Source of the DNA: Liolophura sinensis
Taxonomy: Eukaryota > Mollusca > Polyplacophora > Chitonida > Chitonidae
Direction: 5' to 3'
Assembly: GCF_032854445.1 (NCBI RefSeq)
Contig: NC_088302.1
Coordinates: forward strand, 20,843,788-20,907,787
Length of the DNA stretch: 64,000 bases
The notes below the pieces were generated by a model. That model saw only the letters and a list, made by a program, of their open reading frames with translations, ran no database searches and was not told the origin of the DNA. Position 1 is the first letter of the stretch; each line of letters begins with the position of its first letter. A program made the translations under genes and the position numbers. Shown in pieces: positions 1 through 64,000 of this stretch.

Positions 1-1860
1 ATATGGTCTGATTTAATTTTTGTGTATTATTTATTGTGCAGTTACTTCATATTAATCCAAACACGGGATAGAGTTAAAGCTTTGTGAACTGGAGAAAGTG
101 TCTAACCCACAAGCAAAACAAAAACGATATAATCACAAGTTTGTCATATATAGCTATCGAAAGTAGTCAAAATGAAGTCAAATGAACCAAAAGACCCATT
201 TTACCAAATGAAATCGACAACATTTTATGGACTAAACATGCAGCCTACAGTTTGGTAGCTGTTGGATCTGGTGTAAACTTGCAAAAGTTAGGCTCGATCC
301 CATGAACCATTTTTTTCTTCATGTTTTTTAAAGCCATAATTCACTGCTTTCGATACATTTTGGGCATTTTGGCGCGAAATGTGTACTATAAGACTAGCAT
401 ATCGTGGAAGGTGTAATCTAAGATGATGGGTAAGATTATTTAAGAACTTTAATGCCTGGTTGGCCTTTTTTTAATGTAACTGGTCATAAGAAATGAGTGT
501 TGTAGGTTAGCTTTATAACATTTTTGGTAATGAATTCAGTTATTCCAATGCAAAACTGTAGACTTCATCATAAACCACACACGATCTTGCTTAAAGTTAA
601 ACACAAAACACTCGAGTCCACAGGCAAATGTAACGTAGTAATAATGGGAGATAATGCAGTTACCTGAAGAGCGGACACTAGAGACTTCCCTACAGGAAGC
701 TATAGATGTGGCGTCTTCCAATGAAGTCAATGGCCGCTCACACTGTACATAGCTCAAGTATACACCGAGCTCATACAAAATACATATACCACTTCCTCTA
801 AATGCTGACACGCCTCACCTTATATTTCCTAGCGTAGCAGGAGTCAGTATAAAGGACAACTAAACCCAGCTATTCATCAATTATTCTGTTCCCTTCCTTG
901 ACTAAATGGTTAAGAGAGCCAAGAGATTCAGGGGACGGCGTTCTCCAGAGTAAAGGTATCTGTGGAAACACAATATTTACCTGACACTTTTTATATCAAG
1001 GTGTGACCCGTGGAGTTCGTGATAAAAGCTTCTAACAGCTTACCAATGGACAACGCCTCTAGAGTGTGGGCTGCGTACAATCGATTTGCCCTGACTTTTA
1101 CATATAACGATTACCTTTGGATGATAATATTCTACCTCAATGTCTTATCCTCAGTTAAATCAATAATGATCTCGTGCATACTTGTCTAATACTCTTCAGA
1201 AAATTTAAGATGTCTTTCTGACAGCCCAGATGAGCGACCCAGCATTATTCGCTCGTGCAAAACTGGACTTCAGTGTTTGAGCGTCTAAAAGGTATAAGCC
1301 AAATAGTGAAGCCTACACCTAAGCGCATGGAAGAAGTAAACTAATGCATATATGCGCTCAATACTTTTTTTGTAGAATTGTTAAGATTTTGATCGTTTGT
1401 CTGTGACATTTAAATGTTTTCACGCCAATGCGTCGCAGTCTGATATATTACGTCACAATTACTCCACAGTTATAATTTAAATGGAAACGCCTATGCAATG
1501 TACATATTGTATTCAATTACACAACATTTATCAGACTGTTGAGAGAATCAGCTTTGTTTGATTCAACCTCCGGCGTCCAGATAAAACCTAGAATTTGACA
1601 TTTGTTTTATAGGTAGACTTAACCGCATCAAGATCAGTTCAACAGGGAGGATACGACATCTCACGCAAAGACAATATTGACTGAAGACGGATACGTGCTC
1701 CAAATGACACAGTGCAAATTATGCAGCCATGGCAGATGTACAGCATGGCCTGTATACACTGCAGATTCAATATAACTTTTTATGATAGGACGAGTGGGAA
1801 AAGGGTCTTTTAAACATTTTAACGAAATCGTAAACATGTTACGATACGATTTAGATCTAT
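1..1860. other. Intergenic, no gene recognised
   Basis: AT-rich single-copy-looking sequence. The longest open frame here (about 91 codons, minus strand, 536-811) has no recognisable motif, no convincing splice context and ordinary composition, so I do not call it a gene. Confidence 0.5.
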
Positions 1861-1861
1861 A

Positions 1862-3904
1862 TCAGGACAATTGCCACGGCCATTTTGGAACAGTATATTT
1901 GTCCAGCTTTATCATATTAGGCCTCTGATTATTGTGTCTGTCCATCATATCCTGAGACCTGTGATTATTGTGTCTGTCCATCATATCCTGAGACCTGTGA
2001 TTATTGTGTCTCTCCATCATATCCTGAGACCTGTGATTATTGTGTCTCTCCATCATATCCTGAGACCTGTGATCATTGTGTCTCTCCATCATATCCTGAG
2101 ACCTGTGATTATTGTGTCTCTCCATCATATCCTGGGACCTGTGATTATTGTGTCTCTCCATCATATCCTGAGACCTGTGATCATTGTGTCTCTCCATCAT
2201 ATCCTGGGACCTGTGATCATTGTGTCTCTCCATCATATCCTGAGACCTATGATTATTGTGTCTCTCCATCATATCCTGAGACCTGTGATCATTGTGTCTC
2301 TCCATCATATCCTGGGACCTGTGATCATTGTGTCTCTCCATCATATCCTGGGACCTGTGATCATTGTGTCTCTCCATCATATCCTGAGACTTCTGATCAT
2401 GTCTCTCCATCATGTCCTGGGACCTGTGATAATTGTGTCCGTCCATCATCTCCTGAGACCTGTGATTATTATGTCTCTCCATCATATCCTGGGACCTGTG
2501 ATTATTGTGTCTCTCCATCATGTCCTGGGACTTGTGATTATTGTGTCTCTCCATCATATCCTGGGAACTGTGATTATTGTATCTCTCCATCATATCCTGG
2601 GACCTGTGATCATTGTGTCTCTCCATCATATCCTGAGACCTGTGATTATTGTGTCTCTCCATCATATCCTGAGACCTGTGATTATTGTGTCTCTCCATCA
2701 TATCCTGGGACCTGTGATTATTGTGTCTCTCCATCATATCCTGGGACCTGTGATTATTGTGTCTCTCCATCATATCCTGGGACCTGTGATTATTGTGTCT
2801 CTCCATCATATCCTGGGACCTGTGATTATTGTGTCTCTCCATCATATCCTGGGACCTGTGATTATTGTGTCTCTCCATCATATCCTGGGACCTGTGATTA
2901 TTGTGTCTCTCCATCATATCCTGGGACCTGTGATTATTGTGTCTCTCCATCATATCCTGGGACCTGTGATTATTGTGTCTCTCCATCATATCCTGAGACC
3001 TGTGATTATTGTGTCTCTCCATCATATCCTGGGACCTGTGATTATTGTGTCTCTCCATCATATCCTGGGACCTGTGATTATTGTGTCTCTCCATCATATC
3101 CTGGGACCTGTGATCATTGTGTCTCTCCATCATATCCTGAGACCTGTGATTATTGTGTCTCTCCATCATATCCTGGGACCTGTGATTATTGTGTCTCTCC
3201 ATCATATCCTGGGACCTGTGATTATTGTGTCTCTCCATCATATCCTGGGACCTGTGATCATTGTGTCTCTCCATCATATCCTGGGACCTGTGATTATTAT
3301 GTCTCTCCATCATATCCTGAGACCTGTGAAAATTGTGTCCGTCCATCATCTCCTGAGACCTGTGATTATTGTGTCTCTCCATCATATCCTGAGACCTGTG
3401 ATTATTGTGTCTGTCCATCATACCCTGAGACCTTTGATTATTATGTCTCTCCATCATATCCTGAGACCTGTGATTATTGTGTCTCTCCATCATATCCTGG
3501 GACCTGTGATTATTGTGTCTCTCCATCATATCCTGGGACCTGTGATTATTGTGTCTCTCCATCATATCCTGAGACCTGTGATTATTGTGTCTCTCCATCA
3601 TATCCTGGGACCTGTGATTATTGTGTCTCTCCATCATATCCTGGGACCTGTGATTATTGTGTCTCTCCATCATATCCTGGGACCTGTGATCATTGTGTCT
3701 GTCCATCATACCCTGAGACCTTTGATTATTATGTCTCTCCATCATATCCTGAGACCTGTGATAATTGTGTCTGTCCATCATATCCTGAGACCTATGAATA
3801 TTGTGTCTGTCCATCATATCCTGAGACCTTTGATTATTGCCTTTGTCTGTCATATCCTGAGATCCTTGATTATTGTCTCTGTCCATCATATCCATCAGAA
3901 GCAC
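1862..3904 (-). CDS. Doubtful ORF across the minisatellite (12-residue repeats)
   Basis: The minus strand is open for 680 codons and reads as about 55 copies of RSQDMMERHNNH with short non-repeat ends. There is no signal peptide, no known domain and no visible promoter. The plus strand is also open for 697 codons (repeat PVIIVSLHHILG), so openness alone proves little: a 36-bp unit without stops stays open however often it is copied. In favour of the minus frame, several frequent variants are silent there (TCT/TCC Ser, GAT/GAC Asp, CAC/CAT His) but change residues in the plus frame. Most likely non-coding satellite; a disordered Met/His/Asn-rich repeat protein is the alternative. Confidence 0.2.
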   Translation of the reverse strand: MLLMDMMDRDNNQGSQDMTDKGNNQRSQDMMDRHNIHRSQDMMDRHNYHRSQDMMERHNNQRSQGMMDRHNDHRSQDMMERHNNHRSQDMMERHNNHRSQDMMERHNNHRSQDMMERHNNHRSQDMMERHNNHRSQDMMERHNNHRSQDMMERHNNQRSQGMMDRHNNHRSQDMMERHNNHRSQEMMDGHNFHRSQDMMERHNNHRSQDMMERHNDHRSQDMMERHNNHRSQDMMERHNNHRSQDMMERHNNHRSQDMMERHNDHRSQDMMERHNNHRSQDMMERHNNHRSQDMMERHNNHRSQDMMERHNNHRSQDMMERHNNHRSQDMMERHNNHRSQDMMERHNNHRSQDMMERHNNHRSQDMMERHNNHRSQDMMERHNNHRSQDMMERHNNHRSQDMMERHNNHRSQDMMERHNNHRSQDMMERHNDHRSQDMMERYNNHSSQDMMERHNNHKSQDMMERHNNHRSQDMMERHNNHRSQEMMDGHNYHRSQDMMERHDQKSQDMMERHNDHRSQDMMERHNDHRSQDMMERHNDHRSQDMMERHNNHRSQDMMERHNDHRSQDMMERHNDHRSQDMMERHNNHRSQDMMERHNNHRSQDMMERHNDHRSQDMMERHNNHRSQDMMERHNNHRSQDMMDRHNNHRSQDMMDRHNNQRPNMIKLDKYTVPKWPWQLS
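1915..3895. repeat. Minisatellite, 36-bp unit, about 55 copies
   Basis: The unit contains the phrase GTGTCTCTCCATCATATCC and repeats every 36 bp with few substitutions. At least one unit is 33 bp (near 2390), so even the length variant is a multiple of three. Copies at both edges are more diverged than those in the middle, as expected for expansion by unequal exchange. Larger blocks are duplicated: a variant carrying CATCTCCTGAGACC recurs 900 bp apart (2447 and 3347, 25 units), and one carrying TACCCTGAGACCTTTG recurs 288 bp apart (3421 and 3709, 8 units). Confidence 0.97.
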
Positions 3905-3960
3905 GCCATTTCTAGCGTTCCAGATAGGAACGTTTATTTACATGGAATCAATTGCAGTGC

Positions 3961-5420
3961 ATGAACGGGCATCATTTTGATTCAGTATTTCATCATTTTA
4001 TCTTACCATCATCCGGAGTTGAAAGAAAAATGAGTAACACTACTTGTGGATTAAATGAAACTTTTCAGTGGAATAACTGGATTTTTTGCTTTAACAACAC
4101 AGGATCCCTAAACACACAGCATTGAAAAATATGTTGTAAAATCAAAATAAATCGTTTCTGATGTCATAACATATCTCTGAATTATAATTTGGGTTATCTA
4201 ACCTATTTTACGATAAGTCTTTCATCCACAAAGAAGGCCACCAAATACGGAATGGGTTGATGCACGTGAATGTCGTACATGGCGATATCACAAAGAAAAC
4301 CAGCAAGAGTGGCAAAAAACAAAATCCTGCTCTTAATTTTCAATGACAGTAAGCTATTATTAGTTCTCTTTTTGGATGACAGAAAGTTTTGTAGTGCGAC
4401 TCAATTAACCAAAACGTAAAATAGACTAAAAACGTAAAGTCGCGCCTAAAAATCACTACATTTTGCAAATGTTACAACGAGATATAACATAAAAGTGACT
4501 AAGCTGTATCAACGTATGCATACATGTACTTCAGTTAAAATATGCGTGTGATCTACATAAATGTAATTCATTCGCAATAAAGTCTTATGATGTGGCAAAA
4601 AAGTGTTTAATATCACTTCCTCCAGGTCTGGATCATTGCTATACATTATGAATCGCAAAAGTTAGCCCGACTGAAGGCTTTTGAGTCATTTAAATCGCCA
4701 TCAAAAACGTTGGGTTCCGTAGTTTCGTCGGTGGGCACTCATGCATATGAAACAAAATTACAATTTCCAAAAATTGTAGTTCATTAAGCCCGTGAAATGA
4801 ACAAAATAACTACAACTGTGAGCCGTTTTCTTTGTTTCTTTTTGTTTTAATTTTTTCATTTTTTATTTATTTTTTTTTTTTCGTTTTGTTTTGTTTTTTT
4901 TCTTTTAATTTTTATGTTCTGCTTCTCTTTCTTGCTATTATAAAAATTCAGTGTTACATATTATTGGTCCAGCATTACTTTTGAATAATAGATTTTTGGT
5001 TATCCTCCTTATGTTAGGCTGCATTGGTAAATAATTCTTGCAATCATCACAGATTACAACGTTATACGGTTTAGCAAGTGCATGTATCATCCAATAACCC
5101 ATTATAACCCGATACCTGAGGAAATACAATCAACTCTCACTGAAGGCTTTGATATCAGTGACAGCCAACATGAAAGGGAAAAAATTAATAATGCCTTAAC
5201 AGTTTTCGTTGATGGTGATATTATATTGGGTCGTTTCGGTCCAGTTATTTCAAAAGTGCGATTTATTTGTTCATGGTTTCTATTGACAAACCCTTTACCT
5301 TGAAGTCTCGCTGCGTAGAACTTGTTGCTTACTTTATACCACGAGGCTTTTTTGTTCAGTTGCCTCTGTTGAAATGGAAAACGTTTGCGCCACAGGCTTT
5401 GTCTTTACATTTTGTTGTAA
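3961..5420. other. Intergenic, AT-rich, no gene seen
   Basis: Nothing coding recognised. A T-rich stretch with runs of T and TTTTG lies at about 4835-4920. Short open frames near 4938-5303 overlap on opposite strands and have no motifs. Confidence 0.5.
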
Positions 5421-5429
5421 TCGAGGGAA

Positions 5430-5765
5430 AATATTCATTTAACTGTTGTTTATCACGTTTTCACTTATATGATGGCGGTCATTTTCATGGGTGGAGGAAA
5501 CCGCAGGGCCCGGCCTAAACCACCGGCCACTGGTATGTTACTGACGAACTTTATCACATGTGACTTACAAATATGAACATCATATTGGTGGGAGGCAAAT
5601 GGTCTTCAAAGAACAATATACTGCGCAAATGGTCACATGGTCGTGGTCGACCTCATAATATCACCAAAGCCTCAAAAGGAGTCAAAGCGGGGAATGAACA
5701 AATCTCCTGATCAAAGCCAGGTTTGAACGCGCATCTCTACAGTGTGTCCTAACGACCGATGGACA
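5430..5765 (-). mobile_element. SINE-like element, family 2, degraded
   Basis: Carries the block seen in several other places here: a tail-side segment with a gating phrase near ATGATGGCGGTCATTTTCATGG, GGTGGAGGAAACCG, then about 200 bp ending in a tRNA-like region whose plus-strand text is GCCAGGTTTGAACGCGCATC (5719-5738), the complement of a B box. Related copies lie at 17130-17440, 22320-22600, 59380-59615 and 60195-60420. Boundaries are approximate. Confidence 0.55.
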
Positions 5766-5769
5766 AGTG

Positions 5770-6785
5770 CTTTTATACCCAATAGTTTGCGGCCCGCTCC
5801 CCGCCGAAAAATATGATGTATAAACCGTACTCACACATTCCGTTCTTACAACTTCAACGGTTTCGAGGATTTTTTTTACCTGTTTCCGCCATTAGAAATG
5901 ACTCTTTTGAACCAGTCAGAGCTCACTCATAGTTTATACTTCACTGTCCTCTCTGTGAATGTTATACTGTTCAACCGAAGACGCCGTTTTCACTCCTATT
6001 TAAACACTTGAGCACAAACAGACTCATAAATATTAATTGCTATGGTGTATAAAGTGAAAATGACCTTTAGTTGTGAACAGATTTACATCATTGTCCTAGT
6101 TAGGCACAATGGTTGTGGGTGGAATTGCCAGTGCCGCTATGTGTTCAAGACTCCCCATAAATACATGTACACGGAGTATGTGTTGACATGCTCTTTAAAA
6201 CACACCAGGTAAGTCACCGCAACACTGGGTCGAATAATTATACACAGAGAGAATTCCAAACCAATGAACATAGTTGTGAGACGTCGGTTCGTGGCATGGT
6301 ATCAGTTATGCTGGTATACGTTTATCAGTTACCACAAGAACACTGGCCGATCAATAAACGATAGACCTTAATAAACAAGAATGCGTGCATGTTAAATTGT
6401 TCCATCTAAATGACTTTGACGCCATATTCCTAATTTAGAACCCATCATTGATAGCATAAAGCCGATCGTATTTTACTGGTTGAAAACAAATGGTGGGTAT
6501 CCCAGATAATCTCCCAATACAAAACCTGTTTAGACGTGATTTAACCCATACCTAACCGGCCTACGCAAACAGTATTATGTAAGCAACAGAAACTACATTC
6601 TTTGTCTAAAAAGCAATAAATATTATTTAGGCTTTCGAATTGGGTGGATATTTACAGTGATAACCGGTCACGTGATAACGATGTTAGTAACTACATCGAA
6701 ACGTTGTGTATAATAAACCCAAGAAGTCGTATATATCCATAAGGAACACAGCGTTAGCGCATTTCCTCACCAACTTGTAAACGCC
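5770..6785. other. Intergenic, nothing recognised
   Basis: No repeat family, RNA gene or coding frame that I can support. Confidence 0.45.
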
Positions 6786-6789
6786 ACTG

Positions 6790-7400
6790 AAAGCAGTTAA
6801 ATGCCACTGAAAGCAATGATAACCGGGCGATGTACCAACCACATCGTGTGACAAATTGATGGTCTACCAAAGTAATGATGTACCAAGCAGCTGGTGTCCC
6901 AAACAGGATGAACAGCATCCATGATGTACCAAACAGCTGGTGTCCCAAACAGGTGTATTACATTTATATAAAACTCATATGATGTACCAAATGTAGGATA
7001 TCTTCACACGCACCAATGAACTATGAAACCAAATTTGATACCAAACATACCAAAGTGATGGTGCACCATGTTAATGGCAATGTGAATCTAATACTCCGGT
7101 GGTGCATGCACTTGATGGTGTAAGCATTCTATAATGGATAAAAGTCATACCTAAACTCATGATATACTTTAAAAATGAAGGTGTCAAGCGAACAGCTTGC
7201 CATGATGCTGGTGTAAGCCTACAACACCGTGTCAAGTTGATGGAGCAGCCTAAACAATTGTGTCAAACTAATATGTCAAATTGGACTTTCAAAACGCATA
7301 GGGTAAAAAAGGACAGTGTAAACACCAACGTGCAAAGTGAGACAATGAAACCGAATGTGTACCAATGTCTTGGTGTGATCACGTACTCATCTAGCCGTTG
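6790..7400. repeat. Degenerate short tandem repeat around GATGTACCAA / GGTGTCCCAAAC
   Basis: Phrases such as GATGTACCAA, CAGCTGGTGTCCCAAACAGG and variants on NTGGTGTNNNNC recur at irregular intervals of roughly 20-30 bp. CAGCTGGTGTCCCAAACAGG itself occurs twice (about 6888 and 6936). The array is old and drifted. The 80-codon open frame at 7159-7401 is made of this repeat and is not called as a gene. Confidence 0.55.
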
Positions 7401-8680
7401 AACACCATTCTCTATTCGATGTGACAAGAATAAATCTCTCGTTCTAACCCCGCTTTCTTAGTTTTGCAAGCAACCACAATTTATCAGATCTGCATAAGAC
7501 AACTAGTAGAAAATCTATACGCAGCCATAAAGTAGAAAGCGTTCATCTAGATTTGTATACGGGTATACTGGGCATTAAATTTACAATGTTACTTCGATGT
7601 TCAAATTTTAAACTGTTTACAGTCACATGCATGGTGGATATTAATACACAGGGGCAGACCACCTGAATATTATAGTACACTGTATTCCTACCTGTTAATT
7701 CCTTGGCTGATCCCATCAGAAACCGCTATGTATTCATATTTCCAGATTTAAAAAAACTAAAGTGATATCCCTTAGGAAGAATATTTTTACCACTCTTCCT
7801 TTTTCGACATGAACCTCGGTTTTGTTTGGAGAAACATGATATCGGTCTGTCATGACTGAACGGTATACAGCCTATTTTTTAGTATCCCACGGAGAATAAA
7901 CTTGGCTTGGGTCAGGACATTGTCAAAGATCAATACTCACCGACAGGCTTCACTAGTTCATCTTTGATCCATAAAACGTCAGAGCTGGTGTAGCGTTTAA
8001 TATCTTCATTCAAGCCACTAATAATACAGTTTTTGTCAACGTGAACACATTGCTTCAGGTCATAAGGATATAACTAAGCTATCTTCACAGTAAATCTTGC
8101 CCTGTATATACAAGTAATAAAAACATCACACTGACAGGTCAGGTGCGATCGTTCTCTTTTGGCCCACGGTTTAAAACCCAGAGGCCACGCCTTTAGCATC
8201 CTATCCTTGCGGTACCGCGCAAAGTACCGTCAGCGCAGTCTGTGTGTTAAATATAGCCACCAATGATGACGTTAATATGATATGAGAAAGGAAAAGAGGG
8301 TGGAGGATATCTCGGAGAAAGCTATTCTGCATCGAAAATAATTCATCAGCTATTCGATTCCGGCGAACAAAAAAAATACCGTTTGTCACGATATGGCTGA
8401 TTAATTATTTCACAGGCGTTGCCCAGGTGTTCGCTCCAGCAACATGTTTACTTGATGCCAAAGCAACACGTTGTAAACAGTTCCTCTAAAGCGTCTACGT
8501 GGGGCAACAGCTTAATGAGCACATGATATGTATACAAACCCCCACTAAAAGGATGTACACATACATGGTCCGTTGTAAAGGAGATCCATAGTGCAGGTAC
8601 ATGTATGAAACTATGAGCACAAGCAAGCCATCACAAAAAACTTACATACCACCAGCGTCTAACAGGTTAAAAGGAGGCTC
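7401..8680. other. Intergenic, nothing recognised
   Basis: No coding frame with motifs, no clear repeat. Confidence 0.45.
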
Positions 8681-8684
8681 CCTT

Positions 8685-8882
8685 ATCATAGTGGTTGACG
8701 GGGTGGCGAAATGACCCAGGGGCCCCTCATCATGCAATGCGGTTGCCTTGAGTCCAAACTGGTCGTTGGTTTCGTGGGTTTCCCCCAAGGAGGGTGTCCG
8801 GTTTCCTCCCACCATAACGCTGTCCGCCGTCGTCTAGAGGAAATACTCTTGAGTACAACGCAAACAATTATCAAATAAATAA
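8685..8882 (+). mobile_element. SINE, family 1 (tRNA-headed), partial
   Basis: Shows the family 1 body in forward order: GGGTTTCCCCCAAGG, GTTTCCTCCCACCATAA, GCCGTCGTCT, AAATACTCTTGAGTAC, then an AAAT tail (AAATAAATAAATA). The tRNA head is shortened and the body diverged. Confidence 0.8.
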
Positions 8883-8914
8883 ATATATCCGTCAGTATCT
8901 TAATAGGTTTGAGG

Positions 8915-9088
8915 GATCTGCGTGCATTGGTGGTTAACGTGCCAGAGTGGGGCAATGACCCAAGAGCCCCTGTGAGTTCAACAAGCCGATGGTCGTGGGT
9001 CTCCCTCGGGCTCTGTCTGGTTTTCTCCCACGGCCGCCGTGTAAAGACACCAATTAAATAAACACCAATTAAATAAATAAATAACAGG
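8915..9088 (+). mobile_element. SINE, family 1, internally deleted
   Basis: Head with GGTTAACGTGCCAGAG and AATGACCCAAGAGCCCC, then a shortened body with GGTCGTGGGTCTCCC and an AATAAATAAATAA tail. The segment between the B box and the TGGTCG phrase is missing. Confidence 0.75.
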
Positions 9089-9099
9089 TTCAAATCTTG

Positions 9100-9350
9100 A
9101 ATTCAGTGTCATTCTCCGAGAAGAAATTTTCAAGATTCTCCTACTCCGCTTGTTTCGCTTTGGTTGTTGAGATAATAAATGGCCAAACAAAGTTGCTCCC
9201 TCGTGTAGTCGTACACGAAAATCCCTGCACAGACCACCGGTATGATGTATGTCACACGTGGAAAAGTTCGCTAGTTTATCTTGCCAAAGGCCGGTGGTTT
9301 TCTCTCAGCAATCTGGATCCCTCTATACCCATGATACACATGCACACGCT
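9100..9350 (+). mobile_element. SINE-like element, family 2, degraded
   Basis: Contains CTTGCCAAAGGCCGGTGG followed by a TTTTCTCTCAG block that matches the family 2 phrase CTTGCCAAAGG-TGGTTTACTCC at 33260 and 35660. The ends cannot be placed. Confidence 0.35.
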
Positions 9351-9471
9351 GCCATAGTGTACGTGAAAGAATTCTTGAATATGGCATTCAAAACGAAAAT
9401 TTAAAAAAATCCATATGCCACCAGACACAGAGGAGTTCTGTATTATATCCTGCAGTATCTTATTAGGTTTG

Positions 9472-9745
9472 AGGGGAACCCGTGGTTAGTGGTTAACGTG
9501 CCAGCACGATACAATGACCCAGGAGCCCCTCAGCAATGCGATCACTGTGAATTCAAATCCAGCTCATGCTGACGTCCTCTTCGGTCGTACGTGGGAAGGT
9601 CTGACAGCAACCTGTGGATGGTCGTGAGTTTTCCCCAGGGCTCTGCCCAGTTTCCTCCAAACGTGATGCTGACCGCCGTCGTATATGTGAAATATTCTTG
9701 AGTACACGGCGTATCAAATAAATAAATAAACACCAATCAAATAAA
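9472..9745 (+). mobile_element. SINE, family 1, near full length
   Basis: Complete order of the family: head GTGGTTAGTGGTTAACGTGC, B box region GTGAATTCAAATCCAGCTC, GTACGTGGGAAGGTCTG, CCCAGGGCTCTGCCC, TTTCCTCC, GACCGCCGTCGTAT, GTGAAATATTCTTGAGTAC and an AAAT tail. The head resembles a tRNA with A and B boxes, so transcription by RNA polymerase III is expected for active members. Confidence 0.88.
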
Positions 9746-9749
9746 CAAA

Positions 9750-10290
9750 TATATAAATTTTAGGTTTGACCTAAAGAACACATGTCACACGGTCATGACA
9801 GAAGAGTTCCATAGTGGTTTGCATGACTATAATGACGACAAGCCAGGAAGCACGTGGTCGGATGATGATAGTCTCTAAGCCCACACGTCCATGTACTTTT
9901 GCGTCGCTGGATCACCATAAAGAGGGCACCATGCAGAATCTAAACCTGGCCTAATCGCGGAATGCTGATATTTGGCAATCCATGCAGTACTTGTCGTATT
10001 TCCTCATATTTTTACTCTTTTTTCCCTCAATGGGTTCCTAAACCTTTTGCTATTTTAATTTTTTAAATAATTTTGCCAATTCATACTCAGCTCCAACGCA
10101 CAATACGTGAGAAGTCCGGGTTTGCACCATACAGTGCGTCGTAACAAAAGGTTACAAGGCTGATATATCCGAATGCGGAAGAGCAGGTCGTATGTATGCT
10201 TGGGGTTCCATGCTGTAGGCGTACTTAGGGGTGGAGAAAACATAAAATTATGTGAAGTTCAGAGGAAAGAGTGAAAAGTTAGTTATATAT
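9750..10290. other. Intergenic, nothing recognised
   Basis: No supportable gene, RNA or repeat. Confidence 0.45.
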
Positions 10291-10299
10291 ATAGATTTT

Positions 10300-10515
10300 A
10301 ATGAGACAAAAGCATCTGAAAATAATTTTTGTATGGTGAGCATTTGGGACAACCTCTTGGTACACATTGTCTCTAAATAAGAATGTTGAACAAATGTGTT
10401 CAACTTGAATTTTAATCATATTTATATATTTAAAATATTCATAAATATTATCATATATATTTGCAAATACATGTAAAATCTGATCTCTTTTATCTGATAT
10501 TTGCCTTATCACCGA
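10300..10515 (-). repeat. Dispersed repeat, inverted partner of 16130-16640
   Basis: On the complement this matches the sequence around 16130-16640 (phrases such as ACAAAAATTATTTT, TGTACCAAGAGGT and a TATTTATGAATATNTTNAAA block). The partner copy is split by a SINE. Type of element unknown. Confidence 0.55.
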
Positions 10516-10679
10516 AGATCGTCATATGACGACGAGAAGTCATTTTATTTATTTGTCCAAGCTCTAAAATTTCAACTGTTCCACATTTACAGATCTTAAA
10601 TCAACAACAATGACTCGATACATGGTCGAGTCATTATTTCTTTTTCAAATAAATAAATAAAAAAATGTTGTCGAAGCGG

Positions 10680-11048
10680 TCCTAGGAGCAGGTGACCGAA
10701 GGGTTACGATGATCGTCCTTCAGTTGATAGATATAGGACGCACAAGGCGCAGGTTCAATCCCGGTATTGGAAAGGAAAGTCTTTTTATTCCCGCACCCTC
10801 ACAGTTTGCGGGGCTTTGGTGACAATCAGCGGTCAATGACTCCCGTAATTCTGTATTCTACCAGTTGCTTCCCATTTCTCATTGCGCATAGGCCTACCTG
10901 TCCATAGCATGTGAGAAATTTATTAAATGTTGCTGGCATACCCCTGGGGATTTTCGTCCATCCATAAGACTGATCACCAATGTGTATATGAACAGTTTGG
11001 AGTACACACGGCGCTAAAAGACAATCAAATGAATAAATAAATAAATAA
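10680..11048 (+). mobile_element. SINE-like element with tRNA-type B box, composite
   Basis: GCGCAGGTTCAATCCCGG at about 10747-10764 is a good B box in a tRNA-like head, followed by a non-tRNA body. The end, GTACACACGGCGCTAAAAG and an AAATAAATAAAT tail, is that of family 1, so two elements may be joined. Confidence 0.6.
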
Positions 11049-11519
11049 CCCAGAAGTGCACATCAGACAAAGGGAGATAACTCAAAAAAGCAAATGCAAA
11101 TATTGCACCTAACATTAACCCATCGCAGTATAACAAAGCATAAAATCTTTGTCAACAATACACAATACAAAACTAATATTTAACTTTGCTTACATAAAGT
11201 CTGTAAGATCCGCTCACGAGAACTAATTAAGTAACAGGGTGAATTAAGTTTTATCTCAAGAATTCATACCAAATGGCCATGCCTGTGTCATTGTAGGCGA
11301 ATTATGTCATGCTAATTCTCAATAATATGAACAAGAGCCCAGAGTCTATAGTTTTCTAATTGGGTATTGATCGAAATACTATATAATTCTCTCTCAGTCC
11401 ACACATTCAAACTTACAAAAGGTCACTTTAATGTATAGGTAAAAGGGCGCCCTAATGTAAGCGACTGCTTTTTATCATGTATGGTTTACAGATGTCCCTC
11501 TCATATTTGTGGAAGACAA

Positions 11520-11685
11520 ATTTGTTTATTTATTTGATTGCTATTTTACGCCGTGCTCACTTATATACACTTAATCTTTCACTTATGCGAAGGTGGTCAG
11601 CATTATAGAGCCCTGGGGAAACCTTCGACCTTGCGCTGGTTGCTGAGAGACCTTCTGGAAGACAAATGGTCTAGTCGACCTGTTA
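11520..11685 (-). mobile_element. SINE, family 1, partial
   Basis: Reverse orientation: TTATTTATTTGATT tail, TTTTACGCCGTGCTCA, CAGCATTATAGAGCCCTGGGGAAACC and GGTTGCTGAGAGACCTT. Truncated before the tRNA head. Confidence 0.8.
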
Positions 11686-11689
11686 TTCA

Positions 11690-12990
11690 TATAAGTTTGA
11701 CATATATATAAATATCTGCAGGAATCATGAATTTGTTGCCGTTATTTTCTGTTATATGTACATGTAATATAGCCGTTGAAATACATCTGTATAAACTTGA
11801 GAACGACCGGATTTATACATTTTTCACATTAAGTTTCTTGAAAGAGGGTAAAGTTTCAATAGTACATTTCTTCAGATTTATATTGTAGCTGATAATTTAA
11901 AGATTTACAAGTGTAAATAATGAGCATAAATCAGATAGTGACACATGGGGTACCAATATGTTTCTATCCGGGGCACTCTTTCTTGGCTCAGTCTCTAGAG
12001 TCCACACTCAAGAGCAAGAGCCCAGCTTAAGCTTATGGGCCCAAATACACATTAACTGTTGACCTATAAAGTCAATAAAGTCACTTAAGAACACAATACC
12101 GTGCCATCGTAAGTGTCGTAGACAGAAAACGCCCTCGCCTGCACTTCTTAACGCCATGTATACATATTGACCCACCGTATAGGGTTGAATATCAATAATT
12201 GTTAGACTTTCAGTTTTGGGAGCCCAATGTTTAAAGCCAACATTGTCCATGTGTACCGGTCCTTACATCGTGAAGTATATATATACGGTCATGGACATAT
12301 CTGAAGTAGAGCAATGCTACTTTATATGCATTACAATAGCCGTATGTGCGTTGTTGGACAAGCCGCTATAAATCAGACCCGTTGTCACTTTAGCTGATAA
12401 ACAGTGTACATGCAGGAGGCACGTTTAACTGTTTACAGCATGGATGTATGTAGACCTATAGCTAAAATACACAAGCCATATAAGCCTTTAGTTTACGCGT
12501 ATCCGGAGGAACCCATGTAACATTTCTGACACATGCAAATTTAATACCCCACATTTTGTCCTTTACTGGGACTGAACAGTATTTAACGTTACCATATCAG
12601 CAACCTCTCGTGGGATTTGATGTATTATTCATGAAGAGTGAAGAAAAGACTCCGGTAAATGGCCAAGTAAAACATTGCTGACGTTGTTTTATTTGGAGCC
12701 TTTCCAAGGGGGAAAATGTAAGTGGGGTTTTGATATACAAGCAGAAAAATGTCTCCATGTTTTCCTAACTATAGGTGATAAAATCAGCTCACTTCTGTGT
12801 TTGAAAGTCAGGAAAGACTGGTTGATGTATCTGCAGGTAAGACTTTTGGTTATAGCTCAGAATTAACTGTAGAATTTGTTTACTAGTAGGCCTACAGTGG
12901 TTGTCATTCCTGTAATAATTATTTACTGTGCGTTTTGTTTCTATACATGAACTGCATTTAGGCCTACGCGCGAAAATGGACGACTTATGG
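11690..12990. other. Intergenic, nothing recognised
   Basis: Short open frames on both strands (for example 12008-12250 and 12675-12866) have no motif or splice support. Confidence 0.45.
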
Positions 12991-12992
12991 TT

Positions 12993-13248
12993 TGATTTAT
13001 TTATTTATTTATTTATTTGACTGGTGTTTTACGTGCGGTCGCTGCGAGGTCAAGTCCAGCTCATGCTAGCTTCCTCTCCGGCCGTACGTGGGAAGGTCTG
13101 CCAGCAATCTGCGGATGGCCGTGGGTTTCCCCCTGGCTCTGCCCGGTTTCCTTCCACCATAATGCTGGCCGCCGTCGTATAAGTGAAATATTCTCGAGTA
13201 CGACGCAAAACACCAATCAAATAAATAAATAAATAAATATCGTGACGA
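12993..13248 (+). mobile_element. SINE, family 1, with inverted tail at its 5' end
   Basis: The body from GCGGTCGCTGCGAGGTCAAG to the AAATAAATAAAT tail is in forward orientation, but the left edge starts with ATTTATTTATTTGACTGG and TGTTTTACG, which is the 3' end of the same family reversed. The element is therefore bounded by inverted copies of its own tail. Confidence 0.85.
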
Positions 13249-13419
13249 CGGGCAAATATAGGCCTACATGTGTCCAACACCAATCTGATTTTATGCAATC
13301 AGGAGATCGCTATATAAAATATTCTACCAGTTCTTATACGATTCGTATGGGGTACAAATTATAGTCACCGGTGCTTATTTCGATATTAGCGTCTTTGCCT
13401 CTATAGGCCTACCTTTTTT

Positions 13420-13515
13420 CCTACGTGGGTTTTCTCCGTGCTCCGCCCGGTTTCCTCCTAATGTAATGTTGACCGCTGTCGTATATATGTGAAATATTCT
13501 TGAGTAAATAAATAC
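13420..13515 (+). mobile_element. SINE, family 1, 3' fragment
   Basis: CTACGTGGGTTTTCTCC, GCCCGGTTTCCTCC, GACCGCTGTCGTATA, GAAATATTCTTGAGTA and AAATAAATA match the 3' half of family 1. Confidence 0.75.
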
Positions 13516-14107
13516 CATATATCACACATCAGAATTATAAAAACCATAAATAACTACATTAAATAGTCAAGCATTTAGCCACTCTAGGACTACAACATTA
13601 ACTATAATATTATTACTACAATACTAAAGGTATAGTACTCAGAAGAAGCTCTGAAGATGTCCGTTTCTCGTGGCCTTTTTGGTGTGCCTTTTTCAATAGC
13701 AGGATCAACCTGCGCAGTGGCCTGCGCAATGGATGAGAAAGGACATCATAAGTTTGAGGCGGGGGAAACTGCAAAAATGTTTTGGCTTTTACAGTAGTGG
13801 GGTCAAAGCGGCTGTGTACAGTTTTAGGAGACTTATGATTTAAGATATCAGAGATGTTGTACGCACATGGATATAGATGAAGGAAATGATAGTTTTCTGA
13901 ACGGCCGACAAAAATATCAGGCAACTCACGAAATCAAGACACTCGGTGAGGCTCTATGGTTCAGAGAGTAGCGTCCATTGTCGACTGTAACAATCAAAAT
14001 CTCTTATTACACCTGTAGAAATGTTTGCGAAATATATCTATAGTTCTAATGTTGCATTCTCAGTTTCAGTCCAATATTCGTACAGCAGTTGACTGTGCTC
14101 AGTGAAG

Positions 14108-15036
14108 ATGGGATGCGGCACATCTAGTCAGTCTCAAAAGAAACCTAAGGTGGACCACGGTTTAGATGTACAGGATGTGAGTACTTGTCAAGTCTGTGCA
14201 TATTCTGTAACGTTCTTTTTGAGAATGCGACCCCGGAGATGTTTGGGAAAAAATCCATATTCGCTAATCAAATAAAATTTTCTTTATTTACCAAGAATAG
14301 CTGAAATTATTACCTTTCAGTGAATATCAGGCTAGTACCTGTACTATTTATAGTGTTAAAATGACTCTAAAGTTTGAAATATTTCTAAATTTTATGAAGT
14401 TTATTACCGATTTGGAATTGTAATGTGTACACACGAGACTTATTTTGTGAACGGTAAATATTGGAGCTATTCTAAAATAATGAAAGCGAGTGGTAATACT
14501 TGCATGTATATGTATATATTTCATTGTCACCTTTAATATTAACTGTTGTAATTAATTTGTAAGGCTTACTATAGCAATCAATCTAGTTTCAGGTGTGGTT
14601 TAACAACTTTTTTCTCTAACCGCGGACACCTTCTTTCATTTTATATCTCTGGTTAATTCTCATTTTCAGCTGACAGTTCCATGTACAGAACAAGGATATC
14701 CGCCACCATTGCCTCCTAAGGGCCGTAAAGCAGATATCTACAAGCCGAGTGATTTCAAAGAGATAGAAAATAATGCTATTAACGTGAGTCGTTCTAAGGC
14801 ATGCCTATTTTGAGAAAACTGTTATGGATTACAAGCCTTGTAACAAAGAGTGACAGTACATGTCTAGACATTGATTTGCTGATTTGTTTTGCTGATTTTG
14901 GTCAAGCAATGGCATGTACATGTACCTTTCACTTTGTCTTGACTGGCTGTACATGTGTCTATTTAAAATATCACACATAGACTATATTCACCGTAGGGAC
15001 ACACTAAAGATGAAAAAACATAACAAAAAAAATATA

Positions 15037-15099
<63 letters not shown>

Positions 15100-18000
15100 T
15101 AAATGACTATCTGGCTATCAAGACAACCTCGGAAATGGACAATTGTGAGTCGTGACGCATCGTTATCTGTGTATCTATGTATCCACAAAAAATTGAAACT
15201 TTATGGGAAAACAGTTGGTGCCATACCCCGGACACGAAATTATATCTATTTATATAGTATAAAAAGGGGAAAATGACGATATAGTAACCATGAAAACCAC
15301 GGAAATAAACAAATGCAAGTCGCAACACATCGTCATGTGTGTATGAAGATATTCACCAAATACTAAAACTCCACACAGAAAACAGTTGGAGTTATAGTCC
15401 ACACACGAAATCATATCTATTTATATAGTATATATAAGGAAAATGGTAAAAAGTAGTTACCATGACAACCGCAGAAATGAACAAATGTGAGTCCAGACAC
15501 ATCGTCATCAGTGTATCTATGTGTCTACCAAAAGTTAAAACTGTTAAAAAATTAAAAAAAGTTAAAAGTGGAAAACAAGTGGAGATATACTCCCGTTTGA
15601 TTCCAATATCAGACCAAAGAGGGTTAAAACTTATTTGCTCAAATATGGTCCGTAATATATTTTTTTTTCGACTTTTTCTTACAGGGAAAAACTGTAATGG
15701 GTATTTGAAAATATTTTTGTGCGGTGGGTATTTGGGACCAACTCTTGGGTCGGGTCACACCTAAGAGCTTAAAAGAGGAAGTTGTAGCTCCCTCGCTTGG
15801 CGTTTAGCATGAAGGGGATAGTGAAATGATTGGTTGATGGGTATCATTATAATGGCTTAAGTGGGGCACCTTACTTACCTTTGGTAAGTCGTCTCAGTGA
15901 CGCAGCACTAAATCAAAGAACGGTGGAAATCCGCCCTGCAACAGGGAGGCACATTACACCTACACGCACTCTAAGGACACCTTTGTCATGATATGACTGA
16001 AAAATGTTAAGCCTCTTAGTATATATCATCTTTGTTTAAGAATGTTCGAAGTAAGGATGTGATGCATGTCTAATAAATTTATTTGAATGTTAAATTGCTG
16101 TTTAAATCCAATTACCGTCATTTAATCTGAATCGTGAAAATATTTATGAATATATTAAAACTATAAATATGATCAAAATCCAGGTTGAGCATATCAGTTA
16201 GCCAAATTCTAGTTCAAATATATTTATTAAACATGTGTCATATTCTCATTTATGATTTTTTTTTTTTTTTTTTTTTTTGATTGGTGTTTTACGCCGTACT
16301 CAAGAATATTTCACTTATACGACGGCGGCCAGCATTATGGTGGGTGGAAACCGGGCAGAGCCCTGGGGAAACCCACGACCATCCGCAGGTTGCTGGCAGA
16401 CCTTCCCACGTACGGCGGGAGAGGAAGCCAGCATGAGCTGGTCTTGAACTCACAGCGACCGCATTGGTGAGAGGCTTCTGGGTCACTACGCTGCGCTAGC
16501 GCGCTAACTGACTGAGCCACGGAGGCCCCTCTCATTTACGAGATTATTACGCGAAGACAATCTGTACCAAGAGGTGGCCATATATACCCATCATACAAAA
16601 ATTATTTTGAAGTGTCATTTTCTTTTTTAAAAAAAATCTAAAACAATATTGAAGATCACATTTACATCCCACTTTCGCACTTTTACATGTACGTAATTTT
16701 TATGTTTTCTCGACCTTTAAATCGAAAACGAGGCTTAGTGTGCAGATTAACGTAATGGCGGGAGTAAAGTATAAGTTTGCACCTCAAGCCTAATTTATAA
16801 TAATATCAGTTCAATATTGCGCAACCCTATGTGAATAGAGTCTGTGGACAGATTCAGTACAAATACGAAATGGCTTCCACTTACATTGCATAATGGGGAC
16901 TAACATATTAGGGAGACAACTGATAGGTAGGAATTTCCTGATTTAAGCTTTGGAAACTCGGAAAGGAAATAATCCTGTACAGTCTGATTACACTTTTAAA
17001 CGCATACTGTGTGGTCCATTTGTACCTTTTTTTTTTAAACAAACAAGATTCTGTAAAGGCTAGATTCTTTGAAACCGACTACCACAAAAATATGTAAAAA
17101 AAAAAAAAATATCTACGGATCTTACTGTAAGCATTTGATTTATTTACTTATTTTATTGTACTTTAACGCCGGGTACATGACAATTTTTTTCTTTTGTGAT
17201 AGTGGTCGTACTGGTCAGTTGTATGGGAGTGCCTAGTAAACCACCGACCTTCGGTAGATACTATCGAACTTTCTGACCTATGTTGTACAAACGTGCACAC
17301 CATATTGGCAGAAGACAAGTGGTCTTCAGCTATCGTTAGAATGCACAAACGGCCGCACGAACGTCGTCTGTCGCTTATCACAAAAAACCCACAAGCAGTG
17401 AGAGGTGGGAAATCCACAAATTCCCTGCCCAAGGTTTGGTATTTGACTGTATTTATTTTGTTCAATGTCTTGTGTAAACATTTCATATGATGTATCAGTC
17501 CTATAAGTATTGTCCGATGTGTTTGAAATACAGATATATTATTATCATGGCCATTTTGTTAGTATTACCATACTCGCAGCAAACCACATTCGATAAAAAC
17601 TTAAGCGAATCCATATTGTCCATTTTTCTATCATAAAAATGGTTCCATTTTGACAGTTCAAAATGTGGTTGGACTTGTGACTGATTGTGGTTGTGTTGTG
17701 GTTGTGGTTCCGGCGCACAGCTGCAATATTTCGTTACTTACACCACAGAGCTGTCCCGAATAATATACGATAGTCATTATAGAGCCTACCCATAGTTGGT
17801 ATTTTTAATGTGTTATTTTAATATGATTTTAATATGAATCTTGCACAGTAATTAAGATGTTAATTAATTCAGATCCATTGCTTATTTTAGACGCCTGACA
17901 TCTTCCTAGACAGCTATGACGCCTTAATAGCACACCTCACAAGTGACGCACGAAATGACCTTCAGAAGGTCAGGGCGATATTCGTCTGGTTGGGCATTCA

Positions 18001-21000
18001 GAACAAAGGCGGTAAGAAAGGACCAAAAGCTGAAAATCCAGACACTCCGAGAGCCTATCTGCAACTGATCGACAAGAAACTGGGCAGCTATGCTTCAATG
18101 TTTGCCTTGATGTGTAGGTAAGACGTGCCCCAGGCCGTTGTTAGGTTAAAATCTAATCTCCAGGTTTTCATTTGTTCACTGGTGGAGAATGTTATGGATG
18201 GAACTGAAAGGCAAGAATCTCAATACGATCTAACTGTAATGTCTCAACAATCTTTTCTCGCAAATATTTAGTATTAATGTTTTCCAAGATTTAACTGAAT
18301 GCTAATTTAAAAAATGTACATAAATAAATAAATAACACGGATTATAATATTTAGAGTGGTATTCCTCCTACTTGTAGTCATTTGTGAAGTTGCATGATGA
18401 CAAATTCGTGTTTATATTCAGAGGAAGAAGAAGCAAGTCTATATTCATATTCTGATCCGATTTTACTTTTACTTTAGGAAAGCGAAGGTGCCTTGTGTCA
18501 TTATCAGAGGCATTGGCAAAAGTGCTTCTTATGAAGTCGGGGACACAGACTTAGACCATCTTAAAAACAACTGGAATGCCGTTTTTGTAGCTGGTAACTG
18601 GAGATTCGTTCATACATTGTGGGCGTACATGTCGCTTCTGGGTCACAGAAGTGGAAACTGGACTCTGGTGGAAACAGGTGGAGTAAAGACTCAAGAGAAA
18701 CAAGAAGCATCTGTTGGTCAGTTAAACTTTCAGCTAAATGATTATTGGTTTTTGACTGACCCAGAAAAGCTGTTCATAAGCTGTTTCCCAGACAACCCAA
18801 AATGGCAGCTGTTGGAGAGAACTCGATCTCTTCAGGAGTTCAAGGAAGTCCCTTTCGTCAGGAAAGCTTTTCATGCTTTGGGTCTCAAGATAAAGTCAGT
18901 GCAGAAATGTTTACTTCAAGCGGAGAAAGGAGAAGCCAGTATAACCATAGAGGTCCCGAAGATTCATTCAGGCAAAATAAAGTTAACGTACGACTTGTTT
19001 TTCAAGGATTCAGAGGCGTCCGAGAACACGGTGGACAATATTCAATTGGATCGATTTGTCTTCATGAATTACCGAAAGCAAGAAGTGGAGTTTTCTATCC
19101 GCTTTCCGGTTGTTGGTATCTACAAAATTTCAATATTCGGACACGATATTGAGGAGAACAGTGAGACGATGGACTGGTTGTGTGATTTCCGCATTGATTG
19201 TAGCTCTGCAAAGGAAGAGTGCCAGCCATTACCGGACTGTCCGGATATCGGATGGGGACCGAGTGTGGAGGCCCAGCAGGTGGGAATGGAAGCCATCACC
19301 CATCAAGAGGGACTCATCCCGCTCAAGAGACGTCAGAAGTTAGATATACAGTTCAAACTTAACAGGCCGACAGAGCTGAGGTGCGAAATGCTGCACAATA
19401 AAATTCAGAAGTCTGACCTGAAAGACTTCGTGACAAGCGAAGTGACGCAGAAAAAAGCCAGTGTTAAGGTGAAAAAGTTGCCGGAGCCCGGAGAGTACGC
19501 TTTAAAACTCAACTTCCGACAGGCGGTATCCGGGAAAGAATTCGTTAATGTGGTCAATTATTTGATTATTAATCCACCAGAGGAGCTACCACCTCCGCCA
19601 AAGCCAAAAGAACCAAGACGAGAGGTATGACATTATACACTCTGAAAAATCTTTCTGCGTAAATCATTTGCGCATCTCTTTTCGATAAAGTTTTTTTTTT
19701 TTTTGGTCTAAAAAAAATGTACACCTGCCATATACAGATATACTCACCTCTGAATCTGAAATTTAACGAAATAGCATGTGACAAATGTAGGTGATCTGAT
19801 GCAAATGCATGTAGTTTAGGATTCCCCTTGATCAAAAAACCTTTCTTTCCAGAACGCACGATGTGTGCTGGTTAGGTTTTGCTGGATGATAGAAGTTATC
19901 AGCACTTCCACAAGCTTCATAAGCGGGTGTGTCGGCGTAGATTATTGATCCATAAATGACTTGTGTATGTGTGTGTCTTATTTCATGTCACATGTGTTTT
20001 GTTTTCCTCCAAGAATCCGTTTCTCCAAAACATTCGTAAGGTTCTGAAAGACGCCATCGAAGGAAACGATATGGAACAAATCGAGCGCGCAATGGCGGCA
20101 TTCCTGAAACAAAAACTGGAGGATAAGGGTGAATTGGCCAGTGCTCAGAAAAGACTAGAATATCTGCAGCTGAAGAAAGGTAATATACCTGACCTTTAGG
20201 AGACAAAATCATTGAGAATTGGAAGATAAACGTTTGCAGGAATGACAGTAGTTACGCTCAAATTACTAAAATTATCATTGATATTAGAATTTGATTGATT
20301 AGTAGTAGCCTGAGCATTGATTCCAAGTGCAGGCAGAATTTGTATTTACACATGCACTTAGTTTGTCTGATCGATACTTATGATTTGTAATTTTTTTCAT
20401 TCTAGCTTTGATTTGATGGAGGCGGCGAAATTATGATATTGCGGCAGTAAGTCTATGTATTCTAAAATAGCCATGTTCTAAGCCTGTTTTCGCTGATAAC
20501 AGTTCCAACGATCGACACGATGATTTCTCTTGACAGCCCTCCACGATGCAATAAGCAGACGCCACGTGGACGTCCTCCGTGTTGCCATCGATAACGCCAG
20601 AAACTCAGAGCACGTTGACGAGCTCAGTCCGCGTCCTCTGAAGGAAGCCGAACGCTTACACGCTCACCTGAAGAGTGTTGACAAGTCCCGTCATCCCATT
20701 CTCAAGCTCAACCAAAGAACGATATCAGAGATTGCTAGTTACAAGCAACCAATTGCGTTAATCAAGGATGTAATGACAAGCACTTTTCTCCTGCTCGGTG
20801 AAAAGAAGCAAATGTTAGAGGTAAAGAATGAATGTTACTGAATGATTATGGTTTAATGCCACATTGTCAGTATTGCAGCCATATCGCCGCGGTAGATATA
20901 CAGCAACATACTAGTTTTCGTTTATTTAATAAAGAATATTTCTTTATCAAGTTGTCAGGTTACAGAGAGAGGGAAACCTAACAAAACCCAGATGAAACTG

Positions 21001-23634
21001 CGACTCTACATCATACCTGACATCCCCGTGAACTAACGCTGCAGACAAATCAGCTGGAGCTGGATTTCATTGCTCAAATGCCGATGTCCTGCAGCGAGAA
21101 AAACTTGTGCCACCTTGTGGTCCCATGTTTAGCTCTTATTCGTATATACAATATCCGTTGATGATGATGATGATCGTCGGTTATTGTAATGTTTTACTAT
21201 ATGGCGGGGATTACGTCCGTAGATGGTGATGATGAAGATGTGTTTACCTGAATTACAGTTTCACATTATGTGATGATAATAATTGTGATGATCGCTTACT
21301 ATAAGTGTTTACCCTAAATTTCATTGTATTCTGTTTTATTTGATGATGGTGATAATTATGGATTACTTTAGAATTTAGAGGAATTCGAGCAATAGATGTC
21401 ATTGTGATAATGCTTAGAATTGTTATTTTTTCCATTTTAGAAATGGACTTATATCCAGACCTTATTGAGGAAAACTGGTAAATACAACGTTAAGCGGAGA
21501 ATCCTGGTATTCGATACCCAAAACCTTCTGGATGGTACAATCGAGATGGCCAGTCATTTCCTGGCTGGTCACAGTATGGCTGAGGTTAGTGAGTGCAGCG
21601 CTGGAGCAGGGACCTTCTTCAAATGGGTAACCATCATCACTTATCTATACTCATTCTCACCAGAAAATCAGATGTAAAATCAATGGCGTAAAATCTATGG
21701 AGATCATGGAAATTACAAGTTTCCTCGCTACGCAGCTGTTAAGCTCGCGGTACTTCGAGCTTCCACTCTAACCGTTCTTATAGTCAGTTAATATATTTGT
21801 GTCTCAAAACAATTACAAAGTGATTAATCTTTCATATGCTGTGGCATAGTCATATACGGATGATGAACGTGATATCTACTTATAGTGTGTATTTATCTTA
21901 GCGCAGTATACAGCTAGAGGTCATTTCCACTTGAATATCAGTGTTTCGTAACTTCTTTCATTAATCACGTCGACTTACTGAATTTTAAATGTCGAGAACC
22001 TGGTTTCCGAAAACAAGTAAACGGGAGAAATGGACTATAAACCACGTGTATTTTGTATGAGTATAGAATGCGTAACCTGGCGCTTGAATTGATTGATTGA
22101 CTTTAACTTCGCGCCATACTCTGTGAAAGCAACCGTGTGCAAAAACTACACAAGATGTGTACCACTGGGACTCATTAATTGTGACAAATTTGCACACGAA
22201 CATTAATGTGTACTTTGAGTATATCATATTTGTATACCTATACTTTCAGTGTGTACCAAGTTGTGTACCTCTGATACCCATCTTGTTTACATAGCGAGCT
22301 ACACTAACAGTTGTGTACGGATTTGCTTTTGAGAGTACTCAAGAACATGACGCGTATAGAATGGCGGTCAGTTTTATGGGTTGAGGAAACTAGAGATCCC
22401 GGGGTAAACCACTGAACTTTTGCAAGTTGGTGTATAAAGGGAATGACAGTTGAAACCTCTGTGAAAGAAACACGGATATCCACGACGATCAGGGGAGGGA
22501 TGGGTCAGGAGCAAATTTCCCAGTGACGAAAGCCCTTAGCTTCATACGACGGTAAAACTTCGTTCAAATGACCTGACACGAAGACCTTTACATGTAGTTA
22601 ATGTATAAAACTTGAAACGACTTATTATGCAAGAAACTTGCATGCGTGGAATCAGGTCTTGAAACTACACGTGTACTATAGCCCATGATTTGAGACCTTT
22701 ATTACGCCAGGTAAACACTTACGAGAGGTGGCACCTTTCAGCGGTCTATAAATTCCTTGTTTGTTGCTTGGGATCATAAAAACCGGTATCGTGCGATGAC
22801 TGAGTTTGCCTTTATGATATTGGATATTGATATAGGTGGAGACAGTGCCTTTGATCTGAGGGGGAACAATGTTTACGATATAATCCATGCTTAACCAGAG
22901 AATTGCATGAGTCAAGAACAACTTTCCTCTTAAGATAAGTTGAGACCGCTTGCATGAAGTGAGCGTAGGCCAAGTTGGTTGTAACTGCCATGGCGACATA
23001 TGTTGAAAACGATCGCTGTGTGAAAGGTTCCCTACCCTGTGAGTCCCAATGTTAAATCGTTGCCCAACTCATGACAATCCGGATCACCAGGTTTTCGCTA
23101 TTTTTGCTACATCTTCCGCCCTTAAAATGCCACAAAGATGTAAAATGAAATTAAAAAGTTGCGTCTAGTGCTGAGAAAGGATACGTTATACAGCGAAGAA
23201 AATATCATATTTTAGTTACCGGTACAGTCAGTTTTTGGCGCAAACTCCTATTTTTGTTGGTGAAATAAATACATCTTAAACTGAGGAATGTTTTGCGTGA
23301 TATTAAAAAAAATGGATTGAAAAACAGTATCCGGATGTTGCAACAGAAACAAGGCCAAAATTTTGCATTGTACTGTAGTTGCTTTATTATCTGTCAGATT
23401 CAAACTGAGTATTAACTACCTAATTCCACACATTTACTAACATATTTTTAATCTGTCGTTTCTGTACAACAGAGCTCCGGTATAATAAACGAAGCGGGGT
23501 ATGGGAAGGGAAGTGTACAGAAGGAATCGAGTGAAGACACAGACGCAGGAGAGGCAGCGGACAACACATCTCGTGACGTCACACCGGCTGACGTCACGTC
23601 ATCTGGTGTGGAAGAGTCACCAGATGATAATTAA
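14108..23634 (+). CDS. KY/hillarin-type transglutaminase-like pseudoenzyme with dynein-stalk-like C-terminus
   Basis: Eight exons, read by eye: 14108-14176, 14670-14783, 17891-18117, 18478-19624, 20014-20179, 20537-20820, 21441-21626, 23473-23634. All junctions are GT-AG and phases agree, giving 784 residues. The start MGCGTSS fits N-myristoylation at Gly2 and palmitoylation at Cys3. Residues about 62-190 are a transglutaminase/KY core, followed by KY-family beta domains (FLTDPEKLF, DNPKWQLLE, DIGWGPS) to about 519. The catalytic Cys, His and Asp positions appear to be Leu125, Asn167 and His182, so peptidase or transglutaminase activity is not expected. Residues 520-731 include LNQRTISEI, LLLGE, FD and a final AGTFFKW, resembling the microtubule-binding stalk of dynein heavy chain. 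An acidic Ser/Thr tail follows. KY proteins act in cytoskeletal scaffolding; the role here is inferred. The hillarin/KY assignment is firm, the stalk assignment moderate. Confidence 0.85.
15036..15097. repeat. TA microsatellite
   Basis: About 30 uninterrupted TA dinucleotides inside intron 2 of the KY-like gene. Confidence 0.97.
15115..15545. repeat. Tandem triplication, about 171-bp unit
   Basis: Three copies begin near 15121, 15292 and 15464, each with GANAACCNCNGAAAT, a CATCGT phrase, AAAACAGTTGG and ATATCTATTTATATAGTAT. They lie in intron 2 of the KY-like gene, next to the TA tract. Copies differ at perhaps one base in five by eye, so this is not recent. Confidence 0.85.
15790..16020 (+). 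mobile_element. SINE-like element ending in CATGATATGACTGAAAAATG
   Basis: GGTAAGTCGTCTCAGTGACG, GCCCTGCAACAGGGAGGCAC, ACACCTACACGCACTC and a terminal ATGATATGACTGAAAAATGTTAAG resemble the conserved central and 3' domain of tRNA SINEs that I associate with bivalves (compare 49565-49900). Family call is from memory. Confidence 0.55.
16253..16529 (-). mobile_element. SINE, family 1, full length with target-site duplication
   Basis: The best-preserved copy in the window. On the minus strand it begins GGGGCCTCCGTGGCTCAGTC (A box region), has a B box-like GTGAGTTCAAGACC, then GTACGTGGGAAGGTCTGCC, GGTCGTGGGTTTCCC, GCCGCCGTCGTATAAG, GAAATATTCTTGAGTACGGC and an A-rich tail. A 9-bp duplication, TCTCATTTA, flanks it at 16244-16252 and 16530-16538. 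It sits inside intron 2 of the KY-like gene and splits an older repeat. Confidence 0.95.
17130..17440 (-). mobile_element. SINE-like element, family 2
   Basis: TTTATTTACTTATTTTATTG tail side, GTAAACCACCGACCTTCGG, CATATTGGCAGAAGACAAG, TGGTCTTCAGC and GGGAAATCCACAAATTCCC match other family 2 copies at 5430-5765 and 59380-59615. Located in intron 2 of the KY-like gene. Confidence 0.6.
22320..22600 (-). mobile_element. SINE-like element, family 2, degraded
   Basis: GAATGGCGGTCAGTTTTATGG, GTTGAGGAAACTAGAG and GGTAAACCACTGAAC match the family 2 body. Located in the last intron of the KY-like gene. Confidence 0.5.
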
Positions 23635-23986
23635 TATGTATATATCTTTGTGCCAGAGAAGAGAGACATCTAACCAATACACTAAGAGAAGATTGAACCA
23701 GTCAGGCTATTATAACATGAGCGTGTGGCGGGTGGAGGAAGGGAAAGAACTATGTGACAATGAATTCTTTAGGTGAACATGCTGAAGTAAGTTCTGACGG
23801 AAGTGAGCTATACAGAAAGTATCACAGTAGCCTGTCTGAAGTATGGTATATTTATACTATGCAATAATTTTATGAGGAGTGGCTGTTAGTTTAATGGTAT
23901 GGAGTTCAACCACATTACTTCGAAACAGGCCTAGGTTTTGTGATTTGCTTCATAGCAGAATTCAAAGTTTAAAGAATAGATAAGTT

Positions 23987-23992
23987 AATAAA
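23987..23992 (+). terminator. Candidate polyadenylation signal of the KY-like gene
   Basis: First canonical AATAAA on the plus strand after the stop codon at 23632-23634, implying a 3' UTR of about 370 nt. Confidence 0.5.
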
Positions 23993-24589
23993 CTCATCTG
24001 CGCTCATCGGTAGTCTTATGCCTTTACGTTGATAAGCAATGAAAAGTTGAAACGGACAATAGCCGTGAAGTTGAGCACATCTGCCATTTTTCTCTAAATG
24101 AGACTTTCACTCGCGCTGCTGTATGTTACGTGAGCATGCATGCGAGTCTCGCTCTGCGGAGAGCTGCCCACTCGGTGTTGCCATTATGGCCCAATCCTTT
24201 GTCACAAAAACTCATAAAAAAAACCTTTGCTCATATTCTTCCTCGTGTAAACCGCTGTATCCTAGTGTCACCGTCATTTCAGAAAAACAAATACAGGAAA
24301 TAGGATTTGAAGAGTTGTAAGATTCACCCAGCCAAAGTTAGCGACTAGTTACCTATTCCCTGTTCCTTATTCTAAGATAGGTGAGGCTTCAGAAGATGCA
24401 CTCGCATGTCGACTATTAGCTTGTTTAACAGTATAAGGCGTCTGCGCATTTCCACTTGATAGCCGATTTTCTGACCATCTTTTCATATAAGGGAAGTTAA
24501 ATATACATTATTGTCCACCAGTTACACCAGTCAGATAGTTTCAGAGGAAAAGAGGACCTTTAAATCTGGCCTGTGGTCGTCTGTGGTCC

Positions 24590-25600
24590 ACACCAGTCCA
24601 ACTTTAAAGTCAATAAAATGGAGTCATCCAGACTATCTAGACCGCAAAATGACCGAGATATGCAGTAAAACATTAACGTCTAATGAGTATATTGAAAAAA
24701 AGCTCTGGTGACAAAACCTTCATTTGTGCCACCCAAGAAAGACATTGCTTGCCAGAAGAATTCAGTATTAAACATTCCAGGAAATTTTTATTGGGTAAGA
24801 ATGGGGTCTTCATGTCCTCTATGATCCTTAATTACGGCCACCATTCTCCATCGTCTGTAGAGAAATGATCATGTAATCGCATTTTGTGCCACTCTAAATG
24901 GCAATTAAATCTGCTCAATGGTATTCTGTCGTGCTCGCTCGACCATATTTAGGTCAATAAAGTGGGGTTTTCTTGTCTGTAAAAACCCAAAAATGACTCG
25001 GATCTACAGCAAAATGTTAACGTCTAATAAGTATAATGTAAACGGCTATGGTGACAGAAAGATATTGTGCACTTAGAAAATTTAACAAATCAGTGTTCCA
25101 TTCAATTTTTGTTGAGTGAATATGGGACCTTCATGTTTTCTATGACCTTTAATTAGGGCCACCCATCTTGATCGCCAGATCCATGCCTGTGACGAAATGG
25201 CTGTGGAATCATTTTAGTTTTTTTTTTGTGCCGCTCTAAATGGCTGTTAAATCTGTTCAAAAGTCCTCTGTCGTACATACGAATTCAACTTAAGGTCAGT
25301 AAAATGGGATCTTCCTATCTGGATAAACCCCAAAATGATCCACATTAACAACAGAAGATTGAACTGTAATATGTACAATGTAAATACTTCTGATGACAAG
25401 ATCGCCGTTTGCGCCGCTCTAGAAGGACATTGTGCACTTGGAAGATTCAAGATATGAACCCTCCATGCAACATTTATTGGGTAAATGTGGGGTCTTCATG
25501 TTCTCTATGACCCTTAATGAAGGCCACCCATCTTGACCGAGCTATCCACCCCTGTCAAGAAATGGCTATGAAATCGCATTAGTTTCTTTTGTGCCACACA
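24590..25600 (+). repeat. Repeat array, forward half, unit about 350 bp
   Basis: Repeated order: AAAATGGNNTC, AAATGACCGAGAT/AAATGACTCGGATC, CAGNAAAANNTTAACGTCTAA, GGTGACA, TTTGTGCC, TATTGGGTAA, CTTCATGTNNTCTATGA, CCTTAATNANGGCCACC and GTGCCNCTCTAAATGGC. About three diverged copies head to tail. No coding frame. Confidence 0.75.
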
Positions 25601-27235
25601 TGGTCTTTCTAAGGTGGTACAAATGGCGGTTTTGTAACCAAAGCTATTTACACATTACATGATAGACATGAATTTTTACTGTATATCTGGATCACTTTGT
25701 GGTCTGTACAAACAGAAAGGCCCCATTTTATTTAACTAATCTTGAAATGGAGTGCACCCCCATAAGACTTTTGAAGAGATCTGAAAGCAGTTTAGAGCAA
25801 CACAAAGAGTGTAATGTGATTACAAGGCCATTTCTTCAGAGGTATTGATAGGACGATCAAGATGGGTGACCCTAATTGAGGGTCATAAAGAACATGAACT
25901 GGATGGATCGTTCACCTATTGAAACTTTTTGGTACACAGTGTCTTTCTAGAGTGGTACAAATGGCGGTTTTGTCACCAGAACCATTTCCTTTCCAGGCCT
26001 ACATATCAGACGTTAATGTTTTTCAGTATATCCAGGTCATTTTGTGCTTTTTACAGACAGGAAGATCACATTTTATTGACCTAAACTGGGCTTTGTGAAC
26101 ACGACAGAGGAAATTAACAGTTTTTATAGCCATTTAGAGCGGCTGAAAAGAAACCATTTCTTTTGTGCCACTCTAAATTTCTTCACAGGAGTGGATGTTG
26201 CGATCAAGATAGGTGGCCCTACGTAAGGGCCATACAGAATATGAAGATCCCATATTTGCCCAATAAACATTAGATGGCACATTCAATGTGGAATTCTTCT
26301 GGTACTCAGTGTCTTCGTAGAGTGGTACAAATGGAGTGGTTTTGTCATCACAGCCATTTCCTTTCTAGGTGTACATATTATACATAACGTTTTTCTGTAT
26401 ATCTGGGTCATTTTGGGTCTTTACAGACAGTGAGACCCCATTTTATAGACTTGATCACAATGTCTTTCTAGAGTGACACACATGGCGGTTTTATAACCAG
26501 ACCCATTTCCTTTCTAGGCCACCGTATTGGACGTCAACGTTTTTTTCTCTGTATCCGGATCATTTTTTGTCTTTACAGACGGGAAGACCCATTTTACCGA
26601 CATGAACTTGGTCTTGTGTGCACGACAGGGGACCTTTGAACAGATTTTATATCTGTTTAGAGCAACACAAAAGAAACTAATGTGATTTCATAGCCATTTC
26701 TTCACAGGGGTGGATAGGACGATCAAGGTGTTAGCCCTTTTTTAAGGGCCATAAGAAACATGCAACCCATATTTACCAAAAACAAAAAAAATGGATGGAA
26801 CTTTCATATATGGAATCTCTCAGGACAAAATTTCTTTCAAGATCTGCACAAATGGCGGTTTTAGCATACACATATTAGACATTAATATTTTGCTGTATAA
26901 TTGTGTCTTTAGAGACAGGAAGAAGTCTCCATTTTATTGATCTGAAATTGGCCATGTATGCACAACAGAGGGCCTTGAACATATTTTTAGCCATTCAGAG
27001 CGGCACAAAAGAAATTAATGTGATTCCATAGCTATTTCTTCACAGGTATGGATAGGGCGATCAAGATTGGTGGCCGTAATTAAGCGTCATGGAAAACATG
27101 AAGACCCCATATTTACCTACTAAAATTGGATGAAACGTTCATATATTTAATCCCTCAGGGAATATTGTCTTTCTAGAGCGACACAAATGGCGGTTTTGTC
27201 ACCAGAATCATATACATTATACGTGTTAGAATTAC
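25600..27235 (-). repeat. Repeat array, inverted half, unit about 350 bp
   Basis: The same unit as at 24590-25600, but reversed: ACAAATGGCGGTTTTGT, CCATTTCCTTTCTAGG, GACGTTAANGTTTTTC, GGGTCATTTTG, ACAGACAGGAAGA, CCATTTTATTGAC, then AGAGCNNCACAAAAGAAA, GTGATTNCATAGCCATTTC, GGACGATCAAGATGGGTG and ATGAAGACCCCATATTTACC. About four or five copies. The two halves could pair as a long foldback. Confidence 0.75.
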
Positions 27236-27239
27236 TCTT

Positions 27240-28170
27240 TCGATGTATGTGAGGGACAAATAGACAAACAGACGTGTTGGCATACCAACAGATAGATGGA
27301 TGGACGAAGGTTGAACTGGGGAACCAGCTGAAATCCTTACACCACACCACAATTTGTGCACAGAAGTATACCGAATGTGTTCTGTATAAACAAATATATA
27401 GCGATAAGCGATGGTCCTGTTCTGGAGCTCTGGCCACAATAAGGAACGGGGACTAAGTAACCAATCTCTTAACTTCCATGTAAAATAAGCTCCACATTGG
27501 TACGAAGGGGGGATAACTCGTATGCGCATCTCAACCCTGTATATTTTCTTCAGTTTCTCATTCGAACCGCTTGTGTGACCTTTTCAGAGGCGAGACAGTC
27601 CCTCTTTCACTTTAAAAGTCCATCGTGCTATTTTGAAGAAGAAGAAGAAGAGGCAGTCATTCAGGATCTTAATTTTTTCAGTTGTTTGACATTGTGCCCT
27701 GTCTCTTCAAATCGCCTTCAAATGGAAAGCTCCCATATGTACAGTGTACAGGTATGAATGAAGTAACTTCAGAAAACGTGACAATATAGTTCTTGTATGC
27801 AATTTATTTGTTTTCCAACATTTCTGTATGCCTGTTTCAATATTACACTGTGTAATTCCCATTGCCTTACGCCATATACTGTAAATACTGCCTCTGTATA
27901 AACAAAATTTGCTCTAATTATACAATAACCATAATCATAACCAATAACCATAATTATTTCTACCTTTAGCCATATGAAAACCTTTAGCCTTCTCCTTACC
28001 TTTTTATTATAAAATTATTGTACAATAGTTTGTGATTTAATAACCAATTTTTCTTTTCAGTGGTATGTTAAAATTCATTTTGTAATTTTAACATTGATAT
28101 ATAACGCTAGTTATCATTAATTATTATATTTTTGTTAAGGTAAATCATATTATGTCTGATCATTTGCTAA
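27240..28170. other. Intergenic between the two convergent paralogues
   Basis: No coding frame with motifs. Contains a GAAGAAGAAGAAGAAG run near 27635 and AT-rich sequence. Confidence 0.45.
28003..28008 (-). terminator. Candidate polyadenylation signal of the stalk-only paralogue
   Basis: AATAAA on the minus strand about 168 nt past the stop codon at 28178-28176. Confidence 0.45.
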
Positions 28171-28175
28171 CAATC

Positions 28176-30266
28176 CTACAGATGAGATCCATCTGCCTGA
28201 TTAGAATCTGATTCAGGCCTTGAGGTGTAGACTACGTCGCCTTTAACCTTGGCAATGGCCTTCTTGGTCTGAAAATAAATGAAAATTTAGTAAAACATGA
28301 GATTAAAAAGTGCGGTTTATCAACCAGAGGTAGAGATTTTAACTTTAATTTTTATTTTTTATTTAACTCGTGCTTAATGCCGTATACTTAAGAATTGTTA
28401 ACTTACATAAGATGTCAGCCTGATATATACGTGGAAAGGGTATCAAACTTCGCCAGGTATCTGACAAGTAACTTGACTTAAATTGGCAACCCAACCAGTA
28501 AAAAATTCTGGAGTATGGTATACCATGTATTTGTTCTTCTCTTGCAAAATGGCTGGTAACTCCAGCATTATAGAGTTCATTGCCTCTGACGGCTAATTTC
28601 AGCACAGTAGATCTGATACTTTTTCGCGGCTTATTAACCAAAAACTAAGGAAAATGAACCATATAAATAGCTTGTATTTGAAGAGGGAATAATAGCAAAT
28701 AAAGAATTAATGCAAAACCACAATGGCGTAGACAACGCTTGAACTTCCCATGTGTGAAACTGACGGAGGAATATGTATACTCATCGGGTTTAAGGCGACA
28801 GTATAGCCGAAGCGTCATGGTCTGTCTGACAAGAACCAATGTGGACAGATATGAAATAGTACTAGAACACGTAACTTAGGATTTTATAGACTATAGAGAT
28901 CCAGATAAAGAAGGCTGGTCTGTCTGACAGAGCCAATGTGGACAGACGTGATGCAGGACTTTAAAACTTATAGTATTTCAAGGAGTATATAGATTTGCCC
29001 AGATAAAGTAGGCTGCACAGCCGAAGCTGGCTTGTCTGACAGAGTCGTTGTGGACAAATTTGAGGTAGTATTGAAACACGTAGCTAAGGATTCTATGGAC
29101 TTACCCAGATAAAGAGCCGGAGCTGGGATGTCTGACAGAGTCAATGTGAACAGACATGAGATTGGATTTGAACACGCAGCTAAGGATTTTATAGATTTAC
29201 CCAGATAAAGAAGGCTGGTCTGTGACTGAATCAGTGTGGACAGACCTGAGGTAGGACTTCCAAACTTATCGTCTTTCATGAAGTATGTAGATTTACCCAG
29301 ATATAGAAGGCTGCACAGTCGATGCTGTCTCGTCTGAGAGAGTCATTGTGGACAAAGTGGAGGTAGGATTGAAACAAGTAGCTAAGGATTCTTATAGACT
29401 TACCCAGATAAAGAAGACTGCTCAAGACATTGTGGACAAACCTGAGGTAGGATTGGAATAAGTAGCTAAAGATTTTATAGACTTACCCAGATATAGAAGG
29501 CTGCGCAGCCGATGCTGGCTCGTCTGACAGAGTCATTGTGGACAAAGTGGAGGTAGGATTGAAACAAGTAGCTAAGGATTCTTACAGACTTACCCAGATA
29601 AAGAAGACTGCTCAAGACGTTGTGGACAAACCTGAGGTAGGATTGGAATAAGTAGCTAAGGATTTTATAGGCTTACCCAGATATAGAAGGCTGCACAGCC
29701 GATGCTGGCCTGTCTGACAGAGTCAATGTGGACAAACTTGAGGTAGGAATCGGCTTTCTGAGCTATCTCCATCGGCACTTTGGTGGGATTGAAGTTCTCC
29801 ATTTTGAGTCGAACACTGGCGGTCCCTGTCCTACCCAAGACGCTTCGGATAAAATCCCAGTCCTAGAAAGTAGGATAATTAATTAAAATTTTGTGTTTAC
29901 AAATTAGGGCAAGATCAGAATTTATTCATCTGTTTCAGATTTCCCGTAATTGGTCGGGCAATGAAACTTGTCCGGTTTTAAGTCGTCGTAAATGTCTTAT
30001 AAAACTTTTAAAACGCAAGCACTTCCCTTCTAAATAAATTGTAGGTACCGTAATTTATTGAAAGGGATCGAAGTTCAGGTTTTCCGACTGTGTCCGTAGA
30101 ACACTCTTTTTGCATTGTTTCCATACAGCATGTATTTAATTATACATTTTATTTTTGTTCAACGTCATACTCATTAATTTCACTCTTATACCCGCATACT
30201 TTATAGATGAAAGAAACCAAGGTGGCCAACATAAACCACGTTACTGATGAACATTCCCCTAGTGAC

Positions 30267-30330
<64 letters not shown>

Positions 30331-32580
30331 ATAACGAAAGTTACACGAGGTAAACGGTTATATGCATGAGTAGCGTCGATCGTTTATTGCCACTAAGGCC
30401 CAGCGAACAAGGGGAGGGGAGGTTCTGCATATGCGTTGCCCATTGTTGGGTTCGATCTCCTAGCGATTAAAAAGTATGCACCTATACAGCTCGGTAACAG
30501 CCTGTCCCTACATATCATTTCATTTCTAGTTTAACGAAATGACTACAAACGATATAACTCACGTTATTTCGGAAGAGGGGTGCAAACAGACTCTGACGTT
30601 CTGACGTGCATGGTAACATAATAAATCAACTTTTCTGAAACTCTAATGAGATCATGGGATGCGCTGTGTTAAAGCAACCGGAAACATGATGTCGCATAAC
30701 TCGTACCCCAGACACGTATAGTCAAAAGGCAAACAAAGGTTCGAGTGAAGTAAGCGGAAACAGCTGTGTTCTCAGGTCGTAGAAATAACTCGCAGCTGAT
30801 TGATCAGAATTCATAATATGGCGGCACTTTCGAATCTCTCAATGTGTGCGATATTGCTTACTTTAAAGTGCGATATCCCAATTATGCAACATCACAAGAC
30901 AAAAAAAAAAGTGCATTTAAACTTCATGTGGGATCCTTTATCAATTCATATAGTTAATCTGGTGATGTCTTTTCTTTTAAACGTGTAGTCTAAACCAGAT
31001 CATGTAGCTTACGCACCTTCAAGTCCTCTAAGTTTTCACCGAGCATGAGAAAAGCTGCAATCATTGTGTTCTTGACCACGTCGGGTATTTTCGCGTAGGT
31101 CCTCAGCTCGGAAATTGTCCTCTGGTTCAAAAGTGACACCGCTTGGTTGAAACTGTTCAAGGACGACAACTCTTCACGGAGTTTCTTGGCTTTCCTCAGA
31201 GGGAATGGATCCAAGTCATACACGAATTTGGATTCGATGACTTCTGCTATGGCCTTATCCAATAGATCAACTCTTCGTCTGTGAATAGCATCAAATAAGC
31301 CTAGAAAAACAGACGTTAATAGAAAATAGAGATTTGATGGCCAGATAAAGAATTTTTTATTCAGACAGGCAGTTCAGTTTATTTCTTAATCGTTGTAAAT
31401 AATGTAATTTACGGTAAATGGCCCATATTTACGCCCCAAAAGTTTATTTTTAGATGAAAAAATCGTAAGGTATTACCTCTGGTGCTGAAGGTAACATTTT
31501 CCCTCCACAGGGTATGATCCTACCATTCAAACAAACCTCAAAACACCTTTCTACGATCAACAGAACTCCCAGAATCAACAGCGTGTGCTATATAGCCACT
31601 GACGGAATTCCAGGTGGTTTAGGTACACGCAATAATATAAAGGCTCATCTACATTTCGGAAACTAAATCTGTAAACTACGTTTTATTAATATACTTTTCA
31701 CAAATTTTTCGATCGGTGGAAGGTGACAAGAGTATTCTCAATAACAGCACAAATAAAAAAACACAAACAAAAACGAATATCCCCAAAAAATATATAGCAT
31801 CCAGAATCATTCCACAAATAACTTTAAATTAACGTTGAAGAAAAACGTCATTTGAGTATAATCTACCTTTCTTCAGATTCAACATCTCAATTTTTTCCCT
31901 GGCCCGTGTTAAATCTCCCTTGTCTTCAAGGCGGTTTTTCTCGAATGCCCGGATGCAATCGTCGATGCTCTTCGGGTCGTCCTTCTCACACGCCTCGACC
32001 AGCTGCTGGCGTATCCCTCGACGGAAGCCGTTCTGTAACATGTTCCAGACGTGGACTTAAAAAGTCTTGTCTCTATTCTTTTTCCATGTTTACGTAAGTA
32101 CGCTTGCATGGATGTACTTATGTTTTTCTTTGATTCCTGAATTGGATGTTAGCATTATCATATTAACTGTTTCCTTTTTCTAGCATGTTATCGCCACACT
32201 ATGGCTGAAATACCTCAAATCAGTTGTTAAACCCAAATAAGAGGCTTTCTTTTATTCCACCCAAAGCATGACCGCTGCGTACGAACATTAGATTCCAGTA
32301 TTAGACTGAAGTCCGTGCAAAAATCAACACTAATCCGTTCATCATTCATTTAAGGAAAAGCAACCACTAAACAAAGGGCTTGGAAAATGGAATAAAGTTT
32401 TAACTCCTGACCAGTTGACTGATTCTGTTTCGGTACTATGTACAGGTGGAGAGGTTTGTAAAACAACCGATGCAGGGTGGAGGTTTTACTTTGCATGAGC
32501 AAAGCTGTCATATACATGAAATAACCTGACCCTCAAAAAAATAATATGTTAAATTAAACAGAAAATCTGATTGATCCTAT

Positions 32581-32611
<31 letters not shown>

Positions 32612-34440
32612 TTTGATTAGTGTTTTACGCCGTACTCAAGAATATTTCAATTACACGACGTCGACTAGCATTAGGATGGGAGGAAACCGGGCTGAGTGGT
32701 CCTAGAATGTATTCTGCTACTGAACATAATTACTCTGTTATTCTATTAGACTAACAGAATATTCTGTTGAATACGAAAGGTTATTGTGTTATATAACAGA
32801 ATACATTCTAACATTAGTCAGACAAAAATCTATTAATATGTTGCACAAAACGTACGCTCAACCCCATTCTTAGACAAATACTCTCAAAACAATAATCTGT
32901 TAAATTTAACAGAAAGTCTGATGCTAGAATGTATTCTGTCATCGCAGAAGATTATTCTGTTAAAATATTATAGCACACAAATTCTGTTAGTTCAGTACAA
33001 AGATTGTATTAGACTAACAGGATATTATGTTGAATTCGGCACTTTATTATGTTATAATAACATAATACATTATAACAGACTTTCTGTTAAAATAAACAGG
33101 TCATTTTTTTAGTGTGATCTCCATATTGACGGGGCCGCGGAGGCAATGAGCGGTCGACGGCGCTCTTTCGTGTGGTCTTACATGCAGTTAGCTTAAGAAT
33201 ACAAGTTCGCCTTCGAGACCGCAAGTGCAGCATTTGTCACGAGAGAGTTCATGCACCAGACACTTGCCAAAGGTTGGTACATGCATGGTTTACTCCGCGT
33301 ACTCCGGTTTCCTCCACTCATAACCGTGATCGCATATAAAAGTACAAAATTCCAGAGTATGGTGTTCAGAAAGAATAAGATAGGTAAATAATTTTAAATT
33401 ACTGATCTACATTCTTGAAGCCATTGTATAGATCTACTCACCTCTAAAGAATTAGGGGGTATAGGTGACCTTTTGGCCAGTGGATCTTTGATGGGTTTCC
33501 ATGCCTTAGCTTTCTTTGTCGTATTGGCAAAGGCCGACTTCTCTGGGCACAGGTAAACACCGGTCATTCTTCTCCTGTGGGGTCGGGAACCGGCGGCCTT
33601 GATTGGCGGCGGATCAGCCTCCATCTCACTGTGTAGTCTGCATACACAACAGAACGATGGTTTTAGTAAACGTGTACCGTTAAAAGTGAACTCGGATTTC
33701 CCACTTTGTTTTACAATTTGTTGTACTCATCCATTTACTGGTCATCCTGTGAAGTGGAATCTGAAGTTAGGTTTCTGTAGAAAAGTTTCATGACTCTCAT
33801 TCACAATACGAATGTTTATTTAATTCAAACAAGATGAAATACCTTTTCCATTGTTACTTTATTATACATGCATTTCACGTTATATACATATACGACAGCA
33901 GTTATAAACTGAACCACATCAAATCCTTTAGTTCGCAGGTTGAGTAATGAAAAAACGACGAGGAACAATTAATTCTTGAAAAAGAATCGACTGTAAAATG
34001 ATTCTTTTGTTGTAAAACTCGATGTAAAATGTTCAATTGTATGTTTTATCTTACTAAGAATGTTTGTCAGGTGTTGTACCAGTTCTGGCCCTCAAATGCT
34101 CTCAAGAAACACGCCAAAACATAAAAATGTTTTCGCCGGGCTCTGACTTATTTTCTTTACCTATACCCCTCTTTGATATATTTCTATTTTTGTATAAAGC
34201 CAAGATCAAGAATTTTTAATCATACATCCAAACGCCCTTAGATGAGTAAAATATTCACAAATTAACACTAAATAACAGCACGTAAATATGTAGGAACTTC
34301 CTTGAGAATGAAGTTTGTGTATAGGTTGAGAGAGAGTTAAATACGAATACATTCACTTTTCACCGTGGCCCTATTCAAAGAGATGTAAGGAGCACTTACT
34401 TCCTGGTACCCTGCTCTGAAGATGCACTGTAGTCGTTCAT
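28176..34440 (-). CDS. Dynein-stalk-like domain protein, paralogue of the KY-like gene's C-terminus
   Basis: Six exons on the minus strand in order: 34440-34400, 33637-33442, 32032-31867, 31300-31017, 29862-29677, 28268-28176. Junctions are GT-AG with matching phases; 321 residues. Residues 1-79 (start MNDYSASSEQ, basic and proline-rich) are not recognised. Residues 80-291 match residues 520-731 of the KY-like protein: shared LEDKG, LLNQRTISE, LGE, TG and a closing AAFYIW. The three module exons are 166, 284 and 186 nt in both genes. I see about 24 identical residues of 55 in the first module exon. The pattern I-SE--Y, LLGE, F-(D/N) and A--F--W resembles the dynein heavy chain microtubule-binding stalk tip, without any motor domain. 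No KY domain is present between the N-terminal exons and the module. Function is inferred as microtubule-related at best. Confidence 0.8.
28815..29670 (-). repeat. About nine partial copies of the 3' end of the penultimate exon
   Basis: Inside the last intron of the stalk-only gene, segments beginning near 28818, 28889, 28985, 29098, 29196, 29291, 29398, 29481 and 29580 each repeat the end of the exon at 29677-29862 plus its splice donor (plus-strand phrase TTACCCAGATANAGAAG...GTCTGACAGAGTCANTGTGG). In the 29250-29670 part, a long and a short copy alternate with a period of about 190 bp. The copies at about 29291 and 29481 keep about 22 codons open up to the donor; that at 29481 reads SVRRASIGCAAFYIW. 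Confidence 0.85.
30267..30324. repeat. TA microsatellite
   Basis: About 28 TA dinucleotides in the intron between 31017 and 29862. Confidence 0.97.
32530..32846. mobile_element. MITE, CACTC family, split by a SINE
   Basis: Starts CCTCAAAAAAATAATATG, continues to GAAAATCTGATTGATCC, is interrupted by the SINE at 32577-32699, and resumes at TCCTAGAATGTATTCTG. Rich in the palindromic phrase AACAGAATATTCTGTT. Its neighbour at 32881-33114 is the uninterrupted relative. Confidence 0.75.
32577..32699 (-). mobile_element. SINE, family 1, truncated, inserted in a MITE
   Basis: Long ATTTATTTATTT tail, GATTAGTGTTTTACGCCG, TACTCAAGAATATTTC, GGGAGGAAACCGGGCTGAG, then stops. A short near-duplication, GATCCT and GGTCCT, borders it. 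Confidence 0.85.
32881..33114. mobile_element. MITE, CACTC family
   Basis: Terminal inverted repeats of about 60 bp: the left end CTCTCAAAACAATAATCTG and TTAAATTTAACAGAAAGTCTG pairs with the right end CAGACTTTCTGTTAAAATAA and TTTTTTTAGTG. No coding capacity. Same family as 50899-51125. Confidence 0.8.
33180..33370 (+). mobile_element. SINE-like element, family 2, 3' part
   Basis: CACTTGCCAAAGGTTGG, GGTTTACTCCGCGTACTCC, GGTTTCCTCCACTCATAACC, then CATATAAAAGTACAAAATTC. In the first or second intron region of the stalk-only gene. Confidence 0.6.
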
Positions 34441-34564
34441 AAAACGCCAGGGAAGAGATAATATGATGCATGAGATAAAACAAGCAAAACCCTCTTCAAT
34501 GTAACCACTGCTGGATTTTGCTGACCTCGGATTCCAGCCTCAGCGTGGTTGCTAATAGTAATGC

Positions 34565-34725
34565 TGACGTCATAATGCAGGTCATGTTGCGCCACCAAGT
34601 TTTGACGGCGTGCATGCCGAATCGTTTTTGACATCATAATTGTTGACCGTACACACGTCACAATGGTTAGTCCCTTGTGACGTCATATAAACCTATATAT
34701 TTTTTTCTGTGACGTAATGACGTCA
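34565..34725 (-). promoter_or_regulatory. Cluster of CRE-like sites upstream of the stalk-only gene
   Basis: Exact TGACGTCA palindromes at 34565-34572, 34678-34685 and 34718-34725, with near matches TGACATCA at 34629-34636 and TGACGTAA at 34710-34717. All fall 125-285 bp upstream of the start codon at 34440. TGACGTCA is the CREB/ATF binding site. Function is inferred from sequence only. Confidence 0.5.
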
Positions 34726-34740
34726 CAATTGCAGAATTAC

Positions 34741-36885
34741 GTATTTTTAAAAAAAAGGACATTGAAACTGAGCCCTTGGGAAACGTGATGTGGCGTTTTA
34801 ATACAGTGAATGTGGTGAGCTGAAATGAGAGGTTATCATATTAATATTGGCTAGAACAATATTAATAGATTTGTGCAAGATTCCATTCATTATTTAAACT
34901 GACCTTGTCGTGTGAATACTATAACATTATTTGTAGGCTAAAGGTCAGCGTGGCCAGCTCTTTACTGACCTTCCTCCAGCTTAACTTTTCATCTTTGTAT
35001 AAATAATACTAAATGACAATACACTGCGCCATGAATGGCAGCGCTTAGAATATGGTGAATAGTAGTTGCAAATAAACATGTCTTGGAGTACCTCTATTTC
35101 TTGACACACAAAAATATTAAAAAGAAAACTCAGGACACGGATACGGTAACCTAATATGACACTGTCAATATATATTTGCTTGGAGCAGGAGGTGGTGTAT
35201 GTAATGATCATGCAGTCTTATGTCAGTACCCTGTGACTGGATTGAGCGCCGTGGACATTTCGGGTCCATGTTGAGACAGTGTAATGACAATGACAGTAGC
35301 GTACTTCAATAAGAAACCACCGTGTCAACATCAAAATGATGCTGAAGGCAACGTCAAGCCCTGAGCAAAGAAGCAACTAAGGCGGCTATCGGTTACATTT
35401 AGAATATCAAAACCAAAGTGTATATTTACACAGATGGCGGGGAGTTGCCAATTGTTTACGATAGTTGCTTCAAAATAGCTAGGCCGGACGAATTCTCGGA
35501 TTGAGAACTTCCATAATTCTCCTGCTTTCTTTGTTCTCGTGGCCTTCGTGTCAATAAGTGATGCTGTCTTGTGTGGTCTAACATGAAGTTCGTCAGAAAT
35601 CACTTCTCTTCCACTAACTGATGACGTAAGTCAAAACATAGGAGAATTCGCCAGTAACTTGCCAAAGATCGATGGTTTACTTTAAGAACTTTGGTTTCCT
35701 CCACCCATAACATCGCATGTATGCCATCGTATAAATTCTTGAGGATCGCGTATTAAAGCCACGGTGAAATACATCAATAAATATGCCCCAGAGGCAATAA
35801 CAGTTCAAAGATTTCTAAGCAAATTTGATGACATGAACATACTTTAGATGGAGATACATGAACCTTTCGTTTGGGGTTGGCCTTAGCAGCCAATAGACTG
35901 ATAGGGTCTCAGGTTCTATTCTAGATGTGGCAGAAGTCATGGGACTTGTCAATTAAATGGCCATTGGCGGTGATTTACGTCAGGTAAATCAATTTATACC
36001 CTTCATCAATAAATCTGATCGCTGGCATATATATGTTTTAAAGCGGAAATCTCTTCATGCAAATGGCAACCAACCCAATACATAAATAAATAAATAAATA
36101 AACGAGAAAAGCTGTCTGACAATGTATGCAATGATTGAAGGAAACGACCAAAAAGTTTCTTGTCTTTTTTTTAATTCACAAATCAAGGTCATCATAAATC
36201 GAAGTAAAGATGACATTGTTGAAAAGCTACGTTGAACTCAAACTAGGGTGTCTTTATGCTCTTAATCGTTAAGGGGTTATCAGTTATCTTATCGTCTAAG
36301 TTACACGGAAAGGAAGTGAAGGAAGTGGAGATAGTAAAACAATGGCTAGGCTTAGGGAGAGTATATAAGATTCAATATGTACATTAATAGTCATATCTTT
36401 TGTCCTCTTTGCTCTACGTACTACGTGTTTAGCGTATCAGTAGCAGCCACCTTGTGTAGTGTAATTATGAACATGTCAGCATCGGTATATCTTTTTCTGA
36501 GCCGATACTATAAGAGTGCAGAAATAGGCTACACACACAAAGGATAATCATCTTCCAAGTTAGCAGAAAATCTGATTGGTTGTTTTCTATTCACATTCCT
36601 CGTTGTGGAGATTTTGAGAAGACAAGTGCCATTGGCCCTCTGGTTAGTGACTGTATGTGACATACAAATCGTTATCTGATTTCGACGCTTTTGCTTTTCG
36701 AGTTCAGTTAATGTAGTTGTAGCACTTTTCGACCAGTAAAAAATTACCATTGCGAAGGAGTTGTGACCAATCAGAATTGACCAGTCAGAGTTGAGGATTC
36801 ATCATCACACAAAATATGGCCATTTTAACCTTGTGACTGAAGATTTGTGCTAAGAGATTTCAGTGAATGACCTAATTAAGACAAT
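34741..36885. other. Intergenic between divergent stalk-only and channel genes
   Basis: A family 2 SINE fragment is likely at about 35640-35790 (CTTGCCAAAGATCGATGG, TTTCCTCCACCCATAAC). An AAAT run lies near 36080-36100. Nothing else is recognised. Confidence 0.45.
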
Positions 36886-36887
36886 CG

Positions 36888-37085
36888 TGTAACTACACGG
36901 CCAGCTTTATGGTGGGAGGAAACCTGGTCGATCCCAGGGAAAACCCACAATTATCCGCAGGTTGTAGCCAGACCTTCTCACGTACGTCCGGAGAGGAATC
37001 CAGCATAAGCTGGACTTGAACTCACAGCGACCGCATTGGTGAGAGACCCCTGGACCATTTCTCCGCGCTGACGTTCTAACCCCTT
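36888..37085 (-). mobile_element. SINE, family 1, 3' truncated
   Basis: CAGCTTTATGGTGGGAGGAA, CCCAGGGAAAACCCAC, TTATCCGCAGGTTG, CTGGACTTGAACTCACAGCG, ACCGCATTGGTGAGAG and the tRNA-like end, in reverse orientation. Lacks the A-rich tail. Confidence 0.85.
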
Positions 37086-38040
37086 CCTCTGTTTCAGCTC
37101 ATGGTTAAAAAGCTGCCATTATTGCTAAGTGAATCTTGAAGCTTCCCAGCTAACATTCCCGACAAAGATTAAAAACTGTTCATTTATATTTAATCTCTCC
37201 CAAATCAGCTTCTCGGGTTCACAAAGAAAAGGTATTAAAAAAGTTTTAATGGGAGAGAGAGATTTTATACCATAACACGTTGACAGATCCTTTATAGAAT
37301 GTGAAAAAAGAGACATCCTACAAGTATTTATGATAGTTTATTTATTACTCATTCGGTCACGTTTAATCTTTAAAACCATAACCAGAACCAGCGCCAATCA
37401 TTTCGATCTTGTTATCTTGTTTAAATGTCTCACAAACTATCAAATTTTGCATAGACTCTAACAAGCCGTGAACAGTCGCCGAAGTGATATCGACCAAGTG
37501 CTGGTTATTGTTTTATGCCACCAGCGAGCTTTTGTCACACCGACCATCAGTGACATACGAGATTCTCCATTAACGAATAACATCGCCTTTTGTCGTAGTT
37601 AGCCGGCGCCGGTTATTGGTAGTTATGCCATATAAATAATTGAAAAGCGAACGAGCCGCTGATAATCAATGACCAATGTAAGCGCACAGTGAGCTGGAAT
37701 TTATCCGAGTCGTTAGCCATACCGGTCTTTGTCAGGGCGCTGAGCATATGTGACTGAAAGTCAATCACTTGTCACAAACTTGTATGTCGGACGATGGTTA
37801 CTAAGGTGAAGTCGGCCATGACACCTGTGACTGTGCAGCGCAGAGGATTGCAGTTTTTGTCTCGCGAGAGCTTTCCATAGAGTTTCGATTGTACCTAAAC
37901 AAGAGTCTTAGACAGGCGGCAATAGGAACTTTTCCCGTTTGCTTATTGATTATTAGTGATTTTACGTCGTTTCACCGTTTTCCTGGTGGCAGGCGGGCCG
38001 CGGGACACTTCCCAGCATGCCTTAAGCACGGAGACAGCGC

Positions 38041-38175
38041 ATGGATCGGTGTGAGGACAATATTCCGCCATGGCAGGTTAGATCGTCCAACACCAGCCGC
38101 GTTTGCAACCAAGGCGAGTCTCAAGTTCGCGCGCTATGTCGACAAAACCAGCGAACAAGAATGCTGCTGACGTGA
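38041..38175 (+). promoter_or_regulatory. Upstream ORF in the putative leader of the channel gene
   Basis: An ATG at 38041 opens 44 codons ending 49 nt before the channel ATG at 38225. A shorter frame, ATG-GCA-GGT-TAG, starts near 38070 in a good initiation context (GCCATGG). If the transcript covers this stretch, these frames would reduce initiation at the main ATG. The leader is not mapped; a TATAAATA-like motif lies near 37630. Confidence 0.3.
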
Positions 38176-38224
38176 AGAAGGGCCTTGGTCAACACTGACC
38201 AAGGACCTAGTAAACTCAAAGTAG

Positions 38225-41200
38225 ATGCTTAACTTTCTTTTCGGACGTGATATGGAATCTGTAGCTGAAAAGAAGAAATTGGACAAGAGAATTACCATCA
38301 ATGTAGGAGGGCAGAGGCACGAGACTTGGGCCAGTACCCTTGAAAGGCTGCCTGGGACGCGCCTTGCCCTGTTGGCTAGCCTTCTTCAAGGAGACGAGAG
38401 TTGGGATGAGGACCATAATGAATACTTCTTTGACAGACATCCGGGCGCTTTTGCAACCATCATCCATTTCTACCGCTCCGAGGAACTTCATCCCCAGGTG
38501 AACATCTGTGGAAATGTGATGAAAGGGGTGAGTACAGTTTTTTTAATCAGTTCAAATTTTGATACATGTGATCTTTGACCTTTGTCTATGTTGAATCGTG
38601 ACGCATTTTGACACTTGAGCTGTAAATCAATTTGGTAAATTTCGTTAAGGTAAAGTATACTTTGTCATTTTCCAGATAAATTCGGTGTCTAATTGCAATC
38701 GGACAGTAATTTGAAACTTTCTGTCACAGAATTGTAAACTACGGTTTTATGATATGGCCTTGCTATTTGGTGAATTGCCTAAGTGTGAGTACCGAACAAG
38801 TTCGGTACATAATGATATCGTCATCTTCATATCGAGCCGTAATATCTCACTTTGTGAATGCGATTTTTGTACATTTGCGTTTAAAATGTTTCATGATTGG
38901 ATGTATTACTGCCGGTATGTCATTAAATCCCATTCTTTCAAATTTTGGGGACCTTTGTGGCCGAGTGGTTAGCGTGCCAGCGCGGCGCAATGACGCAGGA
39001 GCCTCTCACTAATAGAGCCGCTATGAGTGCAAGTCCAGCTCATTCTGGCTTTCTTTCCGGGAGTACGTGGCAAGGACGTGGCTCTGCCCAGTTTCCACCC
39101 ACAATAATGCTGGCAGACCTCGCATAAGTGAAATATTCTTGACTACGGCGTAAAACACCAATCAAGTAAATAACTAAATAATTTAAAATTTCCCTACACT
39201 TTAACGTTGTACTCAAGCCCTTGACTAGGAAACTTGTTACAGTTACTTATTGGCGTTTTACATGTGTTTCACTACAGAATAATAAATAAAAAAGGCGCTT
39301 TGCTTTCCAAGGAAATCTGTGTAGCTGCATGTAGCTCTATGATCTGGTGGCTGTGTATACGGAAGCAGTCATTGTTTGATGTTGACGTGGATTGATGTTC
39401 ACACGTTTCTGATGTTTATTGACAAGCACAAAGTGATTATTTTACCATCGATTTGCCATGAAACAACTAGATCCTCAGTCATATTATGGCCAGTAATTTT
39501 CACAGCCTTTGTTAATCAAAGCCTCTTAGCCATTGTAGCCTTGTATATAGTTTTATTGCCATGCTTCTCGTGGTAAGCATGAACGCTTAGTCCCGGATGT
39601 ACCTATGGCAACTGATGAAAACTTTCATTGAAATGTTTTTGTCAAAGACAAAGTTTCCAGAAATTAGTTGTAAGAATTTCCTTGCGAGAAGTTTATAAAG
39701 GTATAGCACACATTGTATGTTCTTAATATAAGAGACATATATATTATACTGGGTAATATAAGAGACGTATATATTATACTGGGCAAACCGATGTAATGCA
39801 TAGGAATTGTCTATTTAACACGCTCAAAGAATTTATGCTCTCAGTCAGTCGGTAGGTCCGTGGTATGGGTTGACAGAGATGTTCCTAGAAATCTCGTCGT
39901 AACGAATGTATAATTACCCATTTTTCTGTCTCTTCAGGCTTGTATCGCGTTCTTGTAAGTCAGACTCACATTATGTATGCATTAAATATTCGAACCTCTA
40001 TAAAACATTGTATATCCATTTTTGAAAAGTTATGATATATAAAGCTGTTTTTGAATTTCGACAGGAAGAATGCTGGGTAGAACACTAGTTACTGGTATTC
40101 CAGCTCTAGACTCGGTATTGTCACACTGAAAAACGTTTCAAAGATTCGTAAACTGTTTTATTTGAATATAAGTTGCATATAATGGTCGAACTGATTATAT
40201 ATTAATGAAACACTTATCCTGAACAAACGAATTAGAAAAAAATAAATGTTTTTGCACTAAATGTTTTAACAGCGGAATCGAATGAAACGATTTTACACTA
40301 GCATTTTCTTGTCCTTTACTCAGATAAAGTAAGGGATAGAGTGTTCGGCTGAACTGCTAATTGACTTTTAAGAACAGATATGTCACGCGGCAAACATGTT
40401 TATATTCCTTTTTTTTTGAAAACCTTGCTTTATTAAACATATTTTTTTCTTTTCATTTATCTATTGTTACTTCAAACATAATTTTAATCATGTAATGTAC
40501 ACTCCAAAAACTGAAATGTTACAAATATAACATTCATAATATTAACATTATGGCAGCGGTGAAGCATCGAACATTTGATTAACGCTTTGAATTTTGGAAA
40601 TTGAACTGTTAACAAAATTGTAAGAAAATGCTATGATTTGATACTGTCTTAATATCAACACCTTTATGTGTGATGTTCCACACATTCATTGATCATTTCA
40701 CTACAAATGTAAAAAAAATTTCTCCTTAACATTATGTTACAACGTGCATATTTTACAACATCTAAAATGTTACATTTCGTTATCATTTAGAATGTGTTGA
40801 CAGTTGCCTTTTAACAGTGTGCGATGTATAAAGGCTTTCCGTTGTTCCAAGCATTTGTTCTTTACAAACAGCAATCTATACGCCTGAAAACTCCAAGAGT
40901 CCACTCGAATCAATATTCAGTGCATATTTTTCATTCACGCTACGAGCTCCAAATAAGACTTATGCTTAGCATAGTAGGTCTTGTTTATTAAAAGAGGTCT
41001 GGTGGTTAAATGTGCTCGCCTTGTGTGGCCGCTTGAACAGACTGAAGTTCGTTGAAGATCATTTGTCCGTCTTCAATACTTTGTGCATATATGTACGTCA
41101 TTCGTGGGAAACATGTCAATGACTTGCTGAAGGTAGTTGGTTTACCCCAAACACTACGGTTCTGTTCTCTCATAAACCGGATCGAATAAAAAAAGAAAAC

Positions 41201-44200
41201 TCTGATGTATGTCGTGAATCAACAGTTTAATAAATATATAAATATTCTTTAAAAGAATATGTGGCTGTTACATTTACATTAACTTTTAGCGTATTTGTGA
41301 CCATTACCTCAACTCTCCATGAAGGATCACTGTGATGGCAAAGATGTGGCCTCTAGTTCGCCATCTGACGAGATGAAGCAAGATGTTTTAACTTTATAAC
41401 CTAGGAAAGAAGCATGAACAGCAGGTTTGCTAAGGTTTCTGTGGCCGTGATGAAGCAAAATATCTTAACCTTGTGGGCTATAATTGTGTACAGCATGGCC
41501 AACCTGGTTGGTAAGGATTCTTGGACAGGATGAAGCAAGATCTCTTAAACTTGTAAGTCAGGGTTGTAAATAGCATGGCCAACAGTGATGGTAAGGATTC
41601 ATTGCCATCAAGATTTCTTAATAAAATGAAGTAAGAACTCTCTGTTTGTAAGGCAGGATTGTATAATACATGAACACGGGCGTTCCACTGACAGTATGTA
41701 CCAAAACGTCTTAAGCCTGTTATGTTTAGTGTTAAAAATAACCTGAACAAGACGATTCCACCAACGTGATGAAGCAGGCTGCTTTAAGCTTGTAAAGGAG
41801 TAATGTACGTAATATGTATACAACTGGGTTCGGGTCGCGGGATGAAGCAAAATGGCCTATAGTATATGAACAACAAAGTTGCTCCGGTGGGATGAAGCAA
41901 GACGTCTTGGGCTTGTAAGATAGGGTTGTACATAACATTAACAACAAGGTTCCGCTGTTGCGATGAAGCAAAACGTCTTCAGCTGGTAGGGTAGGGTTTT
42001 ACATGATGTGAACAACAGGATTCCGCTGGTGTGATAAAGCAAAACATCCTGAGCTGGTGAGAGGGGTTTTACATAATGTCAACAACAGGGTTCCGAATGT
42101 GCGATGAAGCAAAACGTCTTGAGCTGGTGAGGTCGAGCTTTACGTAAGGGCTCTGATGGTGTCATGAACCAAAACGTCTTGAGCTGGTGGTGTAAAGTTT
42201 TACATAACATGAACAACAAGGTTCCGCTGGTGCGATGAAGCAAAACGTATTGAGCTGGTAGGGTAGGGTTTTACATAACATGGAGAACAGGGTTCCGCTT
42301 GTGTGGCAAAGCAAAACGTTTTGAGCTGGTAGGGTAGGGTTACATAATATGAACAACAGGGTTCAGATAGTGTGATAAAGCAAAACGCCCTGAGCTGGTA
42401 GGGTAGGGTTTTACATGACATGAACAACAAGGCTGAGATGGTGTGATAAAGCAAAACGTTTTGAGCTGGTAGGGTAGGGTTACATAATATGAACAACAGG
42501 GTTCAGATAGTGTGATAAAGCAAAACGCCCTGAGCTGGTAAGGTAGGGTTTTACATAACATGAACAACAAGGTTCCGCTGGTGCGATGAAGCAAAACGTC
42601 TTGAGCTGGTAGGGTAGGGTTTTACATAACATGAACAACAAGGTTCCGCTGGTACGATGAAGCAAAACGTATTGAGCTGGTAGGGTAGGGTTTTACATAA
42701 CATGGAGAACAGGGTTCCGCTTGTGTGGCAAAGCAAAACGTTTTGAGCTGGTAGGGTAGGGTTTTACATAACATGAACAACAGGGTTCAGATAGTGTGAT
42801 AAAGCAAAACGTCTTGAGCTGGTAGGTTAGGGTTTTACCTGACATGAACAACAGGGTTCACATGGTGCATTAAAGCAAAACGTCTAGAGCTGGTAGGGTA
42901 GGGTTTTGCATAATATGAATAACAAGGCTGAGATGGTACGATGAAGCAAAACGTCTTGAGCTGGTAGGTTTTACATGACATGAAGAACAGGGTCCCGATG
43001 GAGCGATGAAGCAAAACGTCTTGAGCTGGTAGGGTAGGGTTTTACACGACATGAACAGCAGGGTGAAGATGCTGCGATAAAGCGAAACGTCTTGAGCTGG
43101 TAGGATTTTACATAATGAATAAAACAGTTCAGACGGTGCGATGAAGCAAAACGTCTGGAGCTGGTGAGGTAGGGTTTTACATAACATGAACAACAGGGTT
43201 CAGATGGTGTGATAAAGCAAAACGTCTTGAGCTGGTAGGGTAGGGTTTTACATGACATGAACAGCAGGGTAAAGATGGTGTGATAAAGCAAAACGTCTTG
43301 AGCTGGTGGGGTAGGGTTTTACATGACATGAACAACAAGGCTGAGATGGTGTGATAAAGCAAAACGTCTTGGGCTGGTGAGGTAGGGTTTTACATAACAT
43401 GAGCAACAGGGTTCAGATGGTGTGATAAAGCAAAACGTCTTGAGCTGGTAGGGTAGGGTTTTACATGACATGAACAGCAGGGTAAAGATGGTGTGATAAA
43501 GCAAAACGTCTTGAGCTGGTGGGGTAGGGTTTTGCATAATATGAAGAACGGGGTTCTGATTGTGCGATGAAGCAAAACGTCTTGGGCTGGTGAGGTAGGG
43601 TTTTTACGTAACATGAACAACAGGGTTCTGATGGTGCGATGAAGTATAACGTGTTCATTTAATAAGGAATTGATCTGCTTTTAGGTATACAACATACTAA
43701 GTATTCAGCTTCGTTTGATAACACAGGCACTTGCCAATAAAGCTCATTTGCACCCGTTGGCTTAATTGGGGCGTCCCATTATGTCGTAGGCCAGCACGCA
43801 TGCAGACAAGTACGTGTGGTCTATATGCATACTGTATTAAAAGCAGACAATTCAATTGCATGTTAGAATTGCTTACCAGGTACCTTTGCTTTGCCAGCCC
43901 AATATGGAACAATAGTCATAGTGTATTGATATTGGAATTATGGTCATGTGACTTGTGTAGGTTGAATACGATCTATTACCAAATTGCAAGCGTGTGGTTG
44001 TTGGGAAACGACATTCAGTGTTTAGGGACGCGACTTGACATTGCTTTGGTACTATAATATTGGAACTAATTACCTTGGGTGTAAACAAGGAACTGCCTCG
44101 TCTGACAAGGTAAACTTTGGATTTTCCACTACGAATACAGTCATTTGTGATGGTTATCGATTCTGTTGTTGAGAAGCAAACAGTTCTGCTGAAAGATATG

Positions 44201-47200
44201 CATAGCAACCACGCTATCCCTTATATAAGTGGCTTGACGTTCAGTTTCAGGAGGTTTTTATGACGTATATTTCTCCGATGTATTTTTTATTCTATTCATA
44301 ATTTTTCTTTCCTTTCATTATTGATTTGCTCATTATGATAAAAAAGGCAACCTTATGAATTTCACAGACGTGTTACTTATATATAACATACAAACAAATA
44401 CGGTAAACATTTGCTTTGTACTTTCATTTTACTTTTGTCATCTTTTGGAACTGTTTGTAATCTGTCATACCGTACCATACAAACCTCACAGTAAGAAAAC
44501 CTGCTTGTGGTTATTCCAGTCTTGTTCAGTATCTAGACAATGTAACATATACTAAACATAACCATATCAACCTAAATTGCTATCATTTGCTACAAAGGGT
44601 AAGTATAAGTATGTTTCATTGGAGATAAAAAGAAATTCTTTATATAGTTTAATAAAACTATATTAGGCTACGTAAGATTAAATTTGTTTCATTCTAGATT
44701 AATAGCTCGGACACACGAGATACGAGTTCAATCCCTGACACAGGGAATTTGTACATTCGTCCGCTGTCACACTTGTGGAACCAGAGTGACAGTAAACGGT
44801 CGATGGCCCTCGTATGACCATATGTATGGGCAGCCTAACTTTGAAGACCAATCGTCTTTCATCAGTATGATGTACATATCTACAGGTCGCACGTCGGAAA
44901 AACACTTAAATATGTGATTCCGTGGTTCACTCCAGACACTCCGGTTTCCTCCACCTATTAAACTGACCACTTGTATAAGTGAAAAATCATGACGAGTATG
45001 ACTTTAAATAAATAAATAGATCATTCAATCAATCACTCAAAATTCGGAAAGGATGTAAACGAACTAGATGCAGACTGTACGTCAGGAGATATAGAGTGAC
45101 AGTGGCATTTGACTTACAATCTTACCACAGTTTAACCTAGATAGTTTTAGCATCATTTCAAAGAAATGTTTTAACATTTGTTTTATTTCAAAACATAGAA
45201 TGTTATAAATTTATGCGTCGAAACAGACACTCGTATACAAGCCGTCAACCAAAATGGACGTTTGAGGTCAACAATCGCAAGGTCAATTCCTAAAACGATA
45301 TTTTTAACACAAACCCTCAAAGAACTAAGAAAGTATATTTGGTGCGTAATTAGGATGATGTTGGAAAGACGCAAGGAATGTTCTAGGGGCATGAGTGGAA
45401 CCAGTATTTAGATCGTGAATCATGCTAGTATATAAGTTATCGATCATAAAATATGTATATATGTTGCGCTTCGATCGCATCTGTTCATACATCCGACGTG
45501 GCGATCTAATTCAACACGATGAAAATACAGCCCCTATACCAGGATTAAGCCGATTCAGACACGACATTTAGCAGCTTACACAAAAACATCTACAACATGC
45601 AGAAGCCCTATAACAGATAAGTAGATCAATTTATGTAGATCAAATTACTGCTAACAAAAGTGCAAATCTAAAAGTTAGTCTCACTTCCTGCCAGCGTCCA
45701 GAATTGCCGAGCGACACATTATATAGAGCAAGTTCGTGATTGGTTCCCGAGGGTTAGATCGGGCATTCGGTTATTAACGTTGGATTCCGGAAACACAATT
45801 CGGACATTTCCGCACCTTGCCGAACGTTGACGTACAGATCGGAAAAGGTTTCCTTGGTAAGAAAGGCTTGTGCATTTCTCTGTTTGCCGTGGATTTACTG
45901 GCACAGGATAAGGCACTCGAGTTTCCACTGTCCATGTTGGCAAGTTTGTTGAATCAACAGTAGTGGAATGGTCTGTGTACATGAACTGAGGTTTTTGCTG
46001 ACGTCATTCATTAGTGTGAGCTAACTGGTCTTTAATCAAAATAGAATAGTAATTAAGCTTTCATCTAACAGACGTAATTCATTGGTGTAAGCGACTAATC
46101 CCTTTGTGTTGACAGTGCTCACACAAATGACGGTGGAATTCAGTTGGATCTATATTAGGTTTTACCAGATACAGACAGAATTGATTAAATCTTTGCCATT
46201 CAGTCCAATCCAGCGCTTTGGTGTCGCGTTCAGTGTGTTATTTGACGGTGCAATCATACTGCTCAGTGCCTATACTTTGTCGATTAACTTTGGGGGGTGG
46301 GGGGGAAACTTCATGTGTCCTTTAGTTGTTGGCTCGTGAAATTTAATTGCGTTTGTGAGTACCGGTATCGTCAATATTGTCGCAAAATGAAAGTCAATCA
46401 ATAAGGCTCCCGACATATCATCTGAGGTTGTTTTAAGGTTTACCGAATCAATTTACAAAGTCAATTTAGAACAATTTTATTCTTCATTAAATGATTCCGT
46501 AACACACAGTTTATTCCTATATCTCCAGATGACAGGTTATTCTGTGAAGCCTTCGGTTAACAAAACGGCTGTAGTTAAAATCAGGAGGATGTATATAAAA
46601 CATAGAGATCGATTTGCGACATTATTTTTTCCATGAACTGTAAGCTCACACTTAATATAGACAAACGATAGTCCAATGAATTTACGTAACTGCGATGTTT
46701 AACATATTGTATTCTTGGGAAGTCAAGCAAATGCGAATTTCATGTCGTTCAGTTAATAAATCGTTCGTACGTTGCCCTCCAACCGTAAATTACAGCTTGT
46801 GGCGTGTGCCAGAACGGGTAAATAAACACCGGGTTAGGAGTGCTCTTGTTTGGGGCAACCAAAGTTTCTTATTGTATTAATAAAAGCAAACCATTGTAAC
46901 CGGACGTCTCTTCTGGAAAGGGATGGAAAGAGAGGCTATGGTGGCAAGCCTATCCTCTGAATTGACATGCCATGGGACTGGAGACACTCATCAATCAAAA
47001 TACACTGATACATATAACCGTCACCACTGACGCGAATACAACCGCAGAAGGCGGGTTTGACTCAAACCAAAAGCTATAGCAGTGGGAAGCTTACAATTTC
47101 AAAGAACGCCATTTTCCGTCCAAAGCCAATCTATAATTTATACTGTAACTTTACAATTGGGTCATATTGATTTCCGACTAAACAGACAAATGGCAACACT

Positions 47201-50200
47201 CAAAACCAATAGCCGCGCAGAGCGTATGTAGCGGTATAAATGCTACCTCGTATTGCCTATGAAAAGACTGCCTGAGTTATCGGTACATCACGTGTCATCT
47301 TTTCGCCTACTTCGACCAGATGTTGATTTAGATAGCATTGTCTGCACGCGACGAGCTATAACGCTGATGTTAGCTCCGCCAATAAAGTATCTAAAAAAAG
47401 AACAAAAATACTAAAACAAAAATTATTATAGGAAATGATTCAGTATTACGCAGGCGGGGCTGTCCAAATATCCGTTGTCAGTGTGGACTCCATATTGTAT
47501 TATCCCTAGACTTCTGTGAATGGCGATGTAATACAAACCTATAGGAGCTGTACTATCCCTGAACTATTTCCATTATGCTGACATATTTGGTTGTCTAGCT
47601 CTTACTTTATTTCGACTTCCTATTCTATTATTCCTAGACTTCTATGAATGACGATATAATACGAAACTATAGGAGCTATACTATCTTTGAACTACTTTCA
47701 TCATGCTGACATTTTGGTTGTCTAGCTCTTACTTATTTTCACTTTCTACTTTATTATTGAGTGTGTATATATACACATATATAAAGTTCAAGTCTGTATA
47801 ATGTCCAGAATTATGTCCGTAATCGCGTACGGTGATAAATAACATGGCGCTTTTTGGACGAAATGCTGAACTTTGTCGATTCTTAAGGTTTAAAAAATTG
47901 TACAACACTGAAACTATCAGTTTTGAAGGCCAAACACGTTGTGGTTACTTTTCCAGAAAAAAAAATTTCCCAGCTATATATTTCATTTTATTAGCTATGA
48001 TCGTCTTCAATACCTGTCTCACATGGGTTACATTTTGTTCTCTCCTCACATGATCAAAGAGTGTGCTGATGACAAAACACCTATGACACTATGACTATAA
48101 ACATGTCACAATTTAGGCATAGTTGTTTTCTTAAAGCATAGGGTTGAGTAAACGAGTAGTTCATAAACCCTTCTACTGAGAATGACGAGTTTTCACACAC
48201 CTTGGAACCGACTTGTTTAGGTAGGCTATGTGAATCGCCATTGTCATCACGTACAGCTATTCTAGCACAGCCAAACACTCGCTTGAAATAACTAACGGTA
48301 TCAGAATAGTGTAACAAAAACCAGTTCAGCTCGCAGGATTGTAGCTAAGCGAACTACGAAGATCAATTGGATAGAAACAGCCATTGAGAGTTGCAAGGTG
48401 CTGGGCCGTTTTTTGTTTTTGTTGTATTTCGTTCCTTTACCTAAAATTTCGCCATCAATTCATTGTACCCGGCGTTCGTGGTGAGAGCTTTCACTCTCTA
48501 ACTGATACTATAGATGTAGTTTCATTTTTCACTCAAATTGTCAGTATACCTAATCCAGAATGTCAGCTACAGTTCTCTGTCGCATATTACAGATGTAGTT
48601 TTATTATTTCCCAAGGCGTAATTTGTGTCCTTGAATGACAACTGCCATTCTATATCGGATATTACTAATGTAGGTTTTTTTTCTTTACCCAAGGCATTAG
48701 AATGTCAACTGCCGTTCTCTGTCGGATGTAACAGATGTAGTTTCATTCTTCACCCTAGATGGCAGTATGTGCCCCAAGAATGCCAGCTGCCCTCCACTGT
48801 CAGATATTGCAAATGTCACTCTTCACCCTACAGGCGTCAGTACTAGATGGCAGTAGGTGTCGCTCAATGACTACTGAATCAACTGTAGGCCTACCCCTTC
48901 ATCGGATATCACAGACGAAGTCCCATTCTTTACTCTTGATTAGAGTTGTCCTTAAATATCAACTGCCGCTATCTACCGGATATTACAGATGGACATGCAG
49001 TTTCCGCCTTCACCCGATACGTGTCAGTTTTGTGCTCACATATTCTCAACTGTCGTTCTCAGTCGGATATTACAAGTGTCTTTACTTTCCGAAGCTGATA
49101 TTGATTTCACAAGGGCCATTATGTCACTATCGATCAGGAGAAAGAAAACATGATGTTCCGCACACAACACGACTAAAAATGTCAATCATTTGTTTTTGGA
49201 TTTTATCAAGGATATTGATCAAAGTATCAATTATAATTACATGTTTCTAAATTTCCCAGTTTGTGTGGATTCTAGGAAAGAGTTGATCAAGGTTAGTACT
49301 AGCACTTTAGTCGCAAAAGCATTTTTGACAGCGCACTGTTATGGTTGCACATAACTGAGAAATTTTGTCCGTGGCGATTTTAATATCTGGACCTGTAGCA
49401 ATAGCAAAGAACACTTAAATAGATTAATAGTGATATAGTTTTCAGACTGCCGTCTAAGATGGCAGCAGAGCATAGTTAACTCAAGCCGCTGCTTCGTCCA
49501 CGCATGTGCATGCCATTGCTGACACCTAAATTCGAACGTTTGTGAGGGCAGTATATTCATTGTGCGACTGCTCAGCTGGCCTAATGGTCAAAGTGTCGAC
49601 TTCGCCGTCGAGAGACAGGTGCTCAAAGCCGGGTCGGGTTATACCAAAGTCTTTCAAACTTGTATTTCTTGTTACCTCGTTTGGTTCAATTGCAAGGATT
49701 GGCAGGGTGTCAGTATAATGTGACTGGGTAGGACGTCATGCCTGGTGTCTCCAGCATGATACTTCAGTGACGGCAGCAGTTTGGCGTCATGGACTCGCCT
49801 TGCCACAAGAAGACACAGCCTATGCACACCAACCTAATGACTCGTCGTCGTCATATGAATGAAAAAGTGTGAAGTACGACGTAAATCCCAAAGACATACA
49901 TAGACACACACACACGCACGCACACATACACACATACCTACAAAGAAACCCCCAACCAACGCTTCCTAATTCAATCAAATATATCACTGTTTTCGTCAAA
50001 TTATATGAGACCACTTTTCCACGCACTGTTTATTTGTGTATAAAACAATCGTATGGTCGTGGAATTGAAATTTCAATTACTTGCATCATCTTGAATGGAT
50101 TATTTTATTTCTTTATTTATTTATTTGATTGGTGTTTTATGCCGTACTCAAGAATATTTCACTTATACGACGGCGGCCAGCATTGTGGTAGGAGGAAATC

Positions 50201-53200
50201 GGGCACAGCCCGGGGGAAAGCCACGACCATCCGCAGGTTGTTGCAAGACCTTCCCAATTACGGCCGGAGAGTTGAATGGATTAATCCGTATATATACGCA
50301 TATATAGGTATATGTACGTATATCTTTACCTTCCGGCTTACAAATGTCGTGTGCTTTAACAAAACGTATCGGCCGATATTCTACAGAGAATCACATGTAT
50401 AGCTCATATTAGATCGATCACATCTACTGATTGTGGCTGGTCGAAAATCGCATGAGTATATGCTATGCCACAGGACGGTTATTGGCGATTGTGAGTCGCA
50501 GGGTTCGATATGCATTGTATTGGGAAGAGCCTTGAACACAATGACTAATACAGATGATTATTGGAAAGCTTCGAATGTGAGACCATAAAGAACTATACAT
50601 CACCTGCTTCCCAATTCCTATAATGTCCCGTTAGGATGCATAGCGGGTGGAATTCAAAGGTGACCGCTATGCCAATTGTGATCAGTACTAACTAAAGTAC
50701 AGGGCAAACTGGCTATGATACACTGATAGGCGCTTCACGTGGACGTACGGGTCTTTCACTATACATGGAATAGAAAAAACTTTTAAGTATGGCATTTCTC
50801 ATGCATGTCAAACTTTGCTGTATTACTTTTTACTCCTGTATAAAAGACTTGAAGGACGGTTACATTTTGTATAATTGTGAGCGCAAAATATATATATACA
50901 CTCAAAAACTTAATCAGTTAATTTTAACAGAAAATCTGTTTTTTTAACAAAATAGTCTGTCCTATTCAAGACAATATCCTGTTAATTTAATAGAATTTTT
51001 ATGCTAAATTAACAGAATATGTGTGCTATATTTAACAGAACAATCTGCTGGAATAACAGAATATATTCTAGCATCATTCAGACAACAGACTTTGTGTTAA
51101 AATTAACGTATTAATATTATGAGTGTAGCGTAACTGAATTGCAGTGGTTGTCCATCCTAGTTTAGTATTTTAAGGATTGGCTTAATGGAAAATTCAAGTG
51201 TAAAACCTCCCTCTTTCTTATTCGCCTAATTAGTTTAGTTTGTTTGCAAAATGGTGATAGATAGGTCTTAATATTGTTTAATCACAGACTGAAGTGTATG
51301 CGTGTTTGTCGGGGTGGGGGTGGGGGTGGGGGCTTGGTCACCTTGAGAAGGATGGTAATAAATGACTTACAACCATAGTAAACGCTATGTTTTGTATTTA
51401 CAGGAGCTGGAATTTTGGGGCCTCACCGAACTGGACATTGAACCGTGTTGCTGGGGTCACTACAGCAAGTTTAAAGATCACAAAGACACACTAGCGGCTT
51501 TGGATGAGAACTTTTCCAGTGGCTACGACGGAGAGTGTGCATGGGGAGAAAAAGCTACAAACCTCCAAAAATTTAAAGTAAAAATATGGCGCTTTCTGGA
51601 ACACCCGGGATCTTCAAGATGGGCGCAGGTAATGGAAGCTTGCGTTTATTCACGCTTTGTATTGTAAGGTGGCACAATAGTACAGTGTTTCATGAAAGAA
51701 ACTCATGTACTTAGCGAAATACCATGATTTTCTCTATTCATAGAAATGTGGGCTTTCATGTTTTACAGGAAAATTTTATTGCGTTCAGCGTAAAACACAA
51801 ACGAAATTAATAGCATAAAGTTATCACATGAGTGGTTATATTCCGGTACATGTGTATCAAATACCTTGTGTATCAAATGTATCAAATATCTTGTAACACA
51901 CGACTATGGCGATAAATATTTTTTTTATATATTTTTAATTTATATTTCTGTTTTGGCCTTTTAATTTTCAATCCTTTCGTTGTAAAAAATGGCCAGCAGA
52001 TGCACGAAGCCATGCACGTATCGTACATTTTTTGTAGCTAGAAACAGTTGTAGAAATGAAATCTGAAGTTAGGTATGGGATAAGCTTCATTCTTGAATCT
52101 AAATTTCCACCTACCACCGATTTAAAACTGTAATGCATCGGTTTTTATTTTCAGCTTTACGCCGTGGTATCCATGTTTTTCGTGGCGCTTTCAATCGGGG
52201 TCTTCGTTCTGGAGACGCACGCCTTGTTCAGGGTTCCCCGGGATGACGTCACCTACACAAATACCAGTGACGTCATACTTATGGGGTACTACACCATCAG
52301 AGATGCTGGGACATCTTGTTGTTGCCCAAAGAAGATAAGTGCGAATACTCTGGAGAATACAATTCCCCACCCCGCCATGGTTATTTTTGACTACATATGT
52401 GCCGCGTTCTTTACCATAGAGTTGATTCTGCGGATTGCGTTCGCTCCACGAAAAGTGGCCTTTTTCAAAGAGTTGCTCAACATCATCGACATGATTTGTC
52501 TGATTCCGCAATTCACGGCCATTATTATCAAAACTGTTAACCCGGAAGACACTCTAAGCTCTATATTCAAGACAATTCTGGCTCTGCGAATCATAAGAAT
52601 ACTGAGAATCTTCAAGCTGATGAAACATTACAGCGGATTCAAAATATTAGTGTACACTATCAAGGTCAGCACCAAGGAACTTTTTCTCATCGTCATATTT
52701 CTATTTATGGGCGTCTTAATTTTCGCCAGTGTCATATTTTACTGCGACAACGTTACGTTTGATAGTATTCCCGTTGGGTTTTGGTGGGCGCTGGTCACCA
52801 TGACAACTGTAGGGTACGGGGATAAAGTACCAAACACGGAAGTGGGATACGTGATTGGCTCTATCTGTGTCATCTGCGGGGTCCTCACAATAGCCTTCAC
52901 GGTACCCATCGTGGTGAACAACTTTACTCTGTATTACTCGCATGCCCAGTCCCGTATTAAACTTCCTATTCATAAGAGAAAACAAATGAAGAAACATCGG
53001 CAAAGTCGAAACCGAAAAGCGACCATGGACTTCATGAAGAAAGCCTTGAAAGTGGATGATTTTACCAACCTCGATCAGATTCATTCTCCCCGGGACTCCG
53101 TCAAAAGCGGAACGATTGACGTCCACGCGTCCCACAATGGCGCTCATCTGGATACCATCAGTGAATCGGCGTCAGAGACGCTAACGACGTCGACCACAAT

Positions 53201-54563
53201 AGGCGTGGACAGCCCTCTGCCCTCCTCTAACCCTTCTCGGCTCCACACTGAGGACAACGTGGACGAATGCAAGGATAGTTCACGGATCAGAACTGTTTGT
53301 GGGTCAGTCTTGGATGACCGTGACCTTCGGCTGTCACTGGCCATGTCATCCAGGATGTCGGAGAACTTCGGATCTCAGGTAATGTATTCCTTTACCCGCC
53401 AACAGAGATTTTCAAAGAAGTTAAAAGATTTGAGAATTTGTTCAATTCTTGTTCAGGAGGTCGATTCCATAAAGCTTTTTCTGACTTCAGTCAAAATTTA
53501 TTTACTATTTGTTTAAGACAACATTGATGAGGGGGACAAAATTTTAATTTTTAAAGCCCAAAAACAAGCTTTCGGATCGTATTTCAAATTTTTACTGAAA
53601 TCTGAAATTTGTGAAATCGTCCCCAGGCCTACACTTTTAAATAATTTACCAGAGTTTCTCGTGTCTAATGTTTTATTTTTCCCCAAACCTAAGTTTGAGA
53701 GAAGTGGAAATTCTCATTGTCTTAACTTCCGAGATTTGGTTGCATATATATCGGCTAGTAAAATATATTTAAAGCGTCTAATGAACTGTACACACACGAG
53801 AAGCAAAATATACTGAAATACTTTGAAAAAGCAAAACAAACACCACTGGAACAGAAAGGTGTTAATAATAAAAGGAAAACAGGTTTATCAGTCAAACAAA
53901 CTACAGCAGCATATTGCCCTGACCAGAATACGTCTTTACCAGTCACAAATGTTATGTTTGTCTCAATATGTGTTTTGGTCTGGATTATATAAAAAAAAAT
54001 CCCAACTTTGCGTTTTGTTTGTAGGTAGCCTATATAGGCCTATGTTATCTGTACATGTGTACACAACAGGTACTAGAGTACAACCGACTGTTTAGTCACA
54101 TTGTTACTTAGTGATATGATACGGAAATATATTGTGTCAGTGTTCCCCATATTACGTGAGGCGAGGCGCCAACGTGACCGCTGTTGTCCAGTGAAAAGCG
54201 GAGTATTTTATCCTATGCGGGATAAATTCCGTTATTTCGGTAGTTAAAAATACACCGTTCAGTGATATAGTTTAATGTAACTAAACCTGTAAGTGAACGG
54301 CATGATTGGTTGAATTGAAATGAATAAAATAAATATTAATATTATTATTATTATTATTATTATGTTCCTTCTAGCACCGGTTGGAGAGTGAGCAGTTGTT
54401 GCACGGGTTGGCAGACGCTAACCAAAAGTTAGAAGACGAGCGAGAGCGTCAGCTGGACCGTGTGAGACAGCGTCGCGACAATCTTAGAAGTCAGCGAGTG
54501 GACAGCCGGGCCTCGCGTCCTTCCCCTTCGCCAATCTCCAGAACAGATCATGACAAGATGTGA
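38225..54563 (+). CDS. Voltage-gated potassium channel, Shaw/Kv3 type
   Basis: Four exons, all phase 0: 38225-38527, 51404-51628, 52155-53378, 54375-54563; 646 residues. The T1 tetramerisation domain (INVGGQRHETW, FFDRHPGAF) holds the zinc site of the non-Shaker classes, HX5CX20CC with His89, Cys95, Cys116 and Cys117. S1 begins near 179, S2 near 252, S3 near 283. S4 has Arg321, Arg324, Arg327, Lys330 and Lys333, with Leu318 at the first charge position. The pore has TVGYGD at 394-399. S6 ends AFTVPIVVNNF, followed by YYSHAQSRIKLP, as in Kv3 (VNNF, YYS, KLP). It would conduct K+ outward on depolarisation as a tetramer in the plasma membrane. Odd points: the usual PVP of S6 reads TVP (425-427), and the last exon encodes a charged, probable coiled-coil tail. 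An earlier start than Met1 or use of Met10 cannot be excluded. Confidence 0.93.
38948..39182 (+). mobile_element. SINE, family 1, near full length
   Basis: Head TTGTGGCCGAGTGGTTAGCG is very tRNA-like (A box), followed by ATGACGCAGGAGCCTCTCAC, B box GAGTGCAAGTCCAGCTC, the body, TGAAATATTCTTGACTACGG and an AAAT-type tail. In intron 1 of the channel gene. Confidence 0.9.
40499..40822. mobile_element. MITE-like element with ACATT/AATGT inverted phrases
   Basis: Starts CACTCCAAAAACTGAAATG, contains TGTTACAAATATAACATTC, ends CTTTTAACAGTGTG. The ends are inverted-repeat-like with CACT termini, resembling the CACTC family at 50899. Borders uncertain. Confidence 0.45.
40985..41250 (+). mobile_element. 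SINE-like element, family 2
   Basis: GTGGTTAAATGTGCTCGCC head, CATTTGTCCGTCTTC, GACTTGCTGAAGGTAGTTGG, GTTTACCCCAAACACTACGG, then an AATAAATATATAAATA tail. Confidence 0.55.
41365..43660. repeat. Satellite array, 71-bp unit, about 30 copies
   Basis: Unit built on GATGAAGCAAAACGTCTTG, AGCTGGTAGGGTAGGG, TTTTACATAACATGAACAAC and AGGGTTCAGATGG. The first part (41365-41960) is more diverged with spacing near 70-100 bp; from about 41960 copies are regular. Blocks are duplicated, for example the variant GGTTCCGCTTGTGTGGC at 42291 and again near 42713. Because 71 is not a multiple of three, the overlapping minus-strand frames of 60-107 codons are by-products. In intron 1 of the channel gene. Confidence 0.96.
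44690..45018 (+). mobile_element. SINE-like element, family 2, near full length
   Basis: tRNA-like head with B box GAGTTCAATCCCTGACAC (44727-44744), then GGTTCACTCCAGACACTCC, GGTTTCCTCCACCTATTAA, ACTTGTATAAGTGAAAAATC and AAATAAATAAATAG. Clearest copy of family 2 with head, body and tail in order. Confidence 0.7.
45020..47490. other. Channel intron 1, nothing recognised
   Basis: No repeat family or exon with splice support. A G run (GGGGGGTGGGGGGG) is near 46291-46305. Confidence 0.45.
47500..47760. repeat. Direct tandem duplication, 128-bp unit
   Basis: Two copies offset by 128 bp, starting near 47506 and 47634, sharing CTAGACTTCTNTGAATGNCG, AACTATAGGAGCT and TTGGTTGTCTAGCTCTTAC. Confidence 0.85.
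48530..49090. repeat. Degenerate tandem repeat, unit roughly 75-100 bp, about 7 copies
   Basis: Each copy carries a form of CAACTGCCGTTCTCTGTCGG, ATATTACAGATGTAGTTTC and TTCTTCACCC. Open frames of up to 163 codons over this region are by-products. Confidence 0.75.
49565..49900 (+). mobile_element. SINE with tRNA head and conserved 3' domain
   Basis: tRNA-like head GCTCAGCTGGCCTAATGGTC with GTCGACTTCGCCGTCGAGAG, a central part with AAGGATTGGCAGGGTGTC, and the end ACTCGTCGTCGTCATATGAA, TGAAAAAGTGTGAAGTACGAC and GTAAATCCCAAAGAC. I recall this end from molluscan SINEs. A CA microsatellite (about 49905-49945) follows directly. Confidence 0.7.
49905..49945. repeat. CA microsatellite, interrupted
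   Basis: Runs of CA with CG and TA interruptions, at the 3' end of the SINE at 49565-49900, from which it may have grown. Confidence 0.85.
50105..50275 (-). mobile_element. SINE, family 1, partial
   Basis: TTTATTTATTTATTTGATTGG, TTTTATGCCGTACTCAAG, ATTTCACTTATACGACGGCG, GCCAGCATTGTGG, then the body to ACGGCCGGAGAG, where it breaks off. Confidence 0.9.
50899..51125. mobile_element. MITE, CACTC family, TA target site
   Basis: 227 bp between TA dinucleotides (50897-50898 and 51126-51127). Ends CACTCAAAAACTTAATCAG and its partner ATTAATATTATGAGTG are inverted; the pairing extends over about 45 bp (TTAATTTTAACAGAAAATCTG against CAGACTTTGTGTTAAAATTAA). No coding capacity. TA flanks fit the Tc1/mariner type of transposase. 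Confidence 0.85.
51311..51332 (+). promoter_or_regulatory. G-quadruplex motif upstream of channel exon 2
   Basis: One run of four G and three of five G, separated by single T bases, 72 nt before exon 2. This fits the G3+N1-7 quadruplex rule in the sense strand, so it could fold in the pre-mRNA. Confidence 0.6.
54335..54363. repeat. ATT microsatellite at the last channel splice acceptor
   Basis: About nine ATT units end 11 bases before the acceptor AG of the last exon (54375), in the position of the polypyrimidine tract. Confidence 0.9.
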
Positions 54564-54752
54564 CAAAAACTGCGTTTAAGGGGCATTGAACTCGCGTGAT
54601 GCTCCACTCTGATGTATCCCTAGTCTCTGCTTCAGTCCAGTGTGCGAGAATTTGGGAACAAAGCATTACATAATACAGATGTATTGACACAGGCTACCGA
54701 GTGATAAATTTGTCCAAAATGAAGATATACATAGCACCACCGGAATGTGGTG

Positions 54753-54824
54753 TAAGGAAAGATAACTCAGTGGTATAGCCTGACGTGCAAAGAATAGGCT
54801 CTATCACTGAGTTATCTTTCCTTA
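54753..54824 (+). promoter_or_regulatory. Strong hairpin in the putative 3' UTR of the channel gene
   Basis: Arms of about 29 nt at 54753-54781 and 54796-54824 pair: 20 consecutive bases (TAAGGAAAGATAACTCAGTG) are perfectly complementary, then a few mismatches and a further AGCCT match near a 14-nt loop. It starts 190 nt after the stop codon. It could act in the mRNA or be a remnant of a foldback element. Confidence 0.65.
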
Positions 54825-54829
54825 GACAA

Positions 54830-57740
54830 CATCCAGATGGCGCTATATCTATCTTGATCCTGGAACCAGTTTCGAGATGATTGAGATACCGAGAAATGTT
54901 AAGAAAATAATTGTCATATTTGCTGATGAACATTGTATATATTGGCAAAATATATCACACTTCGTGATCACAACGGTTTACCTACTTTAAAACAATTTGT
55001 TGAAAAGAACTTTTAACTCCAGTGTTTCAAAGACACATGCTATCGCCGGAGAAATGAGGTTGGTTTTCCTTTGCAGTCCTGACTTACGCCTGGCGTAACG
55101 CCCATGGCAAGACCTGGTGAAGGCACACGTCACCATGACAACCGCGCCTGACCCAGCGTTGCAACGGCTTTTGTAAAACGGCCTCAGGCACAGTTTATAT
55201 TCATTTGAAACCGCTTCATTATATGAACATTGGGATTCAAGCCTGTTTAAAAAAAACAAATGTGTTTTATTGCCGTTGAACGCAGCAGATCTCCGATCTA
55301 AATTGTATGTAGCATGTTAGATGATTGTCATTTTTGATCATCACCATTTCTATTCAGTGAAACATTTCCTAGATAAGAAGAACTTGAGGATTAAAGAATG
55401 GGAAATTTAAGCTCTCAAAAAATTACCGTTTCCATGGTAACCGCTTATAGAACAATTAAACCTCATCAATATGAGTTACTCTTCAGCAAGCTGTTTGGAA
55501 AAAGAAGCGGAAGCTTCGTGAATTTCACCAGCGTATCGATCGAATTGGTCATTGTTTTGCGACAAAAATCTGACCCGTAAGTATCGACATGTATAGTGAG
55601 AATTTGAACAAAATACATTATTCTACTTCCGCAGACACCCACCGTGTCTACCAATGACTTCTCACCAATTCGCGGAAACCGGAGAAACTTCAACTTCAGA
55701 TTTCATCCCCTTAATTTCTCAAGGTCATCAATATTTTTTGACCGGATAAGGCTATGTGTGAACATCACGCATCTGCATTGGTAAAGCCTAGTTACTTCCA
55801 ACGTACAAAGCACATGAAATCTATCGACTTCTTTCTTTTTTTTTATATTTTTTATTTTTCATTATTTATGAGTGTGTGTGTGTGTGTGAAAGCTGGCTGG
55901 GGAGAAGCCGCCACTTTTTCCTCGAAGATTCTACGAAGAACTTGATTACCGATCTTACCTCTAAAATATTTCTTAAATGTAAAAGCCGTGTATACTTTAA
56001 CCTTAAATGCCTTGCAAGCCTGCTGTATAGAAGAAAACTGCTGATAACAAATCTGTGATAAATGAACTGTTTTTCAAAACACTTTACAAATTTACCAAAA
56101 AATGAAGTACTGTGTTGAATAATGGTCGAAGTACTTCTGTCCTATCTGCAAATTGTCCTATTTGTAAACGTTTTACTTCTTTCTGGTAAGATTGCTTATG
56201 TACGTTTGTAAGTTCGAAAAATTTAACTTTCTATAGCATTTGATTTAAAATTGCACTATTTTATGGAATGAAACTATAATCAAGAAACAAATTTAATTTT
56301 CCAGAAGACAAAAATGGATAAGATAGGCCTACAGCTTGTATGTATTTTTAGTCTGAGAGGCTATAATACCGCATATTTGGATCGCAGACTAAAAAAAAAA
56401 TCTCATTGCATTATTTACATATACATTTCGTTTGATTCATTGTGCGTGTGTTTGCTATATATTTTGTAGGACCATACTGATATTATTCCAAATTAGTTTA
56501 ATTTAAAATTCCAATAAATTACAACATACGGACATACTGCTTTTTTATTTAGACTTCTGGAGTTGTACGTCATCTGTACCTTTACATACCCCTCCTCACC
56601 CTCCAACGTGATGTGTTAAGCAGATTTAGGTGAAAAAATAATGGTTTGAAATGTGTAAAAATCACTCAAAATTCATTGAAACCCAGTAAATCTGTGTAAG
56701 TTTTTTTTGTGTTGAACAACAGGCAGTCTGAAATCTAATGTACAAAATGTATATTTTTCGTTTCCTCAAGAACAATATATACATTTCAAATGTTGCATAA
56801 CCGACTTGGGTATACATCTATACAAGGTTACTGCTATGTTTCAAAGGACACTTCCCTTGATGAAGGACTACTGCTTGTCGGTACAGTTGTAAAGAACTTT
56901 GTAAACAATTGTTAAGACTTTCACTCCGTATTAAATACTTTGTGATACCGTATAAAGTGATATCTTCACGAATCGGCCATTTTGTATGTTTTGTGTATAT
57001 GTATATGTATATATATATATATATGTACGTATAAAACTGTTCAGTGATTATGCAACGAATCATTCCGCCCAATCTGATTCCGTCCGTTAATTAATTAAAA
57101 TACCATGTATATATTTACCGGAACTTATTCGCACCTTTTAATTGCTTAATTGTGTACATAAGCCAATGCATGTCGTAGTTTGAATATCCGTACAAGCACA
57201 CATTTGTGATTATGTATTTTGTATTGGCCAATATAGTAATAAATACAATATAGACTTGTGAATCTGATTGCGCATCTCACTACACTTCATATACATTCCA
57301 GTTTGTCGCCATCGGTCTATCTACTGTTAACACAGCACAAATGTAAGCGTATTATTAAGTATCTTTTCAGTGTACCATACACTTACGTTGAAGGACTTAC
57401 CATTATAGATTAAATGATAAAACTTTTCACACTGCTGAACTTTTTATGATTAATCATTCTTAATTATTTTCTGACGTTAATGTTTTATAGGGGTCGAAGA
57501 TTCCAAGGATTGGAAGTGTATCGCAGCCTATATTTGGTTTGCTTGCAAACAAGGTCGCTTTACAATGCATCGTTGTATGATACAATATTCAATAAGTATT
57601 CAGACATTTGTTAGGTATACTTACACCAGTAGTAAGTGCTCACAACACTGAATATAATATATGAGCAATAAAGATTCCTCCGAGATAGGAAATACGTGAT
57701 TTAGAAACTGTTTATTTTTTGTAAGCCTTGCTTGTTCAGT
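54830..57740. other. AT-rich downstream and intergenic region, no gene seen
   Basis: May include the rest of the channel 3' UTR; an ATTAAA at 55390-55395 is the only polyadenylation-like signal I would note. Contains a GT run near 55872-55888 and a TA run near 57000-57025. No coding frame with motifs. Confidence 0.45.
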
Positions 57741-57744
57741 TTTA

Positions 57745-57935
57745 ATTAAATTATTTATTTCATTGAGGTTTTATGTTGTACTCAAGAATATTTCGCTTAT
57801 AAAACAGCGATCAGCATTAAACCGGGCTGAACGCGGGGGAACCCACGACCACCCGCAGATTGCTGCAGACCTTCCCACATGCGACCGAAGAGGAAGCCAG
57901 CATCAACTAGGATTGAATCCACAGCGACCGCCTTG
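57745..57935 (-). mobile_element. SINE, family 1, diverged
   Basis: TTATTTATTTCATTGAGG, TTGTACTCAAGAATATTTCG, AAACCGGGCTGAAC, ACCCACGACCACCCGCAG and GACCGAAGAGGAAGCCAGC in reverse order, immediately followed by a second copy. Confidence 0.85.
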
Positions 57936-58265
57936 GTTAGATTTATTTGTTTGTTTATGTGATTGGTGTTTTACGCCGTACTCAAGAATATTTCACTTAT
58001 ACGATGGCGGTCAGCATTATGGTTGGGAGAAAGCGAACAGAACTCGGGGGAAACCCACAATCATCGGCAGGTTGCTGCTTCCCAACGTGCGGCCAGAGAG
58101 GAAGCCAGTATGAGCTGGACTAGAACTCATGGCGGCCGTATTGGTGAGAGGCCGATGGGTCATTGCAACATGCTAGTGTGCTAACCCCCTCTGTCAAGCC
58201 TTGGTTAAAGGCCCCTGGATATTTGCAAAGTGCTGGCACGCTAACCGCCTCGGTAACCTTGGCCT
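57936..58265 (-). mobile_element. SINE, family 1, second copy in tandem
   Basis: GTGATTGGTGTTTTACGCCG, TACTCAAGAATATTTCAC, CAGCATTATGG, AAACCCACAATCATCGGC, then the tRNA-like end with GCTAGTGTGCTAACCCCC. A further head-like stretch (GTGCTGGCACGCTAACCGCC) follows, so a third head fragment may be present. Confidence 0.85.
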
Positions 58266-58979
58266 TTGCTCAATTTGAAGTCCTCATTTTTTTTTTCAAG
58301 TTTATATATATTCCGATTCCACAAGGGTATAGATAAGTGATTCATTGAGAGTATTTCCCTAATATATTTTACGGCTGGAAGAAAATGGGCCTAGGAATCT
58401 TTCTACAGGTTGACAATGGACTAACGGATTGGTTATTATCTTTTGACAATATCAACACAGCAGGTCCTAAAGATACTTGTCTTTCCAACACTCGACGCTC
58501 AAGGTGTTTGTTCATCCCCAGTATCAGATTTCGAGATTTTCGAGGATCCACCTATCCCTGGGCCTTTGGAGAAATAGGTGGTTCACAGCGGTCGTAATTT
58601 AAGGTTGTTTATGTTGTCTTACATGACGTTTATTGTGGATCATTTGCCTTCCACCAATATCACATAAACATCAAGCTTGTAGTTGCACATGGTGGTGGAT
58701 TTCGCCATTCAATCGCCCGGGCCTAGTTATTCTAATGTGCATTACCTAAAACAACTGGTATTAAGTCATATTTTATGTTTAAATTTTTAACGAAATTCAG
58801 CAGCCAATGCAGTTCTCCAAAGTATATCAGCAGTAGTTTAGTTCATATTGAATTTAAGGTTACACATGTTTTTTAAACTAATACAAACTTGAAGACTTGG
58901 CTTACAATTAAGTCTGGTATTAAATCTTAAACCAGTTTTGAACAACTGGGCCCAGAGGCTAGCGGATTACTCGTGATTC

Positions 58980-59095
58980 ACCAATTTTCTCACATTCCAT
59001 ACATGAAACATAACCGCCGCTGTGCACATGTAAGTGAAACATTCTTGACTACGGTGTTAAACACTAATTAATCAGTCAATCAGCCAATCAGTCCA
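58980..59095 (+). mobile_element. SINE, family 1, 3' end fragment
   Basis: AACCGCCGCTGTGCACATG, AAGTGAAACATTCTTGACTA and CGGTGTTAAACACTAATT match the 3' end of family 1. Confidence 0.6.
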
Positions 59096-59379
59096 TTATT
59101 GCAAAGTCGTGTCACTGACGGTCCCAATAAATGTCGTTACATCTATGAAGTGGCGTCTAACTGAGACATGGCTTCGAAGACACCCTCACGCCAACCACCT
59201 ACATTCTGACATGCTCTTTGAAGATCGTGTATTATTTCCGAAATTTTGAGAGTTAACCCAAAAAGCCATAATTACCATTTATAAAGAAACCTTGTGCGTG
59301 CGAACACAAGGCCTAGTGCTGTGTATTCTGATTGTTAAAGGCGGGTGGCAGCTAATAATATGGCTAGAGAGAACCGGAG

Positions 59380-59615
59380 GGACCGGAGTAGCCTAAATTA
59401 CCAAGCTTTGGCAAGTTACAAACGAACGTTCCCACACTTGACGCACATCAGAGGTTTTGCAACAAACTTCAAACTGCGCAACGATACCCATGCGAGAGCG
59501 CTGTCATTAAGACCACAACGAACAGTGAGAGCGGGGAATCTACAAATTCCCAGTTAGTAATCAGGGTTGAACCTGTACCTGGTATGCCTGACGACCATCC
59601 AACTCATTGAGCTTC
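59380..59615 (-). mobile_element. SINE-like element, family 2
   Basis: TTGGCAAGTTACAAACGAAC, GAGAGCGGGGAATCTACAAA, TTCCCAGTTAGTAATCAGG, GTTGAACCTGTACC (complement of a B box) and a tRNA-like end in reverse orientation. The 70-codon open frame inside is not a gene. Confidence 0.6.
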
Positions 59616-60194
59616 ATCTCGCTCTCTGAAGGGATCTCATGCTTTAAGAGAACGGCAGAAATACAGTGCAAGGCACTCAAATCGGCCTAAAGTCAATATG
59701 TTCACAAGGAAATTGACGGATGCACTGGGCAAAAATAGAACAAGGCCACTGAAAACCAATAGGGTTATCCTCATGACACAGAGTGTGTGTGATATAGGTT
59801 TCGATAACTTTAGAAAACTTGAACTGTTCAAGAGATGGAGTTTTTATCGTCATTGACCACAAGGGCGATCGATGATCAGGCGGGCTAAAGATAAGTCATG
59901 CACGTGAAATCTTTTACACATGCATTATATAGCACCTTAGTATAATGACGCATGCAGACATTAATGTTTTGCCTAAATTTTCCACTTGTGACGGGTGCAG
60001 GAAACCGAGGCGAATCCAAGGGAACCACCCGACATATATATATATATATATATTATACTGTGTGGTCATTTACCGTTATCAGACATCTGGCTTCGTTCCA
60101 ATATGCTTGTTAAGTGCCTAATGGAACCTCACCGTCAGACCATGCTTTCTAGTCGGTGTAATTAAGTCAACTTCTAGCTAATGAACTTCCTGGC

Positions 60195-60420
60195 GGTAAC
60201 TATTTGACTGATTGGAGTTCAAAAATTCATTCAGTTACTTAATGACGATCAGTTTTATGGGTAGAGGAAACTGGAGTGTGGGGCGTAAACGAAACAGAAC
60301 GACCTTTGGTAAGTTACTGCCGCATGATGTAAACATTTTCGCCCATTATCTTGGATGGCACCTGATCTTTAAATTACCGTCACTAAGACCCTACTGCGAG
60401 AGCGGAAAAGAGTAAACATT
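60195..60420 (-). mobile_element. SINE-like element, family 2, fragment
   Basis: AATGACGATCAGTTTTATGG, GTAGAGGAAACTGGAG, GACCTTTGGTAAGTTACTG and ACTGCGAGAGCGG match family 2. Confidence 0.55.
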
Positions 60421-60553
60421 GGAGGTGCTATAATAGAATGCAACAACGCAGCCTCAAACTTTATATATCACACTCAAATTCTGGGCAAATTTCAGGAATA
60501 AAGACGAAAGAATAAACTGAAAGCAAGACATCAGAATTTTGATTAAAACCATC

Positions 60554-60559
60554 TTTATT
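60554..60559 (-). terminator. Candidate polyadenylation signal of the Gly-rich gene
   Basis: AATAAA on the minus strand, about 440 nt past the stop codon at 61000-60998. Confidence 0.55.
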
Positions 60560-60997
60560 TTACCGTGGAGGTAATGAGCAAATTGACTGATTTGTGGCAA
60601 ATTGACTGATTTGTGAATGATATAGGATTCAATGGAAGTGAACGCCAAAGGCAGACAACAATAATGGATATCAATCATTTACATGTATAGTTAAAACATC
60701 CAGAACAATTTCTCAAGTTCTCCCTTAAATGAAATAGAATAATGAAATAAAAAAAAAAAAAGACACATTTAACAAAATATCTCCACAACAATCTGAAAGT
60801 GATAATGTTACTTTGTAGATTTTAAAACGTTCCCTTCGGCAGAAACGATCCCCAAATAATACTGCAACATTGTCAAATCCTGGACCATAGCAAACATGGT
60901 CCAGCGTATATATGTGGTGCAGTTGTGTATGCTTTGCATGTCCCTTCTCAAAGCCCTGCGATGCGTCTGTCTCTCACAAGCAATACTAAAACTCTGT

Positions 60998-63334
60998 TTA
61001 TGTTCTCCTGTATGGGTGGTAGCCCCCTGCAGGGCCAGTGCCCTGGGGCATCCTGTTCTGGGGCGGGGATCCATACCCACCAGCTCCACCAGCATCTCCC
61101 TGGCCATACCCTGGGTTAGGAGCATTCCCATAGCCACCCATACCATCACTGGAATAACCACCTGTTCATCAAAGACAAAACAATTAGAATATTTTTTTTC
61201 AGTATAATACAAAGCATTCATTTGACCTGAGGAATTTCAGTAAATTTTAGAAGTTTGTGCAATTACCAACTTACATTTGCTAGCAAAATATGAGATGCAT
61301 GCAAAAGATCTTTAAGTGTAGTACTTTTAAAGACACCACCCGTAACATTTACCTAAATATTGCTTTCACTGTTGGACGCTGATGCTCGGCGTACAACTAG
61401 CTACATATTAGCGCTGTAGGCCTGTGATTACGTATATTATCACAGCCCTGTATTTTATTATCTTACCTTGAACGCCTCCGTACTTCCCTTGCTGGCTTTA
61501 GTATGCTACTGCTGGGCACCAAATGATTTGTCCGTCCATAGTCATAGTCGTCTCAGCTATCAATTCCAGGTAATGTTCCCACGTGTCATCGCTAGTAAAA
61601 CCCACACATGGATGAAACCAATGGAAACTGGATAAATTCCAGCTCCAGTCTCCATGTTTGAATGCATACTCTTCACAGGAGGTAACTACTGACATTACTA
61701 GCAATTAGCATATTTTGAACGTCTTGCGTAATCTTTTTTTTAATTGTTTGAGAAGTTTTTTATTCATCAATGTTGATTATGGGTTCCCTCTAGGTCATTA
61801 CTGGTGAGACTGATCCTAAACAATTAGCCGGTATGCGTGTCAAAAGGTCTAGCTTGCCCAATGGTGGCAGTGATCACTGCATATATGATTCCCTTCAATA
61901 AGAAGTATGCATTTAACCATGGCCGTTTGAAAGCATGTGTGGGTTTACTAGTGATTACACATGGGATCACTTACCTGGAATTGACAGCTTAGGCGACTAT
62001 GACTATGGACAAACAAAGCATTTGGTGCTGAGCAGTAGTATACTGTAGCCAGCAAGGAAAGTACGGAGGTGTTCAAGGGTAAGGCTTATGAACAAGACAG
62101 GGCTGTGATACTATACCTTATCACAGCCCTACAGAGCTAGCTACACATGTACTTTGAACAGGCAAGCTGAGGACTTTGATGTTTATACCTTATTCAAGAA
62201 TTGGTTCAAACTAATGGCTACAAATGGTCAAGCGCTAAAAGAGAAGCACTGTAATCAGATTAGGCCCTCAGTGCTTCCAAGTTAATGCTAATGCACTTCA
62301 CAAGCTGTGAACTGATCAGCTTGCAATAAATCACAATGTACTATGCTTAATTTGTTGACAGAATACTAATTCCAGAACAAGGACAAATGCTGCATGTTCA
62401 TCTTGTAACATCGTGCCTGCTTATTTTGATTGTATCAGTGTGCTTGATTATTTTGATTGTAACAGTGTGCGTACTCACCTTGATTGTAACTGTGTGCTGC
62501 TCCATTTGTTTGTTGTTGGTTGTACCCTCTAGTCGGACCGTAACTACTCTGTTCCTGGTTGTAGTTTCCCATGTTACCTAGGAACAAATATTTATTCATC
62601 CATTTCATTGGTGTTTTACGCCGTACTCAAGAATATTTCAGTTTAAACGATGGCGGTCAGCATTATGGTGGGAGGAAACCATCCACAGGTTGCTGGTAGA
62701 CCTGCCCACATATAGCTGGGGGGATAATTATATAACCTGTATTATTAACATCTGGCAAGGTGTAACCCACATCAAGAAGTCTGTAGTGCAAGTGATCGAA
62801 TATCCATGAATATAATGTGAGATATATCTACGAACTGAACAGTTCATCCTTGTCCAGGCAAAACTATTAATATCTGGAAAAACACAACAAACTATAGTCA
62901 AGTTGTGGTGACCAGCGTTATGATGGGAGAGAACTGGAAACCCACAACCATCCACAGGCTGCTCGAAGATCTTTTCACGTATGGCTTGAGAGGAGGCCAA
63001 CATTGGCTGGACGAACTCACAGGTATCCCATTGGTGAGAGGCTTCTGGGTCACTGTGCTGTGCTAGTACACTATCCACAGGCCACAGACGCCCCTGGTCT
63101 GGCAAAATATAATTTGGACTAGCTAAAATTTTAGAGGTTAATCTAGAATACAATAATGAACACGCAGAAATATCTACTGAAGAATTTTGGAATGGCAAAA
63201 TTGTGGATAACGAATTGCCACTGCCACGGCCGGATATTTACCATACTGACTGCTGTAGTTGTAACCTGTGTTCTGTGCTGCAGCTGGGTCAGCGGCTGGA
63301 GATTGGCCTTGGGGTGGATTTCCTCCATAGCCAC
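60998..63334 (-). CDS. Gly/Tyr/Gln-rich protein C-terminus, possibly hnRNP-type (partial)
   Basis: Three last exons on the minus strand: 63334-63242, 62577-62479, 61161-60998. Upstream exons lie beyond the window, so the folded domains are not visible. The exons read GGYGGNPPQGQSPAADPAAA..., GNMGNYNQEQSSYG... and GGYSSDGMGGYGNAP..., ending GGYHPYRRT. Each of the three joins I can see splits a Gly codon after its first base, so the two internal exons are symmetric and could be skipped without a frame change. Such Gly/Tyr/Gln-rich tails are typical of RNA-binding proteins that form condensates, as in hnRNP A/B or D relatives; that is inference from composition only. A possible extra exon at about 61560-61470 is discussed under the inverted repeat. 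Confidence 0.72.
61430..61660 (-). repeat. Inverted duplication, arm 1, with exon-like sequence
   Basis: Complement of the segment at 61920-62140. On the minus strand it holds GACTATGACTATGGAC, CATTTGGTGC, GCAGTAG and CAGCAAGGGAAGTACGGAGG followed by CGTTCAAGGTAAGA, a good splice donor. In one frame the last part reads QQGKYGGVQG, like the host gene's tail, but a TAA lies two codons upstream in that frame, so I do not include it in the CDS. Confidence 0.7.
61920..62140 (+). repeat. Inverted duplication, arm 2
   Basis: Plus-strand text parallels the minus-strand text of arm 1: GTGTGGGTTTACTAGTGATTA, CACTTACCTGGAATTGACAG, GACTATGACTATGGACAAAC, CATTTGGTGCTGAGCAGTAG, CCAGCAAGGAAAGTACGGAGG, TGTTCAAGGGTAAGG and CAGGGCTGTG. 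Both arms lie in the intron between 62479 and 61161, separated by about 260 bp. Confidence 0.8.
62605..62715 (-). mobile_element. SINE, family 1, fragment just upstream of an exon
   Basis: CATTGGTGTTTTACGCCG, TACTCAAGAATATTTCAG, ACGATGGCGGTCAGCATTATG and CATCCACAGGTTGCTGGTAG. It lies within 30 bp of the acceptor of the exon at 62577. Confidence 0.85.
62890..63098 (-). mobile_element. SINE, family 1, partial with tRNA-like end
   Basis: GTGACCAGCGTTATGATGGG, AAACCCACAACCATCCACAG, CATTGGCTGGACGAACTCAC, CATTGGTGAGAGGCTTCTGG and GTGCTGTGCTAGTACACTATCC match the body and head of family 1. The tail is missing; it and the fragment at 62605 could be two halves of one insertion. Confidence 0.85.
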
Positions 63335-64000
63335 CTGTGTCAAGAAGAAAACCACAACACATGTAGGCGATTACTGATCCAACAGGGTTTGCTGTGTACC
63401 ACCTACACAACTCGGTATGTTCACCGAGACACAAAAAAACAAAACAAAAAAAAACAGCATCACATTTGGAAATTGTATTTTCTAAAGGAAACTTGCATCT
63501 CTATATATGTGCAAGCTATAAGCAACATCAACCATGGACTTACAGAGCATGCTTAAACTATTAAACTGCTACGGTAGGAATCCTTCAACTCCCTATGAGG
63601 ACTGATCAAACACTGAGCACTGTATCACAGGACCAATCATATCATACGGCTATGAGAAAAATCAGACATATTCCATACCTGCAACAACTGTCTGAAATAC
63701 ACAGAAAAAAATGTGTCTAAAAATAAAAAAAAAAGAGGTTCCAATTTCCTACATTCCTACAAAGAAGTTTGAATTTCACATTGCTTACTATTAAGCAAAT
63801 GAAAAGTGTTGGTAAAGACAGTAAATCTGGAAAACATGTCTGCATGTATGGTCAAAAGAGAAACAGTACTCTGTACAACCAAGATCTACCCACAGACTGC
63901 GAGAATCTTTCACACTCGATACTGAAAATGAAAGTTTTCCTTCTGTCACTAATGCATATGCATTACTCGTACATCCTTCAGCAGTTCCTTCTTTGGAATG
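63335..64000 (-). other. Intron of the Gly-rich gene to the window edge
   Basis: No further exon that joins in phase 1 with a Gly-rich frame could be supported. Confidence 0.4.

Follow-up and report, generated by a model that had tools for sequence, protein, structure and literature searches.

A dynein stalk-tip domain without its motor, found behind KY-like domains in the chiton Liolophura sinensis

Introduction

The ring of dynein shifts CC1 of the stalk relative to CC2, and the affinity of the head is thereby raised or lowered. To our knowledge, no dynein microtubule-binding domain (MTBD) has been described outside a dynein heavy chain, and none turned up among the papers listed by searches of the open PMC library, outside which most subscription journals lie. 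The second family of interest here, KY, has a leech relative named hillarin, and we know of no vertebrate KY with a stalk tail of the kind reported below. In the available part of one report, vertebrate KY is presented as a transglutaminase-like Z-disc protein with conserved putative catalytic residues and no activity shown, which shares a network with filamin C; co-option of its domain for protein contacts is considered possible (PMC6078408). KY and the dynein heavy chain figure as separate proteins in the portion available of a further article (PMC9562170), and an excerpt of a study on another chiton includes a protein named hillarin among mineralised-tooth proteins (PMC6351634).

Here, we analyse a 64-kb stretch of the genome of Liolophura sinensis (hereafter the window, to which coordinates refer unless a contig is named), which carries two genes with a diverged dynein stalk tip. 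In one of them, the stalk tip lies behind a KY protein.

Results

Gene 1 was modelled on the plus strand (14108-23634) as eight coding exons yielding 784 residues, with GT-AG at all internal boundaries and matching phases. The first coding exon (14108..14176) opens at an ATG, reads MGCGTSSQSQKKPK... and ends at a GTGAGT donor in phase 0; its MGC start is a possible myristoylation/palmitoylation signal. Exon 2 (14670..14783; acceptor AG, donor GTGAGT, phase 0) contains a proline-rich stretch. The transglutaminase-like domain begins in exon 3 (17891..18117), with Leu at the usual Cys position, and is completed in exon 4 (18478..19624), which also holds the KY Ig-like domain(s) and a terminal proline-rich linker, NPPEELPPPPKPKEPRRE, before a phase-0 donor. 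Residues 1-519 make up a KY protein with its MGC start, transglutaminase-like stretch and KY Ig-like part. Residues 520-731, hereafter the module, coincide exactly with the next three exons (166, 284 and 186 bases), which are entered and left in phase 0. Module exon 1 (20014..20179; acceptor AG, entered in phase 0) is probably helical, and a related exon was found in copies 2, 3 and 4. Module exon 2 (20537..20820) encodes a helical stretch, a CC1-like helix and MTBD H1 (TISEIASYKQP...LLLGE), and module exon 3 (21441..21626) the H2-H6 region, its final TGG being directly followed by GTA. The likely last exon (23473..23634; acceptor AG, phase 0), predicted from sequence, adds an acidic tail of 53 residues and a TAA stop. 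The initial annotation had placed a dynein-stalk-like module at residues 520-731 (20014..21626); this gene model confirms both ranges, and all the phrases on which the annotation relied (LNQRTISEI-SYK-P, VM----LLLGE, W--I--LL-KTG, FD and A-TFFKW) are present in gene 1.

A second copy of the module lies on the minus strand at 32032-29677, where open frames and tblastn gave the same three exons. Its protein is 36% identical to the gene 1 module across 213 residues without a gap, and the intron phases are equal. The gene 2 model comprises 303 residues without KY, its splice boundaries being GT-AG. A likely first coding exon (33442..33624; MEADPPPIKAAG...NSLE, donor GTGAGT in phase 0), which had no match in a Pfam scan, precedes module exon 1 (31867..32032; 43% identity to gene 1, GT-AG), module exon 2 (31017..31300; LNQRTISELRTYAKIP...LMLGE) and module exon 3 (29677..29862; DWDFIRSVLG...ASIGCAAFYIW). 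The likely last exon (28176..28268; TKKAIAKVKG...GSHL, then TAG; acceptor AG, phase 0) is again predicted from sequence. On the same strand, the 3' half of module exon 3 of gene 2 recurs in tandem arrays with periods of 96 and 190 (29019-29748), whose units include the splice donor (...CAAFYIW followed by GTAAG) and form extra exon-like copies within the intron.

Elsewhere in the window, a 36-base unit is repeated about 55 times at 1922-3893 with several frames open, and a 71-base unit about 25 times at 41886-43652. By eye, frames on the plus strand at 38225-53516 resemble a voltage-gated potassium channel, with a tetramerisation domain and a TVGYGD filter. Frames reading RTQEYFTYTTAASIMVGGNRAEP belong to a dispersed repeat (e.g. 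13050-13298, 16231-16535 and 50095-50307), which has several copies in the window and others at further loci and looks like a transposable element.

The module belongs to a family in this genome. Used as a genome query, copy 1 hit nine loci with 17 matches, and the copy at 32.63 Mb of contig C7 hit the same nine with 18; the family counts at least nine loci, as only the best candidates were scored. C8 carries six of them (gene 1, gene 2, and 20.83 (copy 3), 35.63, 47.11 and 53.12 Mb), C7 two (32.63 and 36.06 Mb) and C9 one (14.28 Mb). An alignment of the nine cores spans 121 columns and has no gaps, save for two residues absent at the start of one row, which was trimmed there owing to a frame break. 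Across the nine copies, 27 of the 27 splice sites flanking module exons 2 and 3 are canonical, and they share a single phase. Over 212 codons, gene 1 and copy 3 differ at 75, 51 and 134 first, second and third codon positions, respectively; the corresponding figures are 101, 87 and 130 for gene 1 versus gene 2, and 112, 73 and 139 for gene 2 versus copy 3. The excess of third-position changes between gene 1 and copy 3 points to constraint on the module protein. In the copy at C7 36.06 Mb, the frame of module exon 2 is broken by one base within an A run; an assembly error could explain this, and so could decay. Relatives outside this genome were sought in viral contigs with the two-copy alignment (262 stretches fitting the pattern, 0 confirmed) and with one protein as query (5 stretches, 0 confirmed), and in a genome-contig collection without animal genomes (217 stretches, 0 confirmed).

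Searched alone against the PDB, the gene 1 module had dynein in five of its six matches at E<=10 (best E 0.015), whilst the 12 matches of the gene 2 module were all dynein chains or constructs (best E 2.3e-4). A profile of these two copies, compared with 177,635 PDB sequences, returned 30 matches at E<=10; 29 of them fell on the MTBD of dynein (E down to 3.1e-6) and the only other one had an E of 1.3. With the nine-copy profile, the best 60 of 68 matches were all dynein chains or constructs (best E 1.4e-10), dynein status being judged by name or, for a few generically named entries (most of which also matched the DNAH6 tip), by length, and the alignment to dynein runs from CC1 to the closing Trp. 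One of these matches is labelled as a radial spoke protein, yet it is 4,583 residues long. Since the window copy is weak alone, the dynein case rests on its paralogues.

Profile-to-profile comparison agrees with these searches. The nine copies aligned by hhalign with five dynein tips (four kinds, two being DNAH6) at a probability of 99.1 and a score of 102.9, and the score was 94.8 without the window copies and 93.7 with the window copies alone. As controls, the nine-copy alignment was shuffled by columns 200 times, with no score above 21.3, and reversed, with a score of 18.3. Shuffles of 7-column blocks (200 as well) reached a score of 49.7 and a probability of 95.3, because short motifs survive in them; the hhalign probability is therefore not to be trusted by itself. 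In the reverse direction, the dynein-only profile of the five tips was run against 2,788 open frames of at least 40 residues, drawn from the window and from seven regions chosen because they contain copies. Module exon 2 of all nine copies came out on top, at ranks 1-9 (E 1.9e-8 to 0.0028; gene 2 rank 2, E 1.4e-7; gene 1 rank 6, E 1.3e-5) and six of the nine module exons 3 took ranks 10-15 (E 0.055 to 2.3; gene 2 rank 11, E 0.096; gene 1 rank 14, E 1.6, weak alone), the best unrelated frame among the matches listed having an E of 2.5. Five copies outscore gene 1 with this profile, one of which reads AEIRSYQNPPEVVHTVM...FLLLG.

The initial annotation had proposed a profile match as a check, and it was obtained in part: dynein matches are significant with the two- and nine-copy profiles, but in a Pfam scan the dynein stalk family PF12777 matched neither window copy. 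Among the nine members, five match PF12777 at E<=10 and none reaches its gathering cut-off of 24 bits; the best, the copy at C8 35.63 Mb (E 0.0013, 18.3 bits), spans only CC1-H1. AlphaFold models of module pieces, covering single exons only, had low confidence (pLDDT 49.5 and 55.4). On the whole of these sequence comparisons, we regard the homology of residues 520-731 of gene 1 to the dynein MTBD as secure, and the view that the module is a diverged stalk-tip domain without the motor is upheld. No AAA or dynein motor family emerged when the KY part, the two modules and the first exon of gene 2 were scanned with Pfam. A long returning coil CC2 is absent from both window gene models, which end 53 (gene 1) and 30 (gene 2) residues past the Trp.

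By tblastn, KY lies upstream of the module on the same strand in six of the nine copies, i.e. gene 1, those at 20.83, 35.63 and 47.11 Mb of C8, 36.06 Mb of C7 and 14.28 Mb of C9. In these six loci on three contigs, the open frames put the KY-to-module distance at about 0.4 to 6 kb. Six KY queries detected no KY at E<=0.01 upstream of gene 2, C8 53.12 Mb and C7 32.63 Mb within flanks of about 32, 17 and 15 kb, respectively. Gene 1 and copy 3 both have a phase-0 donor on the KY side. Directly behind its donor, gene 1 has an in-frame TGA (gtatga), so that a KY-only form ending in REV and a stop is possible. Between KY and the module of gene 1 (19625-20013), there is no AATAAA or ATTAAA polyadenylation hexamer, and no ATG occurs in the frame of module exon 1 from the last stop ahead of it (19957-19959) up to the exon.

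Two of the loci without KY in the flanks searched have other neighbours. At C7:32.62-32.64 Mb, the stalk module stands behind an EF-hand-like frame (PF13405, E 0.01, 16 bits, cut-off 25) and is followed by a basic, coil-like frame, which may be another architecture. At C8:53.11-53.12 Mb, it stands behind a frame with MGCGSSSPK and a long low-complexity stretch.

The KY part of gene 1 matches the Pfam family PF23265 (Ig-like_KY) in two stretches with an E of 4.2e-48; together with the exon model, this bears out the earlier proposal of a KY domain with an MGC start ahead of the module. The transglutaminase core (PF01841) is matched at E 0.0023 and 18.6 bits, below the cut-off of 23. In a weak match (E 0.037) to the transglutaminase-like chain of PDB 9crn, the places of the Cys, His and Asp triad are occupied in gene 1 by L, N and H. 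Compared by eye, the six KY-stalk genes have all lost the His place and three of them keep the Asp place; in the four genes whose Cys exon was seen, that place is lost too (4/4). The transglutaminase-like domain of gene 1 thus seems, from its residues, to have lost its catalytic triad; taken together with what is reported for vertebrate KY, a scaffold role is the natural reading. The best PDB match of this KY part (17891-19624) is FAP246 of 7n6g, a weak one (E 0.013). FAP246 is, we believe, an axonemal central-apparatus protein, so the match is a possible hint that KY-like domains have ciliary kinship.

We take the numbering of the published tubulin contacts to be that of yeast dynein, E3378 (mouse) to be a further contact position, and R3382 to be the counterpart of yeast R3201. 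According to the available part of one structural report, dynein-tubulin salt bridges involve K3117, E3122 and R3124 (H1), R3152 and R3159 (H3) and R3201 (H6) (PMC7042235); K3299 and R3342 are named as dynein contacts in the available portions of two (PMC7042235, PMC6629372). The mouse equivalents of the six, counted on the 3j1t chain, are K3299, E3304, R3306, about 3334, R3342 and R3382. In five dynein chains (two of them DNAH6), charge is kept in 5/5 at K3299, E3304, R3306, E3378 and R3382, to which the comparison was confined; the two H3 places were left out because their charge is not kept across these chains. In the nine module copies, charge type is retained in 0/9 at K3299, 9/9 at E3304, 7/9 at R3306, 7/9 at E3378 and 0/9 at R3382. 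At these positions in the same order, the window copy of gene 1 has Q, E, A, A and E (one of five kept) and copy 2, that of gene 2, has Q, E, R, D and Q (three of five kept). A basic residue is found one place past K3299 in six of the nine copies and an Arg one place ahead of R3382 also in six of nine; charge may therefore have moved rather than vanished. From this pattern, we conclude that the stalk head is kept and that its classical grip would be weakened, most strongly in the window copy, which probably has a partner other than the canonical dynein site on tubulin. The initial annotation had suggested a membrane-anchored KY scaffold with a microtubule-binding tail. The KY part with its MGC start and the stalk head support one half of that suggestion, but microtubule binding is its weak step, since the contact positions are mostly replaced in the window copy.

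Discussion

The reading that we favour, and consider fairly probable, is that a motor-less stalk head serves as a docking domain on a pseudo-transglutaminase scaffold that is probably membrane-anchored. A cassette of three exons and 212 residues, bounded on either side by phase-0 introns in the two window genes, would encode a helical stretch and then a domain descended from the stalk tip of a dynein heavy chain (CC1 end and H1-H6). In gene 1, a single transcript would join, in this order, an MGC start (probable lipid anchor), the transglutaminase-like and KY Ig-like domains, a proline linker, the stalk head and an acidic tail; in gene 2, the same cassette would be part of a small protein without KY. 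The head would sit at the end of the scaffold opposite to the one that is probably lipid-anchored and would dock there constitutively, and its partner could be either tubulin, which is possible, or a new one. As neither a ring nor a long CC2 was found in the window gene models, the affinity of the head would not be cycled by ATP.

The closest competitor to this docking domain is a head that still binds microtubules and makes the protein a static membrane-to-microtubule tether. Homology of the module to the MTBD speaks for such a tether, as do the E3304 equivalent present in every copy, the frequent basic and acidic residues at R3306 and E3378, the three contact positions retained by copy 2 and the basic residues next to K3299 and R3382. 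However, no copy has a basic residue at the K3299 or R3382 places themselves, which are charged in all five dynein chains, and the window copy retains a single contact position out of five; we therefore judge the tether unlikely, though clearly ahead of the other alternatives. One of these would split gene 1 into two adjacent genes, KY and stalk module, fused only by a naive splice model. The TGA just past the KY donor, at which KY might stop, and the KY-less reading of gene 2 are in line with it, but the exon 1 frame without an ATG after its last stop, the stretch of 19625-20013 without a polyadenylation hexamer, the agreement between donor and acceptor phases and the recurrence of KY followed by module on one strand in six of nine loci on three contigs make such a split very unlikely.

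The remaining alternatives concern the module itself. It could be a decaying leftover of a dynein gene, as the frame break of the C7 36.06 Mb copy might suggest; this is highly improbable given that both window copies are open with canonical splice sites, that changes are biased towards third codon positions and that one exon layout is common to nine copies. A chance likeness between two helical, coiled-coil-type sequences would account for the weak score of the window sequence by itself and for block shuffles climbing to 49.7 and a probability of 95.3. Column shuffles and the reversed alignment stayed far lower (21.3 and 18.3), 29 of 30 PDB matches of the two-copy profile are dynein and the dynein-only profile ranks the module exons first, so that mere chance is scarcely credible. 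Beyond the docking domain that we favour for the window gene, a broader scenario is possible, although we hold it only tentatively and with more doubt than confidence: a dynein head would have turned into a free non-motor adaptor, moved between genes as a phase-0 cassette and, at no fewer than nine chiton loci, would link KY scaffolds anchored at the membrane with microtubules or some other filament, free of ATP control.

These findings matter for both families. A natural ringless stalk head offers a test of how the head behaves when nothing can switch it, and the KY-stalk family shows the recycling of a part of a motor. Besides, a molluscan protein of the KY/hillarin type gains a concrete domain whose partner can be sought.

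To conclude, the module resembles the dynein stalk and MTBD in the order and spacing of the CC1 end, E-I-[RK]-S, the PP turn, LLLG, W, F/D and the closing S...W, its best dynein matches being DNAH6, DNAH2 and DYNC1H1. Compared with dynein, it is longer by three to four residues in the H1-H2 interval and by three in the H2-H3 interval, and shorter by two before H6. Unlike a dynein heavy chain, the window gene models have neither an AAA ring nor a long CC2, and several tubulin contacts of the dynein MTBD are replaced in the module. With KY/hillarin (kyphoscoliosis peptidase), gene 1 shares the MGC start, the KY Ig-like domain and a putative transglutaminase-like stretch that scores below the PF01841 cut-off. 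It differs from them in its replaced catalytic triad places, as far as the weak alignment to 9crn tells, and in carrying an extra stalk cassette of 212 residues and a tail.
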